From the NCBI GenBank assembly GCA_003576695.1, contig QOZQ01000002.1, positions 62,001 to 126,000 of the forward strand: a DNA stretch of 64,000 nucleotides, written 5' to 3'. Below the pieces are notes generated by a model. The model saw only the letters and a program-made list of their open reading frames with translations, made no database searches and was not told where the DNA came from. A program made the translations under genes and the position numbers. Below, piece after piece: positions 1 to 64,000 of this stretch (its first letter is position 1; each line of letters opens with the position of its first letter). The stretch is from Taklimakanibacter lacteus (GTDB taxonomy: Bacteria > Pseudomonadota > Alphaproteobacteria > Rhizobiales > Aestuariivirgaceae).

Positions 1-741
1 GACCAGCACCATCAGCCGGGCCGACCAGGCTTCCGTCGCCCAGGACCATTCCTGGATGCCGATCGCCTGCACCAGCGGCGCGAAGGGGCCCTTCTGCATG
101 TCGGCCAGCATGCGGAACGTGTAGGCGATGCCGACCGGCGTCACCATCAGCGGGATGAAGAAGAGCACGCGGAAGAAATTGCGCCCGCGGATCGGCCGGC
201 CGCACAGCAAAGCGAGGCCGAGGCCCAGCGCGAACTGGGTGGCGACACCGATCACGACATAGAGCAGCGTGTTGACGATGGTGCCCGGCACGCCGCCCAT
301 CGCGGTGGTGGCGATGGCGGTGAGGACCAGGCCCATGGTCACGCCGGCGGAGAGAAGCCGTCCGAGCGCGCCGACGATGGAGACCCGCCCGCTGCGGAAA
401 TAACGGGAGAGAAGATAAAGCAGGAGGGCCGCGGTGATGAGGATGAGCAGCCATTGCATGGCGCCGAGCGCCCCGAAATTGCCGAGCAGGTGATATTGCT
501 GCGATCCGGTCAGCAATTTCCTGAAATTGGTCAGGCCGATGAATTTGAGGGTGAAGCCGCCGGGCGCCAGGGCGAAGCGCGACAGCGCCAGATAGGCCGA
601 GATGATGAGCGGGAAGACCGCGAAAGCGAGGATCACCAGCACTGCCGGCAGCACCATGATCGGCCCGCAATGGCGATCGAGCCATTCGGCCCAGCCGCGC
701 GTGCCCCGGATGTCCGGCGAGTATTCAGCGGAAGCGGTCAA
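1..741 (-). CDS. Sugar ABC transporter permease, MalF type (3' end outside window)
   Basis: Inner-membrane permease of a binding-protein-dependent sugar importer. The 247 codons seen hold several hydrophobic segments: the first is about residues 28-50, others around 75-95, 105-130 and 145-170. A typical loop, FFIPLMVTPVGIAYTFRM, lies near residues 190-210. The EAA ATPase-contact loop would lie beyond the window edge. I chose the TTG at 741 because GGGAAGAG stands just upstream on the minus strand; an internal ATG at the edge of the first membrane segment is the alternative. It lies downstream of the binding protein at 1044-2516 on the same strand, with a palindromic repeat between them, so the two very probably form one importer operon. 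Substrate unknown. Confidence 0.85.
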   Translation of the reverse strand, partial: MTASAEYSPDIRGTRGWAEWLDRHCGPIMVLPAVLVILAFAVFPLIISAYLALSRFALAPGGFTLKFIGLTNFRKLLTGSQQYHLLGNFGALGAMQWLLILITAALLLYLLSRYFRSGRVSIVGALGRLLSAGVTMGLVLTAIATTAMGGVPGTIVNTLLYVVIGVATQFALGLGLALLCGRPIRGRNFFRVLFFIPLMVTPVGIAYTFRMLADMQKGPFAPLVQAIGIQEWSWATEAWSARLMVLV

Positions 742-764
742 AGGCTCTTCCCAAATCCTTCATT

Positions 765-995
765 CCGTCACCTGGCGAAAGTGACGGATAATCTCAATCC
801 GTCATCCCGGCGAAAGTGACGGATAATTTTAATCCGTCATCCCGGCGAAAGCCGGGACCCCCTGACTGGAATCAACCGGGCGGTGCTGCTTTGGTGGCGC
901 GTTCCGCCCTTATCCCGCCAATAGGTTGGTGAAGCACGACCAGCACCGCCCAGATTGACCTTATTCAATGGGTCCCGGCTTTCGCCGGGATGACG
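765..995. repeat. Palindromic repeat family A, copy 1
   Basis: Composite inverted repeat whose ends read CGTCATCCCGGCGAAAGCCG and its complement CGGCTTTCGCCGGGATGACG. Between them is a conserved core containing GGACCCCCTGACT and ATCAACCGGGCGG. One end has expanded: a 35-bp unit beginning TGACGGATAAT is tandemly repeated at 782-816 and 817-851. Related copies are at 7705-8004 and 9868-9987. It fills the gap between a sugar-binding-protein gene and its permease gene and can fold into a strong hairpin on the mRNA. Non-coding. Confidence 0.9.
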
Positions 996-1011
996 TTGGT
1001 TTGCATTGTTG

Positions 1012-1030
1012 TCCTCTCTCCGGGAGAGGA
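1012..1030. other. Small hairpin after binding-protein gene
   Basis: Perfect 7-bp arms TCCTCTC and GAGAGGA with a 5-nt loop, just past the stop codon of the minus-strand binding-protein gene. The flank GGGAGAGGATATAGGGTTCACCC resembles 4877-4899, so both may be remnants of one small repeat family. No T tract follows in either direction, so an intrinsic terminator is unlikely. Protection of the upstream mRNA 3' end is possible. Confidence 0.5.
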
Positions 1031-1043
1031 TATAGGGTTCACC

Positions 1044-2516
1044 CTACTTCGCGCCGATGGTGGCCTTGTAGAACTGAAGCTGCTCGTCCTTGCCGATCTC
1101 GTCATTGAGCTCGTTCCAGCCATCCGTGACCGCCTTGACCGTCGCTTCCTTGTCGATCTCGCCGGCGAGGAAGCGCGATACCGCTTCGTCGAGCACCACC
1201 TGCTGATATTTCTGGTTCTGCGGGATGCGCAGGTCGAGGATCATGTTCGGGCTGCTCATGCTTTGGTTGATGGCGCCGAGATAGACCTTGGCCTCGTCCT
1301 CGCTCATGCCGGCATTCTTCCACAGATCGCTGTAGCTCAATTGCGAGAGGCGATAGGGGTTGAAGCCGGTGCCGCCGATCGTCACGTCGGAATTCGACTG
1401 CGCCGGCTGCGTCATAAAGGAGAAATAGGCATAGGCCGCGTCCTTGACCTTGTCCTGGGCCTTGGCATTGATGCCGCCGCCCCAGCCGCCGAAGGCCGCG
1501 AAGGGCGCGTGATTGACGCCATCGATGGCATGCGGGCAGGTCTCGGCCGTGCAGGCTTCGAGCTTGCCCGAATCCCAGTTCAGCACTTCCTTCGAGCCCG
1601 GCATGATCGCGGCACCCCATTTGCCCATCACCTTGGACTGCTTGGGATCGATCGAGATCGTGCCGACATCGCCCCAGTCGAGATTGAGGGCGCAGCGTCC
1701 CGAGGCGAAGAGCGGACGGGTGTCGCTGACATCGAGATTGAGCTCGTCCGGCGGTCCGTATTTGGTCGACTCCTGCAGGAAGTCGAGCGACTTGCGGAAC
1801 GCCTCGTTGTCGACCAGGGGCGTCATGTCCTTGGTGTTGAAGAACGTGCCCTGGCTGGTGCCCTTGGACTGCGTCATCGAGCCGACCACGTCCGTCACGA
1901 ACCAGTAGCTCTGCGCATTGCGCTTTTTGGCGATGCAGGAGCCGAAATCGGGCGTGCCGTCGCCATTCATGTCCTTGCCATGGGTGGCCTTGGCGACTTC
2001 GAGATATTCATCCCAGGTCGTCGGCACCTTGAGGCCGGCGGCTTCCAGCACGTCCTTGCGGTAGTACATCATGTGGAAGTCGCCATCGAGCGTGATCATA
2101 TAGGTCTTGCCGTTATACTTCTCGGAGAAGTCACGGAAGAAGGCGCCGACATCGTCCTGCATGATGTCCTTGTCGGCATCGACGCGGGGCGTCAGGTCCT
2201 CGAGATAGCCGCCGGCGATATAGTCGACCATCCATTGCGGCGCGAACACCGCGGCATCGACCGAATTGGTGCCGCTCGCCCAGTCGGTGAGGACCTTCTG
2301 GTAGAGATCGGAGAAGGGCACCGCGACGACATTGATCTTGGCGCCCGTCAGCGCTTCGAAGTCGGGCGCGCGCCGCTGCAACGGCTCCTGGATGGCGCCC
2401 GTCTGGGTGATGACATTGACAGTGACACCGGCAAAGGGCTTGTCCTGCGCCAGGGCAGATCCGCCCGCCAGCAGACACAAGGCCGAAATGCCAGCCAGCA
2501 ACTTACCAAATCTCAT
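1044..2516 (-). CDS. Sugar ABC transporter substrate-binding protein (family 1)
   Basis: Periplasmic binding protein that delivers a sugar or sugar derivative to the permease encoded downstream (1-741). 490 residues. An N-terminal signal peptide (Lys-5, hydrophobic core to about residue 22, small-residue end near ALAQ) precedes a mature domain with the family-1 pattern: NVITQTG early, a middle region with FHMMYYRKDVLEAAG and PTTWDEYLEVA, and an AYAYFSFM helix late. At least four cysteines (GSCIAKK, GRCALN, EACTAETC) could form disulfides. Start: ATG at 2516 with GGAGG upstream. The gene is divergent from the SDR gene at 2737; the 220-bp gap should hold both promoters. The ligand cannot be read from the sequence. 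Confidence 0.88.
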   Translation of the reverse strand: MRFGKLLAGISALCLLAGGSALAQDKPFAGVTVNVITQTGAIQEPLQRRAPDFEALTGAKINVVAVPFSDLYQKVLTDWASGTNSVDAAVFAPQWMVDYIAGGYLEDLTPRVDADKDIMQDDVGAFFRDFSEKYNGKTYMITLDGDFHMMYYRKDVLEAAGLKVPTTWDEYLEVAKATHGKDMNGDGTPDFGSCIAKKRNAQSYWFVTDVVGSMTQSKGTSQGTFFNTKDMTPLVDNEAFRKSLDFLQESTKYGPPDELNLDVSDTRPLFASGRCALNLDWGDVGTISIDPKQSKVMGKWGAAIMPGSKEVLNWDSGKLEACTAETCPHAIDGVNHAPFAAFGGWGGGINAKAQDKVKDAAYAYFSFMTQPAQSNSDVTIGGTGFNPYRLSQLSYSDLWKNAGMSEDEAKVYLGAINQSMSSPNMILDLRIPQNQKYQQVVLDEAVSRFLAGEIDKEATVKAVTDGWNELNDEIGKDEQLQFYKATIGAK

Positions 2517-2736
2517 TGAGGTTCCTCCCGTATAGACCGAACTTTATTGCTGCATACCGGATCATCGGCACATGTCGCCCATGCGGGCTGTGACCCGGTC
2601 TTTGTCATACATTATCGACATCTGTCTGTGTGTCCAGCGCCTTTGCCGAGCCGCGCCAAGAGCTTAGCCGATGGATTGCCCGAACTTTGGGCAGGGTCTT
2701 GCCATAACGCGGCGAAACCCGGAAAACTCATTGCCC

Positions 2737-3501
2737 ATGATCGACAAGCTGTTTTCGCTGGAGGGCAAGCGGGCGCTCGTCACGGGGGCAAGCCGTGGCA
2801 TAGGCCGCGCTTTGGCCGTCGGCCTTGCCGCGGCCGGCGCCGACATGGCGATTGCCGCAAGACGCCTGGATTCCCTGGAAGAGACGGCCGAGGCCATTCG
2901 TGCTCATGGCCGCAAGGTGGTGCCGGTCGCGATGGATGTGACGCAGATCGCCACGATCCGCGCCGCTGTCGCCACCGCCGCCGTGTCGCTGGGCGGGCTC
3001 GACATATTGGTGAACAATGCCGGCGTCGAGCAGGTCTCACCCTCGCTCGATGTCGAGGAAGCTCTCTGGGACCGTATCGTCGACACCAATCTGAAGGGCG
3101 CCTTCTTCGCGGCCCAGTCCGCCGCCCGCCTCATGAAGCGCACCGGCGGCGTCATCCTCAATATCGCGTCCCTCACTTCCGAGCGCGGCATCCCGACCGC
3201 GGTGCCCTATGGCTCGTCCAAGACGGGATTGCTCGGCGCGACCCGGGCTCTGGCGGCCGAATGGGCGCCGCTCGGCATCAGGGTCAATGCGCTGGCGCCC
3301 GGCTATTTCCGCACCGATCTCACCGAAGCCTTCTATCAGAACGAGGATTGGCAGAAGGCGATGCTCGGCAAGATCCCGCTCCAGCGCTTCGGCGAGCTGG
3401 ACGATCTTGTCGGCGCCAGCATCTTCCTTTGCTCCGATGCTTCGCGCTATGTGACGGGCGTGTGCCTGCCGGTCGATGGCGGCACGCTTGCTGCTCTTTA
3501 G
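2737..3501 (+). CDS. SDR-family NAD(P)-dependent oxidoreductase
   Basis: Short-chain dehydrogenase/reductase of 254 residues, probably acting on a hydroxyl/ketone pair of a small imported compound. Cofactor motif TGASRGIG is at residues 16-23 and NNAG at 93-96. Catalytic residues are Asn118, Ser145, Tyr158 and Lys162 (YGSSK). Arg42-Arg43 at the end of the second strand region may favour NADP, which is inference. The ATG at 2737 is preferred over an in-frame start 66 bp upstream because MIDKLFSLEGKRALVTG is where the family normally begins; no strong Shine-Dalgarno is visible at either. Fifteen bases separate it from the histidinol-dehydrogenase-like gene, so the two are probably cotranscribed and act in one oxidation pathway. 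Confidence 0.9.
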   Translation: MIDKLFSLEGKRALVTGASRGIGRALAVGLAAAGADMAIAARRLDSLEETAEAIRAHGRKVVPVAMDVTQIATIRAAVATAAVSLGGLDILVNNAGVEQVSPSLDVEEALWDRIVDTNLKGAFFAAQSAARLMKRTGGVILNIASLTSERGIPTAVPYGSSKTGLLGATRALAAEWAPLGIRVNALAPGYFRTDLTEAFYQNEDWQKAMLGKIPLQRFGELDDLVGASIFLCSDASRYVTGVCLPVDGGTLAAL

Positions 3502-3516
3502 ACCTATAGGACCATC

Positions 3517-4842
3517 ATGACCCGCGCCGTCAATTTCCATGAGCTCGCCTTGCTGTCGCAAGGTGAGCGTCAGCGCCTGCTTCAGCGCACCGAAACCGAT
3601 CTGTCTTCCTATGAGGAGAAGGTCAGGGCCATCATCGATGCGGTGCGCCGGGAAGGCGACGAAGCGCTTGCCCGCTTCGCGCGCGATTTCGACAAGGCGC
3701 CGGTCGAGGCGTCCCAGATCCAGGCGACGGAAGAGGACTTTGCCGCGGCCGGGAAAGCGCTCGATCCGCAGGTGAAATCGGCGATGGACTATGCTGCCGA
3801 GGCGATCCGCAAATTCCATGAAGACCAGAAGCCCGAGGAGATGTGGCTGCATGAGATGCGTCCGGGTGCCTTTGCCGGCGATCGGGTGCGGCCCATTCCC
3901 TCTGCTGCCTGCTATGTGCCGCGCGGCAAGGGTGCCTTCCCGTCGGTGGCGCTGATGACGTCGATACCCGCCAAGGTGGCGGGCGTGCCCGAGCTCATCA
4001 TCGTGACACCGCCCGGTCCCAACGGAAAGGTCGATGATGCGACTTTGGTCGCGGCGCGCATGGCGGGGGTCGACAAGGTGTTCAAGGCGGGAGGAGCCCA
4101 GGCGATTGCCGCCGTCGCCTATGGCACGAAGACGGTGCCGAAAGTGGCGAAGGTCATCGGCCCCGGCAGCCCCTGGGTGGCGGCCGCCAAGCGCATGGTC
4201 AGCCACGTGATCGACACCGGCACGCCGGCGGGACCGAGTGAGCTCATCGTGCTGGCCGATGACACGATCGACGGCCGTCTCGCCGCGCTCGATCTCCTGA
4301 TCGAATCCGAGCATGGGCCCGACAGCTCGGCCTATCTCGTCACCTGGAGCAGGCGGGTTGCCGAGGAGGCGCGCGCCGCCATCCCGCATTACTGGGCGAA
4401 GATGGGCGCGCAACGCGCGGGGTTCTCCGCGACCGTGCTGTCGGGCCCGGTCGGCGGCATCGTGCTGGCGCGCGATGAGGATGAGGCGATCGCCTTCACC
4501 AACGACTATGCGCCGGAGCATCTCGAGGTCCTGGCCAGGGAGCCCTTCCGCTATCTGGGCCGGCTCGATCATGCGGGCGAGATCCTGCTCGGCGAGCATA
4601 CACCGACCACGCTCGGCAATTTCGTGCTCGGTCCCAATCATGTCCTGCCCACCAGTGGCTGGGCCAAGACCGCCTCGCCCGTTTCGGTCTTCGATTTCAT
4701 GAAGCGCACCTCGATCGCCTATGTGACCGAGAAGGCCTATCCGGAGCTCGCCCTGAATGCCCGCCGCCTCGCGACCTATGAAGGCTTCGAGGGCCATGCC
4801 AATGCGGTCTCGGAACTGCGCGATGAGATTTTGAAGGGCTGA
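3517..4842 (+). CDS. Histidinol dehydrogenase-family protein (HisD paralogue, possibly HpsN-like)
   Basis: NAD-dependent alcohol-to-acid dehydrogenase of the HisD family, 441 residues. The family's catalytic pair is present (APEH, Glu334 and His335), as are NHVLP and GHANAV. Compared with E. coli HisD, two of four zinc ligands differ: the Gln of QxEH is Glu263 (ESEH) and the Asp of GDY is Asn368 (GNF); His266 and His427 are kept. No other his gene is nearby, and the neighbours are an SDR and a TauABC-like importer. This fits a catabolic paralogue such as sulfopropanediol 3-dehydrogenase (HpsN), whose pathway also uses short-chain dehydrogenases. Family assignment is firm; the substrate is a hypothesis. 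Confidence 0.85.
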   Translation: MTRAVNFHELALLSQGERQRLLQRTETDLSSYEEKVRAIIDAVRREGDEALARFARDFDKAPVEASQIQATEEDFAAAGKALDPQVKSAMDYAAEAIRKFHEDQKPEEMWLHEMRPGAFAGDRVRPIPSAACYVPRGKGAFPSVALMTSIPAKVAGVPELIIVTPPGPNGKVDDATLVAARMAGVDKVFKAGGAQAIAAVAYGTKTVPKVAKVIGPGSPWVAAAKRMVSHVIDTGTPAGPSELIVLADDTIDGRLAALDLLIESEHGPDSSAYLVTWSRRVAEEARAAIPHYWAKMGAQRAGFSATVLSGPVGGIVLARDEDEAIAFTNDYAPEHLEVLAREPFRYLGRLDHAGEILLGEHTPTTLGNFVLGPNHVLPTSGWAKTASPVSVFDFMKRTSIAYVTEKAYPELALNARRLATYEGFEGHANAVSELRDEILKG

Positions 4843-4854
4843 CACTTGATGACA

Positions 4855-4902
4855 TTCGCCTCGCCCCGCTTTAGCGGGGAGAGGGATTAGCGTTCACCCG
4901 CG
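4855..4902. repeat. Short palindromic element with hairpin
   Basis: CCCCGCT (4864-4870) pairs with AGCGGGG (4873-4879). The following GGGAGAGGGATTAGCGTTCACCC closely resembles 1022-1044. It lies between the HisD-like gene and the binding-protein gene at 5034. It is followed by GCGGCTTTCGCGGGGTGACAG, a decayed fragment that looks like one end of repeat family A. It may attenuate or separate the two transcription units; no T tract is present. Confidence 0.6.
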
Positions 4903-5033
4903 AGATGTGTGCACATGATAGCGGCTTTCGCGGGGTGACAGTGAAAACACTGAGAAAACATTGACGCCGCACTGTCTTTGTCGTTTGATCCGCCGCCGAT
5001 AATTCATGAAAAGCAAAGTGAGAGGGTACTCCC

Positions 5034-6041
5034 ATGGTCTGGTCTCCCAACCGTCGTGACATCATTAAGGCGGGCGCCGCCGCCTCCTTCGCGGGGCTTG
5101 GCCTTGGCACCGCCCTGGCCCAGGACATTCCGTCCAAGCCCGAGGCCGGTGCCGTGAAAATGGGCATCGAGCCGTGGCTCGGCTACGGCCAGTGGCACAT
5201 CGCGGCCAGGAAGGATTTGTTCAAGGCGCAGGGGCTCGAAAGCGTCGAGATCATCAACTTCAACACCGATGCCGATATCAATGCGGCCCTTGCCGCCGGC
5301 CAGCTGCAATGCGGCAATATCGCCACCCATACGGCGATGAATTTCATCGCCGCCGGCCTGCCGCTCAAGATCGTGGCTTTGCTCGATGTGTCGAAGACGG
5401 CCGATGCCATGATCTCCGACGGTTCGGTCACCGACATCAAGGGCCTCAAGGGCAAGCAGGTCGCCTATGAGGAGGGCACCACCAGCGATATCCTGCTGAA
5501 CTATGCGTTGAGTCAGAACGGCATGACCATTGCCGATATCGAGAAGGTGCCGATGCCGGCGTCGGATGCCGGCTCGGCGATGATCGCCGGCAAGGTGCCG
5601 GTCGCCGTCACCTATGAACCCTATCTGACGCTGGCGATGCAGCAGAATCCCAAGGTGAAGATGGTCTATAGCGCCGGCGAGAATCCGGGCCTCATCTCCG
5701 ATGTCTTCGTGGTGCGCGAGGAATTCCTCAGCGAGAAGCCGGGCCAGATCGTGGCGCTGCTGAAGGCCTGGGACGCCGCCCTTGCCGATTATCGCAAGGA
5801 CACGGCAGGCGGACGCGCCATCATTTCGGAAGCCGTCGGCGCCAAGCCCGAAGAGCTCGCCACCGCTTTCGACGGCGTCGTCTATTACACGCTGGCCGAG
5901 AACAAGACCGAGATGGCCAATTTCACCGGCAAGGTCATTCCGGAAGTGCACAAGGCGGCGCGCACCGCCGGCATCCTGCAGAAGGATGTCGACCTGTCCA
6001 CCGCCATCGACACCCGGTTCGTGGATGCCGCGACGAAGTAA
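5034..6041 (+). CDS. NitT/TauT-family ABC transporter substrate-binding protein
   Basis: Periplasmic binding protein of the nitrate/sulfonate/bicarbonate class, 335 residues. The N terminus carries a twin-arginine signal (NRRDIIKAGAAA, residues 6-17), so the protein is probably exported folded through Tat. The mature part has the class pattern: MGIEPWLGYGQWHIA near 43-57, NTDADINAALAAGQLQCG around 78-96, and TYEPYL in domain 2. Start: ATG at 5034 with GAGAGGG upstream. It heads a three-gene importer with a permease (6092) and ATPase (6895). Candidate ligands are sulfonates, amidines or other small anions; the adjacent HisD/SDR pair makes a hydroxy-sulfonate attractive but unproven. Confidence 0.87.
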   Translation: MVWSPNRRDIIKAGAAASFAGLGLGTALAQDIPSKPEAGAVKMGIEPWLGYGQWHIAARKDLFKAQGLESVEIINFNTDADINAALAAGQLQCGNIATHTAMNFIAAGLPLKIVALLDVSKTADAMISDGSVTDIKGLKGKQVAYEEGTTSDILLNYALSQNGMTIADIEKVPMPASDAGSAMIAGKVPVAVTYEPYLTLAMQQNPKVKMVYSAGENPGLISDVFVVREEFLSEKPGQIVALLKAWDAALADYRKDTAGGRAIISEAVGAKPEELATAFDGVVYYTLAENKTEMANFTGKVIPEVHKAARTAGILQKDVDLSTAIDTRFVDAATK

Positions 6042-6048
6042 GACGGAC

Positions 6049-6106
6049 AGCATCGGACCGAAAAGTGCGAAGCGGTTTTCGGAGTAATCCGATGCGCAAA
6101 CAAAAG
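6049..6106. repeat. Palindromic repeat family B, degenerate copy overlapping a gene start
   Basis: Matches the family-B pattern seen at 7873 and 42909: AGCATCGGACCGAAAAGTG, then CGGTTTTCGGA, then ATCCGATGCGCAAACAAAA. Compared with the other copies it has compensating changes in both hairpin arms (ATCGGA with TCCGAT). It begins 8 bp after the binding-protein stop and runs into the permease gene, supplying its likely Shine-Dalgarno (GGAG), ATG and first codons. Confidence 0.8.
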
Positions 6107-6898
6107 GGCCTCGCCCGCCTCTTCGCGCTTGGCGGCCGCATCAGGGCGGTGGAGTTCCTCGGCATTGCTGTCGCGGTCTTCGCCGTCCTCGGGCTTTTGT
6201 GGTTTGCAACCACGGCGGCCGGGCTGGTGCGGCCGCTCTTCCTGCCGTCTCCCGGCCAGGTGCTGTCGCGGCTCGGCGAATTATGGGCGTCGGGCCAGCT
6301 CCTCGCCGATATGGGCATCAGCATCTATCGCATCACTTTAGGCTTCCTCATCTCGACCGTGATCGCGCTGCCGATCGGCATATTGATCGGCAGCTATCGC
6401 GGCTGGGAAGCGGCGATCGAGCCCTTCGTCGATTTCATTCGCTATATGCCGGTCGTCGCCTTCGTGCCGCTCACCATCCTGTGGACCGGCACCGGCGATG
6501 CGCAGAAATTCCTCATCATCTTCATCGGCACCTTCTTCCAGCAGGTGTTGCTGGTGATGGACAATGTCAAATCGGTGCCGCGCGATTTCATCAATCTTGG
6601 CCGCACGCTGGAAATGCCGGAATGGCGCATCCTCAAGGGCATCGTGCTGCCTTCCGCCCTGCCCGCCATCTGGGATTCGCTGCGCATCAGCCTGGGCTGG
6701 GCCTGGACCTGGCTGGTGGTCGCCGAGCTCGTCGCCGCCACATCGGGCCTGGGCTACCGCATCACCACGGCGCAGCGCTTCTTCCAGACCGATCTCATCT
6801 TCGGCTATCTGCTGATCCTCGGCATTCTGGGCCTCGCCACCGACCAGGCGATGAAATATTTGGGCCGCCGCCTCTTCCGCTATCTGGAGGTGAGATGA
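6092..6898 (+). CDS. NitT/TauT-family ABC transporter permease
   Basis: Inner-membrane permease partner of the binding protein at 5034 and the ATPase at 6895; 268 residues with about six membrane segments. The ATPase-contact loop includes NLGRTLEMPEWRILKGIVLP, followed by the family signature PSALPAIWDSLRISLGWAWT. Two starts are possible: GTG at 6065 and ATG at 6092. I prefer 6092 because GGAG stands 8-9 bases upstream and the longer form adds only repeat-encoded residues. Even from 6092 the first residues (MRKQK) are encoded by a family-B palindromic repeat. The 3' end overlaps the ATPase start by 4 bp (ATGA), giving translational coupling. Confidence 0.87.
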   Translation: MRKQKGLARLFALGGRIRAVEFLGIAVAVFAVLGLLWFATTAAGLVRPLFLPSPGQVLSRLGELWASGQLLADMGISIYRITLGFLISTVIALPIGILIGSYRGWEAAIEPFVDFIRYMPVVAFVPLTILWTGTGDAQKFLIIFIGTFFQQVLLVMDNVKSVPRDFINLGRTLEMPEWRILKGIVLPSALPAIWDSLRISLGWAWTWLVVAELVAATSGLGYRITTAQRFFQTDLIFGYLLILGILGLATDQAMKYLGRRLFRYLEVR

Positions 6899-7695
6899 TG
6901 GCGGAACCCAAATTGTCGGTACGCAATCTCGGCAAGACCTTCATCTCCGACCGCGGGACCACCGTCGCGCTCGAGGGCGTCGATCTCGATATCGGCGACA
7001 ATGAATTCGTAGGCCTGGTCGGCACGTCGGGCTGCGGCAAGTCCACGCTTCTCTCGATCGCCGCGGGGCTCGAGACGCAAAGCGAAGGAGAGATCCGCAT
7101 CGATGGCGCGGATATCACAGGCCCCGGCCTCGACCGCGGCGTCGTGTTCCAGAGCTACACTTTGCTGCCCTGGCTCACCGCCGAGCAGAATGTCGAATTC
7201 GCGCTTCGGGCATCGGGCAGATCATCGGCCGAGGCCGCTTCGATCGCCCGCGATCATATGCGCCTCGTCGGCCTCACCGGTTTCGAGAAAGCCTATCCGG
7301 CCGAGCTCTCGGGCGGCATGAAGCAGCGCGTCGCCATTGCCCGCGCTTTGTCCTACCGGCCCAAGATGCTGCTGATGGACGAGCCCTTCGGCGCGCTCGA
7401 TGCGCTCACCCGCCATCACATGCAGGAGCTCCTGACCGGCATCTGGGAGCAGCATCGCCTGACCGTGCTGTTCATCACCCATGATGTCGAGGAAGCCGTC
7501 TATCTTTCCGATCGCGTTGCGGTGATGACCAACCGCCCCGGCCGCATCAAGAAGATCGTGCCGATCGACCTGCCGCGCCCGCGCCGCTACACCATGGCGG
7601 CGAGCCCGGAGTTCCAGGCTCTGCATCGCGAGGTGATGGACGCCATCCGCAGTGAATCGCTGGCGGCAGCGGGATTTGCCGAGGCGCTCGAATAG
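6895..7695 (+). CDS. NitT/TauT-family ABC transporter ATP-binding protein
   Basis: Cytoplasmic ATPase (266 residues) energising the importer of 5034-6898. Walker A is GTSGCGKST near residues 42-50. The Q loop is FQSYTLLPW, the signature LSGGMKQR, Walker B LLMDEPFGALD, and the switch histidine is in FITHDVEEA. VMTNRPGRI is typical of the Tau/Ssu/Nrt group. Start: ATG at 6895 with GGAGG upstream and a 4-bp overlap with the permease stop; the next codon is also ATG. It is last in the operon and converges on the malG-type gene at 8017 across a large composite repeat. Confidence 0.92.
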   Translation: MMAEPKLSVRNLGKTFISDRGTTVALEGVDLDIGDNEFVGLVGTSGCGKSTLLSIAAGLETQSEGEIRIDGADITGPGLDRGVVFQSYTLLPWLTAEQNVEFALRASGRSSAEAASIARDHMRLVGLTGFEKAYPAELSGGMKQRVAIARALSYRPKMLLMDEPFGALDALTRHHMQELLTGIWEQHRLTVLFITHDVEEAVYLSDRVAVMTNRPGRIKKIVPIDLPRPRRYTMAASPEFQALHREVMDAIRSESLAAAGFAEALE

Positions 7696-7704
7696 AATCA
7701 AGTT

Positions 7705-8004
7705 CGTCATCCCGGCGAAAAACCGTTCTGTGAATTCACAAACGAAGTGCAGCACCCAAACACCGTCACCCCGGCGAAAGCCGGGGCCCCCTGAATAAGG
7801 GCAATCTGGGTGGTGCTGGTCACGCTTCACCAATATTGGCAATACGCGTCAGCACCACCCGGTTGATTCTAGAGCATGATCCGGAAAAGTGGATACCGGT
7901 TTTCCGGAAAAATCATGCGCAAACAAAAAGCTAGAGCGTGATGGCGACTCGACGAAAAGCCATCACGCTCTAGTCAGGGGGTCCCGGCTTTCGCCGGGAT
8001 GACG
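7705..8004. repeat. Palindromic repeat family A, copy 2, interrupted by family B
   Basis: Begins CGTCATCCCGGCGAAA and ends CGGCTTTCGCCGGGATGACG. Inside are GGGCCCCCTGA, CAGCACCACCCGGTTGATTCTAG and TCAGGGGGTCCCGG as in copies 1 and 3, but split at CTAG by a family-B element (7873-7969). An extra partial end (7705-7720) precedes the main one. It lies between two convergent operons (stops at 7695 and 8017), where it probably acts as a bidirectional transcription stop. Confidence 0.9.
7873..7969. repeat. Palindromic repeat family B, nested copy with flanking CTAG
   Basis: Two-hairpin element. Hairpin one runs from AGCATGATCCGGAAAAGTGG through ACCGGTTTTCCGG to ATCATGCGC. Hairpin two pairs AGAGCGTGATGG with CCATCACGCTCT. 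CTAG stands directly on both sides (7869-7872, 7970-7973). The uninterrupted family-A copy at 9868-9987 has a single CTAG (9899-9902) at the same place. Related copies: 6049-6106, 42909-43005, 55994-56013 and 60515-60575. Confidence 0.88.
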
Positions 8005-8016
8005 GATAAACGGCGG

Positions 8017-8913
8017 CTATTCCTTCACCGCGCCCGTCATCGACGACACATAGTGCTCGACGAAGAAGGAATAGAGGATGACGACCGGCAGCGATCCCAG
8101 AAGCGCGCCGGCCATCAGCGCGCCCCATTCATAGACGTCGCTGCGCACCAGCTCGGTCAGGACGCCGACCGGCACCGTCTTGTTCTCCGACGACTGGATG
8201 AAGGTCAGCGCATAGATGAATTCGTTCCACGACAGGGTGAAGGCGAAGATGCCGGCCGAGATCAGGCCCGGCACCGCGAGCGGCAGCACGATGCGGGTGA
8301 GGATCTGCCAGCGCGTGGCGCCGTCGATCAGCGCGCATTCCTCGAGCTCATAGGGGATGGAGCGGAAATAGCCCATCAGCAGCCAGGTGCAGAAGGGGAT
8401 GAGGAAGGTCGGATAGGTGAGGATCAAGGCGAAGCGCGTGTCATAGAGGCCGAGCTTGAACACCATGACGGCGAGCGGGATGAACAGGATCGAGGGCGGC
8501 ACCAGATAGGCGAGGAAGATGGCAAGCCCGACGCTGCGCGATCCCTTGAAGCGCAGGCGCTCGATCGCATAGGCCGCGAAGACCGAGGCGAGAAGCGACA
8601 GGAAGGTCGCCGCGACCGAGATGATGACGGTGTTGAGAAGCCAGCCCGGATAGGACGTGTCGAGCAGCAGATAGCGGATATGGTCGAGGGTCGGGCGCAC
8701 CACCCAGAACGGACTGTAGTTCTTGTAGTCGGTCAGCTCCTCATTCGGCTTGAAGGCGGTGATCGCCATCCAGTAGAACGGGAACAGCAGCACGAAGACG
8801 AAGATGGCGAGCGGCAGATAGACCGTCACCACCCGGCGCGGCAGGCGCTCCAGGTAGTTCATGCCGCCTTCATCGCCGGCGCGGGCGGTGGATGTCGCGG
8901 TATCGGCCATCAA
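8017..8913 (-). CDS. Sugar ABC transporter permease, MalG type
   Basis: Second inner-membrane permease of the complete sugar importer encoded from 12392 down to 8017; 298 residues. A first membrane segment is near residues 31-52 and five more follow. The cytoplasmic EAA loop reads EECALIDGATRWQILTRIVLP (about residues 190-210), as expected for the MalG side. The ATG at 8913 overlaps the stop of the MalF-type gene by 4 bp (ATGA); the next codon is also ATG. Last gene of its operon, followed by the composite repeat at 7705-8004. Confidence 0.92.
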   Translation of the reverse strand: MMADTATSTARAGDEGGMNYLERLPRRVVTVYLPLAIFVFVLLFPFYWMAITAFKPNEELTDYKNYSPFWVVRPTLDHIRYLLLDTSYPGWLLNTVIISVAATFLSLLASVFAAYAIERLRFKGSRSVGLAIFLAYLVPPSILFIPLAVMVFKLGLYDTRFALILTYPTFLIPFCTWLLMGYFRSIPYELEECALIDGATRWQILTRIVLPLAVPGLISAGIFAFTLSWNEFIYALTFIQSSENKTVPVGVLTELVRSDVYEWGALMAGALLGSLPVVILYSFFVEHYVSSMTGAVKE

Positions 8914-9854
8914 TCGCTCCCGCCCTGCTGCCAGCGCCGCCGCTGCAATCCGAAATAGCTGAACAGGATGGCGGCGAGGAGGAATGGGATCATGGCGACG
9001 GCGATCGCCGCTCCCTCGCCGAGATTGCCGCCCGATATGCCGCGCTGGAAGCTCAGCGTCGCCATCAGATGCGTGGCATTCACCGGTCCGCCGCGGGTCA
9101 GCACATAGATGAGCTGGAAGTCGGTGAAGGTGAAGAGCACCGAGAAGGTCATCACGATGGCGATGATGGGGGTGAGCAGCGGGAAGGTCACGAAGCGGAA
9201 GCGCTGCCAGGATGTGGCGCCGTCAAGGGTCGCCGCCTCATAGAGCGAGGGCGAGATGGTCTGCAGGCCGGCGAGCAGCGTGATGGCGACGAAGGGAATG
9301 CCGCGCCACACATTGGCGGCGATCACCGAGGCGCGGGCGTTGGTGGGATCGCCCAGGAAATTGATCGGCCCGGTGATGAGGCCGAACTTTTGCAGCACAT
9401 AGGAGAGGATCGAGAACTGCGCGTCATATATCCACCAGAAGGCGATGGCCGAGAGAACCGTCGGCACCACCCAGGGAAGGAGCACGATGGCGCGGAAGAA
9501 GGCCTTGAAGGGCAGCTTCTCGTTGAGGAGCAGCGCCAGCCACAGGCCAAGTCCGAATTTCAGCAGCGAGGCGACGGTCGTATAGAGCAGAGTGTTGAAG
9601 ACCGAGAGCCAGAAGACGCTGTCATTCCAGAGATATTCGTAATTCTCGAGGCCGATGAAGATGCCGGGCCGCCCGGTGCGCTCGTCGGTGAAGCCGAGCC
9701 AGACGCCGAGCCCCAGCGGATAGGTGAGGAAGAGCAGCAGCAAAGTCGCCGCCGGCAAAAGGAAGATGAGGCCGAGCGCCATGCGGCTGTTCTCGATCCG
9801 CTGCAGCAAAGGCACGCTCTGCCGTGTCGATCCTATGGCTGTCGTATCGGCCAT
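8910..9854 (-). CDS. Sugar ABC transporter permease, MalF type
   Basis: First permease of the importer, 314 residues, six predicted membrane segments starting near residue 27. The EAA loop is YEAATLDGATSWQRFRFVTFP at about residues 212-232, ending in the PLLTPI motif. It pairs with the MalG-type protein, whose gene overlaps its stop. The start at 9854 is followed by a polar N terminus as usual. Its upstream gap to the binding-protein gene is occupied by a family-A palindromic repeat, so expression may be lower than that of the binding protein. Confidence 0.92.
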   Translation of the reverse strand: MADTTAIGSTRQSVPLLQRIENSRMALGLIFLLPAATLLLLFLTYPLGLGVWLGFTDERTGRPGIFIGLENYEYLWNDSVFWLSVFNTLLYTTVASLLKFGLGLWLALLLNEKLPFKAFFRAIVLLPWVVPTVLSAIAFWWIYDAQFSILSYVLQKFGLITGPINFLGDPTNARASVIAANVWRGIPFVAITLLAGLQTISPSLYEAATLDGATSWQRFRFVTFPLLTPIIAIVMTFSVLFTFTDFQLIYVLTRGGPVNATHLMATLSFQRGISGGNLGEGAAIAVAMIPFLLAAILFSYFGLQRRRWQQGGSD

Positions 9855-9867
9855 TTTCCTCTCTTTT

Positions 9868-9987
9868 CGTCATCCCGGCGAAAGCCGGGACCCCCTGACT
9901 AGAATCAACCGGGCGGCGCTGCCCGCGCTTCACCAATTTAAGGGGTCCCGGCTTTCGCCGGGATGACGTTCTTTCGCCGGGATGACG
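9868..9987. repeat. Palindromic repeat family A, copy 3 (uninterrupted)
   Basis: Compact intact copy: CGTCATCCCGGCGAAAGCCG at one end, CGGCTTTCGCCGGGATGACG at the other, then a second partial end CTTTCGCCGGGATGACGG. The core contains CCCCCTGACTAGAATCAACC with a single CTAG at 9899-9902, which marks it as the empty version of the site occupied at 7869-7973. It fills the gap between the binding-protein stop (9998) and the malF-type start (9854). Confidence 0.92.
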
Positions 9988-9997
9988 GTATTATTTG

Positions 9998-11308
9998 TCA
10001 CACCCGATAGTAGCGGTTGGCGCGCTTCTCGGCGCGTTCCATCGCCGCTTGTGGCGTCTGCTGGCCGGTCACGGCTTCCGCGAACATGTCGACCAGGACA
10101 TAATCCGCCATCACCGCGGCGGACGCATAGCCCAGGGGACCGGCATAGCCGTTGTTGCGCAGCGTCTCCGATGCCTTGGCATAAGGCGCATTGGCGGGGT
10201 CCGCCGTCCACATCGGATTGCTGGCGAAGGCTTTGAGCGTCTGGCAGCAATAGCCGCTCGACTTGGTGATCCACTCACTCATCTGCGCTTCCTCGAACAT
10301 GAATTGCAGATAGGCTTTCGCCGCATTGGGATATTTCGTGTATTTGAAGATGACGGCGGACGTGACCTGGAACAGTTCGGCCGCCTGGCCCACCGGACCG
10401 ATCGGCAGATTGGTGGTGCGGATGTCCTTGGCGATCTCGGCAAGCTTCGGGTCGTTCTTCGCCGAATAATAGGCCGAGATGCCATTGGCGATGACCGACA
10501 GCTCGCCCGCCAGGAAGGCGCGGTTGTTGTTCACATCGAGCCAGCCCTCGGTGCCGGGGATGAAGGTCTTGTAGAGCTCCATCGCATATTCGATGGCCTT
10601 CAGCGTCTCCGGGCTGTTGATGGTCACCATGCCCTTCTCGTCCACCATCTTGCCGCCATGGCTCCACAGCAGCCAATGCGCATAGTTGTTGCCGTCGCCC
10701 ACGCCATGGCCATGGGTGAAGCCGACCGGATGGCCGGTCTTCTGCAGCGCCTGGCACAATTCGAGGAACTTGTCGGTGGTCTTGGGGAATTCGGTGAAGC
10801 CAGCTTCCTTCACCCAGCTTTCGCGATAGACGATGGCATTGCCGATGGTGGCGAGCGGCAGGCCGACAAAGGCCCCGTCGCGTGTCGCATAGCTCTTCGG
10901 CCCGTCATACCAGCCGCCATATTTGTTGCCGAGATAATTGGCGAGGTCGCTGACATCGAGCAATTTGTCGGGATATTGATGCGGGTCGTCGAACCACACC
11001 AGCATCAGGTCGGGGCCTGAGCCGACATTGGCGGCGACCGCCGCCTTGGGGCGGATGTCCTCCCAGCTTTCCTTGTCGACACGCACCTCGACGCCCGTCG
11101 CCTCGGTGAATTTCTTGGTGTTGGCGAGCCACTGTTCCTCATCGCCCTTGACGAAGGGCGACCAGCGCAGGAGGCGCAGGCTGGCGCCGTCCTCGGGCTT
11201 GAAGGATAGCTCCTGGGCCCGGGCGCCTGAGCCGATGAGCGCCGGCGCCATGAGGCCGGCTGAAACCCCGGCGGTCGTCTTGAGCAAGTCGCGTCGTGTG
11301 AATCCCAT
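9998..11308 (-). CDS. Sugar ABC transporter substrate-binding protein (family 1)
   Basis: Periplasmic binding protein of the 8017-12392 importer, 436 residues. The N terminus is a twin-arginine signal (TRRDLLKTTAG, residues 4-14, hydrophobic stretch to GSGARA), so Tat export is likely. Mature features include LRLLRWSPFVKGDEEQW, the family-1 DLMLVWFDDPHQY strand region and a C-terminal PQAAMERAEKRANR helix. The ATG at 11308 is chosen because GGAGG lies just upstream and the Tat motif follows at once, although the frame stays open further upstream. It follows the ATPase gene (stop 11328) by 19 bp. Confidence 0.9.
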   Translation of the reverse strand: MGFTRRDLLKTTAGVSAGLMAPALIGSGARAQELSFKPEDGASLRLLRWSPFVKGDEEQWLANTKKFTEATGVEVRVDKESWEDIRPKAAVAANVGSGPDLMLVWFDDPHQYPDKLLDVSDLANYLGNKYGGWYDGPKSYATRDGAFVGLPLATIGNAIVYRESWVKEAGFTEFPKTTDKFLELCQALQKTGHPVGFTHGHGVGDGNNYAHWLLWSHGGKMVDEKGMVTINSPETLKAIEYAMELYKTFIPGTEGWLDVNNNRAFLAGELSVIANGISAYYSAKNDPKLAEIAKDIRTTNLPIGPVGQAAELFQVTSAVIFKYTKYPNAAKAYLQFMFEEAQMSEWITKSSGYCCQTLKAFASNPMWTADPANAPYAKASETLRNNGYAGPLGYASAAVMADYVLVDMFAEAVTGQQTPQAAMERAEKRANRYYRV

Positions 11309-11327
11309 CTTTTCCTCCTGACTTTGC

Positions 11328-12392
<1,065 letters not shown>

Positions 12393-12649
12393 GCTGCGGC
12401 GATCCTCCCATCCCGCACGCCGTTGATTTTTTTGCCTGACGTGCGAACCGCCAACGATACGAATGCCAGCCGATCACTGCAAGCCAAGATAGCCCTATTC
12501 GACAAAAGACTAATGGCCGCCGTCGGGTAAGACGAAGGCCCAAAAATCAGGCAACAGCGGCCGGTTGTCCCGGATCGCGACAGCTGGCTTGCTATTTAAC
12601 CGAATTGTATGACAAAAAGCTGCCGGCCTTGAAATGCGAGGATGAGAGA

Positions 12650-13642
12650 ATGCTGTTGTCCCAGGTGAGACATGAAGGCGCGGTCCGTGTCGTGGCGCGC
12701 GAGGCGGGGGCGCCCGGCCGGTTCGTCAAGGGTGCCTCCGGCGTCTATGAATTGGCGCTGGGAGCGGCCGGGAAGGGCATTTCGCTCGCCGAAGCGGTCA
12801 GGCAGCATGGTCTCGGCGACACGGTCGATCTCGAGCGCGCTTATGAAGAGGGGCGGCTCCTTGCCCCGATCACCCACCCAAGTCCCGCCAATCTGCATCT
12901 GACGGGCACTGGTCTCACCCATCTGGGCTCGGCCGCCACCCGCGACAGCATGCACAAGAATGTGATGGAGAAGGACAAGGAGACACTGACCGATTCCATG
13001 AAGATGTTCCGCATGGGGCTCGAGGGCGGCAAGCCCGCTTCAGGCAAGATCGGCGTGCAGCCGGAATGGTTCTACAAGGGCAATGGCGCCACCGCCACCG
13101 GGCCCGGCCAGCCGCTTCTCTCCCCGAGTTTCGCGCTTGACGGCGGCGAGGAGCCGGAGGTCGCCGGCATCTATGTCATTGCGAAGAACGGCAAGCCTTT
13201 CCGGATCGGCTTTGCGCTGTCGAATGAATTCTCCGACCATGTGACCGAGCGCATCAACTATCTCTTCCTCGCCCATTCGAAGCTGAGGCCCGCAAGCTTC
13301 GGCCCCGAGATCAGGGTCGGCGCCCCGCCCGAGGACATACGCGGCATGTCGCGCATCAAGCGGGGAGACCAGGTGATCTGGGAGAAGCCGTTCCTCTCCG
13401 GCGAAGCCAACATGTCCCACACTTTCGCCAATCTCGAGCATCATCACTTCAAATACGAGCTGTTCCGCCAGCCGGGCGATGTGCATGTGCATATGTTCGG
13501 CACCGCGACGCTGTCCTTCGCCGACGGCATCAAGCCGGAAGCGGGCGATGTCTTCGAGATCGACTGCGCCGATTTCGGCCTGCCTCTGCGCAATCCGCTC
13601 AAGATCGCCGCGGAGACGGCGGTGGAGATCGGGCAGCTGTGA
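12650..13642 (+). CDS. gguC: GguC/AraD1-family protein (FAH superfamily; putative 2-keto-3-deoxyarabinonate dehydratase)
   Basis: 330-residue member of the fumarylacetoacetate-hydrolase-like superfamily. It resembles GguC of Agrobacterium and AraD1 proteins proposed to dehydrate L-2-keto-3-deoxyarabinonate in non-phosphorylating pentose catabolism. Recognisable stretches are LHLTGTGLTHLGSAATRD (around residues 84-101), the acidic metal-site region ALSNEFSDHV, and GEANMSHTFANLEHHHF. The ATG at 12650 is chosen over one at 12605 because GAGAG precedes it and MLLSQVRHEG matches the family start. It is divergent from the sugar ABC operon, so it probably processes what that importer brings in. A sugar-acid dehydratase lies 28 kb away at 41157. 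Family assignment fairly sure; exact reaction unproven. Confidence 0.8.
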   Translation: MLLSQVRHEGAVRVVAREAGAPGRFVKGASGVYELALGAAGKGISLAEAVRQHGLGDTVDLERAYEEGRLLAPITHPSPANLHLTGTGLTHLGSAATRDSMHKNVMEKDKETLTDSMKMFRMGLEGGKPASGKIGVQPEWFYKGNGATATGPGQPLLSPSFALDGGEEPEVAGIYVIAKNGKPFRIGFALSNEFSDHVTERINYLFLAHSKLRPASFGPEIRVGAPPEDIRGMSRIKRGDQVIWEKPFLSGEANMSHTFANLEHHHFKYELFRQPGDVHVHMFGTATLSFADGIKPEAGDVFEIDCADFGLPLRNPLKIAAETAVEIGQL

Positions 13643-13654
13643 TCCCAGCCCGTC

Positions 13655-13680
13655 ATGGCCGCCGCCCTTGCGGCGGCCAT
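13655..13680. other. Strong GC hairpin downstream of gguC
   Basis: Perfect 11-bp arms ATGGCCGCCGC and GCGGCGGCCAT with a 4-nt loop, 12 bp after the stop codon. No T tract follows, so it is not a classical intrinsic terminator; it may be a REP-like mRNA-end element or act with Rho. Confidence 0.65.
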
Positions 13681-14136
13681 CCGGCCCTTCCATGCAACAG
13701 CTATAGGGTGTTGAGACTGGATGGCCCGGTCGAAGCCGCTCAAATTCCCCCTTGCAATTATGGGCAAGATCGTGAGATTTGGGAAAATCCATCTTGCAGA
13801 TGCGCCTTGAAATTGGGCGGAAGAGCCACTTCCATCTCATTGGTTTGATGCGTGGTGTGATTTCAGGTGTGGAGCCTAGGAAACTTTCGCAAAGCAGAAT
13901 GCTCCGCGCCGCTGGCGCGAAAATCCCTGTTATTCCCTATGGTTTTCCCTGTTTCAAATTGCCAACCCATTGATATTGCTCGATCGGGTATTTTTTTCCC
14001 CATTTTTCCCTGTAAATCCCTGTAATTCCCTGTATCCGTCTCCGATATGGCGAGACGGAGCCGAGGAATCGCTGCCTATCTTTGTCAATTGACCGCCTGT
14101 TTTTTCACCGGTGAACACGCGGAATCCATTACCGGT
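13681..14136. other. Gene-poor, AT-richer gap with repeated TCCCTGT
   Basis: No supportable gene. Between about 13919 and 14036 the heptamer TCCCTGT recurs (for example AATCCCTGTTATTCCCTA, TTTTCCCTGTTTC and, three times in succession, at 14006-14036), with a T-rich tract near 13990. Base composition differs clearly from flanking genes. It looks like the decayed end of a dispersed repeat rather than a regulatory leader. Confidence 0.6.
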
Positions 14137-14397
14137 TCACTTCGGCAGCCGGTTATGCTTGTCGGCGCGGAACTGCAGGATGAAGTAAGGCGGGATGCAG
14201 GCACCTTGCGAGATCTTGCCATACCAGCTCGCATCGGGCGCGCCGCAGGAATCGGGCGCCTGCTGGTCTGAGGCATCGGTGAGCGTGATGGCCTGAAGCG
14301 CCTTCACCGATTCGCCACGCTCGAGAGGATCGGCCTGCGCCGTCCTGGCCGGCATGACCGTCAGCGCAACAGCACAAAGAACACTCATCCAGCGCAT
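14137..14397 (-). CDS. Small secreted protein of unknown function
   Basis: 86 residues. MRWMSVLCAVALTVMPARTAQA looks like a signal peptide with an Ala-X-Ala end, leaving a mature chain of about 64 residues with two cysteines (DSCGAPD and GACIPP), which could form a disulfide in the periplasm. It has no family I recognise. The frame stays open upstream to 14481, but that part would precede the signal peptide and run towards the neighbouring BKACE gene, so I use the ATG at 14397. No convincing ribosome site is visible. Existence as a real gene is likely because signal peptide and tail are coherent, but it is not certain. Confidence 0.5.
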   Translation of the reverse strand: MRWMSVLCAVALTVMPARTAQADPLERGESVKALQAITLTDASDQQAPDSCGAPDASWYGKISQGACIPPYFILQFRADKHNRLPK

Positions 14398-14462
14398 GGA
14401 AGCCCGCCATTTCCCGTGGCGGCGATCTTGCCATCTGGCTGCGGCCAGGAAAAGCACACGAT

Positions 14463-15305
14463 CTAGGAGAGTGCCGCCCATTCCTCTCTGAGCGCCGGGG
14501 CAGTGAGGAGGCCCACGCCGCAGCGCCGCAGGATGTCGGCCGTCATGCCCACGAGTTCGGCATTGTTTCGTGCCGCCGTTCCATCGGGAAGCTCGAGATT
14601 GTTCTCGAAGCCGACGCGCACATGTCCGCCGAGCAAGGCGCCGAGGCTCACCGCTGCCGCTTCATGGCGGCCGAAAGCGCAGGTCGTCCAATGGCTGTAG
14701 CGCGGCAGGTCGGGGGCGAGAAAAGGGAGAAGGTCTCGCGGCTGCGACAATTGCCCCGGACTGTAGCGGCCAAGCACATAGAGGACCGGCACGTCCCGCC
14801 ACGGGATCATCCCGCGCTCGCGCATCGAGGCGAGACGCTTTGCCTCTTCGGGTGAATAGAGAATGATCTGCGGCATGACGCCTTCGCGTCGCAGCCAGAG
14901 CAGGAAGTCGGCGAACTCCGCTTCCGCTGCCGCATCAGGACAGAGCTCGCGCAAGGCAAGGGATGCGGCTTCGGGGCGGACGGCCCTGGTGACCGCCATT
15001 TGCTCGCCAGGTCGGTAGAGGTCAAGCGCTTCGGTGGTGATCTGGAGGATGAGCCGGTCACCCGTCACCGCTCTGATGGCGCCGAGCGCCTGGCGGTAGG
15101 CCTCGGCATCGAGCAGATGGCGCCCGTCTCTGCCGCGAACATGAAGATGCAGCATCGCGGCACCGGCGGCCAGACACTCCTCGGCGCAGCGCGCCAGCTC
15201 CGCAACGGTCAGGGGCAGCGCCGGATGATCGGATTTGCCGCGCCGGCCGCCATTGGGGGCATTGGTAATCGAAATGGACGGCAAGGCTTTGGGTTTATCG
15301 GCCAT
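14463..15305 (-). CDS. BKACE-family beta-keto acid cleavage enzyme (DUF849)
   Basis: 280-residue metal-dependent TIM-barrel enzyme. The family transfers an acetyl unit: a beta-keto acid plus acetyl-CoA gives acetoacetate and a new acyl-CoA. The signature opens the protein (TNAPNGGRR, residues 14-22; HPALPLT, 27-33). Metal ligands are expected at His53 and His55 (HLHVR) and the Glu of GFENN near residue 235. Start ATG at 15305 with GGGAGG upstream. It is divergent from an RpiR regulator that is followed by an aminotransferase and a TAXI-type transporter. This suggests that an amino compound is imported, deaminated to a beta-keto acid and cleaved here. The specific substrate is unknown. Confidence 0.88.
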   Translation of the reverse strand: MADKPKALPSISITNAPNGGRRGKSDHPALPLTVAELARCAEECLAAGAAMLHLHVRGRDGRHLLDAEAYRQALGAIRAVTGDRLILQITTEALDLYRPGEQMAVTRAVRPEAASLALRELCPDAAAEAEFADFLLWLRREGVMPQIILYSPEEAKRLASMRERGMIPWRDVPVLYVLGRYSPGQLSQPRDLLPFLAPDLPRYSHWTTCAFGRHEAAAVSLGALLGGHVRVGFENNLELPDGTAARNNAELVGMTADILRRCGVGLLTAPALREEWAALS

Positions 15306-15316
15306 CTATCCTCCCG

Positions 15317-15355
15317 ATGATTCATATGTATCATTATATTGTTCAAAGAAACAAT
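15317..15355. promoter_or_regulatory. Candidate operators between BKACE and rpiR-type genes
   Basis: Two inverted repeats in an AT-rich stretch: ATGAT-8-ATCAT (15317-15334) and ATTGTT-6-AACAAT (15338-15355). They lie in the 86-bp divergent gap and are likely binding sites for the adjacent RpiR-family protein; this is inferred from position and symmetry only. Confidence 0.45.
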
Positions 15356-15391
15356 CGTTGCAGCCTGTGCCGGCCGGTGCTATCCTGGGTT

Positions 15392-16282
15392 ATGGACCAA
15401 GGGCCGCTTTCCGCGCGTGTTGTGGAGCAGTTCGACGGCATGTCCGCCGAGCTTCAGGTGGCGGCGCGCTATGTCCTCGACCATCCGCGCGACGTGGCGT
15501 TGCTGTCGATGCGCGAGCAGGCCCGTAAAGCCGGCGTCCGCCCGGCGACGATGACGCGCTTTGCCAAGCGGATCGGTCTTTCCGGCTATGACGCCATTCG
15601 CGGCCTCTATGCCGATGCGTTGCGCGGCGGCTCGCTTGATTTCGCCAGCAAGGCCGGCGCGCAAGTGGCGAGCCAGAAGCTGCGCGGCGACAAGGCGCTT
15701 GCCGTCGAGATGCTGGGAACGTTGCAGGATCAGCTTGCCCGCCTGGCGAGCCCTGAGGCGCTCGAGCGTCTGATCAAGGCGGCAGACCTTCTGACGGCTT
15801 CGCGCCGGATCTACTGCCTCGGCCTGCGCTCGAGCCACCCGGTCGCCTGGCAGGCGCATTATATTCTGTCCTTCTTCGATGATCGCAGCGTGTTCCTGGA
15901 TGCGCTGGCCGGCGTCGGCGCCGACCAGCTGCGCGGTGCCTGCAGCGAAGATGTCCTGCTGGTGGCAAGCGTTGCCCCCTATACGCGCGCAACTGTCGAA
16001 ATCGCGCAATATGCGGCATCGCTGGGCGTCACGGTGATCGCCATTACCGACAGTGAAGTGGCGCCGCTGGCACAGCTTGCCGAATGCGCCCTCATCGTCG
16101 CGACCGAAAGCCAGTCCTTCTTTCATACGATGTCGCCCGCCTTCGTCATGGCGGAGATTCTCACCGCGCTGGTGGCCGGTCGCGGCGGCAATGCGGCGCT
16201 GAACGTGGTTCGCCAGATGGAGCGCCAGCTGATCGCGCTCGACGTTCATGTGAAGCCGCGCATGACGAGATCCGCGACATGA
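15392..16282 (+). CDS. RpiR-family transcriptional regulator (HTH + SIS)
   Basis: 296-residue regulator. Residues 1-80 form the RpiR helix-turn-helix domain (LSMREQARKAGVRPATMTRFAKRIGLSGYDAIR region). Residues about 120-260 form a SIS sugar-isomerase-like ligand domain (IYCLGLRSSHPVAWQ, VLLVASVAPYTRATVEIAQYA, VIAITDSEVAPLAQ). Start ATG at 15392 gives MDQGPLSARV. An in-frame start 75 bp upstream would add residues unlike the family and overlap the candidate operator. Its stop overlaps the aminotransferase start (ATGA), so regulator and catabolic genes are cotranscribed. Effector probably a phosphorylated or amino metabolite of the pathway. Confidence 0.88.
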   Translation: MDQGPLSARVVEQFDGMSAELQVAARYVLDHPRDVALLSMREQARKAGVRPATMTRFAKRIGLSGYDAIRGLYADALRGGSLDFASKAGAQVASQKLRGDKALAVEMLGTLQDQLARLASPEALERLIKAADLLTASRRIYCLGLRSSHPVAWQAHYILSFFDDRSVFLDALAGVGADQLRGACSEDVLLVASVAPYTRATVEIAQYAASLGVTVIAITDSEVAPLAQLAECALIVATESQSFFHTMSPAFVMAEILTALVAGRGGNAALNVVRQMERQLIALDVHVKPRMTRSAT

Positions 16283-17625
16283 CTCATCTGTTGCACCGCC
16301 GCATTCACGAGCACTTGCCGGTGGCGGTTTCCGGCAAGGGCATCGAGATCATCGATGCGGATGGCCGGCGCTATATCGACGCGTCGGGTGGTGCCGCGGT
16401 GTCCTGTCTCGGCCACGGCGATGAAGATGTCCTCGCCGCAATGCGCGCGCAGATGGATAAGATCGCCTATGCCCATACCGGGTTCTTCACGACCGATGTC
16501 GCTGAACGCCTGGCCGATCGTCTGGTCGCCGATGCGCCATCGGGTCTCGATCACGTCTATCTGGTCAGTGGCGGCTCGGAGGCGGTCGAGGCGGCGCTGA
16601 AGATGGCGCGACAGTATTTCGTCGAAAAGGGTGAGCCGCAGCGCCGCCACATCATCGCGCGGCGGCAGAGCTATCACGGCAATACGCTGGGAGCGCTGGC
16701 CGCCGGCGGCAATGAATGGCGCAGGACCCAGTTCGCGCCGCTCCTGATCGACACCCACCATATCGATCCCTGCTACGCCTATCGTCACCAGGCCCCGGGC
16801 GAGAGCGATGCGGACTATGGCCTGCGCGCCGCACAGGCGCTCGAGCGCAAGATCGACGAGCTCGGACCTTCGAATGTGATGGCCTTCATCGCCGAGACGG
16901 TGGTCGGCGCCACGGCGGGCGCCGTGCCGCCGGTGGGCGATTACTTCAAGCATATTCGCGCCATCTGCGACCGCCACGGCGTGCTCCTGATCCTCGATGA
17001 AGTCATGTGCGGCATGGGCCGTACCGGAACGCTGCATGCCTGCGAGCAGGAAGGCGTCGTGCCGGATCTCCTCACCATGGCGAAAGGCCTGGGTGGCGGC
17101 TATCAGCCGATCGGCGCGGTGCTTCTCGGCCGCCATATCTTCGAGAGCTTCGCCAGGGGTTCGGGTCTCTTTCAACATGGCCACACTTATATGGGCCATC
17201 CGATGGCCGCTGCCGCCGCGCTCGCCGTGCAGGAGATCATCGGCCGCGATCGGCTGCTCGACAATGTCAAGGTGATGGGGCGTCATCTCGAGCGCCGGCT
17301 CGGGGAGCGCTTCGCCAATCACCATCATGTCGGCGACATCAGGGGGCGCGGCCTGTTCCGCGGCATCGAGCTGGTCGCCGATCGTGCCGGCAAGGAGCCT
17401 TTCGCGCCAAACCTCAAAGTGAATGCGGCAGTCAAGCGCGAAGCTTTGGCGCGCGGCTTGATCGTCTATCCGATGGGTGGCACGATCGACGGCGCGCGGG
17501 GCGACCATGTTCTGGTGGCGCCGCCCTTCATTGTTGACGCAGCGTCGGTCGATGCGATCGTCGAACGTCTGGGAGATGCCGTCGATGCTGCGATCGGCAA
17601 GCTCGCAACCCGCAATGTCGCATGA
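16279..17625 (+). CDS. Class III PLP-dependent aminotransferase
   Basis: 448-residue fold-type I aminotransferase of the omega-amino-acid/acetylornithine class. Features: the cofactor region [23 protein letters not shown] for PLP phosphate contact, [14 protein letters not shown] with the Asp that contacts the pyridine nitrogen, and MAKGLGGGY with the Schiff-base lysine near residue 278. GVVPDLL is also typical. It starts inside the regulator stop codon. With the BKACE gene and the importer downstream, it probably converts an imported beta- or omega-amino acid to a keto acid that BKACE cleaves. Amino-donor specificity cannot be read from sequence. Confidence 0.9.
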
Positions 17626-17692
17626 AATAATCCGGCACGAAGCCCGTATCATGCAGGTAGCCCGCGTTGGACAACGACAAGGAGGAAAGCAG

Positions 17693-18664
17693 ATGAGTAA
17701 ACGATTGGGACTTCTCACCGGTCTTGGAATGATTGCGCTGCTGGCGGCAGGACCGGCATCGGCCCAGGATCAGCGCTTCATCACCATCGGCACCGGTGGC
17801 GTGACCGGTGTCTATTATGCTGCCGGCGGCGCCATTTGCCGGCTGCTCAACAAGGACAGGAAGACGCACGGCATCCGCTGCTCGGTCGAATCGACCGGTG
17901 GCTCGGCCTTCAACATCAACACGATCAAGGAAGGCGAGCTCGATTTCGGCATGTCGCAATCGGACGTGCAGTTCAATGCCCTGAACGGCAAGGGCGAGTA
18001 TGACGGCAAGGCCTTCCCCGAATTGCGCGCCGTCTTCGCCATCCATCCGGAGCCCTTCACTGTGCTGGTGCGCGCCGATTCCGGCGTCGCCAAGTTCGAG
18101 GATCTCAAGGGCAAGCGGTTCAATGTCGGCAATCCGGGCTCCGGCACGCGCGCCTCGATGGAGCGCTTGCTGGCCGCCATGGGCTGGACGCTCGGCGATT
18201 TCTCGCTCGCCTCTGAGCTCAAGGCCGATGAGCATGGCCCGGCTTTGTGCGACGGCAAGATCGACGGCTTCTTCTATGGCGTCGGCCACCCGTCAGCCAA
18301 CATACAGGACCCGACAACGACCTGCGGTGCCAGGCTCGTTGCGCTCACCGGGCCGGCCGTCGACAAGCTCGTTGCCGACAATGCCTATTACGCCAAGGCG
18401 ACGATTCCCGGTGGCATGTACAATTCCAATCCGGATGCGACCGAGACTTTTGGCGTGACGGCGACGCTCGTCACGTCGGCCAGCGCGCCGGAGGAGGTCG
18501 TCTACCAGCTGGTGAAGTCGACCTTCGAGAATTTCGACGAGTTCAAGAAGCTGCATCCGGCCTTCGCCAATCTTGATCCGCAGAACATGATCAAGAACGG
18601 CCTGTCGGCGCCGCTGCATCCGGGGGCTGAGAAGTACTACAAGGAAAAGGGCTGGCTGAAGTAA
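17693..18664 (+). CDS. TAXI-family TRAP transporter solute-binding protein
   Basis: Periplasmic ligand-binding protein of a tripartite ATP-independent transporter, 323 residues. Signal peptide at residues 1-24 (ending PASAQ). The family hallmark is early: [20 protein letters not shown] (about residues 29-48), then [12 protein letters not shown] and LDFGMSQSD. Paired cysteines occur in CRLLNK/IRCSVE, ALCDGK and TTCGARL. Start ATG at 17693 with GGAGG upstream. It precedes the fused permease at 18742, with a stable hairpin between. Known TAXI systems take up organic acids and amino acids such as glutamate, which suits the neighbouring aminotransferase and BKACE. Confidence 0.9.
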
Positions 18665-18684
18665 GAGCAGCCGGCTTGGGTTAG

Positions 18685-18715
18685 GGGGCCGCGAGGCGAA
18701 AATGCTGGCGGCCCC
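18685..18715. other. Hairpin between TAXI binding protein and permease genes
   Basis: Arms GGGGCCGC (18685-18692) and GCGGCCCC (18708-18715) with a 15-nt loop, in the 77-bp gap. No T tract. By position it probably protects the upstream binding-protein mRNA or reduces read-through to the permease. Confidence 0.6.
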
Positions 18716-18741
18716 TATGCTGAATCTTGGGGGAGGGAACC

Positions 18742-21324
18742 ATGCAGGCCAGGACCGAAGCAGCGCCGAGCGTCGATCTCGATCAACTGGTGGCGGAAGC
18801 TGACACCGGCGGACGCAAGCCGAAAGGCGCGGCCGGCCAGCTCCTGCTGTGGACGGCGATCGCCTGGTCGCTGTTCCAGCTCTGGTATGCCTCGCCCTTG
18901 CCGTTCATGCTGGGCTTCGGCATCCTCAACGACACCGAGGCGCGCTCGATCCATCTGGGCTTCGCGCTCTTCCTCGCATTCACCGCTTATCCCGCCTTTG
19001 CATCCTCCTCGCGCAGAGAGATTCCGCTTGCCGACTGGATACTGTCGCTGCTCGCGGCCTTTGCCGGCGCCTATCTCTTCCTGTTCTATGATCAGCTGGC
19101 GACGCGGCCGGGCCAGCCGACCATGCTCGATCTCGTGACCGCCGGTGTCGGCATCCTCCTGCTGCTCGAGGCGACACGCCGCTCGCTGGGCCTGCCCATG
19201 GTGATCGTGGCGGTGTTCTTCATCCTGTTCACTTTCGCCGGCCCCTACATGCCTTCGGTCATCCAGCATAAGGGCGCCTCGGTGAGCCGCTTCCTTACCC
19301 ACCAGTGGCTCGTCACCGAAGGCGTCTTCGGCATAGCGCTCGGTGTGTCGACCAGCTTCGTCTTCCTTTTCGTGCTTTTCGGCACGCTGCTCGACAAGGC
19401 GGGCGCCGGCAACTGGATGATGCAGATTTCCATTGCCCTTCTCGGCCATTTGCGCGGCGGGCCGGCCAAGGTGGCGGTCATCTCTTCCGCCCTCAATGGA
19501 GTCGTCTCCGGTTCCTCGGTGTCGAATGTCGTCTCGGGCGGCATCTTTACGATTCCGCTGATGAAGCGCACCGGACTTTCCGGCGTGAAGGCGGGCGCCA
19601 TCGAGGCCTCGTCCTCGATCAACGGTCAGATCATGCCGCCGGTCATGGGCGCGGCAGCCTTCCTGATGGTCGAATATGTCGGCATTCCCTATTCCGAGAT
19701 CATCAAGCATGCGCTGCTGCCGGCGGTCCTGTCCTATCTGTCGCTGCTCTATATCGTCCATCTCGAGGCGGTGAAGATCGGTTCGAAGCCGATCCCGCGC
19801 GAGAAGGTGGAGCGCAAGACCAGGCTGTTGCGCTCGGGGCTCGGCGTGGCCGGTACCATCGTCGTGCTCTGCCTGATCTACTATGGAATCCAGGCGGCCA
19901 AGATGATCTTCGGCGCCAATGCGGCGTGGATTCTGGGGGTAGCCGGCATAGCCCTCTATCTGTGGACGGTATGGTATGCGGCGCACTTTCCCGATCTCGC
20001 GCTCGACGACCCCGATGCGCCCATCATCAAATTGCCGCGCGCCTGGGATGTGACCCGCACCGGCCTCGATTTCCTCCTCCCGCTGGTCGTGCTCCTGTGG
20101 TGCCTCACGATCGAGCAGATGTCGCCGGGACTTTCCGCCTTCTGGGCCACCGCCGCGATCATCGCCATCGTCGCGACGCGCAAGCCCTTGCTGGCGCTGT
20201 TCCGCCGCCAGCCGGTGTCGGGCAACTGGATCGCCGCGCGCGATGATCTGATCGACGGCCTCGCCGGCGGCGCCCGCAACATGATCGGCATCGCGATCGC
20301 GACCGCGACCGCCGGCATCATCGTTGGCACCATCACGCTGACCGGCCTTGGCTTCATGATGACCGAATTCGTCGAATTCATCTCCGGCGGCAATGTCATT
20401 GCCATGCTGGTGCTGATCGCGCTGGTCTCCCTGGTGCTGGGCATGGGCATACCGACCACCGCCAATTACATACTGGTGGCGACGCTGATGGCGCCGGTCG
20501 TGGTCGAGCTCGGCGCCCAGGCGGGGCTCGCCATCCCGCTGATCGCCGTTCATCTTTTCGTTTTCTATTTCGGCATACTGGCCGACATCACTCCGCCGGT
20601 CGGCCTCGCCTCCTTTGCAGCTGCCGCGATCTCCAAGGAGGACCCGATTGCCACCGGCCTCCAGGGCGCGCTCTATTCGCTGCGCACCGCGATCCTGCCC
20701 TTCGTCTTCATCTTCAATCCCGAGATCCTGCTGATCGACATCGCAAATTGGGCGCATCTGATCTGGGTGGTGCTGATCTCGACCGTGGCGATACTGCTCT
20801 TCGCCGCCGCCACCATGAACTGGTTCGTGACCCGGAGCCGTCTGTGGGAATCAGCGGTGCTGCTGCTGTGCTGTTTTGCGATGTTCCGCCCTGGCTGGGT
20901 TTTGGATCGCTTCTACCCTGCTGCGGTCGAGGTGCCCGCTGCCACCTTCATGCAGAAGATCGAGCAGGCGCCGGAGGATGAGCGGATTGTCTTCGTGGTC
21001 CAGGGCATCAGTATCGAAGGCGAGGATGTGCGCAAGACCATCAGCCTGCCGCTTGGCCATCCCCAGGAGCCACGCTTGCGTCTGCGCGCGGTGGGTCTTG
21101 GCGTGTCACCCCTGGGGGAAAGCGTCACGATCTCGGATGTCGCCTTCGGCTCCTATGCCAAGCGCATCGGGCTTGAGGTCGGCTATGAGATCATCTCGGT
21201 TCTGGAGCCGGCGGAGCGGCCCTCGCGAGTGATCCCGGCGGCCATTGCCCTGTTGGTCGCCGGCGGCATCGCGGCCCTGCAATATGGGCGCAGCCGCAAG
21301 CTCACCGCGGTGCCGGCGGCCTGA
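18742..21324 (+). CDS. TAXI-type TRAP transporter fused permease (DctQ-DctM, DUF3394 tail)
   Basis: 860-residue inner-membrane protein combining the small and large TRAP membrane subunits. The N-terminal third carries about five hydrophobic segments. The DctM part has GVVSGSSVSNVVSGG near residues 250-264, MPPVMGAAAFLMVEYVG, and GMGIPTTANYILVA with DITPPVGLA, all typical of the fused TAXI permeases. After about residue 690 there are two more hydrophobic segments around a soluble stretch resembling the DUF3394 tail. Start: ATG at 18742, since GGGGGAGGGA lies immediately upstream; a TTG at 18727 would lie within that site. Function: sodium- or proton-driven uptake of the ligand captured by the 17693 protein. 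Confidence 0.92.
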   Translation: MQARTEAAPSVDLDQLVAEADTGGRKPKGAAGQLLLWTAIAWSLFQLWYASPLPFMLGFGILNDTEARSIHLGFALFLAFTAYPAFASSSRREIPLADWILSLLAAFAGAYLFLFYDQLATRPGQPTMLDLVTAGVGILLLLEATRRSLGLPMVIVAVFFILFTFAGPYMPSVIQHKGASVSRFLTHQWLVTEGVFGIALGVSTSFVFLFVLFGTLLDKAGAGNWMMQISIALLGHLRGGPAKVAVISSALNGVVSGSSVSNVVSGGIFTIPLMKRTGLSGVKAGAIEASSSINGQIMPPVMGAAAFLMVEYVGIPYSEIIKHALLPAVLSYLSLLYIVHLEAVKIGSKPIPREKVERKTRLLRSGLGVAGTIVVLCLIYYGIQAAKMIFGANAAWILGVAGIALYLWTVWYAAHFPDLALDDPDAPIIKLPRAWDVTRTGLDFLLPLVVLLWCLTIEQMSPGLSAFWATAAIIAIVATRKPLLALFRRQPVSGNWIAARDDLIDGLAGGARNMIGIAIATATAGIIVGTITLTGLGFMMTEFVEFISGGNVIAMLVLIALVSLVLGMGIPTTANYILVATLMAPVVVELGAQAGLAIPLIAVHLFVFYFGILADITPPVGLASFAAAAISKEDPIATGLQGALYSLRTAILPFVFIFNPEILLIDIANWAHLIWVVLISTVAILLFAAATMNWFVTRSRLWESAVLLLCCFAMFRPGWVLDRFYPAAVEVPAATFMQKIEQAPEDERIVFVVQGISIEGEDVRKTISLPLGHPQEPRLRLRAVGLGVSPLGESVTISDVAFGSYAKRIGLEVGYEIISVLEPAERPSRVIPAAIALLVAGGIAALQYGRSRKLTAVPAA

Positions 21325-21742
21325 TCTGGCGGAATGATCTCGCTTCGAAAGCGTCGCGAGCGACCTCGAAGTCGGCGCGGAATTCCCGTGTCCAGTCGAC
21401 GATCTCGCGGCTGAACCGCAGCAGCCTTTCGCCATGGCGGGTGAGCCTGTATTCCACCTTGGGCGGAACGACGGGATAGACTTTCCGCGTCACCAGCCCG
21501 TCGCGCTCCAGCTGCTTCAATGTCCGGGTCAGGACGCGCGCCGAGATCGGATGGATCTGTCCGATGCGGCGCTTCAGCTCGGTGAAGCGGATCGGGCCGT
21601 CATCGGTCATATGGAGGGTGAGCACGCTCCATCGGTCGCCGAGCCGCGACAGGACGGCGCGCGTGGCGACCGCGCCATCGCTCTCCATCGCTGGTTCCGC
21701 CAGCAGCCGTGAGGTCTCATGCATTGAATATGTCATGTTCAT
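21302..21742 (-). CDS. HxlR-family transcriptional regulator
   Basis: 146-residue winged-helix regulator. The HxlR pattern is clear: LGDRWSVLTLHMTDDGPIRF, ELKRRIGQIHPISARVLTRTLKQLERDGLV (DNA-recognition region, residues about 50-82), then VYPVVPPKVEYRLT for the wing. No cysteine is present, so the redox or aldehyde sensing by Cys reported for some relatives does not apply. Start ATG at 21742 with AGGA upstream; it overlaps the stop of the adenylate cyclase gene (ATGA) and is translationally coupled to it, an unusual pairing. Its 3' end overlaps the convergent TRAP permease gene by 23 bp. Confidence 0.88.
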   Translation of the reverse strand: MNMTYSMHETSRLLAEPAMESDGAVATRAVLSRLGDRWSVLTLHMTDDGPIRFTELKRRIGQIHPISARVLTRTLKQLERDGLVTRKVYPVVPPKVEYRLTRHGERLLRFSREIVDWTREFRADFEVARDAFEARSFRQIRPPAPR

Positions 21743-22515
21743 TTTCCTGCTGAATCGGGACGGATGATGGCCGGCCGCACATCGAGCGGCTTCGCCCGGC
21801 CCGAGAGGCTGACCGATATTGTTTTCGGGAAGTGATTGAGGATCGCCGTATCGCCGGCGACGCCCGCGATCAGGCGGAAGAGCTCGTCCGATATGACGAT
21901 GTCGGCGCCGAAGCGGCGCGTCTGGCGCTCGAGCCGGCTGGCGATATTGACGGTGTCGCCGAACACGCTCATGCCGCCGCCATGGCTGGCGAGCGTGCGG
22001 CCGAGCATCACCGGGCCGGCATGGATGCCGATCCCCACCTTGACCGGGCTGAGATGGCTCTGCCGGCGCCATTCGTTCCAGCTTTCCACTTCGCCCAGGA
22101 TCGTGAAGGCGCAGCGCAAAGCCCGGAAGGCCTGGACTTCGAGCGGAATGTTGCCTTTCCATACCGCCAGCAGCTCATCGCCGAAATGATCGACGATGGC
22201 GGCATTGTGCATGGTGGTCGCATGGCTGGTGTGGCGGTAGAAGTCGCTCAGCAGCAGATAGGCCTCTTCCGGCCCGAGTGTCTCGCAATGCTCGGTATAG
22301 CCGACAATATCGGCGAAGAGCGTTACCGCCGAGGTCATCTGCGGCGGGGCGAAGGGCTGCTGGCTGGCGCCTGGGGCGCCGGCCCATGGGCCCTGCGCAG
22401 CGGCGGCGCTGAAACGTTGCTGATACATGGATGATTGCCCGGTCATGTCTGTCACGGGTGCAATATGGGGCCGAGCGGTCGCGGAAGTTGGGCGGAACCG
22501 GGCCTTGTTTTCCAT
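21739..22515 (-). CDS. Adenylate/guanylate cyclase catalytic-domain protein (class III)
   Basis: 258-residue soluble protein. A Pro/Ala/Gln-rich N-terminal tail of about 60 residues precedes one class III cyclase domain. First metal aspartate in TLFADIVGYT, second in HFGDELLAVW. GIHAGPVMLG and GDTVNIASRLE follow, the latter with the transition-state Asn and Arg. The lysine usually found three residues before the GD of the second metal site is Asp here (VDHFGD), so adenine recognition or activity may be altered. No membrane segment, HAMP or receiver domain is attached; the input must be another protein or the tail. First gene of a two-gene unit with the HxlR regulator, divergent from a two-component system. 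Confidence 0.87.
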   Translation of the reverse strand: MENKARFRPTSATARPHIAPVTDMTGQSSMYQQRFSAAAAQGPWAGAPGASQQPFAPPQMTSAVTLFADIVGYTEHCETLGPEEAYLLLSDFYRHTSHATTMHNAAIVDHFGDELLAVWKGNIPLEVQAFRALRCAFTILGEVESWNEWRRQSHLSPVKVGIGIHAGPVMLGRTLASHGGGMSVFGDTVNIASRLERQTRRFGADIVISDELFRLIAGVAGDTAILNHFPKTISVSLSGRAKPLDVRPAIIRPDSAGK

Positions 22516-22608
22516 GATCTGTCACAGGCCCCGGCCTCGCCATAATTTGATACATTTTTCCCGCGGGCGAAGCTTTACTTACGGTCGCTCGGGTGTAGGT
22601 ATCGTCTC

Positions 22609-23328
22609 ATGGACTCGACACCACATATCGCTGTTGTCGACGATCACCGCGACATCCGTGATCTGGTGGGAAAATACCTCACCAAGCATGGTTACCGCGT
22701 CAGCATCGCGGAGAATGCCCAGGCCCTGCGCCGGCTTCTCGACCGCAGCGCCTTCGATCTCATCGTTCTCGACATCATGATGCCGGGCGAGGATGGGCTG
22801 TCCTTGTGCCGCCATGTGCGCAGCACCACCGAGATCCCCGTCATCCTGCTTACCGCCATGACCGAGGAGACCGACCGCATCATCGGCCTCGAGCTCGGTG
22901 CCGATGATTATCTCGGCAAGCCGTTCAATCCGCGCGAGCTTCTGGCCCGCATCAAGGCGGTGCTGCGCCGCGTCACCAGCCTGCCGCCCCAGCGCGGCCG
23001 CAGCAAGGCCAGGCAATTGCGCTTCGACCGCTGGAGTCTCGATGTCGGCCGGCGCGAGCTCATCGGCGCCGACGGCGTCGCGGTGCCGCTCTCGACCGCC
23101 GAATACCGCCTGCTCTGCGCTTTCCTCGATCATGCCGGGATGGTGCTGAGCCGCGACCAGCTCCTCGATCTCACCGTCGGGCGCACCGCCGAGCTCTTCG
23201 ACCGCAGCATCGACAATCAGGTGTCGCGCCTGCGCAAGAAGATCGAGGTCGATCCCAAGACGCCGGCGCTGATCAAGACCCATTGGGGCGGCGGCTATTG
23301 CTTCTCGGCCGAGGTGGCTCAGGCATGA
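22609..23328 (+). CDS. OmpR-family response regulator
   Basis: 239-residue DNA-binding response regulator. Receiver domain at residues 6-118: acidic pair Asp11-Asp12, phospho-acceptor Asp in VLDIMMPGEDG near residue 53, Thr in LLTAMTEE, Lys in YLGKPFNP. A linker (QRGRSKAR) leads to the winged-helix effector at about 135-235 (LSTAEYRLLCAFLDHAG, DRSIDNQVSRLRKKIE, KTHWGGGYCF). Its stop overlaps the kinase start by 4 bp (ATGA), so it forms a pair with the 23325 kinase. Target genes are not evident; the divergent cyclase/HxlR unit is a candidate. Confidence 0.93.
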   Translation: MDSTPHIAVVDDHRDIRDLVGKYLTKHGYRVSIAENAQALRRLLDRSAFDLIVLDIMMPGEDGLSLCRHVRSTTEIPVILLTAMTEETDRIIGLELGADDYLGKPFNPRELLARIKAVLRRVTSLPPQRGRSKARQLRFDRWSLDVGRRELIGADGVAVPLSTAEYRLLCAFLDHAGMVLSRDQLLDLTVGRTAELFDRSIDNQVSRLRKKIEVDPKTPALIKTHWGGGYCFSAEVAQA

Positions 23329-24764
23329 TGAAATTCTGGGACCGCAGCATCGCCACGCAGTTCATCGTCCTCATGCTGCTCGCTCTTCTCCTGTCGCAGG
23401 CGATCAGCTTCCTCATCTCCATGGATGAGCGCGGCAATGCGCTGCGCGAGGCCTATAAGGGAGAGTTCCTGAGCCGCGCCGAAGCGGTGGCCCGGCTCAT
23501 CGAGACGACGCCGCCGGCGCTCGAGAGTGACATCACGCGCGCCAACAACACGCTCAACACGCGCTATTGGGTGACGAGCGAAGGGCCGGCCGCCGATCCC
23601 GCCGCCTGGCGCCAGGCGGCCTGGTCCCGCCTTACCGAGCCGTTCTCCACCTCCGAATCGGCGGTCTTTATCGCCAAGGCGATCAAGCACGATCTCCAGC
23701 ACGACAATACCGGCGCCAGGCAAACGACATCGCCCTGGATGGACGTCTCGTCGGCGGAGTGGCACTATCCGCGGCCGGCGAAGTTCATCCGTCTCGACAA
23801 TTACTATGGCGTCGGTCTCGCCGTGCAGCTCGATCGCGGCGGCTGGCTCAATACGGCATTCGCCAAGCCCGCCATGAGCGGCTTCTGGACATCGCAATCG
23901 GTGCTCACCCTCATCGTCACCGCGCTTACCCTGTCGGCCATCATGATCTTCGCGGCGCGCGGCATAACCCGCCCCATGCGCCGCATGGCGGTTGCCGCGG
24001 AAGCCTTGGGCCGCGGCGAGGCGACGGCACCCTTGCCGGAGACCGGGCCCGAGGACATCCGCCATACCGCCCAGGCCTTCAACCGGATGCAGGAGCGCCT
24101 GCAGCGTTTCGTCGCCGACCGCACCCGCATGCTCGCCGCCATCGGCCATGATCTGCGCACCCCGATCACCTCCCTCAGATTGCGTGCCGAATTCGTCAGT
24201 GACAGCGAGGTGCGCGAGAAGATGATGAGCACCATCGACGAGATGCAGAAGATGACCGAGGCGACACTGAGCTTCGCGCGCGAGGAGGCGACCGTCGAGG
24301 AGACGCGCTCGATCGACCTGTCGGCGCTCGTCCAGAGCCTGTCCGATGACCTTGCCGATATGGGCCACGACGTCACCTTCTCCAACGGCCTCAAGATCCC
24401 CTATCGTTGCCGGGTGGAGGCGCTGAAGCGCGCCATCCGCAACATCATCGAGAACGCGGTACGCTATGGCCAGCGCGCCAGGGTCTCGCTCGCGCGCGGC
24501 GACGACAGCATCGAGATCATCATCGAGGATGATGGTCCGGGCATCCCGTCCAATCTCGCCGAGCAGGTCTTCGTTCCGTTCTTCCGGCTCGAGGATTCGC
24601 GCAGCCGCGAGACGGGCGGCGTAGGCCTCGGCCTCTCCATTGCCCGCAGCATCGTGCGCAATCATGGCGGCGACATCCGTTTGATCAACGGCGCCCCGGG
24701 CCTGCGCGCCATCATCACCCTGCCGGCGATCGACACCAGCAGCCGCCTTCCCGCCGCGGCTTAG
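23325..24764 (+). CDS. Sensor histidine kinase
   Basis: 479-residue membrane kinase partner of the regulator at 22609. First membrane segment about residues 10-32, a periplasmic sensor of about 155 residues, second segment near 195-215, HAMP (GITRPMRRMAVAAEALGRGE), then HisKA with the phospho-accepting His in AAIGHDLRTPITSLRL. The HATPase domain follows: N box NIIENAVRYG, G1 box EDDGPGIP, G2 box GGVGLGLSIARSIV. The sensor region (ARQTTSPWMDVSSAEWHYP part) matches no domain I recognise. Start ATG at 23325, overlapping the regulator stop; the next codon is also ATG. Confidence 0.92.
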   Translation: MMKFWDRSIATQFIVLMLLALLLSQAISFLISMDERGNALREAYKGEFLSRAEAVARLIETTPPALESDITRANNTLNTRYWVTSEGPAADPAAWRQAAWSRLTEPFSTSESAVFIAKAIKHDLQHDNTGARQTTSPWMDVSSAEWHYPRPAKFIRLDNYYGVGLAVQLDRGGWLNTAFAKPAMSGFWTSQSVLTLIVTALTLSAIMIFAARGITRPMRRMAVAAEALGRGEATAPLPETGPEDIRHTAQAFNRMQERLQRFVADRTRMLAAIGHDLRTPITSLRLRAEFVSDSEVREKMMSTIDEMQKMTEATLSFAREEATVEETRSIDLSALVQSLSDDLADMGHDVTFSNGLKIPYRCRVEALKRAIRNIIENAVRYGQRARVSLARGDDSIEIIIEDDGPGIPSNLAEQVFVPFFRLEDSRSRETGGVGLGLSIARSIVRNHGGDIRLINGAPGLRAIITLPAIDTSSRLPAAA

Positions 24765-24960
24765 TCTCCCTCCGCCGCGCGAAGCGCGGGGAGGGTGGTC
24801 GGAGCGAAGCGGAGATCGGGTGGGGTGCCTCAGCCGGCAAGTATTCAACAAGCTAACCTGAGCGTTGCGAGTACTTTGCCTGACAGATCGCCCTCGCGGA
24901 GAGACCCCACCCGTCGCGCGTTCCGCGCGCCACCCTCCCCGCCTCCGGCGGTGGAGGGAG
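24765..24960. repeat. Palindromic repeat family C
   Basis: Large imperfect palindrome. One end reads CTCCCTCCGCCGCGCGAAGC then GCGGGGAGGGTGG; the other reads CCACCCTCCCCGCC then GGCGGTGGAGGGAG. Nearer the middle, GATCGGGTGGGGT matches ACCCCACCCG in reverse. It directly follows the kinase stop and faces the end of the soxA gene (stop at 24980), so it sits between convergent operons and may end transcription from both sides. Single copy in this window; I recall similar GAAGCG-rich elements from other Rhizobiales. Confidence 0.8.
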
Positions 24961-24979
24961 ATCATGAGGCTGATAGCGA

Positions 24980-25747
24980 TTAAGGCCTGACCCCCGGCGT
25001 CTCGATCGGAAGGCCTGTGGCGCGCGACATCAGATAGGCTTCGAGCGCGATCAGTTCGGGCGCACCATGGGCGAAGGGCTCGGCCCGCATGCCGGTCATG
25101 CAGTTGCGCAGGCGCCGCTGCAATGAGCCGAGCGTCTGCCATTCAAGCCGATAGAGCGGATAGGCGGTGGGATGCGCCTGCGGGATGATGCTGCCGCCCA
25201 GTCTCTGGCCGGCATGCCCCTCATGGCAGGCGGCACAGGAAAGGCCGAGCTGGCCGAGCCGGCGTTCGAACAGATCCCTGCCGCTCTTGCGGTAGGGTGT
25301 CAGCCTGTCATCTGCCGGCGGAGCGATCGGCATGCCGCGCGACTGATGCGCGACATAGGCGGTGAGCGCCAGGAGTTCCGGACTTTCAGCCGGAAAAGCT
25401 TGCGCCTTCTGCTGCGTCTGCCGGCACAGATTGATCCGCCCGGCAAGATCGATCGGCCGCCTTGTGCTTTCTTCGATCGCCGGATAACGGGTCGCGGTGC
25501 CGCGCATGCTCTGTGCCGCCGTGCCGTGGCAGCCGCTGCAGGCGATATTCGCCGCGCCGGCGGGTGCCTGCCACAGGCCTTCGCCCTCGGCAATGAAGAG
25601 CATGCCGGGATTGCTCATGTCGTCCTCCTGCATGGCACGCGTCTCGGGCGTCATATAGTCGAGGCCGGAGCGTTTCTCCTGCGCGACAAGCCCGCCGGCG
25701 CCGAGCAGAGCCAGCACCGCCGCGGCGAGACCGTGCTTCAGCGCCAT
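24980..25747 (-). CDS. soxA: SoxA-like dihaem cytochrome c
   Basis: Periplasmic sulfur-oxidation cytochrome, 255 residues with signal peptide (about residues 1-22). Two haem-binding motifs: CSGCH (70-74) and CAACH (171-175). Cys108 (NLCR) is at the usual axial-ligand site, and Cys216 (RNCMTGMRAEP) is the active-site cysteine that carries the sulfane sulfur in SoxA. With SoxX it should form the SoxXA enzyme, which attaches thiosulfate oxidatively to the SoxY carrier. Last gene of the operon; its start overlaps the soxZ stop by one base (TGATG). Family assignment is firm; a role in complete thiosulfate oxidation is doubtful because soxB and soxCD are absent here. Confidence 0.93.
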   Translation of the reverse strand: MALKHGLAAAVLALLGAGGLVAQEKRSGLDYMTPETRAMQEDDMSNPGMLFIAEGEGLWQAPAGAANIACSGCHGTAAQSMRGTATRYPAIEESTRRPIDLAGRINLCRQTQQKAQAFPAESPELLALTAYVAHQSRGMPIAPPADDRLTPYRKSGRDLFERRLGQLGLSCAACHEGHAGQRLGGSIIPQAHPTAYPLYRLEWQTLGSLQRRLRNCMTGMRAEPFAHGAPELIALEAYLMSRATGLPIETPGVRP

Positions 25748-26067
25748 CAGACGACCGTGATCTCGGCGGTGGCGCGCTGTATGGTCCCCTGATCGTCGGT
25801 CCAGGCGAAGGTCAGGACGCCGCTTGTCGTCGCGACGGTGCTGAAGGCGATGAAGGGATTGGCCGCCATCGCCGGATAGAAGTCGGCCGCGAAGATCTCG
25901 ACATCATCATAGAGACACTGGAAACGATGGATGATGTTGCGCGGCACGGCAGCGCCCTGCGCGTCTCGCCGGTGCCCCGTCTCCATGACATGGGCGATCA
26001 TTGCCCTGATCTCGATGACTTCGCCCTGTTGTGCCTGCTTCGGCGTATTGATGAGGGCCCGCGTCAC
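25747..26067 (-). CDS. soxZ: SoxZ-like sulfur carrier subunit
   Basis: 106-residue immunoglobulin-fold protein that normally dimerises with SoxY. Recognisable SoxZ pattern: ALINTPKQAQQGEVIEIRAMIAH at the start with METGHRRD following, IIHRFQCLYDDVEIF in the middle, and SGVLTFAWTDDQGT near the end. No signal peptide, as usual for SoxZ, which is carried out by its partner. Here the SoxY partner also lacks a signal, so the location of the dimer is uncertain. The start overlaps the soxY stop by 4 bp (ATGA), consistent with equal synthesis. Confidence 0.93.
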   Translation of the reverse strand: MTRALINTPKQAQQGEVIEIRAMIAHVMETGHRRDAQGAAVPRNIIHRFQCLYDDVEIFAADFYPAMAANPFIAFSTVATTSGVLTFAWTDDQGTIQRATAEITVV

Positions 26068-26444
26068 AGCAAGTCCTCGATGCAGGCGGCGAGCGTCACG
26101 ATCACTTGCGCTTCGCCGAACCAGAGGCTGCCGTCGCTCATTTCGGCGACGGCCATGACGGTCTGCGAGCTGGCGAGGCGGATGCGGGTCGATATCCTGG
26201 CCCGCCCGGCGCGCGGCCCGAGATGAAAGACCGCGATATCGGCTTGCGGGTTCTTCTCATTGAAGAGGCCGATGCGCCGGACATGGTCGTTGGCGCTCAT
26301 CGGGCTTTCGACCGTGACCGTGATGCCGACCGCATTGCCATTCTCTACCAGCGGCGGAACATCGAGCTTGACCCGGCCGGGCCGGACGTCACGATTGCCG
26401 GTAAAGCCGCGCACTGCTTCCGCCAGCGTCGGACGTGTTGTCAT
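26064..26444 (-). CDS. soxY: SoxY-like sulfur carrier with atypical C terminus and no signal peptide
   Basis: 126 residues. The body matches SoxY well: LDVPPLVENGNAVGITVTVESPM, HVRRIGLFNEKNP and STRIRLASSQTVMAVAEMSDG. In characterised SoxY proteins the chain ends in GGCGG, where the Cys carries the sulfur substrate. Here the end is TLAACIEDLL, so Cys121 is kept but the flexible glycines are gone and five residues follow it. SoxY normally carries a Tat signal; this one begins MTTRPTLAEAVRG with none, and no in-frame upstream start is available. The ATG has a fair ribosome site (AAGGAGTGAGAG). A diverged or differently located carrier is likely. Confidence 0.9.
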   Translation of the reverse strand: MTTRPTLAEAVRGFTGNRDVRPGRVKLDVPPLVENGNAVGITVTVESPMSANDHVRRIGLFNEKNPQADIAVFHLGPRAGRARISTRIRLASSQTVMAVAEMSDGSLWFGEAQVIVTLAACIEDLL

Positions 26445-26447
26445 CTC

Positions 26448-26882
26448 TCACTCCTTGAGGGTCACGAGGAAAGCAACGATATCCTCGATGTCTTCTGCCC
26501 CGAGCACCGGCCTGCCGCGCCAGGCCTCAGCGGTCCGCGGATGATCGCTGATGCGGTAATAGGAGGGCATGATGGTCGAAGGACTGATATGCGCCATGTC
26601 GACGATGCGCAGCCGGATCTGTCCTTCCGAAAGCCTGCCGCCCACGCCGCTGAGATCGGGCGCCAGCGTGCCCTGCGCATGGGGCTCGGGCACAGGCGCC
26701 TGGTGGCACAGGAGGCACAGGCTGGCTTGGCGGTTGGCCAGCAGTGTCCGCCCGCGTGATGCATCCCCCGGGTGACCGGTGAGCGGCTGGACGATGGCAT
26801 CGCCGGCGATCGAATAGGAACGCAGCGGCTCGGCGGCGGCCGGCGCCGCCAGGAGGACCACGACGATGAGGGCAAGCCTCAT
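26448..26882 (-). CDS. soxX: SoxX-like monohaem cytochrome c
   Basis: 144-residue periplasmic cytochrome, the electron-accepting partner of SoxA. Signal peptide about residues 1-17 (ending PAAA). Haem motif CLLCH at 56-60; probable Met105 axial ligand in IMPSYYR, the normal SoxX site. The DLSGVGGRLSEGQIRLRIVDM and EDIEDIVAFLVTL stretches are typical. The start overlaps the flavoprotein stop by 4 bp (ATGA). The encoded order (flavoprotein, X, Y, Z, A) keeps the core of thiosulfate-oxidation operons. Confidence 0.92.
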   Translation of the reverse strand: MRLALIVVVLLAAPAAAEPLRSYSIAGDAIVQPLTGHPGDASRGRTLLANRQASLCLLCHQAPVPEPHAQGTLAPDLSGVGGRLSEGQIRLRIVDMAHISPSTIMPSYYRISDHPRTAEAWRGRPVLGAEDIEDIVAFLVTLKE

Positions 26883-28180
26883 CCGAAGACTTCCCGTGTG
26901 ATGGTCTGGAACCAGGCTTGCGCATAAGTGGCTTCCGCTTCACGCTGCGCCGCCGGCGCCTCGAGCGGGCTGACGCCGCCCGCTTCCTTGATCTCGGTCA
27001 GCAGCCCGTCGCGCGGCGCATAGACGCCGGCGACCGATATGCCGTAATCGGGTGCGACCAGGCTGTAGCAGGTATTGATGAGCTTCACCTCGCGCGGGTC
27101 TTCGCCGCGGATGAGGCTCGCGATCATATCGGCGCAGACCTTCGCTTGCGCATTGGCGGCGAAAGCGGATTTCGGCATCGCCCCGGCGATCGCCGCATCG
27201 CCGATGACATGGATATTCGGCACAAGCTTCGATTCGAATGTATGGGGATCGATCGGGCACCAGCCCGTCTGGTCGGCGACGCCTGCGGCGATGGCGACGG
27301 CGCCGGCCCTTTGCGGCGGGATGACATTGGCGACATCGGCGAGATGGCTGCCGAATTCGGTGACGAGCGTCCGGGTCTTGGCATCGATCTCGATGACGCG
27401 TCCGCCTCCCGACAAGGGCACCCATTCGATGAGGCCGGGATAGAGTGTCTTCCAGGCCGCCTCGAACAGGCGTTGCTTGGAGAAGGTATCCTTGGCATCG
27501 AGCAGGATCAGCTTCGAGCGTGGCTTTTTCGTCTTGAGATAATATGCGATGAGGCTTGCCCGCTCATAGGGGCCGGGCGGACAGCGGAACGGATTGGCGG
27601 GGGCCGACAGCACCACGACGCCGCCATCGGCCATGGCCTCGAGCTGGCGGCGCAGCAGGAGCGTCTGCGCGCCCGCCTTCCAGGCATGCGGCATGATCTC
27701 GGCGGCGGTCTGGTCATAGCCGGGCAGCGCATCGAATCTGATGTCGATGCCGGGAGCGAGGACGAGACGCTGGTAGTCGAGGCGCGCGCCGTCGGCGAAA
27801 TGCACCTGGCGGGCCTCCGCCTCGATCGCCACGACGATCTGCCCGGCGATGTCGACGCCGGCCTGCTTCACGCCGTCATAGCCGAAATATTGCGCTTCGA
27901 TCGGTCGCAGGCCCGCGATCACCGCATTGCTGAACGGGCAGGCGGTGAAGCGGGCATTGGGCTCGACCAGCGTGACGGCGATGGTGCCGTCCGCGGCCTT
28001 GAGGCGGCGCGCGCAGGTGGCGCCGGCAAAGCCGCCGCCGATGACGATGACATGCGCCTTGGCCTGGCCGAGCACGGGCGGCGCGGCAAGGGTCGCTATT
28101 CCGGCAAGGGCGCTTTTAAGGATTGCCCGCCGGCTGGCCTTGCGCCGCGTACCACTGCGCGATGGCATTGATCTCTTCAT
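26879..28180 (-). CDS. fccB: Sulfide dehydrogenase flavoprotein (FccB/SoxF type)
   Basis: 433-residue FAD-binding flavoprotein of flavocytochrome c. Twin-arginine signal SRRAILKSALAG near residues 16-27 sends it folded to the periplasm. FAD motif VIVIGGGFAGATCARRL at about 44-60; CPFSNAVIAG carries one of the redox cysteines and INTCYSLV the other, as in FccB and SoxF. It would oxidise sulfide to sulfane sulfur and pass electrons to the cytochrome encoded just upstream. Two starts are close: ATG at 28180 and ATG at 28168, the latter preceded by GAAGAG. Either overlaps the cytochrome gene by more than 50 bp, an unusually long overlap. Confidence 0.9.
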   Translation of the reverse strand: MKRSMPSRSGTRRKASRRAILKSALAGIATLAAPPVLGQAKAHVIVIGGGFAGATCARRLKAADGTIAVTLVEPNARFTACPFSNAVIAGLRPIEAQYFGYDGVKQAGVDIAGQIVVAIEAEARQVHFADGARLDYQRLVLAPGIDIRFDALPGYDQTAAEIMPHAWKAGAQTLLLRRQLEAMADGGVVVLSAPANPFRCPPGPYERASLIAYYLKTKKPRSKLILLDAKDTFSKQRLFEAAWKTLYPGLIEWVPLSGGGRVIEIDAKTRTLVTEFGSHLADVANVIPPQRAGAVAIAAGVADQTGWCPIDPHTFESKLVPNIHVIGDAAIAGAMPKSAFAANAQAKVCADMIASLIRGEDPREVKLINTCYSLVAPDYGISVAGVYAPRDGLLTEIKEAGGVSPLEAPAAQREAEATYAQAWFQTITREVFG

Positions 28181-28433
28181 CGGAATAACCCTTTGCGATG
28201 CGGTCCATCACGGTCGCCGTGCGCTCGCCGGCACGGAAGGCCGCCATCGCCGTGACGATCTCGCCGGCCGGGCGGCCGATCAGGCCCGGCACCGGCCCGT
28301 CGTTGACCGGTGCATGGCAGCCGGAGCAGGCGGCAGCACTTGAGGGCTGCGCTGCCGCCTGGATCGGGACCGCGAGCAGGGCCACGACAATCATGCCGTG
28401 GCTGATCCCACGATAGGACCAGGGCCTGGTCAT
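28116..28433 (-). CDS. Monohaem cytochrome c (FccA/SoxE type)
   Basis: 105-residue exported cytochrome. Signal peptide through about residue 28 (IQAAAQ). Haem motif CSGCH at 36-40. TVMDRIAKGYSDEEINAIAQWYA holds the likely Met ligand (about residue 76) and matches the FccA/SoxE class. One haem only. Its start overlaps the hydroxylase gene by 4 bp (ATGA) and its end overlaps the flavoprotein start. It may therefore be the cytochrome subunit of the sulfide dehydrogenase, the electron acceptor of the molybdenum hydroxylase, or shared by both; the order does not decide. Confidence 0.88.
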   Translation of the reverse strand: MTRPWSYRGISHGMIVVALLAVPIQAAAQPSSAAACSGCHAPVNDGPVPGLIGRPAGEIVTAMAAFRAGERTATVMDRIAKGYSDEEINAIAQWYAAQGQPAGNP

Positions 28434-30598
28434 GCCAGGCTGTGGTTCTTGAGCGGCATGGTGCGGATGCGCTTGCCGGTCGCGGCGAAGAGTGCATTGA
28501 GCACCGCCGGCGCCGCCACCGCGATGGTCGGCTCGCCGACGCCGCCCCAGAAGCCGCCCGAAGGCAGAACGATCGTTTCGACGGGCGGCATGTCTGCCAT
28601 GCGCATCACTTCATAGGTGTCGAAATTCTCCTGCTCCATGCGGCCTTGGGCGACGACGCATTCGCCATAGAGGCTGGCGGACAGGCCATAGGCGAAGGAG
28701 CCTTCGACCTGCCTTTCGATCTGCGCCGGGTTGACGGCATGGCCCGGATCGGTCGCCGCCACGATGCGATGGATCTTGAGCCGGCCGTCGGTGACCGAGA
28801 CTTCCGCCGCCGCCGCGACATAGCTGGCGAAGCCCATGATCTGGGCGAGGCCGCGATGCACGCCTTGCGGCGCCGGCTTGTCCCAGCCGATGCGCTCGGC
28901 CACCGCATTCAGCACGGCCAGATGCTTGGGATGCTTGGCCATGAGCTTGCGCCGGAAAGCGAGCGGATCCTGGCCCGCCGCATGGGCGAGCTCGTCCATG
29001 AAGCATTCGACATAAAGCGCGTTCTGGTTGAGATTGACGCCGCGCCAGAAGCCCGGCGGCACCGGCGGGTTGCGCATCGCATGATCGACCAGGAGATTGT
29101 CGATCGAATAGCCGAACTCGTTCTCGGGCCCCGTGGCGAGGAGGCCCTGGAAGACGACGGGATCCTTGCCGTTCTGCATGCCGTCCGGCCTGACCGCGGC
29201 GAGGATCGACTGGCCCGATATGCGCATATGGAGCGCCGTCAGGTTGTTCTGCTCGTCGAGCACGCCGGTGAGCTTGCATTGCGTGGTCGGGTGATAGGCG
29301 CCATGCAGCATGTCCTCCTCGCGCGACCAGATGAGCTTCACCGGTATGCCCGGCAGCTCCTTGGCGATCAGCACGGCCTGGCGCACATAATCCTGGAAGG
29401 CGCCGCGCCGGCCGAAGCCGCCACCGAGATGGATCTTGTGGATGTCGCATTGCTGCGCCGGCAGGCCGGCTGCTTCCGCCGCCGCGGCGAGGCTGCCTTC
29501 GCCGTTCTGCGTCGGCACCCACACCTCGCATTTTTCCGCCGTCCAGACCGCTGTCGCGTTCATCGGCTCCATCGTGGCGTGATTCTGATAGGGATAGGCA
29601 TAGGTCGCGGTCACTTGCCTGCCGGGACCCGCAAGCGCCTTGTGCGCATCGCCATTCTCATTGCCGATGAATGCCTCTTGCGCCTCGAGCCCCTGCGCCA
29701 GCATGTCGGCGATCGCGGCGCTGGTGAGGTCCTTGTTGGGACCGTCATCCCAGGTGATCGGCAAGGCATCGAGCGCCGTCTTGGCGCGCCACCATGTATC
29801 GGCGACGACCGCAACTGTTGCCTCATCCACTTGCACGACCTTCCTGACGCCCGGCATGGCGGTGATGGCCGACGCGTCGAAGCTCCTGATCTTGCCGCCG
29901 AATACCGGGCAGGCCTTGATCGCGGCATTGAGCATGCCGGGCTGTTGCAGGTCGATGCCATAGACCTGCTTGCCGGTGAGCTTGTCGGCGGTGTCAAGTC
30001 GCGGCAGCGGCTTGCCGGCGATGGTCCAGTCCTTCGGGTCCTTGAGCGTGACATCGGCGGGCGGCGCCATCTGCGCCGCGGCCGCCGTGACCTTGCCATA
30101 GGTCGTGCTGCGCCCGCTGGCGCCGTGGCTGATGACACCCTTGGCGACGGTGCATTCCGCGGGTGCTACCTTCCACTCCGCGGCGGCGGCGGCGACCAGC
30201 ATGGCGCGCGCGGTGGCGCCGCCCTTGCGCACATATTCATGCGATTCACGGATGCCGCGGCTGCCGCCGGTCGAGAAGCTGCCCCATACGCGGTTGCGCG
30301 CCAGATTGGCGGCGGGTGTCGGATATTCGGTGGTGACTCTTGCCCAGTCGCATTCGAGCTCCTCGGCGACGAGCTGGGCGAGGCCGGTCAGCGTGCCCTG
30401 GCCCATCTCGGAGCGGGCGATGCGGATGATCACGGTCTCGTCGGGCTTGACGACCACCCAGGCATTGATCTCGGGCGCGGTCTCCTCGGCGGCGGCGCGG
30501 CCGGGCAGCGGCACATGGAAGCCGAGCGTCAGTCCGCCCATGGCGGCGAGCGAGCCGGCGATGAAATGGCGGCGTGAAACGGCGGGAACGAATGTCAT
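28430..30598 (-). CDS. iorB: Molybdenum hydroxylase large subunit (IorB type, periplasmic)
   Basis: 722-residue molybdopterin-binding subunit of the isoquinoline 1-oxidoreductase / aldehyde oxidoreductase branch of the xanthine oxidase family. A Tat signal (VSRRHFIAGSLAAMGG, residues 7-22) marks export. Cofactor and substrate regions visible: RSEMGQGTLTGLAQLVAEEL, FGRRGAFQDYVRQA after HLGGG, and GFWGGVGEPTIAVAAPA with the catalytic Glu (GVGE) near the C terminus. The ATG at 30598 is chosen because GAGGAGG lies just upstream; an ATG at 30616 precedes it in frame. Partner is the 2Fe-2S protein at 30609. Its physical coupling to sulfur-oxidation genes is the unusual point. Substrate unknown (N-heterocycle or aldehyde by family). 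Confidence 0.9.
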   Translation of the reverse strand: MTFVPAVSRRHFIAGSLAAMGGLTLGFHVPLPGRAAAEETAPEINAWVVVKPDETVIIRIARSEMGQGTLTGLAQLVAEELECDWARVTTEYPTPAANLARNRVWGSFSTGGSRGIRESHEYVRKGGATARAMLVAAAAAEWKVAPAECTVAKGVISHGASGRSTTYGKVTAAAAQMAPPADVTLKDPKDWTIAGKPLPRLDTADKLTGKQVYGIDLQQPGMLNAAIKACPVFGGKIRSFDASAITAMPGVRKVVQVDEATVAVVADTWWRAKTALDALPITWDDGPNKDLTSAAIADMLAQGLEAQEAFIGNENGDAHKALAGPGRQVTATYAYPYQNHATMEPMNATAVWTAEKCEVWVPTQNGEGSLAAAAEAAGLPAQQCDIHKIHLGGGFGRRGAFQDYVRQAVLIAKELPGIPVKLIWSREEDMLHGAYHPTTQCKLTGVLDEQNNLTALHMRISGQSILAAVRPDGMQNGKDPVVFQGLLATGPENEFGYSIDNLLVDHAMRNPPVPPGFWRGVNLNQNALYVECFMDELAHAAGQDPLAFRRKLMAKHPKHLAVLNAVAERIGWDKPAPQGVHRGLAQIMGFASYVAAAAEVSVTDGRLKIHRIVAATDPGHAVNPAQIERQVEGSFAYGLSASLYGECVVAQGRMEQENFDTYEVMRMADMPPVETIVLPSGGFWGGVGEPTIAVAAPAVLNALFAATGKRIRTMPLKNHSLA

Positions 30599-30608
30599 GG
30601 ATGCCTCC

Positions 30609-31079
30609 TCAGCCATTGCTTGCGGGTGTTTCGCCGGATGCGGCGAGCTTGATTGCCGCGCGCACGCGGTTATAGGTGCCGCATCGGCAGATATTGGTCA
30701 TCTCGGCATCGATATCGGCATCGCTGGGCTTGGGATTCTGGGCGATGAGCGCCGCCGCCGCCATGATCATGCCGGCCTGGCAATAGCCGCATTGCGGAAC
30801 GTCGAGCGCCAACCAGGCTCTCTGCACCGGATGCGATCCATCGGGCGACAGGCCTTCGATGGTCACGATCTGCTGTTCCGGCGTGAAGGCGCTCACCGGC
30901 ATGGAGCAGGAGCGTGTCGCGACACCGTCGACATGCACCGTGCAGGATCCGCATTGCGCGATGCCGCAGCCATATTTGGTTCCGGTGAGGCCGGCCTGCT
31001 CGCGCAAGGCCCAGAGAAGCGGCGTGTCGGGATCGACATCGATGTCGCGTGTCGTGCCATTGATCGTCAGTCGGGCCAT
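30609..31079 (-). CDS. iorA: Molybdenum hydroxylase 2Fe-2S subunit (IorA type)
   Basis: 156-residue two-cluster iron-sulfur protein. The plant-ferredoxin-like cluster uses Cys38, Cys43, Cys46 and Cys58 ([10 protein letters not shown] and RSC). The second cluster uses the two cysteines of [10 protein letters not shown] and the two of NICRCGTY. It transfers electrons from the molybdenum site of the large subunit to an acceptor, probably a cytochrome c since no FAD subunit is encoded. No signal peptide of its own, as usual: such subunits are carried through Tat by the large partner. First gene of the eight-gene minus-strand operon; the promoter must lie in 31080-31336. Confidence 0.92.
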
Positions 31080-31336
31080 CGGGGTCTCCTGAGATGTTGG
31101 ATAGGATGGGGTGCAGCGTGCTGCATGGATGCGAGGCTATGAGCCGCCTGTCGCAGAATCTTGGTCGCGACATTGCCAATTTGTAATGGGCTGTCGCTCC
31201 TGAGCGGGGCCGACACAGCTTGATACAATTTTCTTGGGCGAGCAGACCGCCATGTCGCTTACCTGTGCATCGGACGGCGCTTCAGACGCGCGTGCCCTCG
31301 CGCGCGTGCGGTGGATATTTTTCCGGAGATCACGAG

Positions 31337-31726
31337 ATGAGTTATGTTTCTGCTGCCGCGCTTGCTTTAACGCTGGCCTTCTACGGTGCTTTCGCCACGG
31401 CGGCGCAGGCGCAGGAGGCCACAGAGGGCGAGCGCCTGTTCCGTCAGCGCTGCGCCACATGCCATGCGATCGAAGCGGGACAGAGCCGGGCCGGCCCGCA
31501 TCTCGACGGGCTCATCGGCCGTCGTGCCGGCAGTGTCGAGGGCGCGCGCTATTCCCGCGCTGTGCAGGAATCGGGCATCACCTGGGACGAGGCATCGCTC
31601 GACAATTTCCTCGCCAATCCGCGCAAGGCGGTGGCCGGAACCACGATGATGATCGGCGTGCCCAATGCCGACCAGCGCACAGCGATCATCGCTTATCTCA
31701 AATCATTGCCGGCTGGCGCGAACTGA
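31337..31726 (+). CDS. Class I cytochrome c (c2/c550 type)
   Basis: 129-residue soluble periplasmic cytochrome. Signal peptide about residues 1-25 (ending AAQAQ). Haem motif CATCH at 39-43; GPHLDGLIGRRAGS is the usual loop; TTMMIGVPN near 103-111 holds the axial Met; TAIIAYLKSL is the C-terminal helix. Start ATG at 31337 because the signal peptide begins there, although the frame is open further upstream. Divergent from the iorAB/sox operon, so a shared regulatory region and a role as its terminal electron carrier are plausible. The 3' end overlaps the convergent gene by 29 bp. Confidence 0.9.
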   Translation: MSYVSAAALALTLAFYGAFATAAQAQEATEGERLFRQRCATCHAIEAGQSRAGPHLDGLIGRRAGSVEGARYSRAVQESGITWDEASLDNFLANPRKAVAGTTMMIGVPNADQRTAIIAYLKSLPAGAN

Positions 31727-32966
31727 CCAGCTCGGGCTGCCTGGCGACGCGCTCGATGCGCGCCAGGGCTTGTGTGATTTCGTCATCCGATATCGTCAGC
31801 GGCGGCGAGAAGCCGACACTGGCTGGACCCTTTCCCGTCGTCGAGAGTCCTTCCTGCCAGAATGCCCTGACCAGCGCATCGATGAAGTCAACACCCGCCG
31901 CCATGCCGCAATGGTCCGGCCGGAAATCAAGCGCCAGCAGCAGGCCCTTGCCGCGCCCCCCAGCCAGGAACGGATGCTCGGCGGCGAGTCGCGCAATCCT
32001 GGACATGACATGGGCGCCAAGTTCCTGGGCCCGCGCGGTGAGCCCTTCGCTCTCGATGATCTCGATCGTCGTCAAGGCGGCGCGCGTGGTGAGCGGGTTC
32101 TTCTCATGCGTATAGTGGCCGAGATCGAGATCGGGCGCGACATCGAGGCGGGCATCGGCGATGACGGCAGCGATGGGGACGATGCCGCCGCCAAGCGCCT
32201 TGCCGAGCACCACCGCGTCGGGAACCACGCCGAAATGCTCGAAGGCGAAGAAACGTCCGGTCTTGCCGAGGCCGGAAGGTATCTCATCGAAGATGAGGAG
32301 CACGCCATGCTCGGCGCAGAGAAGCTTGACTTGCCGCCAGAAATCGTCGGGCGGCACATGGCAGTTCGACCGGATCGGCTCGGCGATGAGGGCGTCGATG
32401 CGGTCGGGATTTTTGGCCAGCACGGAGCGCAACTCGGCCAGCGTCGCTTGCGCGCCGCCCGCCTGCCAATAGCCTGGAATATGGTGACGGCCCGGCAGGA
32501 AAGGACCGAGCCGCTTGTCGGGCATGGCGCGCGATAGTCCAAAGGCGCCGAAGCCATGGCCATGATAGGAGCCTTCGAAGGAGATCGTCTCATGCCGGCC
32601 CGTTGCGGTGCGCGCAAGCTTGAGTGCGATCTCGATCGCATCCGATCCGCCCGTGGCGAACAGGACCTTGGCGCGGTTGCCCGGCCATTTGGCGAGGAGC
32701 TTTTCCGCCAGCAGCACGGCGGGCGTATTGGTGAACCGGCGCGGCGCGAAAGGCAGCTCGTCGAGCTGCCGCTTCAGGGCCGCGGTGAGCGTCGGATGCC
32801 CGTAGCCCAGATGATGCGCGGTATTGCCATGCAGATCGATGAAGCGGCGCCCCTCGACATCCTCGAGCCATGCGCCTTGCGCCGCGACGAGCGCGAAAGG
32901 ACAGGGCGAGGAACCCTCCTGGTGGAAGAAAGCGGCAGAGTCGCGGGCGATGAGGCTGTGCTTCAT
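31698..32966 (-). CDS. pbfA: Class III PLP enzyme, PbfA-like (1-hydroxy-2-aminoethylphosphonate ammonia-lyase)
   Basis: 422-residue fold-type I PLP enzyme of the class III aminotransferase family. Signatures: ATGGSDAIEIALKLART, SYHGHGFG, LLIFDEIPSGLGKTG and VLGKALGGGI with the PLP lysine. Close association with a 2-aminoethylphosphonate-type ABC transporter and LysR gene points to PbfA, which releases ammonia from (R)-1-hydroxy-2-aminoethylphosphonate to give phosphonoacetaldehyde. The alternative is a true transaminase acting on aminoethylphosphonate. No phosphonatase (phnX) or phnYA is visible, so later steps must be encoded elsewhere. The start overlaps the permease stop by 4 bp (ATGA). 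Confidence 0.72.
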   Translation of the reverse strand: MKHSLIARDSAAFFHQEGSSPCPFALVAAQGAWLEDVEGRRFIDLHGNTAHHLGYGHPTLTAALKRQLDELPFAPRRFTNTPAVLLAEKLLAKWPGNRAKVLFATGGSDAIEIALKLARTATGRHETISFEGSYHGHGFGAFGLSRAMPDKRLGPFLPGRHHIPGYWQAGGAQATLAELRSVLAKNPDRIDALIAEPIRSNCHVPPDDFWRQVKLLCAEHGVLLIFDEIPSGLGKTGRFFAFEHFGVVPDAVVLGKALGGGIVPIAAVIADARLDVAPDLDLGHYTHEKNPLTTRAALTTIEIIESEGLTARAQELGAHVMSRIARLAAEHPFLAGGRGKGLLLALDFRPDHCGMAAGVDFIDALVRAFWQEGLSTTGKGPASVGFSPPLTISDDEITQALARIERVARQPELVSSRQPAMI

Positions 32967-35088
32967 GGCAATGTCTTTCCGTTGGCGAGGCCGGTAGCCG
33001 CGATCGACGCGCCGCGCGGCCATCTGAGCGTCCAGCGCGCGCCGGCCGGCTGGTCGATCAGCCGGATCAGTCCCATCGCAGTGAGCGCGATGGCGAGCAG
33101 GATGACGCTCTTGGCGCCGGCATAGCCGAAGTCGCCCGATGTCGCATGGTTGAAGATGGTGACCGAGGCGAGCTTATGGTCGCCCGACACCAGGAAGATC
33201 ACCGAGGAGAGCGTGGTGAGGCCGTCGACAAAGACATAGAGCGTTCCGAGCAGCAGGGCCGGGCGCAGCATCGGCAAGGTGACATGGACGAAGCGGCGGG
33301 TCAGGCCGGCGCCGAGGCTTTCCGCTGCTTCATCGACCGCCGGATTGAGCCGCTGCAGGGCGGCGCGCGCCGCCAGCACGCCGACGAACAGGTTGGCGAA
33401 CAGGATATTGATGATGAGGATGGCGGAAGTCCCGGTGAGCGACAGGGATTTGATGCCGAAGGGCACGTTGAAGGCGATGATATAGCCGATGCCGAAGATG
33501 ATGCCGGGCAGGATCGCCGGGATGAGTGCCAGGAACACGATGAGATTGGCGCCCGGCGGCTTCAGCCGCTCGACCACGAAGGCGATGACGATGCCGAGGA
33601 GGCCGCCGATCGGTGCGGCGGTGCCGGCAATGGCGAGACTGCTCCAGATCGTGTCGAGGCCACGGTCGGAACTGCCATAGCCTGAGCCGGCAAGGCCGAC
33701 ATCGACGCCGGCGGAGGTGAAATAGCCGAGCGTGAAGCTCCAGTCGGCACCCCACACCCGGGTGACGGCGCCGAGCGCCATCGTCCCATAGATGATGAGA
33801 ACGAAGCCACAGGTGGCGGCGGCCAGCGTGCCGAGCGCCAGGCGCCAGGCTTGTGGCATGGCAAGCTCGCTGGCGCTGCCGGCCTCGCCGGTCGCATAGG
33901 CCTTGCGCCGGCCGATCCGCTCGAGGCCGAGATAGAGAAGCAGCGGCGGCAGGAGCAGCCAGCAGCACAACGCGGCGGCGAGCGGCGTGTTCTGATAGGC
34001 GGTGATCTGGTCGTAGATGACCTCGGCGAGAACCGGGACGTCCTGCCACAGGAGCGATGGATTGGCGAAATCCGTGAGGCTTATGATGAAGACGAGTGCC
34101 ACGGCGCGCTTCACTCCCGGCCAGGCGAGCGGCAAGGTCACATGTAGGAAGATCGCGGCATGGCTGGCGCCCAGCATCGCGGCGGCCTCATCCACCCGCC
34201 CGCTTTGCCGGCGCATCACATTGTCGAGGATGATGAGGCTCGCCGGCAGCGCGGAGAGGGTCTGCGCCAGCACGGTGCCGATGAAGCCATAGGCATTGGT
34301 TTGATCGGCATCGATCAGGCCGAGAGTCTGGTCGAGGAAATTGTGGGTGACGAGGCCGCGGCGTCCGAACAGCATGAGGATGGCGGTGGCGATGAGGACG
34401 GGCGGGGTGACGAGCGGTGTGAGCAGGATCGCGCGCGTCGCCGCCGGCGCCCGCAGCCCGCCGCAATTGATCGCATAAGCGAGGAGCAGAGCCAGCATGA
34501 CGGTGAGGGGCGTGGTGGCGGCGGCAAGCGTCAGGCTGTTGAGGCTGGCCCCGATCAGATGGCGGTCGTGGAACACGGCGAGGAAATTGTCGAGCCCGTA
34601 GCGGTCGTCGGCGCCGCTGCGCAATTGATCGAAGCGCGCCTGCCCGATCCGGTCCCTGACCTTGAAGGCGAGGGGAATGCGTTTGTGCAGCATGACATGC
34701 GCGATCGGGATTTCCGCGGTCACTTTCTCCCGCTCGGGCGCCGGCAGTGCCGCAAGCGCGCGGGCGGTGGCCTCGGCCTGCTCCGAATAGGCGGCCTTGC
34801 GGTCCCAGCTGACGGCAAGGTCGGCGAGCGTGAAGGCGGCGGCCGTCGCATCGACGCGCTCCGCCGATGTTGCGGCATCCGTCCATTGGCGCATGATCCT
34901 GGCGCTTTCATCGGGCGGGAGTTCGGCCAGCGCTTCCTCGGTGACCGCCTTGAGGCGCGGCAGGGAGAGTGACCCGCGAATGACGAAGCTTTCGACCAGC
35001 ATGGCGCCGATCGGATAAGCGATGAAGAGGGTGAGCCCCGCCAGCACCGCAAGCGTGACGATGATCTTCGGCAGATCCCGGAACGCCA

Positions 35089-35089
<1 letters not shown>
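32963..35089 (-). CDS. Fused two-domain ABC permease (2-aminoethylphosphonate type)
   Basis: 708-residue inner-membrane protein with two permease halves joined, as in Fe3+/AEP-type importers. First half: membrane segment at 8-30, then an unusually long polar stretch (about residues 35-175, rich in Ala/Glu/Arg) before the core TM domain with EAA-like loop DEAAAMLGASHAAIFLHVTLP. Second half begins near residue 410, with EAA loop DEAAESLGAGLTRRFVHVTLP late. The two loops should contact the ATPase encoded at 35089. Its ATG shares one base with the ATPase stop (TAATG). Substrate class inferred from TIGR03262-like organisation and the PbfA-like neighbour. Confidence 0.82.
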
Positions 35090-36156
<1,067 letters not shown>

Positions 36157-36174
36157 GGCCCGCGCCTCGCTCGT

Positions 36175-37137
36175 CTATTGCTTGAGGATGCGGCTGGCAA
36201 ATTCCTTGCGGAACTCGTTGATGTCGACCGGCCGGCGCATCTTCCATAGAGTGACTTGCTTGAGGTCGACAAGGCCATGTCCCGGCACCGCGGTGGCGCC
36301 GACCACCTTGCCGAGCACCGCGGCGGCGTCATCGCTCGCCATGAAGTCGAGGAAGACCTTGGCTTCGGCGGGATTGGGTCCGCCCGCCACCAGGCCGCCG
36401 CCTTCCGACACATTGGGCGTGATGCGGCCATAGACGATGTCGACCGGCTTGCCCGATGATTTGGTCTCGAAGCAGGTTGTGTCGAAGGTGAGGCCGATCG
36501 CCACTTCGCCCGCCGCCGCGAGCTGGGCGCCGCCCGAGCCGCCGTCGGAATACTGATAGACATTCTCGTTGAGATTCTCGACGAAGGGCCAGCCGAACGC
36601 ATCGACGAAGGTGGTGAGGATGGCGCCGCCGGTGCCCGACTTCAGCGGCGAAGGCAGCGAGATCTCCTTGGCATAGGCAGGCTTGATCAGGTCTTCCCAG
36701 GTCGCGGGCATCGGCAGGTCCTTCTGCGCCAGCCTGTCCTTGTTCACCACCATGCACATCGTGGTCGCGAAATACTTGTTGTAGAAGCCGTCGGGATCGC
36801 GGAAATCCGTGGTGATCTTGGAATCCTTCGGCTCATAGGGCTCGAACACGCCCGCCTGCTTCAGCTGGTCAAGGGCGACATTGTTGACGAGATAGACGAT
36901 ATCGGCTTGCGGCTTGCCCTTCTCGGCAATGGCGCGTTCGGTGATCGGCCCGGTCGAGCCGGAAACGAATTTCACCTTGATGTCGGGATGCTTCTTCTCG
37001 AAGGCCGCGACGATCGCCGTATTCACATTGTCCGACGCATTATAGATGGTGATCTCGCCGGCGAGTGCCGCGCCGGCTCCCAGAGCGAGCGCGAGGGCGG
37101 CCGTTGCTGAGCGGATAAGGGACTTGGCTGTCGTCAT
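36175..37137 (-). CDS. ABC transporter substrate-binding protein (2-aminoethylphosphonate type)
   Basis: 320-residue periplasmic binding protein of the iron/AEP/thiamine class. Signal peptide about 1-26 (GAALAGEI). Class features: ITIYNASDNVNTAIVAAFEKKHPDIKV (shown in part) at the start, VYLVNNVALDQLKQAG, and GGLVAGGPNPAEAKVFLDFM near 230-250. First gene of the transporter operon, divergent from a LysR gene 101 bp away. The class binds ferric ion, spermidine, thiamine or aminophosphonates; the PbfA-like lyase at the operon end favours a 2-aminoethylphosphonate-type ligand. Confidence 0.85.
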   Translation of the reverse strand: MTTAKSLIRSATAALALALGAGAALAGEITIYNASDNVNTAIVAAFEKKHPDIKVKFVSGSTGPITERAIAEKGKPQADIVYLVNNVALDQLKQAGVFEPYEPKDSKITTDFRDPDGFYNKYFATTMCMVVNKDRLAQKDLPMPATWEDLIKPAYAKEISLPSPLKSGTGGAILTTFVDAFGWPFVENLNENVYQYSDGGSGGAQLAAAGEVAIGLTFDTTCFETKSSGKPVDIVYGRITPNVSEGGGLVAGGPNPAEAKVFLDFMASDDAAAVLGKVVGATAVPGHGLVDLKQVTLWKMRRPVDINEFRKEFASRILKQ

Positions 37138-37238
37138 TTTGACTCTCCCGAAATCTGAGTTGTTCTGTAATATTAGTGTTGCTTAAATCTGTGACACTCA
37201 TATGAAGCATTGCTTATGGTCTAGGGGCCGGATATCAC

Positions 37239-38105
37239 ATGAATTTCGCGCAGTTGCGGGCCTTCAACGCGGTCGCCACCCACCGCACCTTCTCGAGCGC
37301 CGCCCAGGCTTTGGGCGTCACCCAGTCGGCGATCACCCAGAACATCAAGTCGCTGGAGGAGAGCGTCGGCGCCAGCCTGTTCACCCGCACCGGCGCCGGC
37401 ATCGAGCTCACCGCGAGCGCCTATGATCTCCTGCCGCGGGTGCGCGAAGTGGTGCTGGCGCTCGAGGATCTGGGTGCGCGCATGAGCAAGACGCGCGACC
37501 TGCGCCTCGGCCATTTGTCGATCGGCCTGTGCGCTCCCTATGTCGCTATGCCGATCTTCGAGCGCTTCTCGGCAAGCTATCCGGGTGTCACGCTCAATGT
37601 CAGGCTCGGCAATTCATCCAGCCTGCTCGACCTCGTCGCCCAGCATGATGTCGACGTCGCGGTCGTCACATTGCTCGAGCCCAGCGACGACTTCGTGTGC
37701 GAGAAGCTCGTCGACCAGCAGGTGATGATCGTCGTGCACCCGTCGCATCCCTGGTGGCGCAGGGATCGCGTCAATGTGGCCGAGCTCGCCGGTCAGCCTT
37801 TCATCCTGCGCGAGGTGGGATCGATGACGCGACAGATTTTCGAGCGTGTGATGGCAAGGCACGGCGTTGCGATCACGACGCGCCTCGTCCTCGGCAGCCG
37901 CGAGGCGGTGAAGGAAGCGGTGGCGGCAGGTCTCGGCATCGGCATCGTTCTCAGCCAGGAGATCGGCCAGGATCCACGCGTCCGGGGCATGGCGATCGCC
38001 GACGACGGTGTGACGGCCGGCGAATATCTCGTCACCCTGGCACGCAACCGCGAGCGCGGTGTCATCCGCGAGTTCTTCGCAATCGCCGGCGGCGTGGAAA
38101 CCTGA
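37239..38105 (+). CDS. LysR-family transcriptional regulator
   Basis: 288-residue LysR regulator. N-terminal helix-turn-helix at about residues 18-40 (FSSAAQALGVTQSAITQNIKSLEE). The co-inducer domain from about residue 90 includes LSIGLCAPYVAMPIFERF and GSREAVKEAVAAGLGIG. It is divergent from the aminophosphonate-type transporter operon with a 101-bp AT-rich gap (37138-37238), the usual arrangement for a LysR activator of that operon. The effector would be an aminophosphonate or its breakdown product (inference). Confidence 0.92.
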   Translation: MNFAQLRAFNAVATHRTFSSAAQALGVTQSAITQNIKSLEESVGASLFTRTGAGIELTASAYDLLPRVREVVLALEDLGARMSKTRDLRLGHLSIGLCAPYVAMPIFERFSASYPGVTLNVRLGNSSSLLDLVAQHDVDVAVVTLLEPSDDFVCEKLVDQQVMIVVHPSHPWWRRDRVNVAELAGQPFILREVGSMTRQIFERVMARHGVAITTRLVLGSREAVKEAVAAGLGIGIVLSQEIGQDPRVRGMAIADDGVTAGEYLVTLARNRERGVIREFFAIAGGVET

Positions 38106-38116
38106 CCGGCCTGATC

Positions 38117-38611
38117 TTACGGGACGATGACGGTCAGATAGGGAGCCGTCGGCTTCTCCGCATCGCCGCTGATCGCCGGCGCCTGGTGACGGATGGGCTT
38201 CAGGCTCTGGAGATAGGCCGCCAGCGCATAGGCGTCTTCATCGGTCAGTCGCCCATAATGCTTGTAGGGCATTGCGGGTGCCAGAATGCGGCCATCGGGC
38301 CGCTCGCCGGTGCGCACCGCCTTGACGATATCGTCGGCGCTCCATGAGCCGAGCCCGGTTTCGTGATCGGGCGTCAGATTGGGCGGATAGAAGATGCCAA
38401 GGCCTGGAATCTGGAATCCGACTTCCGAGCCGGCCAGATAGCGCTCGGGATCGGGCTTGCCGAGGAACACGCCAGTGGTGTGGCATCCGGCGCAATCCAT
38501 GATCGTGGCGAGATACTCGCCGCGCTTCGCAGGCTCGTCAGCCGCGGCGGGAACCGTTGCGGTCAGGACGAGGCCGGTCAATCCGAGGATCATTGCAATC
38601 GCATTGCGCAT
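38117..38611 (-). CDS. Exported monohaem cytochrome c
   Basis: 164 residues with a signal peptide (about 1-24, ending PAAADE). One haem motif CAGCH near residues 40-44. GFQIPGLGIFYPPNLTPDHETGLG, DDIVKAVRTGERPDGRILAPAMPY and DEDAYALAAYLQSLKPI match the cytochrome domains of periplasmic alcohol and gluconate dehydrogenases, which usually carry three such domains; this is a single-domain version. The probable Met ligand is in APAMPYKHYG. It is the last gene after an NTF2-like protein and a TetR regulator. No dehydrogenase is adjacent, so its electron donor is unknown. Confidence 0.85.
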   Translation of the reverse strand: MRNAIAMILGLTGLVLTATVPAAADEPAKRGEYLATIMDCAGCHTTGVFLGKPDPERYLAGSEVGFQIPGLGIFYPPNLTPDHETGLGSWSADDIVKAVRTGERPDGRILAPAMPYKHYGRLTDEDAYALAAYLQSLKPIRHQAPAISGDAEKPTAPYLTVIVP

Positions 38612-38662
38612 GATGAAGGTTCTCCGTTGGAGTGTTGGACAATTTTGGGAAGGAAATGGACT

Positions 38663-39280
38663 CTAGCCTGTGCGCCGGGATGCCCTGGCCGCGTCGACCA
38701 GCGCGCGGATCGCCCACTGCTTGACCGCGCGGGCTTCTCTGTCGCTTGCTTGCAACACGTCCTTGAAGACGACGATGGCTTCCGGACCGACGATGAGGGC
38801 CAGCGCCTTCTGCAGCAGGTCGAAGGCGGCGGGATCGAAATCATTCTCGCAGGGCTTGAGCGCCGCCTCGATCAGCGGCGTGCGGCGGTTCTGGCGGGGA
38901 GGGATGTCGCTCTCGCCGCCGCCTTTGACGGCCCGTTGCAGCGAATGCACCAGCATCATCCGCAACGAGGATTCATTGGAAAGGACGACGTCATGCAGCG
39001 CGGTGTCGACCTGCTGCAGGCGCTTGACCGGATCCGCCGATGACGTGCCGTGGAAAAGATCGTCGGCTTCCGGAATGGCGATATCGAAGGAGGCTTCGAG
39101 CAGAAGCGCTTCGACGCCGGGAAAATAGCGGTAGGCCGTCGCGCGCGACACCATGGCTTCATCGGCGATCTCTTCGAGACCGGGACTGCGTCCTTTTCTC
39201 ATGAGGCGTGCCGCGGCTTGCAGCAGGTCCTTGCGGGTGCGTCGCCGCTGGTTGGCGCGGCCTGATCTTTCGCCATCCAT
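38663..39280 (-). CDS. TetR-family transcriptional regulator
   Basis: 205 residues. N-terminal TetR helix-turn-helix around residues 15-60 (RKDLLQAAARLM, then PGLEEIADEAMVSRATAYRYFPGVEALL). The all-helical C-terminal domain does not match a ligand class I recognise. The ATG at 39280 gives MDGERSGRANQ; the open frame extends upstream into the neighbouring gene and is not needed. It sits between the NTF2-like gene (stop 39285) and cytochrome c (start 38611) and is probably self-regulated through the inverted repeats at 39713-39747. Confidence 0.9.
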   Translation of the reverse strand: MDGERSGRANQRRRTRKDLLQAAARLMRKGRSPGLEEIADEAMVSRATAYRYFPGVEALLLEASFDIAIPEADDLFHGTSSADPVKRLQQVDTALHDVVLSNESSLRMMLVHSLQRAVKGGGESDIPPRQNRRTPLIEAALKPCENDFDPAAFDLLQKALALIVGPEAIVVFKDVLQASDREARAVKQWAIRALVDAARASRRTG

Positions 39281-39284
39281 CGTT

Positions 39285-39704
39285 TCATTCCTGGGGCAGC
39301 TGGCGCATGATGGCGGCGAGATCGACCCACACATTCTCGCGCTGGATGTCGCCCGAGCTGGTGAACTCGATGATATGGAGGAGCCGGAATTCGAGCGGCC
39401 GGTTACGGCCTTCTATTCCGAAGGGCCGGCCGGGAGCGCGGCCTTGCCAGAGCGATTCATCGACCAGGAAGCTTTTGCCGTAGAGCCGCTTGCGGCATGT
39501 GACGCGGCTTTCCGCGAGATCGGCGAACATCTGCTCGTAGAATGCGCGTGCATTGGCGCGGCCATGCGACGGCCCTGTGAGCCAGCCGACGACATCATGC
39601 TCGGCATCGGGCGCGAGAGTCGCCAGGACGCCGTCTATGTCGTCGCGGGCTTCGAAGCTGAAATGCTCGTCGACTTTCTGGTCCATTTCCAAGGGGGTCA
39701 GCAT
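39285..39704 (-). CDS. NTF2/SnoaL-like domain protein
   Basis: 139-residue alpha+beta cone protein. Pattern: FEARDDIDGVLATLAPDAEHDVVG, then GRANARAFYEQMFADL, ending FTSSGDIQRENVWVDLAAI, which fits nuclear transport factor 2-like (SnoaL-like) small-molecule-binding or hydrolase folds. No signal peptide. Start ATG at 39704 with GAGG upstream; this ribosome site lies within a candidate operator. First gene of a three-gene operon with the TetR regulator and a cytochrome c. The family includes isomerases, dehydratases and binding proteins, so function is not assignable. Confidence 0.8.
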   Translation of the reverse strand: MLTPLEMDQKVDEHFSFEARDDIDGVLATLAPDAEHDVVGWLTGPSHGRANARAFYEQMFADLAESRVTCRKRLYGKSFLVDESLWQGRAPGRPFGIEGRNRPLEFRLLHIIEFTSSGDIQRENVWVDLAAIMRQLPQE

Positions 39705-39712
39705 GGCTAATC

Positions 39713-39759
39713 CTCACTTAAGGTGAGACTGCCTTAATGAGACTCATGTCTTATGTCAA
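39713..39759 (-). promoter_or_regulatory. Promoter with two candidate TetR operators
   Basis: On the minus strand TTGACA (39759-39754) is followed after 17 bases by TAAGGC (39736-39731), a fair promoter. The spacer contains the perfect palindrome ATGAGACTCAT (39737-39747). A second inverted repeat, CTCAC-5-GTGAG (39713-39727), covers the start region and ribosome site. Binding by the TetR protein of the same operon would block both polymerase and ribosome access; this is inferred from layout. Confidence 0.6.
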
Positions 39760-39861
39760 TACTGAAATATCATAAAAGGACACGAAGCTCGCGCGTGGCG
39801 CGTGTCCGATTGAGATCAACCAGCTGATATTGCTCGGATAAGTCAGGAAAATCGCGCGGCG

Positions 39862-40356
39862 TCAGAATTCCGGATTGTCCTGCAGATTGGTAACGACCCG
39901 CCGGTTCTGCGCCTTGCATTCGATCTCTGGGCAGTCGTCGCCGATCTTCTCGCGGCCATAGCCCTTGGCCAGCATGCGCTCAGGGCCGATACCCATCGAA
40001 GCGAGATAGCTCTTCACCGCATCGGCGCGCTTCTGCGAGAGCGCGGTCTGGGCTTGCGTGGAGCCCGGATCATCCGCCGAGCCCTGCAGCTTCACCTTCC
40101 AGTTGGGATACTGGTTCAGCCATTGCGCCTGCTTGTCGAGGGTGGCGCGCGCCGTGTCGTCGAGCGCCGCCGAGCCTTGCGTGAAGAAGGTGCGGCGTCC
40201 GACATTCACCATGAAGTCTTGCTCGCTGCCCGGCACGGCATTGATCGCGCCGGTCGACGTGCTCGTATCTTCCGTGAGGCCGGGGTTCTTGTTGCCCGAG
40301 CTCGTGCAGGCCGCAACGAGCAGAAGCAGAGCGACAGCGGTAATGCGTTTCATCAT
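39862..40356 (-). CDS. OmpA/Pal-like lipoprotein
   Basis: 164 residues. Lipobox LLVAAC near residues 12-17 predicts a lipid-anchored protein in the outer membrane or periplasm. After a Ser/Thr/Gly linker, residues about 50-160 form an OmpA C-terminal domain that binds peptidoglycan (LDKQAQWLNQYPNWKVKLQG, then SQKRADAVKSYLASMGI, GYGREKIG and QNRRVV). It resembles Pal, but DDPGST replaces the usual DxRG loop region, and no tol genes are adjacent, so it is probably not the main Pal. It follows an L,D-transpeptidase gene by 3 bp, which suggests a joint envelope role. A second ATG follows the first. Confidence 0.87.
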   Translation of the reverse strand: MMKRITAVALLLLVAACTSSGNKNPGLTEDTSTSTGAINAVPGSEQDFMVNVGRRTFFTQGSAALDDTARATLDKQAQWLNQYPNWKVKLQGSADDPGSTQAQTALSQKRADAVKSYLASMGIGPERMLAKGYGREKIGDDCPEIECKAQNRRVVTNLQDNPEF

Positions 40357-40359
40357 CGA

Positions 40360-41049
40360 TCAATCCGACGGCAGCGAGTCGACTTCGGCGCTTTCATCGA
40401 TCACCGGCGCGCCCAGATGCCGCAGCACGAGGACGCGGGTGCCGATCGGGCAACGCTGATAGAGGTCGATGACATCTTCGGGGAACATGCGCACGCAGCC
40501 CGATGAGACATTGGAGCCGATCGACCAGGGCTCCATCGTGCCATGCAGGCGATAGCCGAGATCCTTGCCATTGCGATGGAGATACAGGGCACGGGGGCCC
40601 AGCGGATTGTCGATCCCGCCATCGACATATTCGGGAAGATCGGGCTGGCGCTTGCGCATCTCGGGCGGCGGCACCCAGCGTGGCCACAGTGCCTTGCGGT
40701 CGATGCGGGCGCGGCCATACCAGCGGAAGCCGTCGCGCCCGACCCCCACCCCATAGCGCAGCGCCGTCTGGTTCTCGAAGACGACATAGAGGAAGTGATT
40801 GGACGCATCGACGACGACGCTGCCCAGAGGCTCGGTGCTCTGATAGGCGACCAGCTGCCGGCGCCACTTGTCCTTGATCTTCTTCCAGTTGGTCCGGCGA
40901 TAGGTGTGACCGTTATCCTCCTGGGTGCCGGCGAAATATTTCATCGCCGAGCCGCTGAAGGTCTTGGAATAGGCATGCGCCTCGCCGGCCAGCCCGGCCG
41001 TGCCGATCGCCGCGAGCCCACCGATAAAATCCCTTCGGGTCAAAGACAT
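40360..41049 (-). CDS. L,D-transpeptidase (YkuD domain), Tat-exported
   Basis: 229-residue cell-wall enzyme. Twin-arginine signal LTRRDFIGGLAAIG (residues 3-16). The YkuD domain spans about 75-210: VVDASNHFLYVVFE, the conserved HGT with its His (YRLHGTMEPW), and the catalytic Cys in SSGCVRMFPEDV. Enzymes of this family make 3-3 cross-links or attach proteins to peptidoglycan by acting on the meso-diaminopimelate of tetrapeptides. Gene pair with the OmpA-like lipoprotein. Paralogues of this type are common in Rhizobiales, many with the same Tat-like N terminus (from memory). Confidence 0.9.
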   Translation of the reverse strand: MSLTRRDFIGGLAAIGTAGLAGEAHAYSKTFSGSAMKYFAGTQEDNGHTYRRTNWKKIKDKWRRQLVAYQSTEPLGSVVVDASNHFLYVVFENQTALRYGVGVGRDGFRWYGRARIDRKALWPRWVPPPEMRKRQPDLPEYVDGGIDNPLGPRALYLHRNGKDLGYRLHGTMEPWSIGSNVSSGCVRMFPEDVIDLYQRCPIGTRVLVLRHLGAPVIDESAEVDSLPSD

Positions 41050-41156
41050 GGCTAGAACCTCTCGAGACCCCTCTCGAATCCTCGGGCCACTCTACATGAA
41101 CCGCAAATCTTGCCAATACGTTACGTCAGTTCAGGTGGACCGGGACCGGGGCGCCG

Positions 41157-42890
41157 TCAATAGATCGCCGGTTCCGCGACGGCGGCGCCGAAAGTGGTTT
41201 CGAGGAAGTCGAAATCGCAGCCTCTATGCGCTTGCGTCATGTGGCGGGCGGCCAGCCAGCCGAAGCCGCGCTCATAGCGGGGTGGCGGCGCCCGCCATTG
41301 CGCCCGCCTGGCCTGCAGCGTGTCTTCCGGCACCTTGAGCTCGATGCTGCGCCGCGCCACGTCGACTTCGATGATGTCGCTGTTCTGGACCAGCGCCAGC
41401 GGGCCGCCGACATAGGCTTCGGGCGAGACATGCAGCACGCAGGCGCCATAGCTCGTGCCCGACATGCGGGCATCGGATATGCGCAGCATGTCGCGCAGGC
41501 CGGCTTTGACCAGCTTCTTCGGGATGGGCAGCATGCCCCATTCCGGCATGCCGGGCCCGCCCAGGGGCCCGGCATTGCGCAGCACCATCACATGATCGGG
41601 CGTGACATCGAGATCGTCGCGCTCCACCTGCGCTTTCATCTCGGCATAGGAGTCGAAGACGATTGCCGGTCCCTGGTGCTTCAGGAAGCGCTGATCCGCG
41701 GCCGACGGCTTCATGACGCAGCCATGGGGCGCCAGGTTGCCGCGCAGCACCGCGGTGGCGCCTTCCTTGTAGATGGGCTGGTCGAGCGGCCGGATGACGT
41801 CCTCATTATATATGCCGGCATCGCGCGCCGTCTCGATGATCGACTTGCCCGTGACGGTGATCGCATTTTCATGGAAATGCGGGATGAGCCTTTTCAGCAC
41901 CGCCTTGAGCCCGCCCGCATAGAAGAAGTCCTCCATGAGATAGGTCGTGCCCGACGGCCTGATATTGGCGATCACCGGAATGCGGCGCGACATGGCGTCG
42001 AACTCATCGAGCCCATAGGAAATGCCGGCGCGTCCCGCCATGGCGATGGCATGAATGATGGCGTTGGTCGATCCGCCGATCGCCATTTGCACCATGGTGG
42101 CGTGATCGAAGGCCTCGCGGGTGAGGATCCTGTCGGGTGTCAGATCCTCCCACACCATCTCGACCGCGCGCCGTCCGGAAGCCGCCGCCATGCGTTGATG
42201 CGCCGAATCGGCAGCGGGGATGGAGCTGGCGCCCGGCAAGGTCATGCCGAGCGCTTCGGCAAAGGCGGTCATCGTGCTCGCCGTACCCATGGTCATGCAA
42301 TGGCCGTAGGAGCGCGCGATCCCGCCTTCCATGTCGCGCCAGTCGTCATCGCTGATCTGCCCGGCGCGCCTTTCGTCCCAGTATTTCCACACATCGGAGC
42401 CTGACCCGAGCAGCCCGCCCCGCCAATTGCCGCGCAGCATGGGCCCCGCCGGCACATAGATGGCGGGCAGGCCGGCGGAAGTGGCGCCCATGATGAGGGC
42501 CGGCGTGGTCTTGTCGCAGCCCCCCATCAGCACCACGCCGTCGATCGGATGGCTGCGGATCAGTTCCTCGCATTCGAGCGCCAGCAGGTTGCGGTAGAGC
42601 ATGGTCGTCGGCTTGACGAAGGGTTCGCTCAGGCTGAGCGCCGGCAATTCGATCGGCATGCCGCCCACCTGCAATATGCCGCGTTTGACCCATTGCACCC
42701 GGTCGGGGAAATGCGCATGGCACGGATTGATGTCGGACCAGGTGTTGATGATGCCGATGATCGGCCGGTCCCAGTCGACCTTGTCATAGCCCATCTGATT
42801 GGCGCGCGAGCGATGGCCGAAGGCGCGGAGATCATCGACGCCGAACCAGCGGCGGCTGCGCAGCTCCGCCAGCGTCTTACGCTTTGCCAT
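41157..42890 (-). CDS. IlvD/Edd-family dehydratase (L-arabinonate dehydratase type)
   Basis: 577-residue 2Fe-2S dehydratase that converts sugar acids to 2-keto-3-deoxy acids. Cluster ligands Cys57 (INPCHAH), Cys125 (GGCDKT) and Cys198 (GHCMTMGT) align two residues earlier than the Cys59/127/200 of Rhizobium L-arabinonate dehydratase. The IGGSTNAIIH and DARMSGTSYG motifs are present. The length and AGPMLRGNW, RGGLLGSGSD segments fit the pentonate/sugar-acid branch rather than branched-chain amino acid IlvD. It stands alone. Together with the GguC/AraD1-like protein at 12650 it could form a non-phosphorylating pentose route, encoded in two places. Confidence 0.88.
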   Translation of the reverse strand: MAKRKTLAELRSRRWFGVDDLRAFGHRSRANQMGYDKVDWDRPIIGIINTWSDINPCHAHFPDRVQWVKRGILQVGGMPIELPALSLSEPFVKPTTMLYRNLLALECEELIRSHPIDGVVLMGGCDKTTPALIMGATSAGLPAIYVPAGPMLRGNWRGGLLGSGSDVWKYWDERRAGQISDDDWRDMEGGIARSYGHCMTMGTASTMTAFAEALGMTLPGASSIPAADSAHQRMAAASGRRAVEMVWEDLTPDRILTREAFDHATMVQMAIGGSTNAIIHAIAMAGRAGISYGLDEFDAMSRRIPVIANIRPSGTTYLMEDFFYAGGLKAVLKRLIPHFHENAITVTGKSIIETARDAGIYNEDVIRPLDQPIYKEGATAVLRGNLAPHGCVMKPSAADQRFLKHQGPAIVFDSYAEMKAQVERDDLDVTPDHVMVLRNAGPLGGPGMPEWGMLPIPKKLVKAGLRDMLRISDARMSGTSYGACVLHVSPEAYVGGPLALVQNSDIIEVDVARRSIELKVPEDTLQARRAQWRAPPPRYERGFGWLAARHMTQAHRGCDFDFLETTFGAAVAEPAIY

Positions 42891-42908
42891 ATTTATCTAT
42901 CCCCTTAA

Positions 42909-43005
42909 AGCATGATACGGAAAAGTGGATACCGGTTTTCCGAAAAGATCATGCGCAAAAAAGCTGGAGCGTGATGACGACTCAAGGTGAAAATCATCAC
43001 GCTCC
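42909..43005. repeat. Palindromic repeat family B, intact intergenic copy
   Basis: Same two-hairpin layout as 7873-7969: AGCATGATACGGAAAAGTGG, CCGGTTTTCCG, GATCATGCGC, then GGAGCGTGATGA pairing with TCATCACGCTCC. It lies between the dehydratase start (42890) and the Lrp gene stop (43015), both minus strand. No CTAG flanks this copy; TTAA is at 42905-42908. Confidence 0.85.
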
Positions 43006-43014
43006 GGCGTCATT

Positions 43015-43479
43015 TCATTTCACCGGCAGCGCATGCGAGCGCTTCACCTCGCCGAGCGCGAAGCTCGATTCGATCGAGGCGACGCCGTCGAGCCGCGTGA
43101 GCTTCTCCTTCAGGAACCGCTCATAGGCTTCGAGGTCGCTCACCACGATGCGCATCAGATAGTCGCGCTGTCCGGTCATGAGGAAACAGTCGACCACTTC
43201 CGGCCAGCGCCGGATCGCCTGGGCGAAACGGTCGAGTTCCTCCTCGCGCTGACGCTCAAGCTTGATCGAGGCGAAGACGCTGATCGGCAGGCCGACCTTG
43301 GATGGATCGATGACGGCGGCATAGCCCTTGATGATGCCCGCTTTTTCCAGGTTGCGCACCCGTCTGGCGCAAGGTGAGGCCGAAAGCCCCACTTTTTCGG
43401 CAAGCTCCTGGATGGCCAGGCGGCCATCGGCCTGCAGCGCGCGCAGGATTCTGAGGTCGATCTCGTCCAGTTTCGGCAT
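43015..43479 (-). CDS. Lrp/AsnC-family transcriptional regulator
   Basis: 154 residues. N-terminal HTH (LRILRALQADGRLAIQELAEKVGLSASPCARRVRNLE, given in parts) at about residues 9-45. The C-terminal RAM ligand-binding domain includes FLMTGQRDYLMRIVVSDLEAYERF. Start ATG at 43479, 131 bp from the divergent 2-oxoacid dehydrogenase gene. This matches the MdeR/MdeB arrangement in pseudomonads, where an Lrp-type protein controls methionine and 2-oxobutyrate degradation. An amino acid such as methionine, threonine or a branched-chain residue is the likely effector. Confidence 0.92.
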   Translation of the reverse strand: MPKLDEIDLRILRALQADGRLAIQELAEKVGLSASPCARRVRNLEKAGIIKGYAAVIDPSKVGLPISVFASIKLERQREEELDRFAQAIRRWPEVVDCFLMTGQRDYLMRIVVSDLEAYERFLKEKLTRLDGVASIESSFALGEVKRSHALPVK

Positions 43480-43610
43480 TGGTGATTTTCACCATTTTCT
43501 CTCAATAGACAACAGAATAACGCCAATTCGAGGCGTATGATAAGCGAGAATTGGCAAAAACAGCCAGGCTGGATTTGCTAGGTTTCGGGCTCTCAGGAGC
43601 AGAGCAGACC

Positions 43611-46007
43611 ATGGCCGACCCGCGAATTCCCATTCTTTCCGATCTCGAAAGCAAGGTCCTGTGGCTTGCCACCTGGATGATCCACAATGCCAATAATATC
43701 AGGCCCAAGACCGACGGGCTGAAGGTCGGCGGCCATCAGGCGTCCTCCGCTTCGCTCGCCACCATCATGACGGCGCTCTATTTCGCCATCCTGAAGCCTG
43801 AGGACCGGGTGGCGGTGAAGCCGCATGCGAGCCCCATCTTCCACGCCATCCAGTATCTGTTCGGCAATCAGTCGCGCGACAAGCTCGAAGATTTCCGCGG
43901 GTTTCATGGCGCCCAATCCTATCCCTCGCGCACCAAGGACACCGACGATGTCGATTTCTCCACCGGCTCGGTGGGGCTGGGCGTCGCGCAGACGCTGTTC
44001 TCGTCCCTGGTGCAGGATTATGTGCGCGCCAAGGGCTGGGGCACGGACCGGCCCGAGGGCCGCATGGTGGCGCTCATTGGCGATGCCGAGATGGATGAGG
44101 GCAACATCTTCGAGGCGCTGCTCGAAGGCTGGAAGCACGGCCTGCGCAACACCTGGTGGGTGGTCGACTACAACCGGCAGAGTCTCGATGCGGTGGTGCG
44201 CGAAGGCCTGTGGCAGCGTTTCGAATCCATCTTCCGCAATTTCGGCTGGGATGTCGTCATCCTCAAGCATGGCAGGCTTCAGGAAGAAGCCTTTGCCGAG
44301 CCGGGTGGCGAAGCCTTGCGGCAATGGATCGACAATTGTCCCAACCAGCTCTATTCGGCGCTGACCTTCCAGGGAGGTGCCGCCTGGCGCAAGCGCCTCA
44401 TGGACGACATTGGCGATCAGGGCGATGTGTCGAAGCTGATCGAGCGCCGCTCCGATGGCGAGCTGGCGCGGCTCATGTCCAATCTCGGCGGCCATGACCT
44501 GCCTTCGCTGCTCGAGGCCTTCGAGGCGGCACAGAAGCATGACCGGCCGGTCTGCTTCATCGCCTATACGATCAAGGGCTTCGGCCTGCCGCTCGCCGGC
44601 CACAAGGACAATCACGCCGGCCTGATGACGACGGCGCAGACGGAGGAATTCCGTTCATCGCTCAAGCTGCGGCCGGGCCATGAATGGGATCTTTTCGAGG
44701 GATTGAAGACGCCGGTTCCCGTTCTTGCGGATTTCATCAAAGCCGCGCCGTTCAATGCGATGGGCCGGCGCCGCTTCACGGCATCTCGGCTCGACGTGCC
44801 GGCGGAAATCACGGCAACGCAGCCATCCACGCAATCGACGCAAGCGGGCTTCGGCCTTCTGATGAACGAGATCGGCAAGAGCGACAGCGCCCTCGCCCGC
44901 CGCATCGTCACCACCTCTCCCGATGTGACGGTGTCGACCAATCTCGGCGCCTGGGTCAATCGCCGTGGCCTCTTCGCCAAGACCGAAATGGCCGACACCT
45001 TCAAGAAGGAGCGCATCGCCTCGACCTTCGCCTGGGAATTCTCGCCCGAGGGCCAGCATTTCGAGCTCGGCATCGCCGAAATGAATCTCTTCATCATGCT
45101 CTCCGCGCTCGGCCTCTCGCATTCGCTCTTCGGCGAAAGATTGATCCCGATCGGCACGCTCTATGATCCCTTCATCGAGCGCGGCCTCGATGCCTTGAAC
45201 TATGCCTGCTATCAGGATGCACGTTTCATCCTCGCCGCGACCCCGTCCGGCGTGACCCTGGCGCCGGAAGGCGGCGCCCATCAGTCGATCGCCACACCCT
45301 TGATCGGCATGGCGCAGGACGGGCTTGCCAGTTTCGAGCCGGCCTTTGTCGATGAGCTCGCCGTCATCTTGCGCTTTGCCTTCGACTACATCCAGCGCTC
45401 GGGCGAGGCCGAGGTCGACCAGGCGACATGGCTGCGCGATGCGGTGGGCGGCTCGGTCTATCTGCGCCTCTCGACCCGCCCGGTCGAGCAGCCGACGCGC
45501 GCCATGACGCCGGATCTCGCCGAGGCGATCGTCAATGGCGGCTACTGGATGCGAAAGCCCGGCCCCAATGCGCAAGTCATCGTCGCCTATACGGGTTGCC
45601 TCGCGCCGGAAGCGATCGAGGCCGTGGGGCTGATGGCGGAGGATCGGCGCGATGTCGGCTTGCTCGCCGTCACTTCGGCCGACCGGCTCAATGCCGGTTG
45701 GACCGCGGCGCAGCGCGCCCGCGAGCATGGTCTCGTCCATGCCAAGAGCCATATCGAGCGCCTGCTCGCCGAGGTGCCGTCGCATTGCGCGCTGGTCACG
45801 GTCATCGACGGCCATCCGGCGACGCTGGCCTGGCTGGGCTCGGTCCATGGCCATCGCACCCGCTCGCTGGGTGTCGAGCATTTCGGCCAGACCGGCACGA
45901 TCGCCGACCTCTATCGTCACTATGGCATCGATGCGAATGGCATCGTGCAGGCCGCCCAGGCCATCACGCCCGGCCGGCCGATCCGCCAGCTCAAGCTCAT
46001 GAGCTGA
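43611..46007 (+). CDS. Homodimeric 2-oxoacid dehydrogenase E1 (AceE/MdeB-like)
   Basis: 798-residue thiamine-diphosphate enzyme of the transketolase-like AceE type, somewhat shorter than AceE. N-terminal part: HASPIFHAIQYLFG and FRGFHGAQSYPSR; the TPP/Mg motif GDAEMDEGNIFEALLEGW ends in VVDYNRQS near residue 195. The middle domain contains the E1 glutamate region HFELGIAEMNLF. The C-terminal domain includes LRLSTRPVEQP. No E2 or E3 gene is adjacent, so it must use the general pyruvate dehydrogenase E2/E3 or act alone. By analogy with MdeB it may act on 2-oxobutyrate. Start ATG at 43611 with AGGAG upstream; it is divergent from an Lrp-type regulator. Confidence 0.85.
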   Translation: MADPRIPILSDLESKVLWLATWMIHNANNIRPKTDGLKVGGHQASSASLATIMTALYFAILKPEDRVAVKPHASPIFHAIQYLFGNQSRDKLEDFRGFHGAQSYPSRTKDTDDVDFSTGSVGLGVAQTLFSSLVQDYVRAKGWGTDRPEGRMVALIGDAEMDEGNIFEALLEGWKHGLRNTWWVVDYNRQSLDAVVREGLWQRFESIFRNFGWDVVILKHGRLQEEAFAEPGGEALRQWIDNCPNQLYSALTFQGGAAWRKRLMDDIGDQGDVSKLIERRSDGELARLMSNLGGHDLPSLLEAFEAAQKHDRPVCFIAYTIKGFGLPLAGHKDNHAGLMTTAQTEEFRSSLKLRPGHEWDLFEGLKTPVPVLADFIKAAPFNAMGRRRFTASRLDVPAEITATQPSTQSTQAGFGLLMNEIGKSDSALARRIVTTSPDVTVSTNLGAWVNRRGLFAKTEMADTFKKERIASTFAWEFSPEGQHFELGIAEMNLFIMLSALGLSHSLFGERLIPIGTLYDPFIERGLDALNYACYQDARFILAATPSGVTLAPEGGAHQSIATPLIGMAQDGLASFEPAFVDELAVILRFAFDYIQRSGEAEVDQATWLRDAVGGSVYLRLSTRPVEQPTRAMTPDLAEAIVNGGYWMRKPGPNAQVIVAYTGCLAPEAIEAVGLMAEDRRDVGLLAVTSADRLNAGWTAAQRAREHGLVHAKSHIERLLAEVPSHCALVTVIDGHPATLAWLGSVHGHRTRSLGVEHFGQTGTIADLYRHYGIDANGIVQAAQAITPGRPIRQLKLMS

Positions 46008-46083
46008 GAGAAATCCATTTATAATGAGATGGTTAGCTCAGCTACGGTGAGCTTCACCGATTCTTCTTGCCAAGTCATAGGAT

Positions 46084-46095
46084 GATCATATGATC
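46084..46095. promoter_or_regulatory. Perfect palindrome upstream of GntR gene
   Basis: GATCATATGATC, 12 bp, 45 bp before the GntR start. FadR-subfamily regulators bind short palindromes and often control their own operon, so this is a candidate operator. No proof beyond symmetry and position. Confidence 0.45.
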
Positions 46096-46139
46096 CCTTG
46101 CCTACGGGGCAGGTCGCCGTCCCATAGGCCGGAGGATGC

Positions 46140-46859
46140 ATGAAGCCGCGCTCGCCCATCATGGGCTCCCTGGACGCCTTGCCTCTGCGCGTCGCCACCG
46201 TGCTGGCGCGCGAGATCGAGCAGGGCGAGCTTCAGCCCGGCAGCCGCCTGCCGACCGAGCCGCAAATGGCCGAGCGTTTCGGCGTCAGCCGCAATGTGGT
46301 GCGCGAGGCGATCGCGCAATTGCGCGCCGACGGCATGGTCGAGGCGCGCCAGGGTGTCGGCGCCTTCGTGCTGGCGCCCGAGCAGCGCGCCGCCATCCGC
46401 ATCGACCGCGAGGCGCTGAAGACCGGCGACAATATGGAACGGCTTTTCGAGCTTCGCCGCATCCTTGAAGTCGAATCGGCGGCGCTCGCGGCCGCGCGGC
46501 GCGATGAGACGCATCTTGCGGCGATCAAGGCGGCGCTTGACCGCATGAGTGGCGAGGAGCGCTGGCAGGATGGCAGCATCGAGGCCGATCTCCTCTTCCA
46601 CCGCGAGATCGCGCGCGCCACCGGCAATGGCTATATCCACACTTTCATTTCCTTCATCTGCGAGCAGATCCGCCAGACGATCCATTATGCCCGCCTTACC
46701 AATCCTCTGCATGGCCTGGTCGAGGTCAATGTGGCTGAGCATGTGCGCATCTATGAGATGCTGGTGGCGGGCGATCCCGCGGGTGCCGGCGAAGCGATGC
46801 GCCGTCATATCACCGGGGCGGCCGAACGCGTCGGTATCATTCTGCCGGGGGCGAAATAG
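46140..46859 (+). CDS. GntR-family regulator, FadR subfamily
   Basis: 239 residues. Winged HTH at about 10-75 (PGSRLPTEPQMAERFGVSRNVVREAIAQLRADGMVEARQGVG region). C-terminal FCD-type helical domain from about 95: LFELRRILEVESAALAA, then DLLFHREIARATGN and EHVRIYEMLVAGDPAGAGEAMRRH, whose Asp/His residues usually bind a metal and a carboxylate ligand. First gene of an operon with a VOC protein and an NMT1-type ABC importer, so it probably represses that unit until an organic-acid-like ligand is present. Confidence 0.9.
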   Translation: MKPRSPIMGSLDALPLRVATVLAREIEQGELQPGSRLPTEPQMAERFGVSRNVVREAIAQLRADGMVEARQGVGAFVLAPEQRAAIRIDREALKTGDNMERLFELRRILEVESAALAAARRDETHLAAIKAALDRMSGEERWQDGSIEADLLFHREIARATGNGYIHTFISFICEQIRQTIHYARLTNPLHGLVEVNVAEHVRIYEMLVAGDPAGAGEAMRRHITGAAERVGIILPGAK

Positions 46860-46861
46860 CC

Positions 46862-47299
46862 ATGTCGCTCGGCCCGATCCATAAGATCAGCGACATCTGC
46901 CTGCTCGTCGAGGACATCGAGCGCACGGTCGACTTCTATGTCGGCAAGCTCGGCTTCCGCTTGCGCCGTCGCGCCGAGGGCTTTGCCGATTTCCACAGCG
47001 AAGGCGTGACGCTCGCCGCCTGGGAGCTTGACCACATCAACCGGCACACTGGCGTCTCCCATGCGCGCTCGCCCAGGACGGCGCACAAAGCCTGCATCGC
47101 CGTGCAGCTGTCTTCGCCGGAAGAGATCGACCGGTTCCATCGCGATCTGTCGGCGAAGGGCGTCACCTTCTATGGCCCGCCGGCCGATTATGTCTGGAAT
47201 GCGCGCTGCGCCTATTTCACCGATCCCGACGGCACGCTGTGGGAGCTCTATGCCTGGCTCGCCGGCGGTCCTGGTGACTGTCACACCGAAACAACATGA
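46862..47299 (+). CDS. VOC-family (glyoxalase/dioxygenase superfamily) protein
   Basis: 145-residue protein with the vicinal-oxygen-chelate fold. Two beta-alpha-beta modules are visible: ISDICLLVEDIERTVDFYVGKLGFRLRRR, and after about residue 75 AVQLSSPEEIDRFHRDLSAKGV with CAYFTDPDGTLWELYAW. His8 (IHKISDI) and Glu132 (LWELY) are candidate metal ligands. Such proteins are lyases, dioxygenases, isomerases or resistance proteins. It starts 3 bp after the GntR stop and precedes an importer, so it may transform the imported compound. Confidence 0.85.
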   Translation: MSLGPIHKISDICLLVEDIERTVDFYVGKLGFRLRRRAEGFADFHSEGVTLAAWELDHINRHTGVSHARSPRTAHKACIAVQLSSPEEIDRFHRDLSAKGVTFYGPPADYVWNARCAYFTDPDGTLWELYAWLAGGPGDCHTETT

Positions 47300-47340
47300 A
47301 GGGCGCGAATGCGATGCCCTCAACAGAGGAGGAAGTGCAG

Positions 47341-48363
47341 ATGACGAGGGCCTATGGACTGAACCGGCGAAATTTCATCAAGGCCGGCTTTGCCGCCGCG
47401 GCGCCTGGCTTGGGCCTCATGCTCACGCCGGGAGCGCGCGCCGAAGGCAAGGTGGTGATCCAGTATGACTGGCTGATGTCCAACGGCCAGATTGGCGACA
47501 TCATCGCGGCCGCCAATGGCTATTTCAAGGAAGCGGGCCTCGATGTCACCTTCAGCCCGGGCGGCCCCAATGCCGCGACCGTGCCGCCGGTCATTTCGGG
47601 CGCCGCATCGCTCGGCCAGTTCTCCGAGACACCGCAGCTCTATGCCGCGCGCGCCTCGGGCGTGCCGGTCAGGATCATCGCTTGCGGCTTCCGCACCAGC
47701 CCCTATGCCTACACGTCGAAACCCTCCAACCCGATCCGTTCGGCCGCCGACCTCAAGGGCAAGAAGATCGGCGTGCAGCCCACCGCGCGCTTCGTCATCG
47801 ACGAGATACTGGCCAAGAACGCCATCGATCCCTCCGAGGTCACCATCGTCAATGTCGGCTTCGACAAGGCGCCTCTGGTGCGGGGCGATGTCGATGCCAT
47901 TGGCGGCTGGATCACCAACACGCAGGCTCTGAGCGTGGTCGGCGATGACCGCATCGATCTTCTGGTGCGCGATCTGGGCTTGAGCTCCTATGCCAATGTC
48001 TATTTCGCCACCGATGCGGCCATCGAGCAGAATGCCGAAATGCTGACGAAGTTCATCAGCGCCGTCGGCAAGGGCTGGGCCTTCGTCCATGCCAATCCGC
48101 AGGACGCAGTGAAGAAGATGGTCGAAACCTACCCCGAGCTCGATCTCGGCTGGGAGCAGAAGACCATCGACCTGATCCTGAAGCTGAGCTTCGATGCGAC
48201 GACCGCCAAGGATGGCTGGGGCACGTTCGACGCCGCTTCCGTCGAGGAGCAGCTGGCGCTGCTCGACAAGGTCGGCCAGTTCCCCAATGGCAAGCCGGCC
48301 GCCGCCGATTGCTATTCGACCAGGATCCTCGAAGCGACCGCGGCCGATCGCCCGAAGCTCTGA
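47341..48363 (+). CDS. ABC transporter substrate-binding protein (NMT1/THI5-like)
   Basis: 340-residue periplasmic binding protein. Tat signal NRRNFIKAGFAAA at about residues 8-20. The NMT1/NitT class core includes YDWLMSNGQIGDIIAAANGYF early, FSPGGPNAATVPPVISG, and KKIGVQPTARFVIDEIL. Class ligands include pyrimidine or thiamine precursors, riboflavin, nitrate and sulfonates. The ATG at 47341 is chosen because GAGGAGG precedes it; an in-frame ATG at 47296 lies just after the VOC gene. Operon partners are the ATPase (48370) and permease (49131). Confidence 0.88.
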   Translation: MTRAYGLNRRNFIKAGFAAAAPGLGLMLTPGARAEGKVVIQYDWLMSNGQIGDIIAAANGYFKEAGLDVTFSPGGPNAATVPPVISGAASLGQFSETPQLYAARASGVPVRIIACGFRTSPYAYTSKPSNPIRSAADLKGKKIGVQPTARFVIDEILAKNAIDPSEVTIVNVGFDKAPLVRGDVDAIGGWITNTQALSVVGDDRIDLLVRDLGLSSYANVYFATDAAIEQNAEMLTKFISAVGKGWAFVHANPQDAVKKMVETYPELDLGWEQKTIDLILKLSFDATTAKDGWGTFDAASVEEQLALLDKVGQFPNGKPAAADCYSTRILEATAADRPKL

Positions 48364-48369
48364 TCGCTC

Positions 48370-49134
48370 ATGGCGCGGGCCGTCGAAGCGCAGGCGCTGG
48401 ATGTCGGCTACGCCGCCGGCAGCACGGTCATTGCCGGTCTCGATCTTGCGATCGAGGCCGGGACCTTCCTGTCCATCCTGGGGCCTTCGGGCTGCGGCAA
48501 GTCCACTTTCCTGCGCGTCGTCGCCGACCTGCTGGAGCCGCTGCGCGGAACGATCAAGGTCCTGGGTGATGATCCGCATGAAGTGCGCCAGCGCCGCGAT
48601 GTCGGCTTCGTCTTCCAGGATTCCACCTTGCTGCCCTGGCGCACGGTGCGCGACAATATCCGGCTGCCGCTCGCCATTGGCCAGTCGCGCCTGACCCGCA
48701 GGATCGACGACAGGACCGATGAATTGCTCGATATGATGGGGATAGCACCCTTCGCCTTGCGCTATCCGCACCAGCTCTCGGGCGGCCAGCGCCAGCGTGT
48801 CGCGATCGCGCGCGCTCTTCTGGGCGAGCCGAAGCTTCTGCTGATGGATGAGCCCTTCGGCGCGCTCGACGAGATCACGCGCGACCGGCTCAATGACGAG
48901 CTGCTCAATCTGTGGCGGCGCAGCGGGGCCACCATCCTCTTCGTCACCCATTCGATTGCCGAGGCCGTCTATCTCGGCAGCCGCATCATCGTGCTCACCG
49001 CCAATCCCGGCCGCATCCGCAAGGATGTCGATCTGCGGCCGCTCAAAGGGGACGGCAATCGCTGCTCGCGCGAAGATCCGAAGATCGTCGCCATGATGGC
49101 CGAGATGCGCAGCGCGCTTGAGGCCGCGTCATGA
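48370..49134 (+). CDS. ABC transporter ATP-binding protein (NitT/TauT-like)
   Basis: 254-residue ATPase of the importer at 47341-49889. Walker A GPSGCGKST (about 39-47), Q loop FQDSTLLPWRTV, signature LSGGQRQR, Walker B LLMDEPFGALD, switch FVTHSIAEA (Ser instead of the more common Asp after His). VLTANPGRI is typical of the Tau/Ssu group. It overlaps the permease start by 4 bp (ATGA). It probably energises uptake of a small heterocycle or organic anion. Confidence 0.92.
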   Translation: MARAVEAQALDVGYAAGSTVIAGLDLAIEAGTFLSILGPSGCGKSTFLRVVADLLEPLRGTIKVLGDDPHEVRQRRDVGFVFQDSTLLPWRTVRDNIRLPLAIGQSRLTRRIDDRTDELLDMMGIAPFALRYPHQLSGGQRQRVAIARALLGEPKLLLMDEPFGALDEITRDRLNDELLNLWRRSGATILFVTHSIAEAVYLGSRIIVLTANPGRIRKDVDLRPLKGDGNRCSREDPKIVAMMAEMRSALEAAS

Positions 49135-49889
49135 GCGAGCCGAGGCTCACAGCACTGCTGCAGGCCATTCTCTATCCGCTCTTCGGCGCGGCCTCGCTGA
49201 TCCTGGCCTGGCAGTTCCTGCTGCCGGCGCTTGGCGTGCCCGCCTATATCGTGCCGACGCCGACCGCCATTCTCGCGATCTTCGCCAAAAGCGGCGCGCT
49301 GCTCCTGTCCAATCTCTGGCCCACCGCCATCGAGGCGCTGGCGGGCTTCGTCATCGGCAACCTTGCCGCCGTGATCCTGGCGATCGTTTTCGTCCATAGC
49401 CGCTTCCTGCAGGCGGCCTATTTCCCGGTGGTGCTGTTCTTCAACACCATACCGGTCCTGGCATTGGCGCCGATCATCATATTGATCTTCGGCCTCGGCA
49501 TGACGCCCAAGATCGTCATCGCCGCGGTGATCTGCTTCTTTCCCACCCTCGTCAACATGATCCGGGGCCTGGGCTCGGCGAGCGCCAATGAGCATGAGCT
49601 CTTCCGCGTCCTTTCGGCGACGCCCTGGGAAGTGCTCTGGCGGCTGCGCTTTCCGCGTGCTCTGCCGATGCTGTTCTCTTCGCTGAGGATCGCCTCCGCC
49701 ACCGCGGTCATCGGCGCCATTGTCGGCGAATGGATCGGCTCAGACAAAGGGCTGGGCGCTCTCATCATCCAGGCCACCTTCAACTACCAGTCCGACCGCC
49801 TCTATGCCGCGATCGTTCTCTCATCGGTGCTGTCGATCAGCTTGTTCGTGATCGTCGTGGCGCTGGAGCGCCGTTTCGTGCGCTATTGA
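49131..49889 (+). CDS. ABC transporter permease (NitT/TauT-like)
   Basis: 252-residue inner-membrane permease with about six hydrophobic segments. Loop features of the family: FFNTIPVLALAPIIIL, MIRGLGSASANEHELFRVLSA for the ATPase contact, then RFPRALPMLFSSLRIASATAVIGAIVGEW (given in part), and GLGALIIQATFNYQSDRLYAAI near the end. It completes the importer with the ATPase and the NMT1-like binding protein. Its stop is 7 bp from the convergent LacI gene stop, leaving no room for a separate terminator. Confidence 0.92.
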   Translation: MSEPRLTALLQAILYPLFGAASLILAWQFLLPALGVPAYIVPTPTAILAIFAKSGALLLSNLWPTAIEALAGFVIGNLAAVILAIVFVHSRFLQAAYFPVVLFFNTIPVLALAPIIILIFGLGMTPKIVIAAVICFFPTLVNMIRGLGSASANEHELFRVLSATPWEVLWRLRFPRALPMLFSSLRIASATAVIGAIVGEWIGSDKGLGALIIQATFNYQSDRLYAAIVLSSVLSISLFVIVVALERRFVRY

Positions 49890-49896
49890 TCCTATC

Positions 49897-50922
49897 TCAC
49901 CGCGCCGGCACACCTGTGTTGACGCAGCAGGATTTGCGCACGATCAGATCGGCCTGCAGCACAATGCGGCGGCTGCGATTGCCGGCCTTGCCGGAGATGC
50001 GCTCGAACAGCAGCTGCGCGCCGAGGCTGCCGAAAGTCTCGCCCGGCTGATCGACCACGGTGAGAAAGGGCGAGAGCACCGCCAGATGCTCGACATCATC
50101 GAAGCAGACGAGGCCGATATCCTCAGGCACCGAGATGCCGCGTTCGCGCAGCGCCTGCATGGCGCCGAGCGCCGTCATATTGTTCACCGTGAAGATCGCT
50201 GTCGGCAGTGGATCGAGCTCGAGCATCAATTGTGCCGCGCGATAGCCGCCCATGCGGTCGGTCGTCGTCGGGAAGATCAGGTCGTCGGATGCGGGAATGC
50301 CGGAGGTCGCCAGTCCCTGGCGATAGCCTTCGAGACGGTCGCGCCCGGTCGACACATCGTCCGAATCGGTGAAATGCGCGATGCGCCGATGGCCGACCGC
50401 GATCAGATGCTCGGTGAGCTTCTTGGCGCCGGCAACATTGTCGCTGATCACGATGTCGCAATCCGTCTCGGGCACCGCGCGGTCGAGAAGGACGAGGGGA
50501 AAGCCGCCCTTGAGAAGAGGCAGCAGGGCAAGACGTGAGTGGTCGCCGGCCGGCGCCAGCAGCAGACCCTCGACCCGATGTGACACGAGGTCTTCGATAT
50601 ATTCACGCTCAAGCCGGAGATCGCCCTCGCTGTTGCACAGAAGCACGCGGTAGCCGGCCTTGCGCGCCGTCGTCTCGGCGCCGCGCACCACGGGCGCGAA
50701 GAAGGGATTGACGACGTCGGGAACGATGAGGCCGATGGTCTTCGTCTGTTGCGAGACCAGGCTGCGCGCCAGCCGGTTGGGAATGTAGTGGAGCGCCAGG
50801 ATCGCCTCTTCGACCCGGCGCTGCGTCTCGGCATCGACGCCGCTGCTGCCATTGACCACGCGCGACACGGTCATTGCCGATACGCCGGCTTTCTGGGCCA
50901 CGTCGCGAAGGGTTACGGGCAT
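49897..50922 (-). CDS. LacI-family transcriptional repressor
   Basis: 341 residues. N-terminal LacI HTH and hinge at about residues 2-60 (VTLRDVAQKAGVSAMTVSRVVNGSSGV, given in part). The periplasmic-binding-protein-like effector domain includes IGLIVPDVVNPFFAPVVRG, GYRVLLCNSEGDL and GLVCFDDVEHL. It is divergent from a ribose/xylose-type importer operon starting at 51104, and three related half-palindromic sites occur in the gap. Likely a sugar-responsive repressor of that operon and of itself. Confidence 0.93.
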   Translation of the reverse strand: MPVTLRDVAQKAGVSAMTVSRVVNGSSGVDAETQRRVEEAILALHYIPNRLARSLVSQQTKTIGLIVPDVVNPFFAPVVRGAETTARKAGYRVLLCNSEGDLRLEREYIEDLVSHRVEGLLLAPAGDHSRLALLPLLKGGFPLVLLDRAVPETDCDIVISDNVAGAKKLTEHLIAVGHRRIAHFTDSDDVSTGRDRLEGYRQGLATSGIPASDDLIFPTTTDRMGGYRAAQLMLELDPLPTAIFTVNNMTALGAMQALRERGISVPEDIGLVCFDDVEHLAVLSPFLTVVDQPGETFGSLGAQLLFERISGKAGNRSRRIVLQADLIVRKSCCVNTGVPAR

Positions 50923-50936
50923 GGAAGTCTTTCGAT

Positions 50937-51061
50937 GTTAGCGTACCATGAGTTGATGTTAGAGTAACAAATATGCCAATTGCAGCAAGGGGATAAGCGC
51001 AGTTTTCCGTATGATTCAGTGTTGACTCTCATGTTAGTGATTGTTAGCGTTACCATAACGC
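50937..51061 (+). promoter_or_regulatory. Promoter and candidate LacI operators of the sugar importer
   Basis: Candidate -35 TTGACT (51022-51027), 17-base spacer, -10 TAGCGT (51045-51050). Inverted repeat GCGTTA-3-TAACGC at 51047-51061 overlaps the -10 and start region. Related sites are GTTA-3-TAAC at 50958-50968 and GTTAGCGTACC at 50937-50947 near the lacI-type start. Repeated half-sites on both sides suggest cooperative or looping repression of both genes. Confidence 0.6.
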
Positions 51062-51103
51062 GAGCCAGTGAAACAAGCGGCCGCTCAATCATGGGAGGAT
51101 GTC

Positions 51104-52177
51104 ATGACCAGCAAATTCAGGACTCTAATTTTGCCGCTCGCTTGCGCGACGATGGTTGCCGCTTCGGCGCCGGCCCTGGCGGCGGGCGAGTGCAAGCCCG
51201 GAAAGACCGGCAAGATCGCCTTCATGCTCAAGCATCAGAAGGCCTTCCGCTATCTCAATGCCGACGTGCCCTTCTTCGTCAAGACGGCCGAGGCGGGCGG
51301 CTACAAGGTTCTCGTCCAGTCCGCCGATCATGACGCCGCCAAGCAGGTCGCCCAGGCGGAGAATGTCATCACCCAGGGTGTCGATGCGATCGTCATCCAG
51401 CCGGTCGATTTCAAGGTCGCCGCCACGATCGCCGAGAAGGCCAATGAGGCGGGTATTCCGATCGCCTCCTATGACGATCTGATCCTTGGCGCCGAGCAGA
51501 CTGCCTTCATTGGCCGCGATCCGCGTGAAGGCGGCGCTTCGGCGGCGCGTGCCATCGTCGCATCCGTGCCCAAAGGCAGCTATGCGCTGATCGGCGGCGA
51601 TCCGGGACAGACCGGCTCGACCCAGATGCAGGAAGGCTATCACATGGTGGTCGATCCGCTCGTCGCCAATGGCGACATCAAGATCGTCCTCGACCAGTTC
51701 TCCGCCGGCTGGAAGACGGAAGCCGCGCAAGCCCATGCCGAGAACGCTCTGACCCAGAACAACAATGCCATCGACGCCTTCCTTGTCTCCTATGACGGCA
51801 TGTCGGTTGGCGTGCTGCAGGCCATTGATGGTGCCGGTCTGAAAGCCGGGGTGATACCTGTCACTGGCCAGGACATGGAGCTCGCTGCGGCCCAGGCCAT
51901 CGTCGAGGGGCGCATGTTCGGCAGCGTCTGGCCGGCGCCGGATGAGATGGCCGTCGCCGTCGCCGGCGCCAAGGCGGCGATCGCCATGGCGAAATGCGAG
52001 GACATCGGCGCCACCGACAAGATCAACAACAAGGCCGCCGACATTCCCTGGGTGAAGACGCCGATCTATCTCGTCAGCCAGAAGGAAATGCCGGAATTCG
52101 TCTGCAAGCATCAGCACTGGCTCGACATCAAGGAAGTCTACAAGAACGTTCCCGACCAGATGCCGAAATGCAATTAG
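51104..52177 (+). CDS. Sugar ABC transporter substrate-binding protein (XylF/RbsB type)
   Basis: 357-residue periplasmic sugar-binding protein of the pentose/hexose class. Signal peptide about 1-26 (SAPALAAGE). KIAFMLKHQKAFRYLNADVPF at the start of the mature chain, VITQGVDAIVIQPVDFK and IPIASYDDLIL are typical of XylF-like proteins. Several cysteines (GECKPG, AKCEDIG, EFVCKHQ, MPKCN) suggest disulfides. Start ATG at 51104 with GGGAGG upstream. Operon with ATPase (52198) and permease (53759), under the divergent LacI protein. Confidence 0.9.
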   Translation: MTSKFRTLILPLACATMVAASAPALAAGECKPGKTGKIAFMLKHQKAFRYLNADVPFFVKTAEAGGYKVLVQSADHDAAKQVAQAENVITQGVDAIVIQPVDFKVAATIAEKANEAGIPIASYDDLILGAEQTAFIGRDPREGGASAARAIVASVPKGSYALIGGDPGQTGSTQMQEGYHMVVDPLVANGDIKIVLDQFSAGWKTEAAQAHAENALTQNNNAIDAFLVSYDGMSVGVLQAIDGAGLKAGVIPVTGQDMELAAAQAIVEGRMFGSVWPAPDEMAVAVAGAKAAIAMAKCEDIGATDKINNKAADIPWVKTPIYLVSQKEMPEFVCKHQHWLDIKEVYKNVPDQMPKCN

Positions 52178-52197
52178 GGCGTTGAGAGCGCCGGCTG

Positions 52198-53751
52198 ATG
52201 AATGCGACAGATACGCGGGAGGACGAGCGCGCGGCGCGCACCGATCCTCCCGTGCTGGTCGCTGGAAATCTGACCAAGCAGTTTCCCGGCGTCACCGCCG
52301 TCGATGATGTCAGCCTCACCATCAAGAGAGGTGAGATCGTCGCCTTGCTGGGACAGAATGGCGCCGGCAAGTCGACACTGATCCAGATCATCGCCGGCCT
52401 GCATCCGGCGGGAAGCTTCGCCGGCGAGATTCGTCTTTCCGGCAAGCCTTATCAGGCGGGCAGCGTCGCCGAGGCAGAAGCGGCCGGCGTCGCGCTGGTG
52501 CCCCAGGAAATAAATGTCGCGCCGGAAATGACGGTGGCCGAGAATCTCTATCTCAACGCCGAGCCGCAGCTTTGGGGTTTCCTCGACCAGCCCTTGCGGC
52601 TGACACGTGCCGGCAAAGCCTTGCGCGACTTCGGGCTTGCCATCGATCCGGCGCTCCCGATGAAGGCGCTCGACCTCGCCACCCAGCAACTCGCCCTGAT
52701 TGCGCGCGCTTTGTCGAAGAAGGTTGCTCTCCTGATCCTCGATGAGCCGACGGCGGCCCTCACCGAGGGCGAGGCGCAGCGCCTCTTCGATCGCATGCGG
52801 TTTCTGGCGGCGCGCGGCATGGCGATCATCTTTGTCACCCATCGCCTGGCCGAGGTATTCGCGGTGTCCACCCGTATCGTGATCATGCGCGACGGCCGCA
52901 TCTGCGGCACCCATGCAACCAGCGATGTAACGAGATCGCAGGTGGTCACGGAAATGGTGGGTCATGCGGTGGCATCGACGGAGAGAGCCCGGCAGCCAGT
53001 GCGCCGCGGGGCGGCGCTGACGGTGGAAGGACTCAAAGTGTTCGATACGGACGATCCGGCGCGTTTGCGCGTGCGCGATTTGTCTCTGTCTTTGGCGCAA
53101 GGCGAGATACTTGGCCTTTTCGGCCTGGTGGGCTCGGGCTGTATCGAAGCCGCCGTCGCTCTCTATGGCGCCTGGCCCGGATCGTGGGAAGGCGCAATCA
53201 CGCTCGACGGATCGCCGGTCAATCTCGACAACCCGACGATTTCCGTCGCGTCGGGCATGGGCTTCATGGCGCAGGACCGGCGTGACTGCCTCATGCCCGA
53301 TCACGCGGTGCATGACAATATCATCCTGGCCAGCCTCGAGCGTCTTTCGGCGACAGGTTTCAGCGATGATGCGAGAGCGCGGCGGACGACCCTCGATCTG
53401 GTGCGCGACCTCGCCGTCAGGACACGCTCGATCGAAAGTCCGGTCGGCACATTGTCGGGCGGCAATCAGCAGAAGGTCCAGGTGGCGCGCTGGTTGTCGG
53501 CGCAAGCGCGCATCCTGATCCTGGTCGATCCGACTCGCGGTGTCGATATCGGAGCGCGCGGCGAGATCAAGCGAATATGGGCGCGGCTCAGCGAGGAGGG
53601 ACGCTCCATTCTCATCGCCTCGACCGATGCCGAAGAGCTTGTCGATATCTGCGACCGGGTGATCGTTCTGCGCGGCGGTGAGCCGGTGGCCGAAATCGGC
53701 CGTGACGAATTGACCGAAGAGAGAATTCTGGGGGTTGCCGCCGGTGTCTGA
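52198..53751 (+). CDS. Sugar ABC transporter ATP-binding protein, two cassettes (XylG/RbsA type)
   Basis: 517-residue fused double ATPase. First cassette: GQNGAGKST Walker A near residue 60, VPQEINVAPEMTV, LDEPTAALTEGEAQ Walker B, FVTHRLAEVF. Its signature region reads ALDLATQQL, altered from LSxGxxQ. Second cassette: LFGLVGSGCIEA replaces Walker A, as is normal for this family (no Lys), while LSGGNQQKVQVAR and LVDPTRGVDIGA are intact. It delivers ATP energy to the XylH-like permease. Assignment to the class is secure; the sugar is unknown. Confidence 0.93.
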   Translation: MNATDTREDERAARTDPPVLVAGNLTKQFPGVTAVDDVSLTIKRGEIVALLGQNGAGKSTLIQIIAGLHPAGSFAGEIRLSGKPYQAGSVAEAEAAGVALVPQEINVAPEMTVAENLYLNAEPQLWGFLDQPLRLTRAGKALRDFGLAIDPALPMKALDLATQQLALIARALSKKVALLILDEPTAALTEGEAQRLFDRMRFLAARGMAIIFVTHRLAEVFAVSTRIVIMRDGRICGTHATSDVTRSQVVTEMVGHAVASTERARQPVRRGAALTVEGLKVFDTDDPARLRVRDLSLSLAQGEILGLFGLVGSGCIEAAVALYGAWPGSWEGAITLDGSPVNLDNPTISVASGMGFMAQDRRDCLMPDHAVHDNIILASLERLSATGFSDDARARRTTLDLVRDLAVRTRSIESPVGTLSGGNQQKVQVARWLSAQARILILVDPTRGVDIGARGEIKRIWARLSEEGRSILIASTDAEELVDICDRVIVLRGGEPVAEIGRDELTEERILGVAAGV

Positions 53752-53758
53752 TCCAGCC

Positions 53759-54940
53759 ATGACCATGTCAAAATCGGAAGAGCTTCAGGCAGGACAGCGC
53801 CGCCTTGGCTCTTTCAGTCTGGCATCTTTGCGCGACTATATGCTGCTGGTCATCCTCGCCGCCATCTGGTGCTTCTTCTATGTGGCGACCGACGGCATCT
53901 TCCTGATGCCGCGCAATCTGGTGCTGTTGGCGCTGCAGACCTCGATCGTGAGCCTCGCCGCGATCAGTGCCGTCATGCTGATCGTCACGCGCAATTTCGA
54001 TCTTTCGGTCGGCTCTGCCGTGGCGCTGGTCGGTGTCGTTGTGGCTCTCCTTTCCGGCCAGTATGATGTTCAGCCGATCATTGCTGTTGCTGCTGCCATC
54101 CTGGTCGGGCTCCTGATGGGCGCCTGGCAAGGCTTCTGGGTCACGCGCATCGGGGTTTCATCCTTCATCGTGACATTGGCCGGCATGCTCTACTTCCGCG
54201 GCCTGTCAATGATCGTGACCAATGGGGCGACCATTGCTTCCCTGCCGCGGCCGCTGACCCGCTTCGCCACCGCCTTCCTGCCGCCGTTGCCGTCGATCCT
54301 GCTGGTGATCGCCACGGCCGGGGGCTTTCTCCTTCTGCGCTGGTGGGAAATCCGCCGCGCCCATCAGCTGGGCGTCGTGGCGAAGCCGCAATCATTGTTT
54401 GTGAAGACTTTGATACCGGTCATCGTCGCGACGGGGATCACGCTGTTCATCGTGTCCTGGCAAGGCATGCCCTGGCTCGTCCTACTCGTCGCTTTCTGTG
54501 CTCTCGCCGCCGAACTGGTCATGCGCCGCACCCGCTATGGCGCGCAGCTCTACGCAATAGGCGGAAACCCCGAGGCCGCGCGCCTCGCCGGCATCAACAT
54601 CAAGCGGGTGATCTTCTGGAATTTCGTCATTGCCGGCCTCGCCTATGGCATCACCGGCGTGGCGCTCACCGCGCGCGTCGGCGGCGCGGTGGCGGGAAGC
54701 GCCGGTCTGTTTCTGGAGCTCGACGCCATTGCCGCGGCGATCATTGGCGGGACGGCGCTTTCGGGCGGCCGCGGCCGCATTCTGGGTGCGCTGGTCGGCG
54801 CGCTGCTCATGGGCAGCCTCAATAATGGCATGAGCCTCATGAATGTCGCGCCCTTCTTCCAGGACACCGTCCGTGGTGCGGTTCTCCTTCTTGCCGTGGC
54901 GCTCGATCACTTGAGCCGCAGCCGCGCCCGATCTAAGTAA
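53759..54940 (+). CDS. Sugar ABC transporter permease (XylH type)
   Basis: 393-residue inner-membrane permease with about ten hydrophobic segments, longer than RbsC and similar to XylH. Features: LIVTRNFDLSVGSAVALVGVV, FIVTLAGMLYFRG, the conserved YAIGGNPEAARLAGI loop and IAAAIIGGTALSGGRGRILGAL (in parts). Start ATG at 53759 rather than the TTG at 53735 inside the preceding gene; a second ATG (53753) lies two codons upstream of the MSK start. It completes the LacI-controlled importer and is followed after 27 bp by an aldo/keto reductase. Confidence 0.9.
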   Translation: MTMSKSEELQAGQRRLGSFSLASLRDYMLLVILAAIWCFFYVATDGIFLMPRNLVLLALQTSIVSLAAISAVMLIVTRNFDLSVGSAVALVGVVVALLSGQYDVQPIIAVAAAILVGLLMGAWQGFWVTRIGVSSFIVTLAGMLYFRGLSMIVTNGATIASLPRPLTRFATAFLPPLPSILLVIATAGGFLLLRWWEIRRAHQLGVVAKPQSLFVKTLIPVIVATGITLFIVSWQGMPWLVLLVAFCALAAELVMRRTRYGAQLYAIGGNPEAARLAGINIKRVIFWNFVIAGLAYGITGVALTARVGGAVAGSAGLFLELDAIAAAIIGGTALSGGRGRILGALVGALLMGSLNNGMSLMNVAPFFQDTVRGAVLLLAVALDHLSRSRARSK

Positions 54941-54967
54941 CCCTCTCCATCATACTGAGGTCCAGGA

Positions 54968-55996
54968 ATGACGTACCTGCCGCATCCCGATCGCTATAAA
55001 GCCATGCATTACCGCCGCTGCGGGCGAAGCGGCCTCGATTTGCCGGCGCTCTCGCTGGGCCTGTGGCACAATTTCGGCGAGGATGCGTCCTTCGCGAATG
55101 CCCGCGCCATCAGCCGGCGCGCTTTCGATCTCGGCATCACGCATTTCGATCTGGCAAACAATTACGGGCCACCGCCCGGTTCGGCAGAGGAGGCCTTCGG
55201 CAAGATACTCAAGACCGACTTCGTTCATCACCGCGATGAGCTCATCATCTCGACCAAGGCCGGCTACCGGATGTGGCCGGGGCCTTATGGCGAGTTCGGC
55301 AGCCGCAAATATCTGCTGGCGAGTCTCGATCAAAGCCTGAAGCGCATGGGTCTCGATTACGTCGATATTTTCTACTCGCATCGCTTCGATCCCCGCACGC
55401 CGCTCGAGGAGACGATGGATGCGCTCTCAACCGCCGTGCGGCAGGGCAAGGCGCTCTATACCGGCATCTCGTCCTACGGCCCGGGGCGCAGCGCCGAGGC
55501 GGCCGCCTTGCTGCGGGCTTCAGGCGTGAGGCTCCTCATCCACCAGCCGAGCTATTCCATGCTCAACCGCTGGATCGAGCGTGACGGCCTCCTGGACCGG
55601 CTCGAGAAGGATGGTGTCGGCTGCATCGCCTTCACGCCTTTGGCGCAAGGCCTGTTGACCGGAAAATATCTGAACGACGTTCCGGCGGGCAGCCGCGCCA
55701 CCGCGGGCAAATCATTCTTCCCTGAATTCCTCAATGACAAGGTGCGGGAACGCTTGCGGGCGCTTGCCGCCATCGCCACGCGCCGCGGCCAGTCTTTGGC
55801 GCAGATGGCGATTGCCTGGGTGTTGCGCGATCCGCGCATGACCACCGCCTTGATCGGGGCGAGCCGGCCGGAGCAGATCGATGAAAATGTCGGCGCTTTG
55901 GCGCGGCTCGATTTCACGGCTGCGGAGCTTGCCGAGATCGATCGTCACGCGGTCGACAGCGATATCAATCTCTGGGCAGAATCGAGTGCTGGATAG
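54968..55996 (+). CDS. Aldo/keto reductase (YghZ/GprA-like)
   Basis: 342-residue NADPH-dependent oxidoreductase of the AKR14-like group. Catalytic tetrad visible: Asp and Tyr in FDLANNYGPPPGSAEEAFG, Lys in IISTKAGYRMWPGPYG, His in FYSHRFDP. C-terminal cofactor motif ALIGASRPEQIDENVGAL. E. coli YghZ reduces L-glyceraldehyde 3-phosphate and other aldehydes; here the gene follows a sugar importer, so it probably interconverts an aldose and a polyol or acts on a sugar-derived aldehyde. It ends at a family-B repeat fragment. Confidence 0.9.
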   Translation: MTYLPHPDRYKAMHYRRCGRSGLDLPALSLGLWHNFGEDASFANARAISRRAFDLGITHFDLANNYGPPPGSAEEAFGKILKTDFVHHRDELIISTKAGYRMWPGPYGEFGSRKYLLASLDQSLKRMGLDYVDIFYSHRFDPRTPLEETMDALSTAVRQGKALYTGISSYGPGRSAEAAALLRASGVRLLIHQPSYSMLNRWIERDGLLDRLEKDGVGCIAFTPLAQGLLTGKYLNDVPAGSRATAGKSFFPEFLNDKVRERLRALAAIATRRGQSLAQMAIAWVLRDPRMTTALIGASRPEQIDENVGALARLDFTAAELAEIDRHAVDSDINLWAESSAG

Positions 55997-56013
55997 AGCA
56001 CGATCCGGAAACT
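55994..56013. repeat. Fragment of palindromic repeat family B
   Basis: TAGAGCACGATCCGGAAACT corresponds to the first arm of family B; the rest is missing. It begins in the aldo/keto reductase stop codon and fills the short gap to the convergent GntR gene stop at 56017. Confidence 0.55.
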
Positions 56014-56016
56014 GGC

Positions 56017-56658
56017 TCACACATTGAGCCGGTGCTCGAAATAGGCCTGGTGCTCGCGCGACAATCGGCAGGCGAGCTCGACATCTTTTGCCTTGATCGC
56101 ATCGACGATCGGCTGATGGCTTTCCGCCGCCGCCATGAAATCGATGCCGGGTTCCGACAAGGTCACGCGGGTATGGATTTCGAGATGGAGCGAGTCCCAT
56201 AATTTGAGCAGCAATTCATTGCCGGCCGCCGCCACGATGGCGCGGTGGAACTGCACGCTATGGGCGATCATCCGCTCGATATCCCGGGCCAGTGCCGCGT
56301 CCCGCATGCCGTCGACCTCGCGCTGCAGCACGGTGATGTCGAGTGCCAGACTGCCGGTGGCGAGCCGCGCGGCCGCTTCCTCGAGCGCGCCGCGCACCAG
56401 ATAGATTTCTCTTTGCGCGCTGGTGGCGAAGGGCTTCACGAAAGAGCCGCGCCGCGGCTTGCTGGTGACGAGCCCGGCCATTTCGAGATCGCGCAGGGCT
56501 TCGCGCACCGGCAGCTGGCTGGTGCCGAATTCCTCCGCCAGCTTCAGTTCGATGAGCCGCTCGCCGCTCTTGTAATGGCCGGTCGCGATGCGCTCGACGA
56601 GCGTCTTGCGGATGCGCCCGCTGAGCGACGGGGAGGAATCTTTATGGGGGTCGAGCAT
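56017..56658 (-). CDS. GntR-family regulator, FadR subfamily
   Basis: 213 residues. HTH domain at about 10-75 (LSGRIRKTLVERIATGHYKSGERL, then FGTSQLPVREALRDLEMAGLV). FCD-type effector domain from about 90: REIYLVRGALEEAAARLA, MIAHSVQFHRAIVAAAGN and SHQPIVDAIKAKDVELACRLSREH with metal-binding His/Asp candidates. The ATG at 56658 is chosen by family length; the open frame continues upstream into the divergent leader but lacks family residues. Probable regulator of the divergent molybdenum-hydroxylase operon beginning at 56844. Confidence 0.88.
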   Translation of the reverse strand: MLDPHKDSSPSLSGRIRKTLVERIATGHYKSGERLIELKLAEEFGTSQLPVREALRDLEMAGLVTSKPRRGSFVKPFATSAQREIYLVRGALEEAAARLATGSLALDITVLQREVDGMRDAALARDIERMIAHSVQFHRAIVAAAGNELLLKLWDSLHLEIHTRVTLSEPGIDFMAAAESHQPIVDAIKAKDVELACRLSREHQAYFEHRLNV

Positions 56659-56778
56659 TTCGAGATTGATTATTGATAATTGATCGCTTAGGCTTTGCGC
56701 ACAATAAGCGGCTGGAGGCGTGTTGGAAAGCGCTAACTGGCCCAAGGCAGCGGGATCGCACCGATCTCGTGCCCAAAG

Positions 56779-56825
56779 GGCGCTTTCCGCCAAAGTCGTT
56801 CGACTTTGGCGATCAGGGAAGCGCC
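56779..56825. other. Strong hairpin in leader of the hydroxylase operon
   Basis: Inner arms CGCCAAAGTCG (56788-56798) and CGACTTTGGCG (56801-56811) are perfect with a 2-nt loop. Outer arms GGCGCTT (56779-56785) and AAGCGCC (56819-56825) extend it. It lies 19 bp before the first gene. It may be a dispersed palindromic repeat, an mRNA-stability element or an attenuator; no T tract follows. Confidence 0.65.
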
Positions 56826-56843
56826 AGAAAATGGGAGGAATGA

Positions 56844-57644
56844 ATGTCCGTCACGCTTCTGGCGGCCAGGCAGGCACGCGCCGTTCCGGCATTGCAGGCC
56901 AAGGGTGGGATTGTGGTCGCCGGCGGCACGCTGGCGGTTGCCGACCTCAATCACGGCCAGGGACCTGGCACACTCATCATTGTGGACGGGCTGGGGCTTG
57001 GCCGGATCGAGATCAAGGGGCGCAAAGTGATCCTTGGCGCCATGGTCACCATGGCCCAGATCGCACATGATCGCCGTCTCAAATTCCTTCATCCGGTTAG
57101 CCAGTCCATTGGCGGCCCGGCGGTCAGGGCCATGGCCACGATCGGCGGCAATCTCTTCGCACCGGCGCCCTATGGCGATATGGCGGTGGCGCTCCTGGCG
57201 CTCGATGCCGAAGTCGCCCTGCATGACGGCAAGGCATTGCGCAAATTGCCGCTCGAAAACTTTCTCAAGCAGCGCGGCAAATACGAAAAGAGTCTCGTCG
57301 TTTCGGTCAGCTTCGCCATGCCGGAAGCCAACAGCTTTCGCTATGTGAAGGCGGTGCGCCGCAAGCCGGTGAGCGCGTCCCTCGTCACCATCGCCGCCGT
57401 GCTGCCGCGCAAGGCCGGCAAGGTGAAGGATGCCCGCATCGCTTTCGGCGCCATGGGGCCATGCGCTTTGCGCGCCCGCAAGTCGGAACGGGCCCTCGAA
57501 GGCAAGGCGCTTGACGCTTCCGCGATCAAGGAAGCAGCCGATCTGGCCGCCGATGGCACGGCGCCCGCCGATGATGCCTATGCGACGGGCTGGTATCGCC
57601 GGCAAATCGCCCCCATTCACCTGCAGCGCCTGCTCGGCGCCTGA
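56844..57644 (+). CDS. Molybdenum hydroxylase FAD-binding subunit (CoxM type)
   Basis: 266-residue medium subunit of a xanthine dehydrogenase/CoxLMS-type enzyme. FAD contacts: VAGGTLAVADLNHG near residues 25-38 and TIGGNLFAPAPYGDMAVALLAL near 94-115. The C-terminal CO-dehydrogenase flavoprotein domain follows from about 165. Slightly shorter than most CoxM proteins and with a compact N-terminal P-loop region. No signal peptide, so this enzyme is cytoplasmic, unlike the IorAB pair at 28430-31079. Start ATG at 56844 with GGGAGGA upstream. First gene of an operon running to 63756. Confidence 0.88.
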   Translation: MSVTLLAARQARAVPALQAKGGIVVAGGTLAVADLNHGQGPGTLIIVDGLGLGRIEIKGRKVILGAMVTMAQIAHDRRLKFLHPVSQSIGGPAVRAMATIGGNLFAPAPYGDMAVALLALDAEVALHDGKALRKLPLENFLKQRGKYEKSLVVSVSFAMPEANSFRYVKAVRRKPVSASLVTIAAVLPRKAGKVKDARIAFGAMGPCALRARKSERALEGKALDASAIKEAADLAADGTAPADDAYATGWYRRQIAPIHLQRLLGA

Positions 57645-57656
57645 CCGGAGAGAGAC

Positions 57657-58145
57657 ATGACCAAGGTCCCCGTCCAGTTCACCCTCAATGGCAGAGAACA
57701 GAATGAATTCGTCGATTCGGGCTCGACCCTGCTCGCGGCGCTGCGCGACAAGCTTGGCCTCTATGGCACCAAGGCCGGCTGCCATCAGGGCACTTGCGGC
57801 GCCTGCACCGTCATCATCGACGGCTCGCCCCAGCTCTCCTGCCTGACGCTCGCCGAACGCTGCGCCGGCAAGAGCGTGACCACGCTCGAAGGGCTGACCG
57901 GCAATGGCGCGCTGCATCCGCTGCAGCAGGCCTTCATGGAAGGCTTCGCCGCCCAATGCGGCTTCTGCACGCCGGGCATGATCCTGGCCGCCAAGAGCCT
58001 GCTCGACCGCAATCCTTCTCCCTCGCGCGACGACGTCATCGATGCGATCTCCGGCAATATCTGCCGCTGCACCGGCTACGACCCCATCATCAACGCCATA
58101 TTGACGGCGGCCGAGCAGTTGCGCGGCGCCAGGAAGAGCGCGTGA
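57657..58145 (+). CDS. Molybdenum hydroxylase 2Fe-2S subunit (CoxS type)
   Basis: 162-residue small subunit with two 2Fe-2S clusters. First cluster: the cysteines of GCHQGTCGACTV and LSC near residues 42-62. Second cluster: QCGFCTPGMI and NICRCTGYD near 100-140. It carries electrons from the molybdenum site to the FAD subunit. Start ATG at 57657 with GGAGAGA upstream; it lies 12 bp after the FAD subunit gene and 7 bp before the large-subunit gene. The set of FAD, FeS and Mo subunits is therefore complete. Confidence 0.93.
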   Translation: MTKVPVQFTLNGREQNEFVDSGSTLLAALRDKLGLYGTKAGCHQGTCGACTVIIDGSPQLSCLTLAERCAGKSVTTLEGLTGNGALHPLQQAFMEGFAAQCGFCTPGMILAAKSLLDRNPSPSRDDVIDAISGNICRCTGYDPIINAILTAAEQLRGARKSA

Positions 58146-58152
58146 GGGCGAC

Positions 58153-59523
58153 ATGATCGAATACCGCAAGGATTATTTCAGCGACGCGCGCACCGACGGC
58201 CTCACCGAAGTGGGCGTGACGCGCCAGCGCTCCGATGTGTTGGGCCATGTGACCGGCAAGACGCAATATTATGCCGATCGCCATTTCGCCGGCCTTCTGC
58301 ATCTGAAGATGGTGAGGAGCCCGCATCATCATGCCCGCATCAAGTCGATCGATGTGTCCAGGGCGCTGAAGGTGCCGGGCGTGGTGCGCGTCCTCACCGC
58401 CAAGGATGTGCCGCAGAATATCTACACCATCCTCTGCCTGATCCAGGTCGAGCCCAATGACGAGCCGGTGCTGGCTTTCGACAAGGTGCGCTTCAAGGGC
58501 GAGCAGATCGTGGCCGTGCTGGCCGAAAGCGAGCAGGCAGCACTCGCAGGCGTCGCCAAGGTGAAGGTTGTCTATGAAGAGCTGCCGGCGGTCTTCGACG
58601 TCGAGGAAGCGCTGAAGCCGGGTGCTCCGCTGGTCAATGAATATCACGGCAGGAACTGGTTCACCTATGAGGGCCATCACTGCCGGCGCGTGCGTTTCGG
58701 CAATGTCGATGAAGGCTTCGCCGCTGCCGATCATGTCATCGAGGAAATGTACCAGTCCTCGCCCATCGAGCACGCGCCGACCGAGACGACCGGCTGCATC
58801 GTCGTGCCCGACCAGAATGAACGCTATACCTGCTATTCCAACACGCAGGCGCTTTACTTCACCCTCGACAATTCGGCGCTGATCCTCAATTCGCCCTTCC
58901 ACAAATTGCGCCTGGTCGGGGGCACGGTCGGTGGTGGCTTCGGCGGCAAGGTCGATGTCATCACCGAGCCCATTGCCTTCCTCGCCGCCATGCTGACCAG
59001 GCGCCCGGTCAAATATGAATATTCGCGCGCGGAGGAGATGCAGGTCTCATCGCCCCGCGCCGCCGAGCGCATCTATATCAAGGATGGCGTCGCGAAGGAC
59101 GGCCGCATCCTGGCGCGCCAGGTGAGGCTCTATGTCGATGCCGGCGCCTATTCGCGCCATTCGCCCTATGGCACCACCAAGGCGGCGGCCCACATGCCGG
59201 GGCCATATACGATCCCCAATGTCTGGGTCGATTGCCACTGCGTCTATACCAACCGCACGCCGTCCAGCGCCATGCGTGGCTTCGGCGTGACCATTGGCGA
59301 CTTCGCCCTCGAAGTGCAGATGGACAAGCTCGCCCGGCTCATAGGCATGGACCCGATGGAATTCCGCATCCTCAACGCCTATCGCGACGGCGACATGAAG
59401 GCGCACCAGAAGGAAGTGGACGGCGCGGCGCTGGTCGAATGCGTGCAGGCGGCCTCCGATCTCGCCAACTGGCCGATCGCCGGGCGCTACAGAGCGATGT
59501 CGTCGCAGAAGCGGGAGGGCTGA
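58153..59523 (+). CDS. Molybdenum hydroxylase large subunit, N-terminal half
   Basis: 456 residues holding the aldehyde oxidase a/b hammerhead domain (TGKTQYYADRHFAGLLHLKMVRSPHHHARI, given in part; about residues 33-150) and the first molybdopterin-binding domain (GGTVGGGFGGKVDVITEP, then SSAMRGFGVTIGDFALEVQ). SSAMRGFG is the xanthine-dehydrogenase-like form; the AYxCSFR loop of form I CO dehydrogenase is absent, so this is not a CO dehydrogenase. The chain stops at 59523 exactly at the boundary between the two molybdopterin domains, and the second half is encoded at 59525. Substrate unknown; an aldehyde or sugar-derived aldehyde suits the neighbourhood. Confidence 0.88.
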   Translation: MIEYRKDYFSDARTDGLTEVGVTRQRSDVLGHVTGKTQYYADRHFAGLLHLKMVRSPHHHARIKSIDVSRALKVPGVVRVLTAKDVPQNIYTILCLIQVEPNDEPVLAFDKVRFKGEQIVAVLAESEQAALAGVAKVKVVYEELPAVFDVEEALKPGAPLVNEYHGRNWFTYEGHHCRRVRFGNVDEGFAAADHVIEEMYQSSPIEHAPTETTGCIVVPDQNERYTCYSNTQALYFTLDNSALILNSPFHKLRLVGGTVGGGFGGKVDVITEPIAFLAAMLTRRPVKYEYSRAEEMQVSSPRAAERIYIKDGVAKDGRILARQVRLYVDAGAYSRHSPYGTTKAAAHMPGPYTIPNVWVDCHCVYTNRTPSSAMRGFGVTIGDFALEVQMDKLARLIGMDPMEFRILNAYRDGDMKAHQKEVDGAALVECVQAASDLANWPIAGRYRAMSSQKREG

Positions 59524-59524
59524 T

Positions 59525-60592
59525 ATGACGAAGAAACGCGGTCGCGGCATGGCGTCGGTCAATTACCCGACCGGCATGAATCTGGGCGGCGATCCCTCGC
59601 AGGCCCTCATCCATGCAACGACGACGGGAAGCTTCATCGTCACTTTGTCGAGCGTCGATCTGGGCCAGGGGCTGAAGACGGTGATGGCGCAGATCTGTGC
59701 CGAGACCCTGGGCGTTTCGACGGAAAATGTCATCATCGACACGGCCGACACCGATACCGGACCCCATTGCATGGGCACTTTCGCCTCGCGCGGCACGCAT
59801 CGCATCGGCAATGCCATCATCATGGCGGCGAAGGAGGCGAAATCCGTTCTCCTTGAAGTCGCCGCCGAAGAACTCGAGGTCGATGCGGGCGATCTCGAGA
59901 CCGATGGCGCCGGCAACATCCGTGTGAAGGGCAGCCCGCAGAAGTCGATCGCCATTCTCAATGTGGCGCTCGCCGCCCATTTCAAACATGGCAGGACGAT
60001 TTCGGGTCGCGGCATCTTCCTGCAGCCGCGCTCCTATCCTGAGCCCGAGACCGGCAAGATGACGCCCGCCACTTGCTATGCCCATGCCTGCACCGTGGCG
60101 GAGGTCGAGGTCGACACCGAGACGGGCGAGGTTCAGGTCCTCTCCCTCAAGAGCGCCTATGAAGTGGGCCGCGCGCTCAATCCGCGTATGGTCGAGCAGC
60201 AGATCATTGGCGGCGCCTGGATGGGCCTGTCGCACGCGCTCTATGAAACGACCGAGCCCTATTATCCGAACCGCGCCCATGGGCCCACCGATTTCAACCA
60301 GTATCTGATGCCAGGCCCCGGCGATCTGCCGGAATTCAGTAACGTCATCATCGAGCGTCCGGCCGGCGACGGCCCCTTCGGCGCCAAGGGTGTCGGCGAG
60401 ATGACCGCCAATTCGCCGATCCCCGCCATTGCCAATGCGATCTTCGATGCCGTCGGCGTGCGCGTCGATTCGCTCCCCATCACGCCTGAGAAAGTTCTGC
60501 GCGGCATTCAGGCCCTAGCGCATGATCCGGAAAAGTGGACGCCGGTTTTCCGAAAAGATCATGCGCAAACAGAAGATGCCGCCCGCCACTAA
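59525..60592 (+). CDS. Molybdenum hydroxylase large subunit, C-terminal half (repeat-encoded tail)
   Basis: 355 residues carrying the second molybdopterin domain. It begins MTKKRGRGMASVNY, the linker normally inside a single large subunit. DLGQGLKTVMAQICAETLG and GTFASRGTHRIGNA contact the cofactor, and the catalytic Glu is in GAKGVGE near residue 290. It is in the +1 frame relative to 58153 and has its own ribosome site (GGGAGGG, 5 bases before ATG), so translation as a separate chain is likely. The last 25 or so residues (from about AHDPEKW) are encoded by a family-B palindromic repeat and are not part of the enzyme family. Confidence 0.87.
   Translation: MTKKRGRGMASVNYPTGMNLGGDPSQALIHATTTGSFIVTLSSVDLGQGLKTVMAQICAETLGVSTENVIIDTADTDTGPHCMGTFASRGTHRIGNAIIMAAKEAKSVLLEVAAEELEVDAGDLETDGAGNIRVKGSPQKSIAILNVALAAHFKHGRTISGRGIFLQPRSYPEPETGKMTPATCYAHACTVAEVEVDTETGEVQVLSLKSAYEVGRALNPRMVEQQIIGGAWMGLSHALYETTEPYYPNRAHGPTDFNQYLMPGPGDLPEFSNVIIERPAGDGPFGAKGVGEMTANSPIPAIANAIFDAVGVRVDSLPITPEKVLRGIQALAHDPEKWTPVFRKDHAQTEDAARH
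60515..60575. repeat. Palindromic repeat family B, copy inside coding sequence
   Basis: CTAGCGCATGATCCGGAAAA, then GCCGGTTTTCCGAAAAGATC and ATGCGCAAACAGAAG: the first hairpin of family B. It begins at a CTAG, as the copy at 7873 does. It is read in frame by the hydroxylase C-terminal gene, whose stop codon lies 15 bp beyond. Confidence 0.88.
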
Positions 60593-60604
60593 GAGGAGAA
60601 TTCC

Positions 60605-60913
60605 ATGTTCAAAGTCATGTCCCTGATGAAGCGCCGCACCGATATGAGCCTTGCCGATTTCCGCGAATGGGCCCAGTCCGAGCATCCAGTCCTCGCCAAG
60701 AAGCTTCCTGGCCTGCGCGGCTATCGCATGAATGTCGCGCGCGAGGAGAATGCCGACAATCCTTACGACGCGGTGAGCGAGATGTGGTTCGACAGCGCCG
60801 AGGCACGGCTTGCCGCCATGGCCACCGATGAGGGCAAGGCGGCGGGCGGCGATGCCGCATCGCATTGCGCCAGCCGGTTCCATTTCCTGGTTGAAGAGAA
60901 AGTCTTTGTCTGA
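60605..60913 (+). CDS. EthD-like small protein
   Basis: 102-residue ferredoxin-like (dimeric alpha/beta barrel) protein. FKVMSLMKRRTDMSLADFREWAQSEHPVLAKKLPGLRGY (given in part) is the EthD pattern, with HP and LPGL conserved, and EMWFDSAEARLAAMATDEGK follows. EthD-type proteins are small accessory or isomerase-like enzymes in degradation pathways. Start ATG at 60605 with AGGAG upstream. It lies between the hydroxylase subunits and the maturation genes, overlapping the latter by 8 bp. Confidence 0.82.
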   Translation: MFKVMSLMKRRTDMSLADFREWAQSEHPVLAKKLPGLRGYRMNVAREENADNPYDAVSEMWFDSAEARLAAMATDEGKAAGGDAASHCASRFHFLVEEKVFV

Positions 60914-61772
60914 AAAAGAGATCGCATCACCCGAAGCGCTGGCCAAGCACCTCGAGCATGAGCTTTATCTGCCCGGCGAAGAACTGAGCACGGCGGTCTT
61001 CCTGGCGCTCAGACTCGGCAAGCCTTTGCTTCTCGAAGGCATGCCGGGTGTCGGCAAGACCGAGGCCGCCAAGGCGCTCAGTTCCGCCCTCGGGTTAAAT
61101 CTCATTCGGCTGCAATGCTATGAAGGCATCGATGCCGGCCACGCGCTCTATGAATGGAACTATGCCCGCCAGCTTCTGAGCCTCAGGCGCGATCACGATG
61201 CCGATCTCTATTCGGATGAGTTCCTGATCGAGCGCCCCTTGCTCAAGGCGCTGAAGGATCCGGCGGGCACATTGCTGCTGATCGATGAGATCGACCGTGC
61301 CGATCATGAATTCGAGGCCTTCCTGCTCGAATTCCTGTCCGACTTCCAGATCTCCATCCCCGAGCGCGGCACGCTGAAGGCGGCCTCGCCGCCCTTCGTC
61401 ATCCTGACTTCGAACCGCACCCGCGAACTGCATGAGGCCCTGCGCCGGCGCTGCATCTATAGCTGGATCGCCTATCCGGACGCCGAGCGCGAGGAGCAGA
61501 TCATCATGCTGCGCGCCCCTGATGTGGCGCGCGCAGCCGCCAAGGCCGTGGTCTTGGCCGTCAACGGCCTGCGCCGCCTGCCGCTCGCCAAGGCGCCCGG
61601 AATATCGGAGGCGATCGACTGGGCCAATGCCGCAAGCCTGCTCGAAAAAGGCGGCAGAAGCTGGCCGGAGGCCTTCCGCCGCTCGATCGGCGTTGCCATC
61701 AAGGATGAGGAGGATCTCGCTCTGGCGCGGCCTGAGCTCGATGCGCTTCTCGACAAGGCCTGCGCCTCATGA
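60906..61772 (+). CDS. coxD: MoxR/CoxD-type AAA+ ATPase
   Basis: 288-residue AAA+ ATPase. Walker A GMPGVGKTEAAK near residues 43-54, Walker B LLLIDEIDRAD near 124-134, sensor 1 FVILTSNRTREL, and an arginine-finger region HEALRRRCIY. In Cox-type clusters such a MoxR ATPase works with a VWA protein to mature the molybdenum centre of the hydroxylase. The TTG at 60906 is the likely start: GAAGAGAAAG precedes it and it overlaps the EthD gene by 8 bp. Upstream in-frame starts would lie deep inside that gene. Confidence 0.85.
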   Translation: MSEKEIASPEALAKHLEHELYLPGEELSTAVFLALRLGKPLLLEGMPGVGKTEAAKALSSALGLNLIRLQCYEGIDAGHALYEWNYARQLLSLRRDHDADLYSDEFLIERPLLKALKDPAGTLLLIDEIDRADHEFEAFLLEFLSDFQISIPERGTLKAASPPFVILTSNRTRELHEALRRRCIYSWIAYPDAEREEQIIMLRAPDVARAAAKAVVLAVNGLRRLPLAKAPGISEAIDWANAASLLEKGGRSWPEAFRRSIGVAIKDEEDLALARPELDALLDKACAS

Positions 61773-62872
61773 AGTTGCCGCATGTCGCCAGGCTGCTCGT
61801 CGATTTCACGCATCTGCTGCGCGACCATGGCTTTGCGCTCGCGCATGAGCAGGTCGTGATGTTTCTCGGGGCCGTGCGCCTGCTTGGGCCGAAGAGCATC
61901 GACAGCATCAGGCAGGCCGCGCACGCCACTTTGGCACCGCCGCCGGACCGGCGCCCGGAATTCGATGCGCTGTTCCACGCTTTCTTCTACGAGCAGGCTT
62001 CGGTAATGGCGGCGGCAAGGAGCCTGCCGGAGGAAGAGGCGGCCGTGAAAGAGACAGGCCGTGGCGACAGCGAGCCGCCGGAGCTGAGAGACCCGGGCCG
62101 TTCGGGCAAATTCGCGACCGGACAGGAGATGCTGAGCGTCCGGAAATTCGGCGTGAACCCGGGCGACGAAGCGATAACCCGGCTGAAGAGGAAGGCCCCG
62201 CAAGCTTTGCCGCGCCGCTTGGGCTTTCGCAAGGTGTCGGACCGCAAAGGTCAGAGTCTCGATCTGCGGCGCTCGATGCGCCAGGTCGTGGCGCATGATG
62301 GCGATATATTGCGCCTGATGCAGGCCCGCCGGCAGAAGCTCGAGCGGCCGATCGTGCTGCTGATCGACATATCGGGCTCGATGAAGGCGCATACCGAGGA
62401 TTACCTGCGCTATGCCCATGCGCTGACCCAGCTGGCGGACAAGGTGGAGACCTTCACCTTCGGCACCAGGCTGACGCGCATCAGCCGGCCGCTGCGTCAG
62501 CGCGACGAGGGGAAGGCGCTGGCCAGTGCTGCCGCTTTGGTCGATGATTGGGATGGCGGCACAAGGATCGGCCCGGCGCTGCAGGCTTTCATCGCCAATC
62601 CGCGCTATGCTTCGCTGCTGCGCGGCGCCGTCGTCCTCGTTCTCTCGGATGGGCTGGAGCGTGGCGATCCGGCGCAGATGCGCGAGGCGATCGCGCGCAT
62701 CACCCGCCGCGCCTGGTATCTCGCCTGGCTGACGCCGCTGGCCGCCGATCCGCGCTTCCGCCCCGAGACGGCCGGGCTGAAGAGCATCCTCTCATTACTC
62801 GATCGGCTCGACAATGGCGCCACGCTGGCGAGCCTCGTCGATCACACGCTCGGCATCGGGGCGCCATCATGA
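61769..62872 (+). CDS. coxE: VWA-domain protein, CoxE type
   Basis: 367 residues. The N-terminal 190 residues are helical and charged. The von Willebrand A domain starts near residue 190 with the MIDAS motif VLLIDISGSMKAHTEDY, followed by FTFGTRLTRISRPLR, DDWDGGTRIGPALQAF and VLVLSDGLERGDP. CoxE-type proteins partner with the MoxR ATPase in maturation of Mo-containing CO dehydrogenase and related enzymes. Start ATG at 61769 overlaps the ATPase stop; its own stop overlaps the amidohydrolase start (ATGA). Its presence supports the hydroxylase operon being functional. Confidence 0.9.
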   Translation: MKLPHVARLLVDFTHLLRDHGFALAHEQVVMFLGAVRLLGPKSIDSIRQAAHATLAPPPDRRPEFDALFHAFFYEQASVMAAARSLPEEEAAVKETGRGDSEPPELRDPGRSGKFATGQEMLSVRKFGVNPGDEAITRLKRKAPQALPRRLGFRKVSDRKGQSLDLRRSMRQVVAHDGDILRLMQARRQKLERPIVLLIDISGSMKAHTEDYLRYAHALTQLADKVETFTFGTRLTRISRPLRQRDEGKALASAAALVDDWDGGTRIGPALQAFIANPRYASLLRGAVVLVLSDGLERGDPAQMREAIARITRRAWYLAWLTPLAADPRFRPETAGLKSILSLLDRLDNGATLASLVDHTLGIGAPS

Positions 62873-63756
62873 CCGCCATCATCGACGCCCATCACCATAT
62901 CTGGCGCCAGCAGGATCTGCCCTGGCTCGCAGGCCCGATGCTGCCGCGCATTTTCGGCCCCTATGAAGCGATCCGCCGTGACTATCCGATCAGCGAATAT
63001 CTGGCCGATATCGCGAAATCGGGTGTCACCAAATCGGTCTATGTCCAGGCCAACTGGGCCAGGGAGAATTTCGAGCAGGAAGTGGCCTATGTGCAGAAGA
63101 CCGCCGATGAGACAGGCTGGCCCCATGCCATTGTGGGCTATGCCGATCTGATGGTGGACGATGTGAGGCCTGCGCTTGACCGCCTGAAGCGCTACCCTCT
63201 GCTGCGTGGGATAAGGATGCAGCTGCACTGGCATGAGAATCCGCAATATCGCTTCGCGGCCAGGCCCGATCTGATGCGCGACGCGAAATTCCGGCGCAAC
63301 ATGTCGTATCTCGCCGATTACGGCCTGAGCTTCGATCTGCAGGTCTTCGCCGGCCAGATGGCCGATGCGGCCGAGCTCGCGGCGGACTTCCCCTCTGTCA
63401 CTTTCATTCTCCAGCATGCCGGCATGCTGGAGGACCTGTCCGTCATCGGCCGCGGCGTCTGGCGCTCCGGCATGCTGAAGCTTGCCCGCCAGCCCAATGT
63501 CGTCTCGAAGCTCTCAGGCCTCGGCACTTTCATCCACGCGGTCGATGCCCGCCAGATCGGCGCGATAGCGCGCGAGACGATCGGCATGTTCGGGCCTGAG
63601 CGCTGCCTGTTCGGCTCCAATTTCCCGATCGAGAAATTATGGGCGAGCTATGATGAGCTCATCGCCGCCTATCGCGCGGCCCTGGCCGACTATCCGGCCG
63701 ATGCGCAGGAGAAGATGTTCTCCGGCACGGCGAAGCGGGTTTATAGGATTCCCTAA
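62869..63756 (+). CDS. Amidohydrolase-family protein (COG3618-like, possible lactonase)
   Basis: 295-residue TIM-barrel metal hydrolase. Metal motif IIDAHHHIW at residues 4-12. VYVQANWARENFEQEVAYVQ, GIRMQLHWHENPQY, FILQHAGML with a ligand His, and CLFGSNFPIEKL with the catalytic Asp position occupied by Asn (SNFP rather than SDxP), as in some members. This group includes sugar lactonases such as L-fuconolactonase, and 2-pyrone-4,6-dicarboxylate hydrolase. Last gene of the hydroxylase operon. A lactonase would suit oxidation of an aldose or cyclic hemiacetal by the hydroxylase; this is inference. ATG at 62869 overlaps the coxE-like stop. Confidence 0.85.
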   Translation: MTAIIDAHHHIWRQQDLPWLAGPMLPRIFGPYEAIRRDYPISEYLADIAKSGVTKSVYVQANWARENFEQEVAYVQKTADETGWPHAIVGYADLMVDDVRPALDRLKRYPLLRGIRMQLHWHENPQYRFAARPDLMRDAKFRRNMSYLADYGLSFDLQVFAGQMADAAELAADFPSVTFILQHAGMLEDLSVIGRGVWRSGMLKLARQPNVVSKLSGLGTFIHAVDARQIGAIARETIGMFGPERCLFGSNFPIEKLWASYDELIAAYRAALADYPADAQEKMFSGTAKRVYRIP

Positions 63757-64000
63757 CTGCGCGCTGTTCGCCGCGCCAGCTCGACATAATCCACTTTCGA
63801 ACGGTGCCTTCTGTCGAGCGGTATGGCGTTCACCACCGCGATCTCGATGCCGAAATCATCGCGCGCTTTCTGCTTCCACTGCGCCGCATGGGCCTCATCG
63901 CCGGCGAGCGCCAGCGTCTCCGGCACGCGCTCAGGAATCAGCGCCGCTTGCCGCACGCCGGGCCAGAAGCGCGCCGCGGCCTCGACCTCGAAGGGAAAAT
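63753..64000 (-). CDS. C-terminal fragment of an unidentified enzyme (start outside window)
   Basis: The minus-strand reading frame is open from the window edge to TAG at 63753-63755, giving about 81 residues that end KVDYVELARRTARS. The segment NAIPLDRRHRSKVDY is weakly reminiscent of the C-terminal domain of adenylate-forming (acyl-CoA ligase-like) enzymes, but I cannot confirm the family from this part. The stop overlaps the convergent amidohydrolase stop by 4 bp. Confidence 0.55.
   Translation of the reverse strand, partial: FPFEVEAAARFWPGVRQAALIPERVPETLALAGDEAHAAQWKQKARDDFGIEIAVVNAIPLDRRHRSKVDYVELARRTARS

Follow-up and report, generated by a model that had tools for sequence, protein, structure and literature searches.

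A Sox gene set lacking soxB, with an altered SoxY arm, is joined to a molybdenum hydroxylase in Taklimakanibacter lacteus and many other alphaproteobacteria

Results

The window, that is, the whole stretch of 64,000 nt analysed here, corresponds to positions 62,001–126,000 of QOZQ01000002.1 (GCA_003576695.1) from Taklimakanibacter lacteus, hereafter the window strain, and all coordinates are positions within it. As shown in Table 1, eight tightly packed genes, iorA, iorB, a small cytochrome c gene, fccB, soxX, soxY, soxZ and soxA, occupy 24980–31079 of the minus strand. The first-pass annotation had placed these genes and the divergent cytochrome c gene correctly, and domain searches backed its names. 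It had also described the junctions as mostly 4-bp overlaps. The packing is indeed tight, with no gap above 3 nt, but such overlaps are found at only three of the seven junctions (iorB/cytochrome, fccB/soxX and soxY/soxZ), so that "mostly" is generous. The iorA/iorB overlap is 8 bp, soxZ and soxA share 1 bp, the cytochrome and fccB overlap by about 53–65 bp depending on the choice of fccB start, and the 3 nt between soxX and soxY form the widest gap. An ORF at 28177–28497 was rejected as the small cytochrome, since the real gene lies in a different frame. Consensus-based promoter and terminator scans of the locus gave a signal no higher than in shuffled sequence.

Table 1. Genes of the iorAB–sox locus and its flanks (window coordinates)
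Feature	Position	Strand	Description
iorA	30609..31079	-	156 aa, [2Fe-2S] subunit of molybdenum hydroxylase; Pfam Fer2 + Fer2_2
iorB	28430..30616	-	728 aa, molybdenum-cofactor subunit, twin-arginine leader; Pfam MoCoBD_1 + MoCoBD_2
Small one-haem cytochrome c, FccA position	28116..28433	-	105 aa; CxxCH in sequence
fccB/soxF-like sulfide dehydrogenase flavoprotein	26879..28180 (alternative start 28168)	-	FCSD_central + FCSD-flav_bind
soxX, one-haem cytochrome c	26448..26882	-	TIGR04485, 63.5 bits (cut-off 61)
soxY, AACIE-arm type	26064..26444	-	C-terminal end VTLAACIEDLL, no Tat leader; TIGR04487 above cut-off
soxZ	25747..26067	-	TIGR04490 above cut-off
soxA, two-haem	24980..25747	-	TIGR04484 above cut-off
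Divergent cytochrome c	31337..31726	+	PF00034
OmpR-type response regulator	22609..23328	+	Pfam
Sensor histidine kinase	23283..24764	+	Pfam

With its MoCoBD domains, Fer2/Fer2_2 subunit and conserved glutamate, IorAB belongs to the xanthine-oxidase family, and no NCBIfam model scored above cut-off against IorA or IorB. In IorB, R15-R16 and E695 (GVGEP), a glutamate that we take to be catalytic, are invariant in 20 of 20 rows. The nearest solved structure is the Gluconobacter membrane-bound aldehyde dehydrogenase (8gy3_C). Like IorAB-type hydroxylases it shares the Mo-subunit fold, the twin-arginine leader and the GVGEP glutamate with window IorB, although identity is only about 28%. FccB carries both the central and the flavin-binding domain of sulfide dehydrogenases and is homologous to 5n1t over its full length (E 2.5e-142). 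In contrast to the known FccAB flavocytochrome, its putative partner is small, and matched Cytochrome_CBB3 only weakly (22.8 bits, cut-off 27). The window genome encodes a single SoxA and a single FccB, other FccB-search matches being weak and partial. SoxX had no Pfam match. In SoxA, both CxxCH motifs, C108 and C216 are invariant in 18 of 18 rows, and window SoxXA keeps its haem and cysteine ligands. The divergent cytochrome c is likely the electron acceptor; homologues lie near iorAB at three loci (L204, L205, L051) and adjoin soxA at a fourth (L207). Copies of the response regulator (73–79% identical) occur near iorAB in L051, L126, L204 and L205, and copies of the histidine kinase (55–58%) in L051, L126 and L204.

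SoxY scored 200.7 bits against TIGR04487, the SoxY-related AACIE arm protein of NCBIfam (cut-off 172), versus 92.7 bits against the true-SoxY model (cut-off 125), and its tail is AACIEDLL, not GGCGG. Judged by sequence, it is a member of a named but uncharacterised type in which AAC-x-E/D replaces GGCGG, a point that the first-pass annotation had overlooked; the family name carries neither function nor partners. When four canonical proteins were set apart from 112 distinct SoxYs, the arm read [A/G/P/S]AC in all 108 non-canonical ones and C-x-[E/D] in 105. The acidic residue would speak against an anionic cargo such as thiosulfate. The earlier suggestion that SoxYZ acts as a carrier for a new chemistry is consistent with an arm altered across the whole clade. 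The predicted structure of window SoxY has the SoxY fold, and its C-terminal arm is loose.

In the window genome, which is 99.7% complete, the best SoxB match was partial and, at 104 bits, fell short of the 550-bit cut-off, and the SoxC model (SoxD lay outside the search) returned nothing at E ≤ 0.001. The genome searches thus reject a SoxB or SoxC encoded elsewhere, and the description of the set as lacking both, together with the proposed check for a distant soxB, came out as the first-pass annotation had expected. Likewise, none of the 80 examined soxY stretches held a match to soxB or soxC. Of 43 genomes searched for SoxB, eight had a match above the cut-off; each time it adjoined a SoxY located away from IorAB, and at the three SoxB loci read the SoxY tails were GGCGG. 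Among the 31 IorB genomes listed, five encode SoxB elsewhere, so help in trans would be possible there. Ordinary thiosulfate oxidation, with an unrecognised hydrolase in place of SoxB, could draw on the intact catalytic residues of SoxXA, on the 104-bit partial match, and on a SoxH said, in a passage of PMC11237559 citing other work, to substitute for SoxB in a Sulfurimonas strain. However, the GGCGG arm is lost, SoxB accompanies another SoxY where it is present, the 80 stretches are free of soxB and soxC matches, and partial SoxB-like matches also occur in 10 of 14 control genomes; we therefore consider this explanation highly improbable. According to an excerpt of PMC5748708, soxY2 of Bradyrhizobium diazoefficiens, which may or may not be of the AACIE type, is dispensable for thiosulfate.

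A scan of a one-genome-per-species collection yielded 521 stretches with SoxY relatives, canonical SoxYs possibly among them. Ranked by their resemblance to the query SoxY, the best 80 of the 521, named here as loci, include close relatives and are hence not independent events; most are labelled alphaproteobacterial (Bradyrhizobium, Reyranella, Microvirga and others), and four records are labelled Rokuibacteriota. Wherever at least 5.3 kb of upstream sequence was present (64 loci), iorAB preceded soxXYZ, in the order iorA-iorB-(fccB)-soxX-Y-Z(-A), with fccB in 54 and missing in 10. At the other 16 of the 80, with less than 5.3 kb, iorB was still visible in 10, and 6 could not be judged. This is far beyond chance and bears out the claim that the tight coupling argues against chance neighbours; conservation of iorAB-fccB-soxXYZA, which the first-pass annotation had proposed to check, extends over many families. 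It had named a gene order unique to this strain, or soxB or soxCD elsewhere in the genome, as genomic grounds against its reading. The order is widespread, uniqueness to the window strain being rejected, and neither soxB nor soxC was found elsewhere in this genome, so that neither ground applies.

Co-inheritance was seen as well. In a 385-genome class sample, IorB at ≥60% identity was found in 21 of 21 genomes above the TIGR04487 cut-off versus 10 of 364 others (Fisher 2e-27, kinship ignored), giving at least 31 IorB genomes with two candidates scored per genome, G122 and G147 being counted on partial matches. The 21 AACIE SoxY genomes comprise 18 in which SoxY shares its locus with iorAB (or iorB), two in which contig ends cut the locus (G093, G071), and G091, the sole case in which the iorAB and sox halves are truly apart. 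Over 81 loci, distance matrices correlated at r = 0.83 for IorB-SoxZ, 0.80 for IorB-IorA and 0.77 for IorB-SoxA.

The association is nevertheless one-sided. IorABs of the window clade stand without nearby sox genes on Sinorhizobium and Rhizobium plasmids and at L210–L213, where SoxY is encoded elsewhere in the genome, and G066 has iorAB-soxXA and no SoxY. Window IorB belongs to a separate clade whose members mostly adjoin sox genes, and is sister to the rhizobial plasmid copies (FastTree only, local support). Recent acquisition of sox genes by a sox-less IorAB was rejected: in the same tree the sox-less rhizobial copies nest inside the sox-linked clade, which makes loss likelier than gain. Two independent periplasmic oxidations sharing a cytochrome c and a regulator, with IorAB acting on aldehydes (or N-heterocycles) and FccAB with SoxXA/YZ on sulfide, co-regulated because the compounds appear together, would suit the plasmid IorABs, which are accompanied by this response regulator, kinase and cytochrome c but by no nearby sox genes, as well as the optional fccB and the aldehyde dehydrogenase as nearest structure. 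We hold it unlikely, since independence does not predict that AACIE SoxY never occurs without IorB in the sampled genomes, and the arm change spans the whole clade.

The one-way dependence of AACIE SoxY on IorAB would also be expected if the Sox proteins served IorAB, as a guard against reactive sulfur or in the upkeep of the Mo=S ligand. Other IorB clades, too, adjoin SoxYZ (L215-217, L229-L233), and a precedent exists in SoxYZ-like proteins that accompany alcohol dehydrogenases (passages of PMC12997753 and PMC11237559); for the fused carrier beside PQQ dehydrogenases, a role in guarding PQQ has been suggested. Yet the rhizobial IorABs of the same clade manage without nearby sox genes, and a guard would hardly need a complete SoxXA that keeps its catalytic cysteine; such service is, in our judgement, unlikely.

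With gene calling by GC3, a crude method, neighbours were lineage-specific, and no additional gene shared by all loci pointed to the substrate. AEP-like transporter and PbfA-like genes upstream were rejected as general partners; they recur in L037 and L072 and score below their model cut-offs, and a PbfA-like gene is also present in L038. Methanethiol oxidase (PF05694) was not supported as an obligatory partner, as it co-occurs only weakly with IorB: above cut-off in 7 of the 31 listed IorB genomes versus 23/354 (p 0.006, uncorrected), and at ≥500 bits in 5 of the 31 versus 15/354 (p 0.016, uncorrected).

One feature sets the window strain apart. A twin-basic, hydrophobic leader, which is a feature of the clade and lies outside the TIGR04487 definition, is present in 106 of the 108 non-canonical SoxYs and absent from window SoxY, the only other leaderless one being cut by a contig end. 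The distance between the soxX stop and the codon for the arm Cys is 363 nt in the window, versus a median of 458 (110 locus rows, duplicates included). To judge from the reading frame, the usual Tat route is closed to window SoxY, and because the export signal is missing the SoxYZ step may be impaired. In this strain only, the Sox half could be decaying, with SoxYZ cytoplasmic and with IorAB, the cytochrome c and the two-component system as the working part, whatever holds elsewhere. The sister position of IorB to sox-less plasmid copies raises the possibility that the Sox half of the window locus is being lost, and the window Sox proteins have diverged more than most (ranks 5–11 of 81), unlike IorA and IorB (ranks 32 and 26). 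On the other hand, all other frames are open, and near-invariant columns are kept (SoxY 19/19, SoxZ 18/18, SoxA 45/45, SoxX 23/24). We regard decay as quite conceivable, though short of an even chance.

Discussion

The Sox system is periplasmic and uses cytochrome c as acceptor, and SoxB is its sulfate-releasing enzyme. The window operon has SoxXA, SoxYZ and a SoxF-like FccB in common with the canonical set (soxXYZABCD + soxEF) and differs in having no SoxB or SoxC, an AAC-x-E/D arm on SoxY, and a xanthine-oxidase-family Mo enzyme within the operon. Another SoxYZ-like carrier tied to a carbon-oxidising enzyme, the quinoprotein-dehydrogenase-associated TIGR04557, is a fused protein with a PQQ enzyme and a SoxH neighbour, as an excerpt of PMC12997753 describes it, and window SoxY (62.5 bits) and SoxZ (37.7) fall far below its cut-off of 140. 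In SAR324, soxYZ flanks FccB in draft metagenome bins that yielded neither soxXA nor any other sox gene, and a different mechanism was suggested; the portion of PMC4782131 seen states no link between this cluster and the isoquinoline 1-oxidoreductase that it also reports. No description of the iorAB-fccB-soxXYZA operon was found in the open-licence literature, among the titles and abstract openings of the matches listed. We class the operon as a new Sox variant.

The first-pass annotation had proposed a single IorAB-Sox pathway. Its basis is sound, since the coupling is real, conserved and co-inherited; its simple form is opposed by IorABs of the same clade without nearby sox genes, by iorAB-soxXA without SoxYZ in G066, by SoxB elsewhere in five of the listed IorB genomes, and by the lost export signal in the window strain. 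We favour, at a probability of roughly 0.4, a periplasmic Sox variant that would work without SoxB and SoxCD and be dedicated to the molybdenum hydroxylase. At its core are features read directly from the genomes: the conserved and co-inherited operon, the kept catalytic residues of SoxA and IorB, the altered SoxY arm, and the absence of SoxB and SoxC from the window genome. The sulfur substrate would be neutral, either an organic thiol or sulfide, and SoxXA would attach it oxidatively to SoxYZ through the one cysteine of the arm. The aldehyde-dehydrogenase-like IorAB would act on the carbon moiety of that substrate, oxidising it on the SoxY tether (from SoxY-S-S-CH2R to an aldehyde or acid) or else once it has been released as an aldehyde. 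The SoxF-like FccAB would then strip the remaining sulfane sulfur and reset the carrier, all electrons passing to the cytochrome c at 31337–31726. From Paracoccus, recombinant Sox proteins had the potential to lower CH3SH from P. gingivalis, and CH3SH-dependent cytochrome c reduction was left undemonstrated, according to an excerpt of PMC5371076.

More specifically, AAC-x-E/D SoxYZ might be a covalent organic-thiol carrier, on which SoxXA forms SoxY-S-S-R and IorAB hydroxylates the tethered carbon, the aldehyde or acid leaving and FccAB taking the persulfide sulfur. We rate this version as unlikely; if true, it would be a carrier-tethered C-S oxidation without SoxB, a periplasmic thiol-carrier analogue of acyl-carrier chemistry.

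In summary, many alphaproteobacteria carry a compact set that combines a Mo enzyme for carbon compounds with a partial Sox system without the sulfate-releasing enzyme. Surveys equating soxXYZA with thiosulfate oxidation would misannotate genomes carrying the AACIE-type set, and a recent SoxY phylogeny that, by an excerpt of PMC11237559, dropped sequences without the GGC motif would have excluded this clade. The gene set points to an unstudied oxidation of sulfur compounds, most likely organic ones, and, if the coupling is as proposed here, it would represent an unrecognised route for organosulfur compounds.

Operon content

Pfam and NCBIfam searches recovered the eight packed minus-strand genes and the divergent cytochrome c reported in the first-pass annotation, with junctions between the eight ranging from overlaps to a 3-nt gap. 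SoxA, SoxX and SoxZ scored above their curated NCBIfam cut-offs. SoxY scored 200.7 bits against TIGR04487, "SoxY-related AACIE arm protein" (cut-off 172), and fell below the cut-off of the true-SoxY model (92.7 bits; cut-off 125). FccB carries FCSD domains, IorA [2Fe-2S] domains and IorB molybdenum-cofactor domains; for IorA and IorB no NCBIfam model exceeded its cut-off.

Features of the operon and its surroundings (window positions)
Feature	Position	Strand	Remark
iorA, iorB, small cytochrome c, fccB, soxX, soxY, soxZ, soxA	31079 down to 24980	-	Pfam and NCBIfam
Cytochrome c	31337-31726		divergent from operon
OmpR-type regulator and histidine kinase	22609-24764		beyond soxA
Adenylate/guanylate cyclase-domain gene	21739-22515	-	adjoins two-component pair
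SBP, ATPase, fused permease; PbfA-like lyase	31698-37137	-	directly upstream of operon

In Reyranella soli (locus L126), a cyclase-domain gene 40% identical to that of the window has the same surroundings and adjoins iorA. The upstream genes resemble a 2-aminoethylphosphonate-type ABC transporter, and all of them, lyase included, score below their models' cut-offs; the same set precedes iorAB at locus L072 (the same as L037), where ATPase, permease and lyase are about 60% identical.

SoxB and SoxC

The canonical Sox system combines a true SoxY, with a GGCGG arm, and SoxB, which acts on that arm, whereas the window retains SoxXA beside an AACIE-arm SoxY. The window genome (5.78 Mb, 24 contigs, 99.7% complete) encodes SoxA, FccB and SoxY once each. 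The absence of SoxB noted in the first-pass annotation extends to the rest of this genome at profile level: the best hit was a partial match of 104 bits (cut-off 550), comparable to those in 10 of 14 control genomes, and the SoxC model gave no match at E <= 0.001. Of the 43 genomes tested, eight had SoxB above its cut-off; the figure is 5/31 for IorB genomes and 2/21 for genomes with a TIGR04487 SoxY (SoxC in 1/21 of the latter). In all eight, SoxB adjoins a SoxY located, by contig position, away from IorAB, and at the three such loci read this SoxY ends in GGCGG. Neither soxB nor soxC was matched in any of the best 80 of 521 stretches from named genomes. Thiosulfate oxidation with a substitute SoxB, for all that SoxXA is kept, is therefore the least likely of the rival explanations, and a very improbable one. 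In passages of a study on B. diazoefficiens, which has two soxY genes, soxY1 alone is essential for thiosulfate oxidation (PMC5748708).

Loci L234, L235, L237 and L238 are a second SoxB-less kind: soxXYZA with a SoxY ending in GACS, and divergent fccAB in 3/4. No iorAB was seen in the stretches read, and the four genomes gave no match to SoxB.

Co-inheritance with iorAB

SoxY above the TIGR04487 cut-off was found in 21 of 385 genomes of the class, and in 18 of these iorAB, or iorB alone at a contig end, lies at the same locus; two others are interrupted by contig ends, and G091 has fccAB-soxXYZA separate from iorAB. IorB at >= 60% identity occurs in 21/21 of them and in at least 31 of the 385 overall (Fisher 2e-27 for the association, uncorrected for kinship). 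A scan of named genomes gave 521 stretches encoding SoxY relatives, of which the best 80 were analysed. Wherever at least 5.3 kb upstream was available, iorA and iorB were present (64/64 loci), with fccB in 54/64; among the rest of the best 80, ten short contigs carry iorB and six are too short to tell. The iorAB-fccB-soxXYZA order, for which the first-pass annotation had suggested a search, is thus not unique to this strain. Across 81 loci, IorB distances correlated with those of SoxZ (0.83), IorA (0.80), SoxA (0.77) and SoxY (0.73), so that IorB tracks the Sox proteins about as closely as it tracks IorA.

The pairing varies. Genome G066 (L209, 5849-9913) has iorA-iorB-soxX-soxA, lacking soxY and soxZ at the locus, and no SoxY match in its whole genome; at L210-L213 a same-clade IorB stands away from sox genes, with SoxY elsewhere in those genomes; and more distant IorBs (35-52% identity) also adjoin SoxYZ (L215-217, L229, L230-L233). 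The IorAB-SoxYZ pairing therefore extends beyond one clade, and no single component is indispensable. At L229 (G091:C24) a distant iorBA pair (35%) is divergent from soxYZ, and SoxY ends in GACEGLGFTY. L230 (G078) and L233 (G365) show the order iorAB-soxYZ-fccAB-soxXA, with SoxY extended by ~33 and ~18 residues, respectively, past a GACVE(D/E) arm; in G078 the iorAB pair is present twice, in tandem.

SoxY arm and proposed pathway

These loci supply 112 distinct SoxYs, 108 of them non-canonical. Every one of the 108 has an [A/G/P/S]AC arm, followed in 105 by an acidic residue two positions past the cysteine. The predicted structure is a SoxY fold with the arm as a loose tail, and the acidic arm may point to a non-anionic cargo. 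Both haem motifs and both additional cysteines of SoxA are conserved in 18/18 rows, and the GVGEP glutamate of IorB in 20/20. Judged by these residues, the loading and molybdenum chemistries look intact, with the SoxY arm altered.

In the 21 sampled genomes the AACIE SoxY does not occur without this IorB, and IorB at times occurs without SoxY, an asymmetry that speaks for dependence of the Sox part on IorAB. This pattern and an IorB fold resembling that of aldehyde dehydrogenases (28% identity to 8gy3) favour a pathway, to which we give a probability of about 0.4, in which a thiol or sulfide would be loaded onto SoxYZ, IorAB would oxidise its carbon part and FccAB would take the sulfur. Two parallel oxidations are unlikely; the IorBs that stand without nearby sox genes on rhizobial plasmids speak for them, the constant company of the AACIE SoxY against them. 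Somewhat less likely still is a guard or maintenance role for the Sox proteins, as parts of two papers suggest for SoxYZ-like carriers of PQQ enzymes (PMC12997753, PMC11237559). Methanethiol is a candidate substrate and not a finding: a full-length SBP56 protein of the methanethiol oxidase family (PF05694, 686 bits, G000:C21:143009-144349) is encoded in the window genome, but this family is only weakly enriched in IorB genomes (above cut-off, 7/31 vs 23/354 others; at >= 500 bits, 5/31 vs 15/354).

No description of this operon was found among the open-licence literature matches listed. According to its available passages, a 2024 SoxY phylogeny left out sequences lacking the GGC motif (PMC11237559). 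The nearest precedent among these matches is SAR324, where, in the passages matched, a sulfide dehydrogenase is flanked by soxYZ, with no other sox genes, and a novel mechanism is suggested; an isoquinoline 1-oxidoreductase is also reported, and these passages draw no link from it to soxYZ (PMC4782131).

Probable transfer and the window copy

The operon lies on plasmids of Methylobacterium sp. NMS14P and Neorhizobium galegae and, among the best 80 of 521 stretches, in four records labelled Rokuibacteriota; it therefore probably moves between lineages. Within Aestuariivirgaceae, SoxY exceeds the TIGR04487 cut-off in the window genome only (1/69), which agrees with transfer. In the tree, plasmid-borne IorBs of Rhizobium and Sinorhizobium are the sister group of the window IorB; they are accompanied by the regulator pair and the cytochrome c known from the window, with no sox genes within the 22 kb read.

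A twin-basic, hydrophobic leader is present in 106/108 non-canonical SoxYs; besides the window, the sole exception is interrupted by a contig end. The window SoxY has no leader: its ATG follows the in-frame soxX stop after a single intervening codon, and the arm cysteine lies 363 nt from that stop, compared with a median of 458. Near-invariant columns are kept in SoxY (19/19), SoxZ (18/18), SoxA (45/45) and SoxX (23/24). Among the 81 loci the window SoxY, SoxZ, SoxA and SoxX are among the more diverged, whereas IorA and IorB are not. We read the Sox half of the window copy as having lost, or as losing, its usual role.
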